Origin: a virus
Reading direction: 5' to 3' (one strand)
IMG/VR virus record: IMGVR_UViG_3300046777_001492
Span: 1 to 25,438 of that record
DNA length: 25,438 nucleotides
Part shown: positions 1 to 25,438 of the stretch, piece after piece
How the letters are laid out: the number at the start of each line of letters is the position of its first letter
Position numbering within the stretch: position 1 is the stretch's first letter
Notes under the pieces: model-generated
What the model was told of the DNA's origin: nothing
Seen by the model: only the letters and a program-made list of their open reading frames with translations
Databases searched by the model: none
Program-made: the position numbers and the translations under genes

Positions 1-293
1 GTAATACTGCGGATGGTGGGAATGGTGGGGCAGGGACCGAATACTCTTATACCGTTTTGAATGGTTCCGCTTCGTCTGGCACTGCCGGTTCTGGTGGTGG
101 TGGTGGCGGTGCGGGGTCTACGGTTTCTGGCAATATTGGACAACCCGGTAATGGTGGCTTATATGGCGGAGGCGGTGGCGGAACGGCAGCCGACCCCGGA
201 ACAAGCACTGGTGGTTCAGGTGCTCAGGGGGCAATCATAATCACCTATGTGACTGCCCTTGATGACAACGGCTTCTTTGCACTATTTAACTAA
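1..293 (+). CDS. Glycine-rich tail fibre/structural protein, C-terminal fragment
   Basis: The frame is open from the left edge (first full codon at base 3) to TAA at 291-293, so this is the 3' end of a longer gene; a TTG codon at 57 is not a convincing start. The visible 96 residues are dominated by Gly, Ser and Thr, with runs such as GGGGGG, and end in a less glycine-rich segment containing GAQGAIIITYV. Gly-rich stretches closing with a QGxIIIxY-like beta strand are common at the C-terminus of phage tail fibre and spike proteins; that is remembered family knowledge, not a search result. The stop overlaps the start of the lysozyme gene by one base (TAATG), so the two are translationally coupled. 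It lies at the start of the virion/lysis block, which fits a receptor-binding or decoration role. The exact role is unknown. Confidence 0.6.
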   Translation, partial: NTADGGNGGAGTEYSYTVLNGSASSGTAGSGGGGGGAGSTVSGNIGQPGNGGLYGGGGGGTAADPGTSTGGSGAQGAIIITYVTALDDNGFFALFN

Positions 294-751
294 TGGCTCC
301 CCGTCTTCAAGTCGCTGCTCTTGCCCTTAGTGCATCTGCACTGGTTGGCATTGCTGTGCACGAGGGATATCGTGAAGAAGCCTATATTCCTGTCCCCGGA
401 GACGTTCCTACCATTGGTTTTGGGACCACTGGAGGGGTAAAAATGGGCGAAAAAACCACCCCCGAAAGAGCCCTTATTCGCCTGTTGAATGACTCAAACA
501 AGTTCCAAAATGCGGTCAAAAGATGCGCTCCAGTCCCCATGCACCAGCACGAATTCGATGTGTACGTCAGTCTGACGTACAATATTGGCGAGGGGGCTTT
601 CTGCAAAAGCACCTTGGCAAAACGCCTTAATGAGGGTGACTACGAAGGCGCTTGCCGTGAGATACTACGATGGAACAAGTTCCGTGGCCGTGAGCTACCG
701 GGCTTGACCAAAAGACGCACGGAGGAGTACCACAAGTGCTTGGGCTCTTAG
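293..751 (+). CDS. Endolysin, GH24 lysozyme, probable signal-anchor-release type
   Basis: A 152-residue muramidase of the T4/lambdoid GH24 family that would cleave the glycan strands of peptidoglycan at lysis. Residues 5-22 form a weakly hydrophobic Ala/Leu/Ser/Gly-rich segment after a single Arg, as in signal-anchor-release endolysins, and the catalytic Glu follows at once (HEG, E24). The core then reads PGDVPTIGFGTT at residues 35-46, matching the family's TIGYGHT signature. The usual catalytic Asp nine residues after the Glu is replaced by Pro33; D37 in PGD is the nearest acidic residue and T40 the likely catalytic Thr. Typical later features follow: TYNIGEGAFCKSTL at about 96-109 and a C-terminal LTKRRTEEYHKCL. 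The ATG overlaps the upstream stop and no strong ribosome site is seen. The spanin genes follow directly. No holin is visible nearby. Confidence 0.9.
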   Translation: MAPRLQVAALALSASALVGIAVHEGYREEAYIPVPGDVPTIGFGTTGGVKMGEKTTPERALIRLLNDSNKFQNAVKRCAPVPMHQHEFDVYVSLTYNIGEGAFCKSTLAKRLNEGDYEGACREILRWNKFRGRELPGLTKRRTEEYHKCLGS

Positions 752-1224
752 TAAACAGGTGGGTAGTTGGAGCACTAACCGGGCTGATAATGCTCGGTTT
801 TGCTTATTGGAAAGGCTACGTTAACGGCCAAAACAACACCCAGCAAAAGTTCGATGCCTACGTTGTGGCACAGGAGCGTGAGGCACAAATCAAGGCCGAA
901 GAAGCACGTCAAACTGAACGTGACTTGCAGGCCAGAATCAATAAGATTCAGAAGGAGAAGCGCGATGTCTCAAAGATTGCTGATACTAAGTACCACGCTC
1001 TTGTTGACAGCCTGCGCCAGCGTCCCCAAGAACGAGACACCTCGGATGGAGTGTCCGGCAGTGCCGGAAATGTTGTGGGATGCACCGGAGAGGGACTGGC
1101 TCGGCCAGATGCAGAATTTCTTGCAGGGTTTGCTGCCGACGCAGCCAGACTCCAAGCAGCCTACGACTCCTGTAGAAAAGCCTACGAAGTAGTCTTCAAC
1201 CCACAAAACAAAGCGACTGAATAA
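736..1224 (+). CDS. Rz: Inner-membrane spanin (i-spanin), Rz-like
   Basis: A 162-residue protein starting at GTG 736 and overlapping the lysozyme end by 16 bases. Residues 8-26 form one hydrophobic transmembrane helix close to the N-terminus. It is followed by a long, highly charged Glu/Gln/Arg/Lys helix (about 35-85) expected to be a periplasmic coiled coil, and a Cys-containing C-terminal part (VGCTGEG, DSCRKAY). This is the standard layout of lambda Rz-type inner-membrane spanins, which join an outer-membrane lipoprotein to fuse the two membranes in the last step of Gram-negative host lysis. The identity rests on topology, position after the endolysin and the lipoprotein gene nested inside it; spanins have little sequence conservation. 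The ATG of the next gene starts two bases after its stop. Confidence 0.85.
   Translation: MLGLLVNRWVVGALTGLIMLGFAYWKGYVNGQNNTQQKFDAYVVAQEREAQIKAEEARQTERDLQARINKIQKEKRDVSKIADTKYHALVDSLRQRPQERDTSDGVSGSAGNVVGCTGEGLARPDAEFLAGFAADAARLQAAYDSCRKAYEVVFNPQNKATE
965..1192 (+). CDS. Rz1: Outer-membrane spanin lipoprotein (o-spanin), nested Rz1-like
   Basis: A 75-residue reading frame wholly contained in the i-spanin gene in another frame. The frame is open further upstream, but the preferred start is ATG 965, preceded by AGAAGGAGAAGCG, a strong ribosome site. The product has a textbook lipoprotein signal: MSQR, a hydrophobic stretch, then the lipobox LTAC with Cys17, where signal peptidase II would cleave and lipidate. 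The mature part is short and proline-rich (PAVPEM, PTQPDSKQPTTPVEKP), as in lambda Rz1 and its relatives. It would sit on the inner face of the outer membrane and bind the C-terminus of the i-spanin across the periplasm. Being fully embedded is the lambda-type arrangement. Confidence 0.87.
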   Translation: MSQRLLILSTTLLLTACASVPKNETPRMECPAVPEMLWDAPERDWLGQMQNFLQGLLPTQPDSKQPTTPVEKPTK

Positions 1225-1225
1225 T

Positions 1226-3082
1226 ATGCCGCTTCTTCGACTTTTTCTTAAGCCGGGAATTGATAAGCAGAACACCGAATACGGCGCAGAAGGCGGCTGG
1301 GTGGACTGTGACTACATTCGTTTCCGGTATGGCCTGCCCGAAAAGTTGGGCGGCTGGGAGCCACTGGATAACGGTTCAAATGTATATCTACTTGGTCAGG
1401 TAAGTGACATTTTTACTTGGAATGACCTGTATGGCATTCCGTACATGTTGGTTGGGACCACCAAAAAGCTATATGCCTACCGGGGTGGTAACTGGGGGGA
1501 TGTCACCCCAATCCGAAAGACTTCAACCACAGCCACGTTTACCACCACTAATGGTTCAACCACCGTTACGGTAAATGACACCGCACACGGAGCTATTGCA
1601 GGGGATTTTGTCACTATTTCCTCAGTAACAGGAGACCCCGGAGGTATTCCGAATGCCTCCTTGCAGAATGAGTTTGAGATTCAGGGCGTTCTAAACGCCA
1701 ATTCATACACCATCGTAAGTCCGACGGCGGCTACTTCTAGCGCAACAGCGGCGGGAACTGCGACCGCCACGTATCAGTTAAATATCGGCTCCACAGTGTC
1801 GTTTTTTGACTTGGGTTGGAGTGCTGGTACTTGGGGTGAGTCCACTTGGGGTACTCCGCGTTCCCCGGCAACTCAGCCCTTGATTACTGCACGTGTGTGG
1901 CAGTTTGATGCCTTTGGCGAAGATGTTATCTGCCAGCTTGTTAATGGACCAGCCTACTACTTCGATACCAGTTCTGGTATTAACACTAGGGCCACGCTTC
2001 TTGCTGGTGCACCGACAAAGAGCAACTTTGCTCTTGTGTCCACTCCTGATAGGCATTTGGTTTGCTTTGGCACGGAGAATATTGTCGGCACCACAACCAC
2101 ACAGGACCCGATGCTTGTGCGCTTTTCCAACCAAGAAGATGCCACCGTCTTCGAGGAAACAGCCACAAATACTGCGGGGGCCCAACGCCTTACTGACGGC
2201 AGTCGAATCCTTTCAGCCATTCGCTCTCGTGGTCAGATTCTTATCTTTACGGATACGGCACTGCATGCCATGCAGTATGTCGGACCTCCATTCACCTTTG
2301 GCTTTCAGCAACTAGGTGCTAATTGCGGATGCATCGGACCACATGCTGCGGTTGACGTGAACGGCCTTGCGTTCTGGATGGGCAAAGAAGCCTTCTACAT
2401 GTTTGACGGTACGGTGAAAAAGATGCCGTGTACTGTTCAAGACTACGTATTTAAGGATGTCAACCTAGTGCAAGGATTTAAGGTTGCGGCTGGGGTGAAT
2501 TCTCAATTCAATGAGGTAACGTGGTGGTACTGTTCTGGGGATGCTACCGACATTGACCGGTTTGTTACGTATAACTATCTTGAGGATGTGTGGTCCATCG
2601 GGACCATGGCAAGAACAGCGTGGTCGGATATTGGCACGTTTGAAAAGCCTCTTGGCGCTGCGTATCTGCCCGACAGCAATGCTGCTACTACCACTACCAT
2701 CTATGGTTTGACCGCCGGTAGGTCTGTGGTTTATAGGCATGAGACAGGGTATAACGGGGATGGTCAGGCCATTGACTCGTACATCCAATCGGGTTATTTC
2801 GACATCGGTGACGGCGACAACATGGTGTTTATGAAGCGGTTCATCCCCGACTTCAAGAATCAGGTAGGCGAACTAGATGTCAATCTTCTCCTTCGTGCCT
2901 ACCCATCTGCCACCGCCACACCAAGCTCCTTGGACCCTTATCCAATCACCCCGACCACTCAAAAGGTCGATACCAGAGCCCGTGGTAGGCAGATTTCACT
3001 GAAGATTCGCAGCTACGAAATCGATACAAATTGGCGTTTTGGCACCATGCGAGTTGACCTCCAACCGGATGGTCTGCGATGA
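1226..3082 (+). CDS. Virion protein, P22 gp10-like DNA-stabilisation/tail-hub type
   Basis: A 618-residue protein, ATG two bases after the spanin stop. The N-terminus reads MPLLRLFLKPGIDKQNTEY, then GWVDCDYIRFRYGLPEKLGG and, around residues 60-90, LVGTTKKLYAYRGG followed by a TPI turn. This order (PGID, gW.d...RfR.G, GW, GT..kLY) is the pattern of phage head-tail connector proteins related to P22 gp10. In P22 that protein plugs the portal channel after packaging. Residues about 95-185 form a Thr/Ser/Ala-rich beta insert (DFVTISSVTGDPGGIPNASL) that resembles the FCCH-like insert of many phage structural proteins. The remainder is beta-rich with repeated aromatic strands, compatible with a beta-propeller. 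It overlaps the next gene by ATGA. The call is by pattern memory; a generic virion protein label is the safe fallback. Confidence 0.6.
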   Translation: MPLLRLFLKPGIDKQNTEYGAEGGWVDCDYIRFRYGLPEKLGGWEPLDNGSNVYLLGQVSDIFTWNDLYGIPYMLVGTTKKLYAYRGGNWGDVTPIRKTSTTATFTTTNGSTTVTVNDTAHGAIAGDFVTISSVTGDPGGIPNASLQNEFEIQGVLNANSYTIVSPTAATSSATAAGTATATYQLNIGSTVSFFDLGWSAGTWGESTWGTPRSPATQPLITARVWQFDAFGEDVICQLVNGPAYYFDTSSGINTRATLLAGAPTKSNFALVSTPDRHLVCFGTENIVGTTTTQDPMLVRFSNQEDATVFEETATNTAGAQRLTDGSRILSAIRSRGQILIFTDTALHAMQYVGPPFTFGFQQLGANCGCIGPHAAVDVNGLAFWMGKEAFYMFDGTVKKMPCTVQDYVFKDVNLVQGFKVAAGVNSQFNEVTWWYCSGDATDIDRFVTYNYLEDVWSIGTMARTAWSDIGTFEKPLGAAYLPDSNAATTTTIYGLTAGRSVVYRHETGYNGDGQAIDSYIQSGYFDIGDGDNMVFMKRFIPDFKNQVGELDVNLLLRAYPSATATPSSLDPYPITPTTQKVDTRARGRQISLKIRSYEIDTNWRFGTMRVDLQPDGLR

Positions 3083-3792
3083 GCAAAATCAATAACGTCC
3101 GTCTACCAAACGCCGCTAGGCAACAATATGACCCTAGCCAGTTTGACCAGTTGGTGCGTTCTCTTGAACAAATTATTCTTCAATTAAATGCCACCTACGG
3201 TTCAGTCAGTGACCAAAATCAGGCCGGTGCTGCTAGCTGGTTTGCTAATGGCGGTGCGGGAGCAGCGGGCTTTGCTGCTGGAATCAGGGGCGCACAGCTA
3301 AGTAACGGTATCGCGTTGCCGTATGCGATGCTTGTTTCGGATGAGGACCAAGCTAACGCAAGTATCACAGGCGAAAACCTGATTACGTTCACTTCCGTGT
3401 CTCCTTCGAGGGGAATTACGGTAGAGAACAACTCAGAGATACACGTACCGTGTGCCGGTCAATATCTGGTTGCTTTCTCGCTTCAGGTCACAAACCGGGG
3501 CAATACTGCGGCTGAATTTGAGGTTTGGGCCAAGGACACCGGCACTAATTTCCCGCTAAGTAATACACGTTTTGATGTTCCCGTTCGTAAAAGCAGCGGT
3601 GTATGGAGCCATATAGTTCCAGCGGTAGCGGGTATTTTTACGGTAAATGACCCGTTGAATGACTACCTTGAACTGGCTTGGTGGTCCGATAGCCTTGATG
3701 TGTATTTAGAGCACTATGCTGCTGGAACCTCACCAACAAGGCCTGAAATTCCTTCTGTGCTTCTGACTATCAATTTCATCTCCACCCACTGA
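3079..3792 (+). CDS. Virion structural protein with C-terminal C1q/TNF-like jelly-roll
   Basis: A 237-residue protein. Residues 1-45 are polar and probably helical (PSQFDQLVRSLEQIILQLNATYG), suitable for attachment or trimerisation. A Gly/Ala-rich linker follows (ANGGAGAAGFAAG). Residues about 85-237 alternate short beta strands with the pattern seen in C1q/TNF-like phage decoration or fibre domains: GQYLVAFSLQVTNRG, then AEFEVWAKDTG, then NDYLELAWWSDSLDVYLEHY, and an ending SPTRPEIPSVLLTINFIS. The ending SPTRPxIPSVxxTxxF recurs in proteins I recall from marine phages. It overlaps the upstream gene by ATGA and is one base from the next. It is probably a trimeric virion-surface protein; exact location unknown. 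Confidence 0.55.
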   Translation: MSKINNVRLPNAARQQYDPSQFDQLVRSLEQIILQLNATYGSVSDQNQAGAASWFANGGAGAAGFAAGIRGAQLSNGIALPYAMLVSDEDQANASITGENLITFTSVSPSRGITVENNSEIHVPCAGQYLVAFSLQVTNRGNTAAEFEVWAKDTGTNFPLSNTRFDVPVRKSSGVWSHIVPAVAGIFTVNDPLNDYLELAWWSDSLDVYLEHYAAGTSPTRPEIPSVLLTINFISTH

Positions 3793-3793
3793 T

Positions 3794-4126
3794 ATGGCCA
3801 ATAAATATCTTCGTAAATACGACATCCCTGCGGCCACGACGGAGACCTTGTTGTACACAGTGCCCGCTGCAAATACCGCTATTGTCTCGTCTTTACGGGC
3901 CACCAATGGAAACGCCAATAACGGCGCTTTGACCGTGGTCGTTTATCCAGAAGGCGGGGCCACTGCTCACTACGTACTGAAGGACTATGTTATTCCGACT
4001 AACTCAACGATGGACGTATTCAGTGGTGTTCCACTTGTTCTTGAGGCCACGGATGAGTTGGCTGTTGAAGCAAGTGTGGCTGATGTGTCCGTATATCTGT
4101 CCTACCTTGAGGTAGATAGGAATTGA
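3794..4126 (+). CDS. Small beta-rich virion-associated protein
   Basis: A 110-residue protein with no membrane segment. Its sequence is a run of beta strands (ETLLYTVPAANTAIVSSLRATN, split around a proline; ALTVVVYPEGG; ELAVEASVADVSVYLSYLEV). The TVPAANTAIV..L.A.N motif recurs in small phage virion proteins that travel with tail or decoration genes, from memory. It starts one base after the previous stop and ends at the first real non-coding gap in the block, so it may be the last gene of the lysis/tail sub-operon. No enzymatic motif is seen. Confidence 0.6.
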   Translation: MANKYLRKYDIPAATTETLLYTVPAANTAIVSSLRATNGNANNGALTVVVYPEGGATAHYVLKDYVIPTNSTMDVFSGVPLVLEATDELAVEASVADVSVYLSYLEVDRN

Positions 4127-4152
4127 TGGTTTTTTGTGGTATGGGGTATACT
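4123..4152 (+). promoter_or_regulatory. Putative sigma70-like promoter before the large virion genes
   Basis: TTGATG (4123-4128), an 18-base spacer and TATACT (4147-4152) lie in the 108-base gap before the 670-residue virion gene; the -35 hexamer overlaps the stop of the gene before. TATACT differs from the -10 consensus at one base; the -35 is weaker. Transcription would begin near 4159, inside a perfect 10-base palindrome (GTGCTAGCAC, 4154-4163) that could act as an operator. Prediction only. Confidence 0.45.
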
Positions 4153-4200
4153 TGTGCTAGCACTAACGCGAAAGTGCGAAAAGAGTCGCGCCTGATACCC
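4143..4200 (+). other. Structured intergenic element with nested inverted repeats
   Basis: The outer arms GGGTAT (4144-4149) and ATACCC (4195-4200) are complementary. Between them are the perfect palindrome GTGCTAGCAC (4154-4163) and a second inverted repeat, CGCGA (4167-4171) with TCGCG (4186-4190). The arrangement could form a branched RNA or DNA structure of about 57 bases. It resembles a tRNA only superficially and is too short for one. It overlaps the putative promoter, so only part of it would be transcribed from that start. Confidence 0.4.
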
Positions 4201-4217
4201 ACCCATTTTTACTGCAT

Positions 4218-4232
4218 CGAACTTGAGGTTCG
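4218..4232 (+). promoter_or_regulatory. Hairpin carrying the ribosome-binding site of the next gene
   Basis: CGAAC (4218-4222) and GTTCG (4228-4232) flank the loop TTGAG, forming a short hairpin that ends two bases before ATG 4235. The likely Shine-Dalgarno GAGG (4225-4228) lies mostly in the loop. It supports ATG 4235 over the TTG at 4223 as start, because a TTG start would leave no ribosome site. The hairpin could tune translation of the first large virion protein. Confidence 0.4.
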
Positions 4233-4234
4233 CA

Positions 4235-6247
4235 ATGGATGAAGAAGGCATCATGGCGCTAGGACCGGGGTCCATGGACCAAGGCCCAATGCCGGAAGAA
4301 AACACTCTCAGCTATAACGAGGCGTATAACGCCACGAAGAATGCTGTCCGCGAGTTCCACCCAGAAATCTCATCTCAGTATGAGATGGGAATGGACGAGA
4401 TTCTTGCCGAGCTTGGTAATCTGACGGTAGAAGAACTTGATGCGCTCCGTCAGCTTGTTGAATACGTAGAAAAGAATCGTGACCGCTATCCCGAAGTGAT
4501 GGCGGAACTTGTCGCCCAAGACATCATTGATGAGGGCGATTTCCCACCTGAATACGATGAACAATTCATGGCTGTGCTTCGCGCAGCTATCGAAGAAGCT
4601 TCTCTCCGTGGCAAGGCCATGGAGATTCCTCAGGTACAACAGTTTGCAGACGGAGGCCTTGCCTCCTTGGCCGCTCAGGGTCGTTTTGGCGACACCATGC
4701 TGGCCCACATTACTCCGACAGAAGCCGCAATGCTCAAGGCAATGGGCGGCTCTGGCACCATCAACCCGATGACGGGTTTGCCTGAGTTCTTCTTCAAGAA
4801 GATTTTCAGAGCGATTAAAAGGGTAGTTAAGGGTGTTGTTAAGGGTGTCAAGAAGGTCCTTAGCTCTCCGATTGGTCGTATCGTCGGTACGATTGCTCTT
4901 ACCCCATTTGTTGGTCCGGTTGCTGCCGGTGCAATTGTTGGCGGTATTACTGGCGGGGTTAAGGGTGCCATTCTTGGTGGTATCGGTGGCTACGTAAGTG
5001 GTGCCGGGTTCACTGACGATATTCTAGGCAGTGGCATTGGTAAGAGTCTGGTTGGTGCTCTCGGTCAGACTGGTGCTAAGTTTGCCATCCAGACCGCAAC
5101 CGGTACTGCCTTGGGGCTTGCCGGTGGAGCAAAGCTAGGGGATGCCATTAAGGGTGGCGTGGCTGGTGCTGCACTCCAATACGCCATGGGCAAGACCCTT
5201 GGTGCAGGTCGTAAGCCGGGTGAGGCACCCGCACCGATTCAGGAAAGAGGCATTGGTGGGCTTGGTTCCACTGCTCCTTCCCAAGCTCCCGGTGGTATTT
5301 CTCCGGGTATCCCCCTGCCTCCGCGTGAGGCAATCGTTGGTACACCACTTGGGCCAACCGGCCCTGCGGCTCCCGGTTTTGCTCCGGCACAGCAGATTCT
5401 TACACAAGGTGCTATGCCGACTTCGTCGGTGGCGGCCACTAATCCGGCGGTTCAACAGGGTGTAGCAAACGCATTCGCGGATGCCGCAGAGGCAATGCCT
5501 CTGACTAGCCAAATCAATCGTGCCGCCGCCTCGGCAACCCCGACCATTTCTCCGATGACTCCTTCTGCTCCTAACTTTCAGGTGCAGGCACCAAAAGTGC
5601 CGGGAGTTCTTGGCGGTGGCGCGGGAGCCGAGACCGCGACTGCTCCTACCCAACCTGACTTTGGTTTTGACCGTCTTAGCAGAGAGCCTTTCTCCTATGC
5701 CAAGGACGTGTACAACACTTATCTCAGCCCCAGCCGTGAAGGCCTTTCCGCTGATGCCGGGATTATAGAAAAGTATGGTCCGTTGACTGCCGTAGGCCTC
5801 GGTGCCATGTATGCTGGTGGTGGCTTTGAGCCACAGACAATGAATGCACCTAGTTTTGAACCGGGAGAGGGAGGTCAACGTTTCCTTAATCAAGCCCCCA
5901 ATCTGTTCTACGTACAAAACCTTCCGGGCGTACGTTACGGTTCTCGCGGAGAGATTATCGGCACGGAACCCTACAATAGGCCTCTTCCAAGCAGAGAGGA
6001 TATCCTTGTTCCCACTTACAATACCGGTGGTATCGCTGATATTCAGGCGTTCCCGCGCAGGGTCGGTGGTATCTCAGGTCCCGGTACAGAGAAAAGTGAC
6101 AGCATCCCGGCAATGCTATCCGACGGTGAATTTGTGATGACTGCTCGTGCAGTTCGTGGCATGGGCAACGGTTCAAGGCGGCAAGGGGCCAAGCGCATGT
6201 ATAAACTAATGGCGATGCTTGAAAAGAACGCATCGAAGGGGGCTTAA
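4235..6247 (+). CDS. Large virion protein with membrane-active glycine-zipper segment
   Basis: A 670-residue protein from ATG 4235 (GAGG six bases upstream). Residues 1-130 are acidic and helical. Residues 137-186 contain FADGGLASL, GDTMLAHITP and GGSGTINPMTGLPEFF, a set of phrases I recall in virion proteins of many marine phages. Next comes a strongly cationic amphipathic stretch (about 187-212, Lys/Arg/Val repeats), then a glycine-zipper-like hydrophobic region (about 213-315). Residues 330-500 are a Pro/Ala/Gly-rich linker. The C-terminus has GPGTEKSDSIPAMLSDGEFVM at about 617-637 (quoted in part by memory of the conserved SDSIPAxLSDGEFVMT motif) and a basic helix. The design suggests an internal or ejection protein that inserts in host membranes, or a tape-measure-like protein. 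The exact role is unproven. Confidence 0.6.
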   Translation: MDEEGIMALGPGSMDQGPMPEENTLSYNEAYNATKNAVREFHPEISSQYEMGMDEILAELGNLTVEELDALRQLVEYVEKNRDRYPEVMAELVAQDIIDEGDFPPEYDEQFMAVLRAAIEEASLRGKAMEIPQVQQFADGGLASLAAQGRFGDTMLAHITPTEAAMLKAMGGSGTINPMTGLPEFFFKKIFRAIKRVVKGVVKGVKKVLSSPIGRIVGTIALTPFVGPVAAGAIVGGITGGVKGAILGGIGGYVSGAGFTDDILGSGIGKSLVGALGQTGAKFAIQTATGTALGLAGGAKLGDAIKGGVAGAALQYAMGKTLGAGRKPGEAPAPIQERGIGGLGSTAPSQAPGGISPGIPLPPREAIVGTPLGPTGPAAPGFAPAQQILTQGAMPTSSVAATNPAVQQGVANAFADAAEAMPLTSQINRAAASATPTISPMTPSAPNFQVQAPKVPGVLGGGAGAETATAPTQPDFGFDRLSREPFSYAKDVYNTYLSPSREGLSADAGIIEKYGPLTAVGLGAMYAGGGFEPQTMNAPSFEPGEGGQRFLNQAPNLFYVQNLPGVRYGSRGEIIGTEPYNRPLPSREDILVPTYNTGGIADIQAFPRRVGGISGPGTEKSDSIPAMLSDGEFVMTARAVRGMGNGSRRQGAKRMYKLMAMLEKNASKGA

Positions 6248-8536
6248 GTGGCGGCTAATATCGTCCCATACGCTGGTGGTAATATTGACCTCACGTCCTT
6301 TTTTTCGGACAAGGCCGGGAAGCCCCTGACTGGTGCGGCGTATCAAAAAGCCTTAGATACTCTCTCTGTCTTTCAGGCAAATCTTAACCAAGGCAAGGCA
6401 ACGTCGCTGGCGCTGCCTAACGGCACTACGTATTCATACAGCCCGTCATATGGAAAGGTTTCCGACTTCAGTTTTGGCGTACGGGGCCAAAATTTTTCTG
6501 ACGCCCAAGGCCTTATCCTTAATAGGCCTGTAGCCCCTCCGCCTCCGCCTCCTCCACCCGGTACGCCCCCGCCTCCCGGAACCTTGACCGGTGCGCCGGT
6601 TAATTATCAACCCGTGCCTACTGTTGTTGCTCCGGGGGCTAAAAATGACCGAGCAGGCTCAGTCCAAGAACAAATCGTACGTGAGTCCCCGTATATCGAA
6701 GCGGCACGGCTTGGGGCCATGGCGAGTGCCAAGGCACTGGTTGACCAGCCGCTTAATCTCCCGGCTTTTCAGGTAGCAGGGCTTACTGAAAGCCAACAAA
6801 ACCTGATTAACCAAGGCATTCAAGGTATCGGTGCCTATCAGCCTCTCCTGACTCAGGCCCAACAGAACCTACAGCAATCAATGGATGCCGCTCGCTCGGC
6901 CAATATTGCTGACGTTGCTAATGTAGGGGCAAGTAACGTAGCCGCTCCTAGTCTGGCAACGGCGCAGACGAACTACGCGCCCAACTTGCAACAGCAACGC
7001 ATGGGGCCGGTTTCTGACGTTACGTCACGTGAGGTTCAAGGCGAACGAGTTTCTGCCGCTCAATCCAGCTTTGCGCCCAATTTGCAGAATTTCCAAATGG
7101 GCCCCACACAGCAGGTAACTGCCGAGCGGGTGGGGCAAGGAATCGGGGGCCTTGAAGCGGCTCAGACCGGCTTCAGGCCTGACTTGCAGGCCTTTCAAAT
7201 GGGCCCTGCTGAACGGGTTCAAACGGGCTCTTTTGTTGCTCCGGGAACCGCCGAATCGTACATGTCCCCCTACATCCAAAACGTGCTTCAAAGTCAAATT
7301 GCGGAAGCTCGTCGCTCTGATGAGATTGCTCGTCAGGGCCGTGCGGCGCAGGCTGTTGCAGCAGGGGCGTTTGGTGGTACTCGTCAGGCTGTTCAGGAAT
7401 CAGAAGCGGCCAGAAATCTTGCCCGCCTTGAAGCAGACATCATGGCTCAAGGACTTCAGGGTGCATATGCCACTGCTCAACAGCAGTTCAACGCCGAACA
7501 ACAGGCACGGTTGGCCGCACAGCAGGCAAATCAGGCCGCAGGGCTCACGGTTGGTCAGCAAAACCTCGCTGCACAACTCGGTACCCAAGAACTGGGTACT
7601 CAGGCAGGCCTGCAAACTGCTCTGGCAAACCTGTCTGCGGAACAGCAGGCACGGGTCACCAACCAAGCCATCATGTTGCAGGCTCAAGGCATGAATCAGG
7701 ACGCTGCGCTACGTGCGGCTCTGTCGAACCAGCAAACCGAGTTTGGTCGCCAACAGCAAAACCTTGCTGCACAGCTTGGCGTTCAGGAACTGGGCACTCA
7801 GACGGGTCTGCAAAACGCTCTCGCCAATTTGTCGGCAGAGCAACAGGCACGTGTTGCAAACCAAGCAAATGCTTTGCAAGCACAAGGCATGAACCAAGAA
7901 GCCGCGCTGCGTTCTGCTCTGGCCAATCAACAAACGGAATTCAATACTCAGCAGCAAAACTTGGCGGCTGGTCTCAGCGTTCAAGAACTCGGTGCCAATA
8001 TCGGTCTGCAAACCTCGCTTGCCAATCTGTCCGCAGAGCAACAAGCAAATGTGCAGCAGGCTGCTCTGGCACTACAGGCTAGCGGCATGAACCAAGACGC
8101 TGCCCTACGCGCCGCGTTGTCCAACCAACAGACTCAGGCTCAACTGGCAACGGCCAGAGGAGAACTTGGTCTGCAATCGGCTCAACTCCAAGGACAACAG
8201 GCTCTTGGTCAGGCTGACCTTGCTAATCTTGGCCAAAACCTGTCGCAGCAGAGTACTCAGTTTGGTATCGGATTGGGTGAGATTCAGCGCGGTATCAATC
8301 AGCAAGTACTTGACGCAACAAGAAACACCGCGATGCAAAATACCATGGCTCCGTACCAGCAACTTGGCTTCTACAGTGATATCGTACGTGGTACGCCTAG
8401 TGCTCAGTCCACTATTACCGCTACTACTGCCCCGCAGCCGTCCACGGCACAGCAGATTGCTGGTTTGGCAACTACGGCAGTCACTGGTGCTGCGGCGGCA
8501 AACAGCCTAAGCAGAGGCATTGGTTCTCTGAGCTAA
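6248..8536 (+). CDS. Large Gln/Ala-rich repetitive internal virion protein
   Basis: A 762-residue protein starting at GTG 6248, abutting the upstream stop. Residues 97-112 are a polyproline hinge (eight Pro, then GTPPPPGT). Residues about 239-325 hold three imperfect units, each with AQ(T/S)x(Y/F)xP(N/D)LQxxxMGP. Residues 333-420 are a conserved block with YMSPYIQNVL, AGAFGGTRQAV and a Gln-rich helix, recalled from phage structural proteins. Residues 437-634 are three tandem 66-residue repeats rich in Gln, Ala and Leu, predicted helical, with cores such as QELGTQxGLQ, LANLSAEQQA and QGMNQ(D/E)AALR. The rest is Ala/Gln/Leu helix and a Thr/Ser-rich end. Such long helical, repetitive proteins are typical of ejected internal virion proteins or tape measures. 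There are no enzyme motifs. Confidence 0.65.
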   Translation: MAANIVPYAGGNIDLTSFFSDKAGKPLTGAAYQKALDTLSVFQANLNQGKATSLALPNGTTYSYSPSYGKVSDFSFGVRGQNFSDAQGLILNRPVAPPPPPPPPGTPPPPGTLTGAPVNYQPVPTVVAPGAKNDRAGSVQEQIVRESPYIEAARLGAMASAKALVDQPLNLPAFQVAGLTESQQNLINQGIQGIGAYQPLLTQAQQNLQQSMDAARSANIADVANVGASNVAAPSLATAQTNYAPNLQQQRMGPVSDVTSREVQGERVSAAQSSFAPNLQNFQMGPTQQVTAERVGQGIGGLEAAQTGFRPDLQAFQMGPAERVQTGSFVAPGTAESYMSPYIQNVLQSQIAEARRSDEIARQGRAAQAVAAGAFGGTRQAVQESEAARNLARLEADIMAQGLQGAYATAQQQFNAEQQARLAAQQANQAAGLTVGQQNLAAQLGTQELGTQAGLQTALANLSAEQQARVTNQAIMLQAQGMNQDAALRAALSNQQTEFGRQQQNLAAQLGVQELGTQTGLQNALANLSAEQQARVANQANALQAQGMNQEAALRSALANQQTEFNTQQQNLAAGLSVQELGANIGLQTSLANLSAEQQANVQQAALALQASGMNQDAALRAALSNQQTQAQLATARGELGLQSAQLQGQQALGQADLANLGQNLSQQSTQFGIGLGEIQRGINQQVLDATRNTAMQNTMAPYQQLGFYSDIVRGTPSAQSTITATTAPQPSTAQQIAGLATTAVTGAAAANSLSRGIGSLS
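7556..8149 (+). repeat. Three tandem 198-bp (66-residue) in-frame repeats
   Basis: Units begin at 7556, 7754 and 7952, each with the codons for QQNLAA, and are exactly 198 bases apart. The protein copies are highly similar, while the DNA shows many synonymous differences (for example the QQNLAA codons differ between copies). The duplications are therefore old and held by selection on the protein. The third unit is the most diverged. The period of 66 residues is compatible with a helical hairpin or long coiled unit. Confidence 0.9.
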
Positions 8537-8551
8537 TAAACAGGGGTTTTC

Positions 8552-10459
8552 ATGGAAGACAAGGTTCTCAAACGTGCAATGTTTATGATGCCTCTCAAGT
8601 CAGGCACTATGAACAGCGGAATCATGCAGGGTTTTGAAGACGGGGAAGACGATGACGAAGAGGGTATGGACGAGGAAATGTCCTCGGCTGAACTCACTCG
8701 TCGTACTCCCCAGTCACCCGAAATCCTGATGAACAACCTCCGTGGTGACATCCGCTCCGTGGATGCGCGGTACGAGGAGCTTGCTCAGATGGTCGGGGAC
8801 CAAGCTGCAATGGACACTCCGCCGGAAGTGCTTGCACTGCTTCAAGGTCAGATGGGCCAACAGCCGCCGCAAGGTGGTATTGGCGCTCTGCCTCAGGCTC
8901 CGCAACCTGCCATGGACCAAGCCGCCGCAGGCGGTGGTATCGCGGAGATGATGCCGCAAGAAGCCGCTCCTCCGATGCCCGCTCCGCAAGAGCAGATGGC
9001 CATGCCTCAAGAACCGCTGCCCACGGACCAAGGCATGATGCCTCCCCCGCAAGGTTTTGCGCGAGGGGGCTATGTCCAGCATTTTGCTGATGGGTCAGAC
9101 GAGTATGGTGTGACCCCAGCGGGGTACAACTCGGGTTTTAATTTCGGCCCCGGCTCCTTTCAGGCCAAGGATGTCGAGGCCGCTAGAAGTCGTTTGTTGA
9201 ACATGGCCAACAGTGCCCCTATTGCTATTCCTAGTCTGGAGTCTAGGGTTCAGGCGCGTCTCCCCGAATATCGTCGCCTTCTTGGCGTTGACCAAGAGCG
9301 TTCGCAAGCCAGAATGCTTCTAGATATTGCACAGGCCGGACTAGCTTTTGCGTCGAATGTGGACCCGGTAACTGGACAACCTATGATGGGTAGCTCTTTT
9401 GCCTCCCGTTTGGCACAGGCATCCCGTGCCTTACCCGCAACGCTAAGCGAACGCATGTCTGATGTGGAAAAGGCGGAAAGGGCTGTTTCTCTTGCCGCGA
9501 TTCAGGCGGGTGAAAAAGACATTGAAGCGGCACGTGCCTCTCAACTTAAGATGGCAGACATTGAGCGGGATGCGCTGTCAGCTATCGTCCGGGCCGGTAG
9601 TAATCCGTTCAAGGCTTTTGCTACGATGAAAGACATCGATGTGATGTCGATGCTTGCTCCGGGCTACAAGGACGGCACGTTGAACGAAGATGGCCGACGC
9701 TTCTTTGAAGCCCGTGTTCAAAACTACGTTCAACCTGAGTATATTCAGACTACTGACCCCGTGACCGGTAACATTTCTGTGCGAGAAAAGCGCAACGAGC
9801 TTCCGAAGTTTGTAAAAGATGCGCTTGACATTGGCAAGGACAAAATTCCAAATGTCGTCGCCGAAACCCAGCCGGTAGAACCCGCCACCACAGGAGCAGC
9901 TTCGGCCACTGAACGCGGAGCAGTTGCTGCCCCTGAGTCGCAAACCACGGGTCCGGGAAAGAAGACTATTTGGGAAATGGCGTCTGACTTTACGGGCCCT
10001 GTGCCATCACTCAGCACTTCTACGCTTTTGCGTCCCTTCACGGCAGAGTCTGATGTTGGCCGTCGCCAACAAGAGACTAGGTCTTATGTGGATTCAGCCG
10101 TACGAAACCTAATCAAAAACCTGCAAAGCAACCCTCGGTATCCTGAGGGTGAGCGTAAGGCAATTGAAAAGGAATTGGACATTGGTACCAATTTCTGGGA
10201 CTCTACTTCCGCTATGCGGAATCGCCTGAAGGGTATAGACAGCTTCTTGCTCAAGCGACAGGAAGAGGCTGACGCTGGTGGTGTTAATGACTCCTTGCCC
10301 AAAGAGACACGCCAACAGTATCGTAGCGTTGCAAATGAACTTCGTAAGTTTAGAGAAATACTGATGCCCCCCAAAGTGACCACCATGGACGAAGTTGAAA
10401 GACTTCCCTCTGGTACCACTTTCTTCTGGACCGATGGTAGCGTACGAAGGAAAAAGTAA
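8552..10459 (+). CDS. Large virion protein, acidic and Pro/Gln/Met-rich N-terminus
   Basis: A 635-residue protein from ATG 8552, preceded by CAGGGG. Residues 27-47 are a very acidic patch (GFEDGEDDDEEGMDEE). Residues 56-98 include NNLRGDIRSVDARYEELAQM and TPPEVLALL, a block I recall in marine phage virion proteins. Residues 100-167 are low-complexity Gln/Pro/Met/Ala. Then FARGGYVQHFADGSDEYG (169-186) appears; its FADG phrase is also in the virion gene starting at 4235. The middle (about 215-330) is helical with Ala/Arg/Glu. The C-terminal half is globular and charged and ends VRRKK. The stop overlaps the next ATG (TAATG). It is probably an internal or tail-associated protein; function unknown. 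Confidence 0.6.
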   Translation: MEDKVLKRAMFMMPLKSGTMNSGIMQGFEDGEDDDEEGMDEEMSSAELTRRTPQSPEILMNNLRGDIRSVDARYEELAQMVGDQAAMDTPPEVLALLQGQMGQQPPQGGIGALPQAPQPAMDQAAAGGGIAEMMPQEAAPPMPAPQEQMAMPQEPLPTDQGMMPPPQGFARGGYVQHFADGSDEYGVTPAGYNSGFNFGPGSFQAKDVEAARSRLLNMANSAPIAIPSLESRVQARLPEYRRLLGVDQERSQARMLLDIAQAGLAFASNVDPVTGQPMMGSSFASRLAQASRALPATLSERMSDVEKAERAVSLAAIQAGEKDIEAARASQLKMADIERDALSAIVRAGSNPFKAFATMKDIDVMSMLAPGYKDGTLNEDGRRFFEARVQNYVQPEYIQTTDPVTGNISVREKRNELPKFVKDALDIGKDKIPNVVAETQPVEPATTGAASATERGAVAAPESQTTGPGKKTIWEMASDFTGPVPSLSTSTLLRPFTAESDVGRRQQETRSYVDSAVRNLIKNLQSNPRYPEGERKAIEKELDIGTNFWDSTSAMRNRLKGIDSFLLKRQEEADAGGVNDSLPKETRQQYRSVANELRKFREILMPPKVTTMDEVERLPSGTTFFWTDGSVRRKK

Positions 10460-13400
10460 TGGCTGAAAAGGCTCTGTCCATTGATGACCTTTCTGCTCCC
10501 GTAGAGGGGCCCACTTCGTCTCTTCCAGTAAGGGCAGCGGAAGAAACGGGAACTCTATTGGGTTCCCTTGGTGTACCTGAGCCAGTAAAGGAAATGGGGT
10601 TAGGTGCTGCCTCAGGATTTACGACCACTGCGCCTCCTGTAGCTGGGGCCGCCATGGGCATGAAACTTGGCGCACCGCTAGGGGGACCCGGCGTTGTTGT
10701 CGGGGGACTATTGGGTGCTGGCGCAGGTTATCTTGCTAGCTCCGAGCTACAGAAGCTCATACCCGGACTGTCACGTGAGGACCTAGCGCCCTATCGTGCA
10801 GGTGGTGTCACCTTCGGTGAATCTATTGGTTTTGCTCCGCTGGCCTTTGGTATTCCACAGATGACGGGCAACCGTGTTTCACGGTTCATTTCCGGTATCG
10901 GAGAAAGTGCTCGTCGTAGGCCAGTTGCTTTTACCGCTGCGGAAACAAGTTCTGCTGTTGGAGCAGGTACGGGGGCTCTTCTCGCTGAAACGTATGCCCC
11001 CGGTGATGCTGGAACTAAAGCAGGGGCCGAAATACTTGGGGGATTCATGTTCCCCGGTAGGTTGTTCATCAATGCCACCTCGACAGCACTTGATGCGGTT
11101 AGTGCAATCAAGGGCACCGTCACGGAAGGTGCTCGTGAGGGTCGCGCAGCAGACAGAATTAAAACCATCATTGAAGAAAACGGGGAAGACTGGCAGGCGA
11201 TCGCCCGCGCTCTTGAGCGTCCTTCTCCACCGGGAGTAAAGCCTACTGCCGCTCAAAAAGTTGGTGCTGCAATGCCGGGTGGCAGTGTGGCTTTGTCTGC
11301 GCTTGAAACAAGCCTCGCCCGTGGCAACGCAAAGTTTGGTGCCGAAACCATTGAGCAAGGTCTTCTTGCCATGCGGGGCTATCAATCCCTCATTCGTAAT
11401 CTTGAGGACGTGGGCAACCCGGAAGCACTGCGTAGAGCAGCAGAGTTGCGGGACACTTGGTTCAAAAACCTAGTTGATGGCCGTTTGGCGCTGGCCGATG
11501 CAGAGGCAGCAGACAAGATTCGCCGTATCTCGAAGGATACACCTCAGTCTCGTGTTCAAATTGGCGAAATTGTCAGAGATGAAACCATGGGGGCTCTGCG
11601 TGAGGCCCGTGATTATGAGAAGCAGCTTTGGCAAGAGGCCTACCGAGATTCGTTTAAGGTTACTCGTGCTGGTGAGGTTGTAGCACGTACCTTGAAACCC
11701 AAGAACACGCTGCGTACCTATTTGGGCGTTGTCTCGGAAAAAACACCCGAGTTCATGGGGGAAATCTCTGCCCCATTAAGGGCCGTGATGAACCGTCTCG
11801 GTGCAACCGACGAGGTGTTGCGGGCCTACAAGAACGGAAAGATGTCCCGTGAGTTTCTTGAGACCGGAGAGATACCTCCCACCACACTCAGAAAAATCAC
11901 TGGTAAAGAGACTACTGTTTCTGACCTGATTAACATCAGAAGTGACCTGCTTGGCCTTGCACGAGACGCTGCCGGAAAGGGTGATGTGTCAAATGCTTCT
12001 CTATACGGTAAGTTGGCAGAATCCGTACTGGATGACATGGCCTCACTGAACACTGCTGGTTATGACCGTGCACGGATGTTTTCCCGTGCACTTAATGACT
12101 CTTTCACCCGCACATTTGCTCGTGATGTAACTGCGGTCGTAAAGAGTGGGGCGGAAAAAATTCCGGCGGAAGTTTTGGTCACACGTGCCTTTGGCCGAGA
12201 CGCGGACACCGTGGCGCTTCGTATGACGGATATCGAAGACGCGGTTAATCTGCTACGCAAAGAGTATGACGCAGTTGCTAAGAATTTCGGCCCTGATAGC
12301 CGTAGAGCAAAAGACCTTCTTCCGCTTGCAGAGCTTGCGGACACACGTGTTGCTTCTATACGAGATGCTCAGGAACGAGTACTTCGTCTTGCTGCGGCTA
12401 AGTCGGTTGACCCCACGACGGGTCGGCTAAATGCAACGGCTTTGACAAAGTTTGTTAATGACAACCGCACCATGCTTGACCGTTTCGGGATTACAGCCGA
12501 CCTCGAAAACGCTACCCAAGCAGAAAACATGTTTCGTGCTATCAACGACAGCACGAGTGCAATCAATCGAACTCTTGGTAAACAGACTACCTTTGCCCGT
12601 GTCTTGAAGTTTGAAAATCCCACGGCTGCGATTACGGATGCCATTAACAGTCGAGCCCCAGCCAAGAACTTTAGCCGACTGGTTAAGTTTGCTCAGTTGG
12701 GTGGTTCTAATGCGGTGGACGGTCTTAAGTCCTCTGTCTTTGACTACGCGTACATTAAGGCCGGTGGCGATACGGGGTTCAATGTCACTGCTTTTGAAAA
12801 GGCGCTTTTCCAGCCAGTAGGTCCCGGAAAGCCTTCTTTGGTGGGCATGCTCCGTGAAAATGGAGTGATGTCTTTCTCGGAGGTAAAAGACCTTCGCCGT
12901 CTAATCACTCCGATGAAGCGTGTTGAAAGTGCCATGGGCAATCGCCGCATGCTGGAAGAGGTTTTGTCTGGCGCTGACGCAGCCACAGAACTTGGTCTGC
13001 GCGTTGTGGGTGCCAAAATCGGTACTGGATTGAGTGAAGCAGTTGGGGGAGGCGGTAACTCGCTGATTGCTGCGGCTGCGGGTTCTAAGGCAGTGCGTCA
13101 GATTTTTGACAAAATGCCTAACTTTATGACCCGTAACATCATCGAAAACGCAGCCAAGGACCCCCAACTAATGGCACTTCTCTTGCGTAAAGGGGCTACT
13201 GAAAGAGAACGTATTAAAATCGCTCGTTCCCTTCATGGTTACCTTGGTGCAGCCGGTCTTAACTACGCAACCTTTGAAGAACCTCCTCTTCCCCCAGAAG
13301 AACAACGGCCTCGCGGTACTCCCATGACCATGCTTCAACGTCAGTACCCGAGCACGAAGGGGGTTCCGTCGATGAGTGCCCCGGCTCAGGGTCAACCGCC

Positions 13401-13524
13401 CGCTGCCCCCGGACCACAATCCGCTGCTCCCGGAGCAGCCCGAGCACAGCTTGCGGCCTTGTTCCCTAACGATACCCTGTCAGGGCTCATTTCTGCTCAA
13501 AACCAGCCCCAAATGCCCCAATAA
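10459..13524 (+). CDS. Very large internal/ejection-type virion protein
   Basis: The largest gene in the window, 1021 residues, coupled to the gene before it by a one-base overlap. Residues 47-96 form a Gly/Ala/Val-rich, glycine-zipper-like hydrophobic segment (GMKLGAPLGGPGVVVGGLLG), apt to insert in membranes. The following approximately 800 residues are mostly charged alpha helix without catalytic motifs that I recognise. A second Gly-rich spot lies near 855-880, and the C-terminus (about 955-1021) is Pro/Ala/Gln-rich with repeated PGAARAQ-like phrases. Last position in the virion block, great length and helical content match the large ejection proteins of podoviruses (such as T7 gp16 or P22 gp20 class), but no transglycosylase or polymerase domain is evident. 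The gene ends just before a strong terminator. Confidence 0.6.
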   Translation: MAEKALSIDDLSAPVEGPTSSLPVRAAEETGTLLGSLGVPEPVKEMGLGAASGFTTTAPPVAGAAMGMKLGAPLGGPGVVVGGLLGAGAGYLASSELQKLIPGLSREDLAPYRAGGVTFGESIGFAPLAFGIPQMTGNRVSRFISGIGESARRRPVAFTAAETSSAVGAGTGALLAETYAPGDAGTKAGAEILGGFMFPGRLFINATSTALDAVSAIKGTVTEGAREGRAADRIKTIIEENGEDWQAIARALERPSPPGVKPTAAQKVGAAMPGGSVALSALETSLARGNAKFGAETIEQGLLAMRGYQSLIRNLEDVGNPEALRRAAELRDTWFKNLVDGRLALADAEAADKIRRISKDTPQSRVQIGEIVRDETMGALREARDYEKQLWQEAYRDSFKVTRAGEVVARTLKPKNTLRTYLGVVSEKTPEFMGEISAPLRAVMNRLGATDEVLRAYKNGKMSREFLETGEIPPTTLRKITGKETTVSDLINIRSDLLGLARDAAGKGDVSNASLYGKLAESVLDDMASLNTAGYDRARMFSRALNDSFTRTFARDVTAVVKSGAEKIPAEVLVTRAFGRDADTVALRMTDIEDAVNLLRKEYDAVAKNFGPDSRRAKDLLPLAELADTRVASIRDAQERVLRLAAAKSVDPTTGRLNATALTKFVNDNRTMLDRFGITADLENATQAENMFRAINDSTSAINRTLGKQTTFARVLKFENPTAAITDAINSRAPAKNFSRLVKFAQLGGSNAVDGLKSSVFDYAYIKAGGDTGFNVTAFEKALFQPVGPGKPSLVGMLRENGVMSFSEVKDLRRLITPMKRVESAMGNRRMLEEVLSGADAATELGLRVVGAKIGTGLSEAVGGGGNSLIAAAAGSKAVRQIFDKMPNFMTRNIIENAAKDPQLMALLLRKGATERERIKIARSLHGYLGAAGLNYATFEEPPLPPEEQRPRGTPMTMLQRQYPSTKGVPSMSAPAQGQPPAAPGPQSAAPGAARAQLAALFPNDTLSGLISAQNQPQMPQ

Positions 13525-13535
13525 AATCAAGGACT

Positions 13536-13553
13536 TAGGGGAACATGCCCCTA
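13536..13553 (+). other. Short hairpin after the virion operon
   Basis: TAGGGG (13536-13541) and CCCCTA (13548-13553) pair around a six-base loop, 12 bases after the last virion gene stop. There is no T-run, so it is not a terminator alone; it may block 3' exonuclease or add to the terminator just downstream. Confidence 0.4.
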
Positions 13554-13564
13554 GGACCGCGTAT

Positions 13565-13590
13565 GAGGCCCTATACGGGCCTCTCTTTTT
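13565..13590 (+). terminator. Rho-independent terminator of the virion operon
   Basis: A perfect seven-base stem, GAGGCCC (13565-13571) with GGGCCTC (13577-13583), loop TATAC, followed by TCTTTTT. On the opposite strand the hairpin is not followed by a T-run, so it acts for the plus-strand virion transcripts and not clearly for the convergent exonuclease unit that ends at 13611. Confidence 0.88.
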
Positions 13591-13610
13591 GGGTGATACC
13601 TGAGGCTCAC

Positions 13611-14321
13611 CTACTCTGCCATAGCGTCAGGTTTTTCGCTTTGTGAGACGAACTTTTCGACCCTTGCCAACCATTGGGCCTTGTACGACTCAAATTCTCG
13701 CCCGCAAGTGATGAACTCCTCGGTGCCTCCCTGCTGAGAAGCCATAAGAACCACCCCGGTATTGATTTCAGTACCGTGGACAATGTCATGCGCTAGGGCG
13801 TAAGCGGCCAGTTGGTGGAAGTAGTCTTCAATCCACTCCCGCTTCTTCATCTTGTTGGTCTGCTTGAAGTCGATGATGCAGGGCTTGCCTCTGTACACCC
13901 CGACCAAGTCGGTGGTCCCTGCATACTTCTCCGGGTAGTACAGCATGACTTCGCTGCCCCATATCTCTGACAGGTGCTCGAAGTAGGTATTGACGATGCG
14001 GTACCCCATTTCGTAGCCCTTGCACATGAGCCAGTTCTTCGGAGGCGGGAGTGACCGACCAAGGACCATACGTTCAATGACGGAGTGGAGATGCGTTCCG
14101 ACAATCGACGCGTCGTTCTTAATCTTGTCTGCCTGCTCTTGGCCCACGCGCTTGACCCAGTCATCTAGATGACTTTGGTCTTTTGTACCAGACAGAATAG
14201 TGGTGACACTTGGCAGGCGGGTATCGCCATAGACATACTTGCGCCCACCCTCCCCATCCACTCTGGTCAGGGGCTCGTACTTGTACTTGCGCTTAATCAG
14301 GCCCTGAATCAAATCAACCAT
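13611..14321 (-). CDS. PD-(D/E)XK exonuclease, RecB/Cas4/MGME1-like
   Basis: A 236-residue nuclease. Motifs in order: PSVTTIL at 37-43; GTHLHSVIE (75-83) with His77 and His79 as the usual motif-I histidine candidates; E124 in SEVMLYY; AGTTDLVG with D138; IIDFKQT with D151 and K153, the D-x-K active site; and HQLAAYA with Q169-170 and Y174, the QxxxY motif. This is the full signature of RecB-like metal-dependent exonucleases as in MGME1 and Cas4. In phages such enzymes make single-stranded DNA for recombination or trim replication products. Its ATG overlaps the end of the SNF2 helicase gene by 13 bases, so the two are co-translated and probably work together on DNA ends or forks. The gene runs opposite to both flanking blocks. 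Confidence 0.85.
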   Translation of the reverse strand: MVDLIQGLIKRKYKYEPLTRVDGEGGRKYVYGDTRLPSVTTILSGTKDQSHLDDWVKRVGQEQADKIKNDASIVGTHLHSVIERMVLGRSLPPPKNWLMCKGYEMGYRIVNTYFEHLSEIWGSEVMLYYPEKYAGTTDLVGVYRGKPCIIDFKQTNKMKKREWIEDYFHQLAAYALAHDIVHGTEINTGVVLMASQQGGTEEFITCGREFESYKAQWLARVEKFVSQSEKPDAMAE

Positions 14322-15763
14322 TGCTTGAATTCCTCTCCCAGTACCTGACTGGCGATATTGATTTTGCTGCGAAGTGCCTTGACAATGTGTTCGTCCACCG
14401 TGCCGGGGGTCAAGAGGTCTACGTAGGTGACCTTTGATGTCTGACCGATACGATGTGCACGGTCTTCTGATTGCAGTCGGACTTCGAGGTCAAAGCTATT
14501 ACTAAAATAGATGACAAGGTTAGCCGCCGTAAGCGTAAGGCCGTATCCACCTGTACGGGGCTGACCGACGAAAAACCGCAACTCACTGTCGGGGTCTTGG
14601 AAGGCTTCGACGATGCGACTTCTGTCTTCCGCTTCCGTCTCTCCGTAGTAGGCGGCGACGGAGTTCATGCCGTACACCTTCTGGATGGCGAGTTTTATCG
14701 CTTCGATATCATGCCGGTAGTTTGCCCAGATGATGGCCTTGCCGCTCGACTCGTCGAGGACTGCCATCAACTCCTTGACCCGATTGTTGGGGAGTTCGAC
14801 CTCCCGCCCATCGTCCAGCCGGGTATGACCGCAGACAATCTGGTGCAGACGCATCAGTTGGGTCAACGCATTGTTTGTACTGACTAAACCGTTGTCCAAC
14901 TGAGCAAGCGCCATGCTCTTCATCTGACTGTAGGCCTTTGCCTGTTCGTCGGTCAGTTCGACATGGCGGACGGTGTAGATTTTATCCGGTAGGTCCAGAC
15001 ACTCTTCCTTGGTAACACGAAAGGAGAACTGGCCAAGCTTTTCCTGTAGCTCATCAAGTCTGCGATAGCCGACAATCTGCTTGAAGGAGTGGGAGGCAAG
15101 ATGCCGTTCTTGCGTCACGGCATACCGTGCTTGGAAGGCGTAATAACTAGCCGCGTCCAGACAATCCGGGCTCAAGAACTCACACTGGGAGTACAAGTCG
15201 AGCGGTGACTTAGTGACCGGGGAGCCTGTGGCAATCCTCCTGTACCGTGCACCACGGCCCACTTTCACGAGGGACTTTGTACGTTTGGCGGTTGGGTTCT
15301 TGATGGTGGTGCTTTCGTCCACAATCATCATTGCCTGCGTAGCATTTAGGAACCGCTTCGCAAACTGTACACCCTTGTCAGTAGAGAACGCCTCGACGTT
15401 CATCACCAGAATCTTCAGGTCATCTGTCTGGCTGAACACGTGGTCTAGTTCTTCTTTCTCTTTGCGCTTCGGGCTCGGGCTCCAACAAGCCATCCTTTTA
15501 GGGATGTGGTCAGGCAAGTGCTTTGGTATTTCTGAGGTGTACCAATTTCGGTATACCCCCTTTGGTGCAATCACCAAGATGGCATCGATGCGCCCCTTGT
15601 CGTACAACATGGCCGCATTGTTGATGAGCATGAAGCTCTTTCCGGTACCCATCTCAGCGAAGATGGCGGATACATCGTGCTCCCAGAACCGTTGCAGGTA
15701 AGCTGCTTGGTGTAGGAACGGCTTGTTTTTAAAGGGGTACTTCGTCAAAAACCAGTCTGTCAT
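14309..15763 (-). CDS. SNF2-family (superfamily 2) DNA helicase/translocase
   Basis: A 484-residue ATPase from ATG 15763, chosen because AAAGGA lies eight bases upstream; the frame extends 39 codons further to 15880, but that would overlap the divergent gene and its residues do not resemble the family. Motifs: Walker A EMGTGKS (37-43), Ia IAPKG (65-69), Walker B DEST (149-152), motif III ATGSPV (178-183), V QPRTGGYGLTLTAAN (401-415) and VI SEDRAHRIGQ (432-441). The HRIGQ version of motif VI is specific for SNF2 enzymes. It has only the two helicase lobes, like the minimal phage SNF2 proteins. It would translocate on duplex DNA, perhaps driving fork remodelling, annealing or nucleoprotein removal for the coupled exonuclease. 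It ends in FKQWLI. Confidence 0.92.
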   Translation of the reverse strand: MTDWFLTKYPFKNKPFLHQAAYLQRFWEHDVSAIFAEMGTGKSFMLINNAAMLYDKGRIDAILVIAPKGVYRNWYTSEIPKHLPDHIPKRMACWSPSPKRKEKEELDHVFSQTDDLKILVMNVEAFSTDKGVQFAKRFLNATQAMMIVDESTTIKNPTAKRTKSLVKVGRGARYRRIATGSPVTKSPLDLYSQCEFLSPDCLDAASYYAFQARYAVTQERHLASHSFKQIVGYRRLDELQEKLGQFSFRVTKEECLDLPDKIYTVRHVELTDEQAKAYSQMKSMALAQLDNGLVSTNNALTQLMRLHQIVCGHTRLDDGREVELPNNRVKELMAVLDESSGKAIIWANYRHDIEAIKLAIQKVYGMNSVAAYYGETEAEDRSRIVEAFQDPDSELRFFVGQPRTGGYGLTLTAANLVIYFSNSFDLEVRLQSEDRAHRIGQTSKVTYVDLLTPGTVDEHIVKALRSKINIASQVLGEEFKQWLI

Positions 15764-15785
15764 GTGACTATCCTTTCTTTTGTAC

Positions 15786-15814
15786 TTGCATCCCAACGGG
15801 ACAATGTGCATACT
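15786..15814 (+). promoter_or_regulatory. Putative promoter of the replication operon
   Basis: TTGCAT (15786-15791), exactly 17 bases, then CATACT (15809-15814), in the 78-base divergent gap between the SNF2 gene and the first rightward gene. The start would be near 15821, giving a leader of about 20 bases that carries AAAGGAG. Just after the -10 lies AGCACTTTCGAGAAAG (15818-15833), also found in near copy after the other promoter-like site at 4159-4174. No comparably good match was found for the leftward SNF2 unit. Confidence 0.5.
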
Positions 15815-15841
15815 ACCAGCACTTTCGAGAAAGGAGAACAC

Positions 15842-16171
15842 ATGCCGAAAGTTTTTGTGGTTCAAGAAATGCCGCAACACAACATCTCTTCCGCACTCAA
15901 GTACGGTGAGATTGATGTCCTTCTACCCGGTAACACGCAAGTCGCTTTCAGTCTTGCACCAGTTGTTCGTCGCTTACGTCGTAAGCTTCGTGACTACAAG
16001 GACGGCGACTGGTTGCTGTTGACGGGTGACCCAGTTGCGATTGGCTTGACATGTGCCATCGCTTCTGCTTTTAATGGTGGACGGTTTCAATGTTTGAAGT
16101 GGGATAGGCGGGACAACTGCTACATCCCAGTTACTTGTGATACCACACAGAAAGGAGAATTTGATGAGTGA
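15842..16171 (+). CDS. Conserved phage protein of unknown function
   Basis: A 109-residue protein from ATG 15842 with AAAGGAG eight bases upstream; the open frame begins further left, but in the promoter region. It starts MPKVFVVQEMPQHNISSA and continues with GEIDVLLPGNTQ, FSLAPVVRRLRRKLRDYKDGDWLLLTGDPVAIGLTCAIA and KWDRRDNCYIPV. I recall this order (VFVVQE; LLPG.Q; GD.LLL.GDP.AIG) from small proteins next to replication genes in many phages, with no assigned function. The pattern GDxLLLTGDPxAIGLxxAIA has the look of a small alpha/beta fold. First gene of the replication operon, hence probably early and abundant. It overlaps the next start by eight bases. Confidence 0.75.
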   Translation: MPKVFVVQEMPQHNISSALKYGEIDVLLPGNTQVAFSLAPVVRRLRRKLRDYKDGDWLLLTGDPVAIGLTCAIASAFNGGRFQCLKWDRRDNCYIPVTCDTTQKGEFDE

Positions 16172-16721
16172 AATCAATAGCTTGTTTGAGGTAGATGCTG
16201 GCGCATTGACCATCAACGATGACCACCTGTCTAGCATCGCTTCGATGGCTAAACGTGCCAAGGTCCTTGAAAAGGAGATTGAGGAACTTGAGTCGGTGGC
16301 CAAGGAGCGTAAGGACCAACTGCGTAAGCTGTTGGAAGAGTCCATCCCCAACATGTTGGGTGAACTGGGCATGAAGTCCTTCAAGATGGCTGACGGTTCA
16401 AGCATCGAGGTCAAGCCGTTCTACTCGGCTAGCATTAGCGAAGAACGCCGTGCCACAGCCTTCGAGTGGCTGCGTCAACATGGCTATGATGACATCATCA
16501 AGAATACGGTTTCCGTTCGGTTCGGGCGTGGTGAAGACGAACTGTGCGGTGGCCTACTGAACCAACTTCGTGAGCAAGGCTATCCTGTCGAGCAAACGGA
16601 GAAGGTCGAACCCCAAACCTTGAAGGCTTGGGTTCGAGAAATGGTGGAGCGTGGGGTGGAGTTTCCCACCGACACGTTTGGCGCGTACATCGGCCAAAAA
16701 GCCACCATCAAGTCTGCTTAA
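16164..16721 (+). CDS. Conserved phage protein with N-terminal coiled coil
   Basis: A 185-residue protein from ATG 16164 (AAAGGAG nine bases upstream), overlapping the previous gene. Residues 22-66 are a heptad-like charged helix (AKVLEKEIEELESVAKERK), a probable dimerising coiled coil. Residues 70-185 form a globular part with FKMADGSSIEV, SISEERRATAFEWLRQHG, VSVRFGRGEDE and LKAWVREMVERGVEFP. Proteins of this design sit beside phage exonuclease and SSB genes. The coiled coil plus beta-hairpin plan recalls Gam-like host-nuclease inhibitors, but this is only analogy and the motifs do not prove it. It comes directly before the SSB candidate and opposite the SNF2/exonuclease unit, so a DNA-end or recombination accessory role is reasonable inference. 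Confidence 0.7.
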   Translation: MSEINSLFEVDAGALTINDDHLSSIASMAKRAKVLEKEIEELESVAKERKDQLRKLLEESIPNMLGELGMKSFKMADGSSIEVKPFYSASISEERRATAFEWLRQHGYDDIIKNTVSVRFGRGEDELCGGLLNQLREQGYPVEQTEKVEPQTLKAWVREMVERGVEFPTDTFGAYIGQKATIKSA

Positions 16722-16744
16722 TCACTAACCAAGGACCAAGAATC

Positions 16745-17515
16745 ATGGCTAAGAACGATACGGCTGTTGCCGTCGCGGGTAAAACCGCTCTCGCTGTCGC
16801 TTCCATCTTCGAGGAAGATGCCCATAACGGTTTCGAGAACATGGGTCAGGAGGACTTTGCCCTCCCGTTCCTGAAGCTCTTGACCAACACCTCCCCTGAA
16901 GTCGGTGAGGTGGATGGGGCAAACCCCGGTGCCATTATGAACACGGTGACGAACCAGTGTTATGACGGCAAAAAGGGTGTGGTTGTCCTTCCGTGTGCTT
17001 ACGTTCGTCAGTACATCGAATGGGCTCCGCGTGGCTCTGGTAGTGGTGCACCGATTGCCATTCACCCGGCAACCAGTGACATCCTGTCCAAGACTCACCG
17101 TGAACCCGGTGACAACAAGGACTACCTCGACAACGGCAACTACATCGAAAACACTGCCAACCATTACGTCATGCTCATCAACAGCGAGGGTGCGCCTGAA
17201 CCGGCACTCATCGTGATGAAGTCCACTCAGCTTAAGAAGTCGCGCAAGTGGAACAGCATGATGATGTCCGTCAAGCTGATGGGCGCGAATGGTGCGTACA
17301 CCCCTCCTATGTATAGTCAGATGTACCGTCTGACCACGCTTGCAGAGTCGAACGACAAGGGCAAGTGGTACGGCTGGGAAATTGAGCGCATCGGCAGCGT
17401 CGAAGATGTTAATCTGTACCAAGCAGCAAAGGCGTTTGCTACTCAAATCAACAGCGGTGCGGTTAACACCAAGCACCAGTCTGATGACCCGGTAGCAGAA
17501 CACACGCCGTTCTAA
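16745..17515 (+). CDS. Probable phage single-stranded DNA-binding protein
   Basis: A 256-residue protein from ATG 16745, preceded by AAGGA; the frame is open upstream, but only inside the previous gene. The core is a beta-rich domain with many aromatic residues suited to base stacking (CAYVRQYIEWAPRGSGSG; KSRKWNSMMMSVKLMG; YRLTTLAESNDKGKWYGWEI). The C-terminus is a flexible tail ending DDPVAEHTPF, resembling the acidic, Phe-ended tail by which bacterial SSB and T7 gp2.5 recruit partners. It is not a classical bacterial SSB by sequence. The MKSTQLKKSRKWNS phrase recurs, from memory, in phage proteins annotated as ssDNA-binding. Position between recombination genes and the primase fits. An alternative is a recombination mediator. 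Confidence 0.6.
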   Translation: MAKNDTAVAVAGKTALAVASIFEEDAHNGFENMGQEDFALPFLKLLTNTSPEVGEVDGANPGAIMNTVTNQCYDGKKGVVVLPCAYVRQYIEWAPRGSGSGAPIAIHPATSDILSKTHREPGDNKDYLDNGNYIENTANHYVMLINSEGAPEPALIVMKSTQLKKSRKWNSMMMSVKLMGANGAYTPPMYSQMYRLTTLAESNDKGKWYGWEIERIGSVEDVNLYQAAKAFATQINSGAVNTKHQSDDPVAEHTPF

Positions 17516-17517
17516 GC

Positions 17518-17545
17518 AAGGGGGCCCTCCGGGGCCCCTTCTTGA
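17518..17545 (+). terminator. GC-rich hairpin between SSB candidate and primase
   Basis: AGGGGGCCC (17519-17527) pairs with GGGCCCCTT (17532-17540) around TCCG, with one G-T wobble, directly after the SSB candidate stop. The T-run is short (TTCTT), so this is probably a partial terminator that lowers expression of the primase and later genes relative to the SSB candidate. TTGACT follows at 17542 but has no -10 at proper spacing. Confidence 0.6.
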
Positions 17546-17564
17546 CTTACCCTATGGTATAGAA

Positions 17565-19091
17565 ATGGATATTTCACGCTTCAAATCTATCTTTGAAGGT
17601 CTGGACATTGCTTACGGCACCTACAAGATTGAGAAATCTCGGGGTGATGGGAAGCAGGCAGGCAAGGCAATGGTGGTTCGCCAGCCGCCAACAGATGACC
17701 TTTGGAAGAAACACTTAGAAGGCGTTGAACCTTCTCTTGGCATCATCCCCATCCGTGCTGATAACACGTGCATCTGGGGTGTGATTGATATCGACCAATA
17801 TCCTATAGACCACAGGGGTCTTGTGGATAAGCTGCGTAAACTGAATCTGCCCTTGGTGGTATGCCGGAGCAAGAGCGGCGGTGCCCATTGCTTCTTGTTC
17901 ACCAAGTCGCCTGTGCCTGCAATCGACATGCAGACCTATCTGCGTAATGCAGCCGCATTACTTGGTGAGGCAGGCCGGGAAATTTTCCCCAAACAGGCAG
18001 AGATTCTGGTCGAGCGTGGCGACACTGGTAACTTCTTGAATCTGCCTTACTTTGCAGGTGATAACGGCACACGTTATGCCTTCAAAGATGACGGCACCGC
18101 TGCCAGTCTGGAGGAGTTCTATGCTCTTTACGACCAATATTCCGTGGATGGAATACCTGACATTCCGGATTCTCCCAAGGTGGGAGAAGTACCCATCATT
18201 GATGGGCCACCGTGCCTTCAGGCCCTATGTACCCAAGGATTCCCGGAGGGAACCCGCAACAACGGGCTCTTCAACATCGGCGTCTATCTGAAGAAAGTCT
18301 TCCCTGTTGGTTGGGAAGACAAACTCATGGAGCATAACTTCAAGTATTTTCACCCTCCCTTGGGGATGAGTGAGGTCAACTTGCTGGTTAAGCAGTTGGC
18401 TAAGAAGGAATACTTGTACAAGTGCAAAGACGCGCCCATCAACAGCTTCTGCAACTCGGGGCTTTGCCGCACTAGGCGGTATGGTGTCGGCACTAATGGG
18501 CCTGATGCTCCGGCAATAACAAGCCTGAGTAAGTATAACAGCGACCCTCCTCTCTGGTTCTTGGACGTGAATGGACGACGTATCGAACTTGATACAGATA
18601 GCCTGCACAACCAGCATCTGTTCCAGAAGGCTTGTGTCGAGAAACTGAACATCCTCCCGCCTTCGGTTAAAAAGAACGACTGGGAGTCGCTGCTAAATGC
18701 ACTCTTACGTGAGATGGTCGAGCTTGAAAAAATCCACGAGGCCTCTGAAGACATCTCTATTGTTGGTCGGTTTTATGAGCTTCTCGAGGAATACTGTACG
18801 CATCTACAACAGGCCATGGACAGAGATGAGCTTTTGCTAGGCCGTCCGTGGACTAGTGAAGAGGATGCAATGACCTACTTCAGGCTCAAAGATTTTGAGC
18901 TACACCTGAAACGTAGCAACTTCTCTGGCATGACTTCTCCCCAGATGGCCAACCGTTTGCGGGACCTGAGTGCTGAACCAATTAGCCTTTTCATTAAAGG
19001 CAGGACCGTACGCTGCTGGAGAGTCCCGGCATTTAAGAAGCAAGACTCTCCCTTCACTACCCCGGCTCAAAGAGACAGGAGTCCGTTCTAA
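17565..19091 (+). CDS. Archaeo-eukaryotic (AEP) primase, PrimPol-like
   Basis: A 508-residue protein. AEP motif I is GVIDIDQY with D75 and D77 (the DxD metal site); motif II is SKSGGAH (102-108) with His108; the following NFLNLPYFAG (156-165) with the acidic residues before it matches motif-III surroundings in AEPs of the type found in TOTE systems and phage PrimPols. The second part has FPEGTRNNGLFNIGVYLKK (226-244), a segment also typical of these primases, then a Cys cluster (C287, C296, C301) in KCKDAPINSFCNSGLCRTRRYGVG-like order, probably metal binding (motif given in part; see 285-309). The C-terminal about 180 residues are helical and unknown. It would prime, possibly also extend, DNA strands for the family A polymerase. 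There is no ring-helicase domain. It ends RSPF. Confidence 0.83.
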   Translation: MDISRFKSIFEGLDIAYGTYKIEKSRGDGKQAGKAMVVRQPPTDDLWKKHLEGVEPSLGIIPIRADNTCIWGVIDIDQYPIDHRGLVDKLRKLNLPLVVCRSKSGGAHCFLFTKSPVPAIDMQTYLRNAAALLGEAGREIFPKQAEILVERGDTGNFLNLPYFAGDNGTRYAFKDDGTAASLEEFYALYDQYSVDGIPDIPDSPKVGEVPIIDGPPCLQALCTQGFPEGTRNNGLFNIGVYLKKVFPVGWEDKLMEHNFKYFHPPLGMSEVNLLVKQLAKKEYLYKCKDAPINSFCNSGLCRTRRYGVGTNGPDAPAITSLSKYNSDPPLWFLDVNGRRIELDTDSLHNQHLFQKACVEKLNILPPSVKKNDWESLLNALLREMVELEKIHEASEDISIVGRFYELLEEYCTHLQQAMDRDELLLGRPWTSEEDAMTYFRLKDFELHLKRSNFSGMTSPQMANRLRDLSAEPISLFIKGRTVRCWRVPAFKKQDSPFTTPAQRDRSPF

Positions 19092-19375
19092 TGACTAACG
19101 ACATCCATCCGCTAGCAGCGGAGCCTGAAGATGCTCCGCTTCTTACTATTGACGGCTTTGAAGAAGCCCTACTAGGCGTTTCCTGTATGTGGGACGGTCA
19201 CGGTAGGGTCTATCGGCTTGTTTATGACGGCCTGAAGATGGTTGACATCCTCATGTCTGACGAAGAAACAAGCGAGGAAGATGCTTACGAATACGTGACC
19301 TACAACTGCGAGGGGTGGTACATGGGTCCGACCACACCAATTATTGTCTGGCCATATCATGGCGAAAATACTTAA
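19091..19375 (+). CDS. Conserved acidic phage protein of unknown function
   Basis: A 94-residue acidic protein; its ATG overlaps the primase stop (TAATG) with AGGAG upstream. It contains IDGFEEALLGVSCMW, LVYDGLKMVDILMS, SEEDAYEYVTYNCEGWYMG and TTPIIVW. I recall this order (GF..A..G; YD...i..L; M(s/t).eeA.ey...N..ga..G..TP) as a very widespread small phage family with no known function. No metal or catalytic motif is obvious. It sits between primase and helicase and overlaps the helicase start by 17 bases, so it is translated together with the replication proteins. Confidence 0.75.
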   Translation: MTNDIHPLAAEPEDAPLLTIDGFEEALLGVSCMWDGHGRVYRLVYDGLKMVDILMSDEETSEEDAYEYVTYNCEGWYMGPTTPIIVWPYHGENT

Positions 19376-20861
19376 GGTCTTTGGACCTCCGGGCACAGGG
19401 AAGACCACGTTCTTGTTGAACAAAGTTCAACAAGAGATGGAGCGTGGAGTACCTTCTAACCAAATAGGTTATTTTTCCTTCACGCGAAAAGCGGCTGGAG
19501 AGGCAAGGGATAGAGCGATTGTTAAGTTTCCAGAACTTAACGAAAAGACCGACTTCCCTTACTTCAGGACCCTGCATAGTCTTGCCTTTAGGCAGTTGAA
19601 TGTCAGCGCAAAAGACATGATGCAGGCGGAACACTTTTCTGAGTTTGCCAAGAAAGTGGGCATACAGATTTCTGTGTCTGCTGAAGATGAGGACATGTTC
19701 CTACGGGCAGACAACCCTATCCTTAACGAAATAAACCTAGCTCGTATCAAGGGGATGGACCTTCGTACTCACTACAACCAGTCGGCCATCGGCATTGAAT
19801 GGTTTCATCTGGAGTATGTAGAACGGGCCTATCGTCAATACAAGCAACAGCACCTGTTACTCGACTTTACTGACTTACTAGAGTTGATTGTTGACGAACC
19901 CGATCGACTGCCGCACTTAGAGACGGTGATTATCGATGAGGCACAGGACCTTAACCGCCTTCAATGGGTGATGGTCGAGGAACTGGCTAAGCGTTCCAAG
20001 TACGTTTTCATTGCGGGGGACGACGACCAAGCACTATTCACTTGGGCCGGGGCTGATGTGAACAGCTTCCTATCTATCGAGGGAGACATCAAGGTCCTCG
20101 ATAAGTCCTACCGAGTGCCTTCCTCTGTTCACGAACTGGCTGACCGTGTGGTCAAACGAATACACGGCAGACAGCCAAAGATATGGAGCCCAAGAGACTT
20201 TGAGGGCTCCGTCTTTTTCTACAACAAGTTCCACGATGTCGGCGTGTCAGAAGGAAACTGGCTAATTCTGGCCAGTACAAACTACATGCTGAATGACGTT
20301 TGTCCGTGGCTCAAGGAACAAGGACTTCTGTTTGAACGGTATGGACATCGTTCCATACCAGAGTCTGTCACTAATGCTGTTCGCTCATGGGAGACACTCC
20401 GTCGAGGAGACTCCATTCCATACGAAGCGGTCAAGCTGGTGTACAAGTATTTAGGCGGGGAGTTTGTGGCCAGAGGCCACAAGACACTTTTGGGAATCGA
20501 CACGGAAAAGCTGTACAACATGGATTCCTTGAAGCAAAGTCACGGCCTGCTTACTGATGACATCTGGCACCGCGCCCTTACAAAGGTATCCGAAGATAAA
20601 AGAGAGTACTTAATCGCCATGCTAAGGCGAGGAACAAAGATTACTTCAGAGCCAAAAATAAAACTGTCCACCATACACGGGGCTAAGGGTGGAGAAGCAG
20701 ACAATGTCCTACTCATCACCGACCTTAGCCCTAAGTTTGCACGGGACTACGGCAAGAACTCAGATGACGTGAACAGAATGCTTTACGTAGGAATCACCAG
20801 AGCTAAGCAAAGCCTTCATCTGGTCAGACCAACCAACCTTACACAGGGCTTTCGTATATGA
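19359..20861 (+). CDS. UvrD/PcrA-type superfamily 1 DNA helicase
   Basis: A 500-residue helicase; ATG 19359 was chosen because the protein then begins MAKILKVFGPPGTGKTT, leaving a short N-terminus before Walker A (9-16); the TTG at 19344 adds nothing conserved. Other motifs: Ia YFSFTRKAA (38-46), II DEAQD (193-197), III GDDDQALFTWAGA (220-232), IV LDKSYRVP (247-254), V STIHGAKGGEADNV (437-450) and VI LYVGITRAK (475-483). These are the SF1A signatures; at 500 residues it is shorter than bacterial UvrD (about 720), with reduced accessory subdomains, as in phage versions. It would move 3'-5' on single strands and may serve as the replicative or repair helicase, since no DnaB-type helicase is present. 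Its stop overlaps the polymerase ATG (ATGA). Confidence 0.92.
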   Translation: MAKILKVFGPPGTGKTTFLLNKVQQEMERGVPSNQIGYFSFTRKAAGEARDRAIVKFPELNEKTDFPYFRTLHSLAFRQLNVSAKDMMQAEHFSEFAKKVGIQISVSAEDEDMFLRADNPILNEINLARIKGMDLRTHYNQSAIGIEWFHLEYVERAYRQYKQQHLLLDFTDLLELIVDEPDRLPHLETVIIDEAQDLNRLQWVMVEELAKRSKYVFIAGDDDQALFTWAGADVNSFLSIEGDIKVLDKSYRVPSSVHELADRVVKRIHGRQPKIWSPRDFEGSVFFYNKFHDVGVSEGNWLILASTNYMLNDVCPWLKEQGLLFERYGHRSIPESVTNAVRSWETLRRGDSIPYEAVKLVYKYLGGEFVARGHKTLLGIDTEKLYNMDSLKQSHGLLTDDIWHRALTKVSEDKREYLIAMLRRGTKITSEPKIKLSTIHGAKGGEADNVLLITDLSPKFARDYGKNSDDVNRMLYVGITRAKQSLHLVRPTNLTQGFRI

Positions 20862-22723
20862 AAAACACTCCCATGTTTACTCGTCAAGTAGAGTGGGTAT
20901 CTCCAGATGTCTTCCCTGACCTGTCGCAGGCGGAAGAGATTGCAATCGACTTGGAAACGCGGGATGATAACCTCAAGAACTTCGGCCCCGGTTGGCCACG
21001 TAAAGACGGATACATTGTAGGTTTCGCAGTCGCGGCGGACGGCTATAAGGGGTATTTCCCTATCCGCCACGGGGGCGGGGGCAATCTAGACGAATCCATG
21101 GTCAAACGCTGGATTGCCTCCGTCTTACGTTTACCTTGCCCAAAGATTATGCACAACGCCGCCTACGACTTGGGCTGGCTGTTAGCAGAAGGCTTCGAGG
21201 TCAACGGCACCATCTACGATACGATGCTTGCCGCCCCGCTTCTAGACGAGAATCGCTTCAGCTACAGCCTGAACGCACTCGGCTACGACTACCTTCAAGA
21301 GACCAAGTCCGAGCAGGCCCTGCGAGACGCGGCAGAGGACTTCGGGGTGGATGCCAAAGGTGGCCTCTGGCAACTCCCCGCCATGTACGTCGGTGCTTAC
21401 GCCGAGCAAGACGCTGCGCTGACCCTGAAACTATGGCAGCACCTTAAGGTATTGATTCGTAAGGAAGAACTCGAGAGTATCTTCTCGCTTGAGACTGAAC
21501 TGCTGCCAATCCTGATTGGTATAACTTATCGCGGCATCCGCTTTGATAGGAAAAAGTGTGAGCAGTTGATTGACGAGTTGCAGAAGAAGGAGCGCGAGGC
21601 GGTCAAGAAAATCAAGGAATTGTGTGGTACCGACGTTGAGGTCTGGGCCGCTGCCTCTATTGCCAAGGCCTTTGACAAGCTTGACATCCCCTACCCCAAG
21701 ACCGAGACCGGCAAGCCTTCTTTCACGAAGTCCTTCCTAGACACACATAGCCACCCGATTTCAAAGCTAATCGTGGAGGCCCGTGAACTGAACAAGACTC
21801 ACGGAACATTCCTTTTGCCTTATCTGGATTACTCTGCAAAAACAGGGCGCATCCACCCGCACATCAATCAGCTTCGCTCCGACAGTGGTGGCACAGTGAC
21901 GGGCCGTTTGTCTATGGCTAGCCCTAACCTCCAGCAAGTGCCTGCACGGCATGAAGTCATTGGACCCATGGTCCGGGGCCTTTTTCTACCTGAGGAAGGT
22001 CAGTTGTGGGCGGCTAACGACTTCTCTTCCCAAGAACCACGACTCTTGGTTCACTACGCTACCCTTGTTGACCTACCGGGTGCGTCAGAGATGGCGGCGG
22101 TGTATAACGAAAACCCCCGTACCGACTTCCACCAGATGGTGGCAGACCTTGCCGGTATCCCGCGTAAACAGGCTAAGGTCATCGCACTCGGTCTGATGTA
22201 CGGCATGGGGAAGGGCAAGCTTGCCGCTTCGCTAGACCTATCGGCAGAAGAGGCATCAGAACTGATTGCCAAGTTTCACAGCAACGTCCCGTTCCTCAAG
22301 GGCACCATCAATGCCGTTATGAAGCGCATTGAGCACCCCGCGTCGAACGGCAGTATCCGCACCCTGCTTGGTCGGCGTTGCCGCTTCAACCTTTGGGAGC
22401 CCATGGAGTTCGGCATCAACAAGGCCCTCCCGCGAGAACAAGCCGTACTCGAGTACGGCCAACGCATCAAGCGGGCCTATACCTACAAGGGCCTCAATCG
22501 ACTCATCCAAGGGTCTGCTGCTGACCAGACCAAGGCCGCTATGGTGGCCTTGCACAAGGAAGGCTTCAGCCCTATGCTTCAGGTCCACGACGAAATCGCC
22601 ATCAGCGTCGCGTCGAAGGAGGAAGCAGAAAGGGCTTCACAAGTGATGCAAGATGCGGTAAGGTTAGAAGTACCTAGTGTGGTTGACGTTGAAATCGGAC
22701 CTACATGGGGTGATGCCAAGTAG
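20858..22723 (+). CDS. Family A DNA polymerase with 3'-5' exonuclease domain
   Basis: A 621-residue replicative polymerase. Proofreading domain: Exo I IDLET (D31, E33), Exo II HNAAYD (N100, D104), Exo III YAEQD (Y181, D185), all catalytic acids present. Polymerase domain: TGRLSMASPNLQQVP (348-362), motif A ANDFSSQEPRLL with D388 and E393, motif B RKQAKVIALGLMYG with K440, L444, Y448, and motif C QVHDEI with D578 and E579. The fingers position equal to E. coli Pol I Phe762 is Leu444. There is no 5'-3' nuclease domain, as usual for phage PolA, and no large insertion. It is the last large gene of the core replication set; start codon overlaps the helicase stop. Together with the AEP primase and helicases it would replicate the phage genome. 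Confidence 0.96.
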   Translation: MKNTPMFTRQVEWVSPDVFPDLSQAEEIAIDLETRDDNLKNFGPGWPRKDGYIVGFAVAADGYKGYFPIRHGGGGNLDESMVKRWIASVLRLPCPKIMHNAAYDLGWLLAEGFEVNGTIYDTMLAAPLLDENRFSYSLNALGYDYLQETKSEQALRDAAEDFGVDAKGGLWQLPAMYVGAYAEQDAALTLKLWQHLKVLIRKEELESIFSLETELLPILIGITYRGIRFDRKKCEQLIDELQKKEREAVKKIKELCGTDVEVWAAASIAKAFDKLDIPYPKTETGKPSFTKSFLDTHSHPISKLIVEARELNKTHGTFLLPYLDYSAKTGRIHPHINQLRSDSGGTVTGRLSMASPNLQQVPARHEVIGPMVRGLFLPEEGQLWAANDFSSQEPRLLVHYATLVDLPGASEMAAVYNENPRTDFHQMVADLAGIPRKQAKVIALGLMYGMGKGKLAASLDLSAEEASELIAKFHSNVPFLKGTINAVMKRIEHPASNGSIRTLLGRRCRFNLWEPMEFGINKALPREQAVLEYGQRIKRAYTYKGLNRLIQGSAADQTKAAMVALHKEGFSPMLQVHDEIAISVASKEEAERASQVMQDAVRLEVPSVVDVEIGPTWGDAK

Positions 22724-22739
22724 GTAGAAAGGAGAGAAA

Positions 22740-22928
22740 GTGATAGAGATTGCTGATGTTTCAGTCAATCTACCTGTAGAGGTGGAGTATCAGGTAACGG
22801 ATGATGAAGTGTTCATACATCGTGTATTTGTTCGTTCTGGCGGTAGCCGTCTGGAAGTTACGGACCTACTTACGCCGGATGACTGGCACGAGGTCCTATA
22901 CACCATCCATAGTGAATACACCAGATAG
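22740..22928 (+). CDS. Small hypothetical protein
   Basis: A 62-residue protein starting at GTG 22740, preceded by the strong purine-rich site AAAGGAGAGAAA. It is acidic and beta-rich in the first half (VSVNLPVEVEYQVTDDEVFIHRVFV) and ends with a short helix. No motif or membrane segment. The good ribosome site and close packing after the polymerase support it as real. Function unknown. Confidence 0.7.
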   Translation: MIEIADVSVNLPVEVEYQVTDDEVFIHRVFVRSGGSRLEVTDLLTPDDWHEVLYTIHSEYTR

Positions 22929-22938
22929 GAGAAAGAAA

Positions 22939-23127
22939 GTGAGCCTTATAGCTTCTTTGTTTTCAAAGCAAGAACTTGAAAAGTCTGCCCCTTTTTCTAG
23001 CCGGGAACTGTACGATGAACTGTACGGCGAACAACTCAGAAAGAGAGTCGAAGAATTACGCTCCATTGGGCGTTATCTGCCAGAAATGAAAAAGCCACAT
23101 TGGAGCCAAAGGAACTTAGGTAAATGA
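22939..23127 (+). CDS. Small charged helical hypothetical protein
   Basis: A 62-residue protein from GTG 22939, with AGGAG eight bases upstream; the frame is open back to 22801, but that part overlaps the previous gene out of frame and is unlikely. Highly charged helix in the middle (SRELYDELYGEQLRKRVEEL), basic end. The stop overlaps the DUF3310 gene start (ATGA). The leader resembles that of the preceding gene (AGGAGAAAGAAAGTG versus AAAGGAGAGAAAGTG). Function unknown. Confidence 0.65.
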   Translation: MSLIASLFSKQELEKSAPFSSRELYDELYGEQLRKRVEELRSIGRYLPEMKKPHWSQRNLGK

Positions 23128-23378
23128 GCGACAAGGTTAATCACCCCTCTCATTACACTCAAGGCAGCATCGAATGTATCGAAGCCCTTGAGGCGTTGAC
23201 CACGGGTCTTGACGGATACGAGGGCTACCTTGTGGCCAGTAGTGTCAAGTACCTATGGCGGTGGAAGTTCAAGAACGGACTTGAGGACCTGAACAAGGCC
23301 AAGTGGTTCTTGGACCGACTCATCTCCCATGTGGAGGACGAGACATGGAAAAAACGAATCACGGACGGTACGTCGTAA
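23124..23378 (+). CDS. DUF3310 family protein
   Basis: An 84-residue protein opening with VNHPSHYTQGSIECIE, then ASSVKYLWRWKFKNGLEDLNKAKWFLDRLI. This is the DUF3310 signature (NHPsHY ... iKYl.R...K....DL.KA.wYL.r), a small phage family sometimes listed as nucleotide-kinase-like without proof. The W-R-W variation in KYLWRWKFK replaces the more usual KYI.RaG.K. It is in the small-gene cluster next to the MazG-like gene, which is compatible with nucleotide metabolism or host takeover. The biochemical role is not known. Confidence 0.88.
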   Translation: MSDKVNHPSHYTQGSIECIEALEALTTGLDGYEGYLVASSVKYLWRWKFKNGLEDLNKAKWFLDRLISHVEDETWKKRITDGTS

Positions 23379-23524
23379 GCGATGAGCTTGGACCCATCAG
23401 GACCTTCTGGACAAAAAAGGAGGCCCTGAGATGGGTGCAATCTCGGGATGATTGTACCTTGTTAGAAATGCCCAAAGCAAAGCCGCCAAGCATTTGGGAG
23501 GACTTTGAACCGGCGGTGTTTTAG
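23345..23524 (+). CDS. Small hypothetical protein overlapping DUF3310 gene
   Basis: A 59-residue protein from ATG 23345, which lies within the end of the DUF3310 gene (34-base overlap) and has GGAGG about seven bases before it. Contains RYVVSDELGPIRTFWTKKEA and ALRWVQSRDDCTLLEMPK, a compact beta-alpha-beta pattern, with an aromatic acidic end (WEDFEPAVF). The phrase order (t-F-.tk.eA..w...) is common in tiny phage proteins. Function unknown. Confidence 0.65.
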   Translation: MEKTNHGRYVVSDELGPIRTFWTKKEALRWVQSRDDCTLLEMPKAKPPSIWEDFEPAVF

Positions 23525-23533
23525 GAGAAAGCG

Positions 23534-23839
23534 ATGACGTGGAATGAACTGTTGCGGGCGGTAGACGAGTGGGCCGAGGGCCGCGGTATCTTTAATGGCT
23601 CCAATCCTCAGGCACAACTGTTGAAAGCCGTTTCGGAACTGGGCGAATTGTGCGATGCTGAAATCAAAGGCTATGTGGATGACCAACAGGATGCCGTTGG
23701 TGATGTTCTTGTTTGCCTTATCATTTACTGCGGCATGAAGAATTACGACATGAAGCGTTGCCTTGAACTCGCGTACGAAGAAATCAAGAACCGCAAGGGC
23801 AAGATGGTTGCCGGTGGTGCTTTCGTAAAGGAGACTTAA
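23534..23839 (+). CDS. MazG-like NTP pyrophosphohydrolase
   Basis: A 101-residue all-helical protein, AGGAG seven bases before ATG. It has SELGELCDAEIKG with E35 and E38 (the first ExxE motif), then DAVGDVLVCLIIYCG with D53 and D57, and ends with CLELAYEEIKNRKGKMVAGGAFVKE, the standard tail of phage MazG-like proteins. In the second motif the usual Glu of ExxD is Ala54, with D53 next to it, as in several phage members I recall (DAIGD). It would hydrolyse nucleoside triphosphates to monophosphates; phage versions are thought to adjust nucleotide or (p)ppGpp pools. The substrate cannot be told from sequence. Confidence 0.82.
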   Translation: MTWNELLRAVDEWAEGRGIFNGSNPQAQLLKAVSELGELCDAEIKGYVDDQQDAVGDVLVCLIIYCGMKNYDMKRCLELAYEEIKNRKGKMVAGGAFVKET

Positions 23840-23840
23840 G

Positions 23841-24131
23841 ATGAAGTTTCAACTGTACAAGTATTACGGTAACGATGAGGGTATCCACGAAAAGGACCTT
23901 CAGCTTTTCCGCATTGGGGACCATTGGTTGTTTGATTTCAACTTCTACAAAGGTCGATTCAAGTCCTACGGTCTGGACGTGCATTTCAATCCCATGTATC
24001 CCCTGAACGACCTGTTCTCCGTTCGCATTCATTGGTGCCACCATAGCGTTTCCTTCGGGTTCGTACAGCGTGACTTTTGTTTCGATGAGTGGGATGACCT
24101 GATTGACCTCGACACGGAAATCAAACTATGA
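23841..24131 (+). CDS. Hypothetical protein rich in aromatic residues
   Basis: A 96-residue protein, AAAGGAG eight bases upstream, one base after the MazG-like stop. Unusually rich in Phe, Tyr, Trp and His, with alternating strands (LFRIGDHWLFDFNFYKGRF; YGLDVHFN; FSVRIHWCHHSVSFGF), so a small beta-sandwich or barrel is likely. An acidic end (DEWDDLIDLDTEIKL) follows. No family recognised. Its stop overlaps the next ATG (ATGA). Confidence 0.7.
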   Translation: MKFQLYKYYGNDEGIHEKDLQLFRIGDHWLFDFNFYKGRFKSYGLDVHFNPMYPLNDLFSVRIHWCHHSVSFGFVQRDFCFDEWDDLIDLDTEIKL

Positions 24132-24319
24132 AGGTCCGTGAATACACCGTGATGCTTGAGGCTGTGGAGCGAGGTGTACGTCACGGCCTTAATCGGTACA
24201 ACAAGCACCGGGATATCCCTGTCGGGGAAGACCCTGACTTTGTTGAGGACCTTGTCAACGCAGTTATGATGGAGGTCAGCGACTATTTCATCTGGGAGGA
24301 TGTGGAAGATGAAGCATGA
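24128..24319 (+). CDS. Small hypothetical helical protein
   Basis: A 63-residue protein translationally coupled to the gene before it (ATGA). Helical: YTVMLEAVERGVRHGLNRYN then DFVEDLVNAVMMEVSDYF, with a very acidic end (IWEDVEDEA). The pattern of a basic helix followed by an acidic helix is seen in small phage proteins of unknown role. No Shine-Dalgarno is needed if coupled. Function unknown. Confidence 0.65.
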   Translation: MKVREYTVMLEAVERGVRHGLNRYNKHRDIPVGEDPDFVEDLVNAVMMEVSDYFIWEDVEDEA

Positions 24320-24470
24320 ACGTCAAGCCGCCTTCGACGATTGGTGGGTGGACCCAAAGAATGAGGCCCTTCGTTTCACTCCAACGGAAGTATGGGACGC
24401 TGCATGTGAGTGGATGAAGGAAGAACTGGTCTGGCGTATTGAACAATGCGTGGAGAAGGCAGAACTATGA
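24309..24470 (+). CDS. Small Trp-rich hypothetical protein (53 residues)
   Basis: ATG 24309 lies inside the end of the previous gene (11-base overlap, another frame), with GGAGG and GGAAG upstream; TGA at 24468-24470 overlaps the next ATG. The 53 residues include FDDWWVDPKNEALRFTPTEV and ACEWMKEELVWRIEQCV, four of its five Trp in two pairs of helices. Without this gene there would be a gap of about 150 bases in an otherwise gapless cluster. It looks like the small phage proteins containing FExW...A...W. Function unknown. Confidence 0.65.
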   Translation: MKHERQAAFDDWWVDPKNEALRFTPTEVWDAACEWMKEELVWRIEQCVEKAEL

Positions 24471-24670
24471 ACGACAATCGACCCCGGCTTGATGATTGGG
24501 CCCTTCCGCTTCACCGTATCAACAGGTTTGAACGTGAAGCTCAGGACGCATTCAACGGCAAAGATTATGTGAAGGCGGAGCAGTCTTTGCGTAAGATTAT
24601 GGTTGAGGCTCGATACGCCGTTGAGTTTGCTCAGCGAAAGATTTACGGTGAGGTCCCGCCATGGGACTGA
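24467..24670 (+). CDS. Small hypothetical protein
   Basis: A 67-residue protein from ATG 24467, overlapping the stop before it (ATGA), with GGAGAAGG 14 bases upstream. Helical with RFEREAQDAFNGKDYVKAEQ and SLRKIMVEARYAVEFAQRK, reminiscent of a single TPR-like helix pair, but too short to call. The frame is open seven codons further upstream. Ends VPPWD. Function unknown. Confidence 0.65.
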   Translation: MNDNRPRLDDWALPLHRINRFEREAQDAFNGKDYVKAEQSLRKIMVEARYAVEFAQRKIYGEVPPWD

Positions 24671-24843
24671 GCCCTTTCGAGGAAAAGATGTTTAGCCTCA
24701 TCTTCGGTAGTGCTCCTGTGGATTACTCTGAGGAAATTGAAGCAAACTGCATGGCCCACGGACCAAGGACCGGAGAAACAAATGGCAAGGAACAGAAAGG
24801 TCGAAGAGATTCTGGAGAGCGCACTCTCTCAGACCAAGGTTGA
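24661..24843 (+). CDS. Small hypothetical protein, doubtful C-terminus
   Basis: A 60-residue frame from ATG 24661 (GAGG seven bases upstream), overlapping the previous gene by ten bases. The first 33 residues (PFEEKMFSLIFGSAPVDYSE) look protein-like. The last 20 (ETNGKEQKGRRDSGERTLSD) lie on top of the next gene, in another frame, and are low in information. Either a true overlapping gene or one whose stop is late. It fills an otherwise empty 110 bases. Function unknown. Confidence 0.45.
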   Translation: MGLSPFEEKMFSLIFGSAPVDYSEEIEANCMAHGPRTGETNGKEQKGRRDSGERTLSDQG

Positions 24844-25012
24844 GGCAGTCCTTCAAGAGGCCTCGACGCTTTCAGATTTGGTGGTAATTGGTTTTAACGA
24901 AGAAGGGGAGATGTCTTTGTACAGCACCCTGACGGAAGGTCCGCAGATTCTGTGGGCGATTGAACTGGCGAAGAGCCAGATTTTGGAGATGGGTCAACCG
25001 ACAGATGACTAG
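24782..25012 (+). CDS. Small hypothetical protein
   Basis: A 76-residue protein from ATG 24782 (GGAG seven bases upstream); upstream in-frame starts lie in the previous gene. Helical N-terminus (RKVEEILESALSQTKVEAVL), then a beta hairpin with LVVIGFNEEGEMSLYSTL and a C-terminal helix (GPQILWAIELAKSQILEM). The pattern LVVIGxxxxGxxxxxSS...G...W.IE.AK..iL is one I recall as a frequent small phage protein of unknown function. Confidence 0.72.
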   Translation: MARNRKVEEILESALSQTKVEAVLQEASTLSDLVVIGFNEEGEMSLYSTLTEGPQILWAIELAKSQILEMGQPTDD

Positions 25013-25085
25013 CAATACACCTGTTCCCGGCTCTTTTGCCGACAAACTTAAGCAAGCCCTCCAGAACAAGGAGAAGAAGCGATGA
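25005..25085 (+). CDS. Putative 26-residue microprotein
   Basis: ATG 25005 overlaps the end of the previous gene by eight bases, and its TGA (25083-25085) overlaps the next ATG (25082), so it fits exactly in the coupled chain. Sequence begins MTSNTPVPGSFADKLKQALQ and ends in basic residues: a Pro turn and a short amphipathic helix. The ribosome site is weak (GGAG about 16 bases away), so coupling would be required. It is the only frame filling 70 bases between two genes. Small size keeps the call tentative. Confidence 0.45.
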   Translation: MTSNTPVPGSFADKLKQALQNKEKKR

Positions 25086-25267
25086 GTGATTTTATGCAAC
25101 GTCAGATTGAGATTAGCCACGAGCTAGTCCGTCTGATGAACAGAGAACACGAAGAACGAAGCACCATGTTCCAACACCTTCAAAGTCAACTGGACGCGAA
25201 GGACCGCGTCATCCAGAAACTCGAAGCGACCATAGAGGCCATGCAGGTCCTCAGTCATGGAAAATAA
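25082..25267 (+). CDS. Small coiled-coil hypothetical protein
   Basis: A 61-residue protein from ATG 25082, AAGGAG seven to nine bases upstream. Almost entirely helical and charged with Gln (SHELVRLMNREHEERSTMFQ; LDAKDRVIQKLEATIEAM), so a coiled-coil dimer is likely. Its end overlaps the following membrane protein by 11 bases. No family recognised. Confidence 0.68.
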   Translation: MSDFMQRQIEISHELVRLMNREHEERSTMFQHLQSQLDAKDRVIQKLEATIEAMQVLSHGK

Positions 25268-25438
25268 CCCCGACAAATGGACTGAACGGATGGCCATGTG
25301 GGTGTTACTCCTCTCATGGCTTTCGATTGCAGCAGTAATCCTCATCCTTCTTTTTCAGGAGGACAGCAATGCTGCTGAGATGGGGGCCACCCTAGACGGT
25401 GGCGCAAAGGTGAGGCTGATGAACCGCCCCTGCCACTT
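25257..25438 (+). CDS. Membrane-anchored or secreted protein, 5' part (runs off window)
   Basis: From ATG 25257 the frame stays open to the window edge (60 codons visible). Residues 14-33 (MWVLLLSWLSIAAVILILLF) form one strong hydrophobic helix after a short charged N-terminus, then a polar region with GATLDGGAKVRLMNRPCH. This is an N-terminal anchor or uncleaved signal sequence with the remainder probably in the periplasm. The GG.KV.L..rPC phrase recalls small phage secreted proteins with conserved cysteines. It is not an obvious holin, having one visible helix and lying far from the lysis genes, though the end is not seen. Confidence 0.6.
   Translation, partial: MENNPDKWTERMAMWVLLLSWLSIAAVILILLFQEDSNAAEMGATLDGGAKVRLMNRPCH

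Follow-up and report, generated by a model that had tools for sequence, protein, structure and literature searches.

A conserved phage replication block with an AEP primase, a UvrD-type helicase and PolA, and no ring helicase detected in its relatives

Which proteins open the replication fork in phages that encode PolA, an AEP primase and a UvrD-type helicase side by side? The question is raised by the IMG/VR record IMGVR_UViG_3300046777_001492, a linear fragment of 25,438 bp analyzed here in its entirety (the window). Megablast of the window against phages gave no match; the nearest complete relative is phage DSL-LC04, a 61.5-kb circle whose primase is 74% identical, and which shows the same local gene order. 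Comparisons were made with 15 named phage records carrying the same block, 14 of which are full genomes, with 23 long IMG/VR contigs carrying the block, and with 131 IMG/VR loci, in which the denominators for most single genes are smaller.

The genes for the primase, a small acidic protein, the UvrD-type helicase and PolA form one operon. The first-pass annotation had described them as a coupled unit facing a SNF2 gene, and all four were found where it had placed them, with overlapping stops and starts, as was SNF2 on the opposite strand (Table 1). The block has a core of seven genes, coding for SNF2, three proteins similar to gp32, gp33 and gp34 of Pam3, the primase, the UvrD-type helicase and PolA. 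It is found in podoviruses and siphoviruses, including phages of the 2-aminoadenine-DNA group. The co-occurrence survey proposed at first pass revealed that six of the families (all but the gp32-like one) are always linked, in IMG/VR loci as in named phages. The gp33-like protein is found in 81/81 IMG/VR loci, the gp34-like protein in 99/99, the UvrD-type helicase in 110/110, PolA in 79/79. SNF2 lies on the strand opposite to the operon in 60/60 loci, and resides in all the 15 named records; its apparent absence in pelagiphages is an artefact of incomplete loci, as whole records have the gene. The gp32-like protein is encoded by 49 of 76 loci. A PD-(D/E)XK exonuclease gene is a common neighbour but is not universal (39 of the 54 loci with enough flank).

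Table 1. Features of the replication block and its flanks in the window
Feature	Position	Strand	Evidence
PD-(D/E)XK exonuclease	13611..14321	-	phrog_298 E 6e-51
SNF2-family ATPase, core	14309..15763 (ORF extends to GTG 15880; likely start 15763)	-	PF00176 E 1e-24; phrog_62 E 6e-124
Divergent intergenic region, SNF2 start to operon start	15764..15841		gene starts picked from homologues
Pam3 gp32-like protein (phrog_5888), core	15842..16171	+	PF23992 E 3e-26
Pam3 gp33-like protein (DUF7307, phrog_2378), core	16164..16721	+	PF23984 E 2e-33
Pam3 gp34-like protein (phrog_2402), candidate SSB, core	16745..17515	+	PF23977 E 1e-64
AEP primase, core	17565..19091	+	PF22548 AEP-TOTE E 2e-12; phrog_21866 'primase' E 6e-94
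Small acidic protein (phrog_13182)	19091..19375	+	phrog_13182 E 1e-14
UvrD-type SF1A helicase, core	19359..20861 (ORF from TTG 19344; likely start ATG 19359)	+	PF00580 E 4e-30
PolA DNA polymerase with 3'-5' exonuclease domain, core	20858..22723	+	PF00476 E 7e-59

The small acidic protein had been regarded as conserved. The gene is present, but conservation is limited to close relatives: profile matches were obtained in 59 of the 131 loci, and the closest relative is the only one of the 15 named phages to give one. The protein is therefore not counted in the core. The divergent intergenic region is likely to be the promoter region. No sigma-70-like site was identified therein by a consensus scan, and consensus promoters are not more frequent in the region than in shuffles.

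No DnaB_C/SF4 helicase gene resides within the window; since this is a 25.4-kb fragment only, the absence of a ring helicase was judged in relatives. The search for DnaB or gp4 recommended at first pass left the 15 named records without a match to either DnaB_C or phrog_19 (the DnaB family), and gave no DnaB_C match above cut-off in the 23 long contigs. Toprim_2 had no match in relatives with the block, in agreement with the suggested lack of a TOPRIM primase. The search can detect ring helicases, because a DnaB-like helicase was found in the contrast genome MW202803, which carries a divergent AEP relative without the block. In a scan of five complete genomes for canonical Walker A motifs, UvrD and SNF2 were the sole proteins with such a motif which might drive unwinding, and no further ring-type ATPase and no AAA+ loader-type protein were identified. 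Weak AAA_25 matches in eight records were all under cut-off, and those which could be placed lie within genes for UvrD or for exodeoxyribonuclease V. One weak DnaB_C match (contig G013, 11 bits) is located in a protein with the kinase-like P-loop GLPGSGKTT, which reads as a nucleotide kinase and not as a ring helicase.

The primase comprises a Prim-Pol domain (residues 1–205), a helical and Cys region (~216–304), a C-terminal winged helix (~396–495) and the tail RDRSPF. Residues D75, D77, K103, S104, H108, C287, C296 and C301 are invariant across 17 diverse homologues. The first two correspond to the DxD of AEP motif I, S104 and H108 to a motif II of the SxH type, and the three Cys residues substantiate the Cys cluster noticed at first pass. 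E139, invariant in the same 17 homologues, and D153 are candidates for the third catalytic acidic residue. Phmmer and profile searches identified no convincing sequence relatives in the PDB for the primase, nor for the gp34-like protein; a match of the primase to INT1_R3 (Pfam), under cut-off, was taken as chance. The predicted fold is that of AEP enzymes (Foldseek E 2e-10). The Prim-Pol domain resembles CAPP, the CRISPR-associated Prim-Pol of Marinitoga (7nqf/7p9j), with a VIA Z of 19.7 across 185 residues at 21% identity. In contrast to CAPP, the phage primase has no CRISPR context, and features the additional Cys region and C-terminal winged helix.

The AF2 model of the gp34-like protein (pLDDT 82) suggests an OB-like fold; the family is too divergent for its alignment to have served in the contig search. 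Its structural neighbours are mostly ssDNA-binding OB proteins, with Z about 3–6.4 for those, in a search which gave middling Z values overall (best 8.6) and poor Foldseek E-values. Similarity to the T4 gp32 core (1gpc) is moderate: the resemblance in OB-like fold extends across 155 residues (Z 6.2) and the C-terminus is acidic in both, but identity is 10%, with no sequence match. The tail is acidic and ends in DDPVAEHTPF. The C-terminal residue is aromatic in 120/120 homologues (-PF in 103), and the tail is net acidic, as in SSB-type tails with a terminal aromatic residue. Because of the predicted OB-like fold and the invariably aromatic C-terminus, the gp34-like protein is likely the phage SSB. 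Unexpectedly, the C-terminus of the primase is aromatic as well (128/131, -PF in most), so that a terminal -PF tail is common to the primase and the SSB candidate. In T7, the acidic C-terminal tails of gp4 dock on gp5, a precedent for docking of tails on a polymerase (PMC12593628). By analogy, the primase and the putative SSB probably dock on a common partner, either the polymerase or the helicase, via their -PF tails.

The helicase matches the profile of PcrA (1pjr, E 2e-48) and retains all motifs from I to VI (GPPGTGKT, DEAQD, GDDDQ, SYR, STIHGAKG, GITRAK), with core residues invariant in 13 homologues. A full-size 2B subdomain, a feature of PcrA, UvrD and Rep but not of every SF1A enzyme, is missing: 188 residues separate the motif IV Arg from the motif V His, compared to 278 in PcrA. 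The 2B subdomain being reduced, the protein is called UvrD-type, and not UvrD. UvrD is poorly processive by itself and is also a normal repair helicase; thus, conservation of the gene is not proof of a role at the fork. Nanhaivirus members have another UvrD-like helicase besides this one, and also an exodeoxyribonuclease V-like gene. The alternative motor indicated at first pass, SNF2, is unlikely to unwind forks, because SNF2 enzymes are translocases which do not separate strands, as argued in PMC9069017.

In the window PolA, the position equivalent to residue 762 of E. coli Pol I is occupied by Leu (L444, in the O-helix). Leu is found in 100 of 103 aligned PolAs, Phe in the other three, all from Nanhaivirus. 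The closest solved structure is 7pbk, which we take to be phiVC8 DpoZ. Among active viral PolAs, strand displacement in vitro was observed for 2 of the 5 with Leu762 and for 5 of the 15 with Phe762, and has been linked to neighbouring SNF2 genes; the clearest cases are two Phe762 enzymes (PMC9069017).

When activities and interactions are read from the genes present and their synteny, from sequence motifs and tails, from predicted folds and from the absence of ring helicases in relatives, the locus may encode a phage replisome with no ring helicase, an explanation with about equal chances of being right or wrong. The gp34-like protein would coat single strands as SSB. The primase would make primers, and could also bind the origin through its winged helix. 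Both strands would be copied by the Leu762-type PolA. Fork opening would be the joint work of PolA, through strand displacement, and of the UvrD-type SF1A helicase, for which 3'-5' movement along the leading-strand template is expected. The -PF tails would probably hold the primase and the SSB on one shared partner, be it the polymerase or the helicase, in the manner of T7 gp4 on gp5. SNF2 would most likely remodel protein-DNA complexes or branched DNA at the fork, without strand separation. The poor processivity of UvrD, the middling OB-fold scores and the additional Nanhaivirus genes count against this explanation. It is supported by the universal linkage, the absence of ring helicases, helicase motifs I–VI, the Prim-Pol residues and fold, and the fold and tail of the SSB candidate, as by tail docking in T7 (PMC12593628) and strand displacement by viral PolAs in vitro (PMC9069017).

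The earlier view that unwinding must be due to UvrD- or SNF2-type motors is too strong, as host DnaB or PolA could do the work. Lambda and other phages load the host DnaB by phage loaders which are not known to share a signature. A host DnaB ring might similarly be recruited to the phage origin by an unrecognised loader, such as the gp33-like (81/81 loci) or gp32-like (49/76) protein, UvrD being an accessory or repair enzyme. This is rather unlikely, because instead of DnaG, the partner of DnaB, the phages supply an AEP primase, the five complete genomes scanned have no AAA+ loader-type Walker A protein, and the occurrence of UvrD in all 110 loci is above expectation for an accessory gene. According to an idea of Keown et al. 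(2022), PolA would itself open the fork through strand displacement, with SSB and SNF2 assisting and UvrD as an accessory. The in vitro activities, linked to neighbouring SNF2 genes, fit this idea, but it seems rather unlikely for the present block, as the clearest displacement is that of Phe762 enzymes (PMC9069017) and UvrD is as universal in the block as SNF2. That a ring helicase is encoded outside the fragment, as the size of the nearest relative (61.5 kb versus 25.4 kb) might suggest, is hardly credible, since none is found in that relative or, above cut-off, in the 23 long contigs.

If an SF1A helicase truly is the fork motor, a dsDNA phage replisome can be built without a ring. A broader proposal, possible but doubtful, is that these phages make up a widespread class in which the SF1A helicase is the only fork motor, matching -PF tails tie both primase and SSB to a single partner, and the primase takes the polymerase-docking role of T7 gp4. 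The core, the SSB candidate and the tails narrow the choice of proteins for a reconstituted system to a few. No test of the mechanism of fork opening in Leu762 PolA, UvrD and SNF2 systems, and no biochemistry of this clade's helicase, primase or SSB candidate, was found in the literature.

The gene combination has been known since 2018 in marine phages (PMC6302109), and the system, given the Leu at the 762-equivalent position in the window, is not as under-described as the first-pass annotation held. In Chesapeake Bay virioplankton, Nasko et al. described Leu762 Group II PolAs with UvrD-like and SNF2-like helicases, contrasted with ring helicases; the association is the second most abundant PolA-helicase combination in that virome (16.4% of reads to PolA contigs; PMC6302109). 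The present block similarly features a Leu762 PolA, a UvrD-like helicase beside polA together with SNF2 (in the 2018 module, always with UvrD), and no gp4 or DnaB in the 15 named records or, above cut-off, in the 23 contigs, the window itself being a fragment. In contrast, the AEP primase, the gp34-like SSB candidate, the gp32- and gp33-like proteins and the -PF tails are not described in the available text of PMC6302109, which rests on contigs. The absence of a ring helicase is extended here to complete genomes; a seven-gene core, a proposed SSB and a -PF tail common to SSB and primase are added. DSL-LC04, of the proposed 'Dishuiviridae' (OR003939; PMC10611076), has the same block and order, with SNF2 and PD-(D/E)XK genes opposite (UvrD 64% identical), in a complete genome; replisome composition is not discussed in the accessible portion of PMC10611076. 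Phages of the 2-aminoadenine (Z) DNA group, such as Acinetobacter phage SH-Ab 15497 and Salmonella phage PMBT28, have all seven core families and a Leu762 PolA, and the similarity of the window PolA to 7pbk is a further common trait, but their SNF2 gene is on the same strand, directly after the primase, and they carry an adenylosuccinate synthetase-like gene, absent from the window. The T7 replisome (gp4, gp5, gp2.5) similarly relies on a family A polymerase and an SSB, with C-terminal tails as candidate tethers; in contrast to gp4, in which a TOPRIM primase is fused to a ring helicase, the present block encodes an AEP primase and a separate SF1 helicase.

The replication gene set described in the first-pass annotation is confirmed, and the gene coordinates given there are correct; homologues indicate later starts for SNF2 (15763), the Pam3 gp34-like protein (16745) and UvrD (19359). 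Several small unknown ORFs follow the DUF3310 and MazG-like genes.

Organization of the window
Feature	Position	Strand	Remarks
Lysis and virion genes	1-13524		
Terminator-like hairpin, then T-rich sequence	13565-13583		Between convergent ends of virion operon (13524) and nuclease gene (13611)
PD-(D/E)XK nuclease, SNF2 ATPase		-	After virion genes
Operon: Pam3 gp32-like, gp33-like, gp34-like, AEP primase, small acidic protein, UvrD helicase, PolA		+	
gp34-like protein	16745-17515	+	PF23977, phrog_2402; family without assigned function
DUF3310 protein	23124-23378		Downstream of PolA
MazG-like pyrophosphatase	23534-23839		Downstream of PolA

Linkage of the core genes exceeds chance. Partners were counted in the best-matching IMG/VR loci with enough flank (primase 41-90% identical to that of the window), a sample biased to close relatives for this reason: gp34-like (99/99), gp33-like (81/81), UvrD (110/110) and PolA (79/79) genes are always present, SNF2 (60/60) is on the opposite strand every time, and the gp32-like protein was detected in 49 of 76. 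A wider primase search gave at least 599 confirmed relatives among at least 600 stretches. The co-occurrence proposed as a check holds also in 15 named phage records sharing the core, which include pelagiphages HTVC023P and HTVC027P, Nanhaivirus, and phages of Acinetobacter, Klebsiella, Salmonella and Providencia. Order and strand of the core genes differ between phages; those of Acinetobacter and Salmonella have SNF2 behind the primase and in the same orientation. HTVC023P, of which a partial stretch was scanned, showed no gp32-like protein. Adenylosuccinate synthetase-like genes are typical of 2-aminoadenine DNA; PMBT28, SH-Ab 15497 and relatives carry one along with the same seven-gene core.

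No match to PF03796 (even at E 1), Toprim_2 or phrog_19, which acts as a DnaB family in controls, turned up in the 15 named records; all of these are described as complete genomes except PSA28, described as partial. DnaB_C gave no match above cut-off among 23 long IMG/VR contigs, which weigh as supporting evidence only. Very weak phrog_19 matches occur in two IMG/VR contigs, one in a protein read as kinase-like and not as a ring helicase, the other in an 85-residue frame. In a family-independent scan of five complete genomes, canonical Walker A motifs were limited to UvrD, SNF2, terminase, thymidylate kinase and chance matches. The lack of a ring helicase, as first claimed, stands for the named records and, at the cut-off used, for the contigs, the window being itself a linear fragment (25,438 bases, the entire IMG/VR record). 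A fork without a phage-encoded ring helicase is well supported. The positive control MW202803 (positions 14149-15165 and 11316-12383), where a DnaB-like gene was detected, has a distant, shorter and divergent primase relative and no UvrD/PolA block; AEP has thus had different helicase partners.

The helicase is UvrD/PcrA-like, with intact motifs; in contrast to PcrA, it is 90 residues shorter between motifs IV and V, the site of the 2B subdomain. Its polarity is predicted from the family. The window PolA, whose nearest PDB entry is 7pbk, has Leu at the E. coli 762 position. Nasko et al. 2018 (PMC6302109) define Leu762 Group II PolA, with UvrD-like (68%) and SNF2-like (45%) neighbours and UvrD always accompanied by SNF2, and set it against the Tyr762 and Phe762 groups with their ring helicases. 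Among primase-encoding dsDNA viruses, those lacking a replicative helicase make up only about 2% (Kazlauskas et al. 2018, PMC5862659). UvrD would open the fork jointly with PolA, a reading given an even chance. Recruitment of host DnaB by a putative loader is less probable. Strand displacement by PolA alone is less probable still; PolA has been proposed to part strands itself where SNF2 adjoins (Keown et al. 2022, PMC9069017). SNF2 is unlikely as strand separator. The first interpretation is supported in part: of the unorthodox replisome envisaged, the fork without a phage-encoded ring remains, and the SNF2 motor probably does not. The system can hardly be called under-described, since Nasko et al. 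and Keown et al. had already published the core idea, and its gene content is on record. The additions to that gene content are several, useful and testable.

The primase model (pLDDT 76) features an N-terminal Prim-Pol domain; among solved structures, this domain best matches the Marinitoga CRISPR-associated Prim-Pol (Z 19.7, 185 residues). Across 17 diverse homologues, D75, D77, S104, H108 and three Cys do not vary. The C-terminal ~100 residues resemble winged-helix domains, as that of the SCCmec Cch helicase (Z 7.3), and may bind the origin.

The gp34-like protein is the SSB candidate. Its model (pLDDT 82) aligns best with the phiC31 recombination directionality factor (9teh_I; Z 8.6, 148 residues, 8% identity), a hint that the two may have a common fold, and next with BRCA2 OB folds (Z 6.4), T4 gp32 (Z 6.2) and numerous chains of SSB and RPA. 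Z scores are middling and Foldseek E-values poor, and the predicted OB-like fold is therefore graded as likely only. Stronger evidence for an SSB comes from the C-terminus, aromatic in 120/120 IMG/VR homologues (-PF in 103), in a tail otherwise variable and acidic. The family spans 498 phage records, and is found also beside the family III polymerase in Wifcevirus, which argues for a general replication partner, not specific to the block. The gp34-like protein also stands between a helicase gene and a pair of small ORFs downstream, with UvrD in PaMx11 and with the family III polymerase in Wifcevirus; DnaB_C has no match in the PaMx11 or Mansfield genomes. In DSL-LC04, the nearest complete relative, the labels 'ATP-binding protein' (gp34-like protein, 33233-34009) and 'RNA polymerase sigma-G factor' (small acidic protein, 31404-31661) find no support here.

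In the window both the gp34-like protein (17515) and the primase (19088) end in -PF. The primase end is aromatic in 128 of 131 IMG/VR homologues (-PF in 119), the tail being otherwise variable; aromatic ends are rare in UvrD (2/126), PolA (1/110) and SNF2 (0/86). Primases of Nanhaivirus and pelagiphages have no aromatic end, and the feature is thus lineage-bound. T7 gp2.5 has a tail that ends in Phe and is similar to those of T7 gp4. By analogy, primase and SSB candidate may compete for, or have in common, one docking site; T7 gp4 binds basic patches on gp5 through its acidic tails at the C-terminus (PMC12593628).
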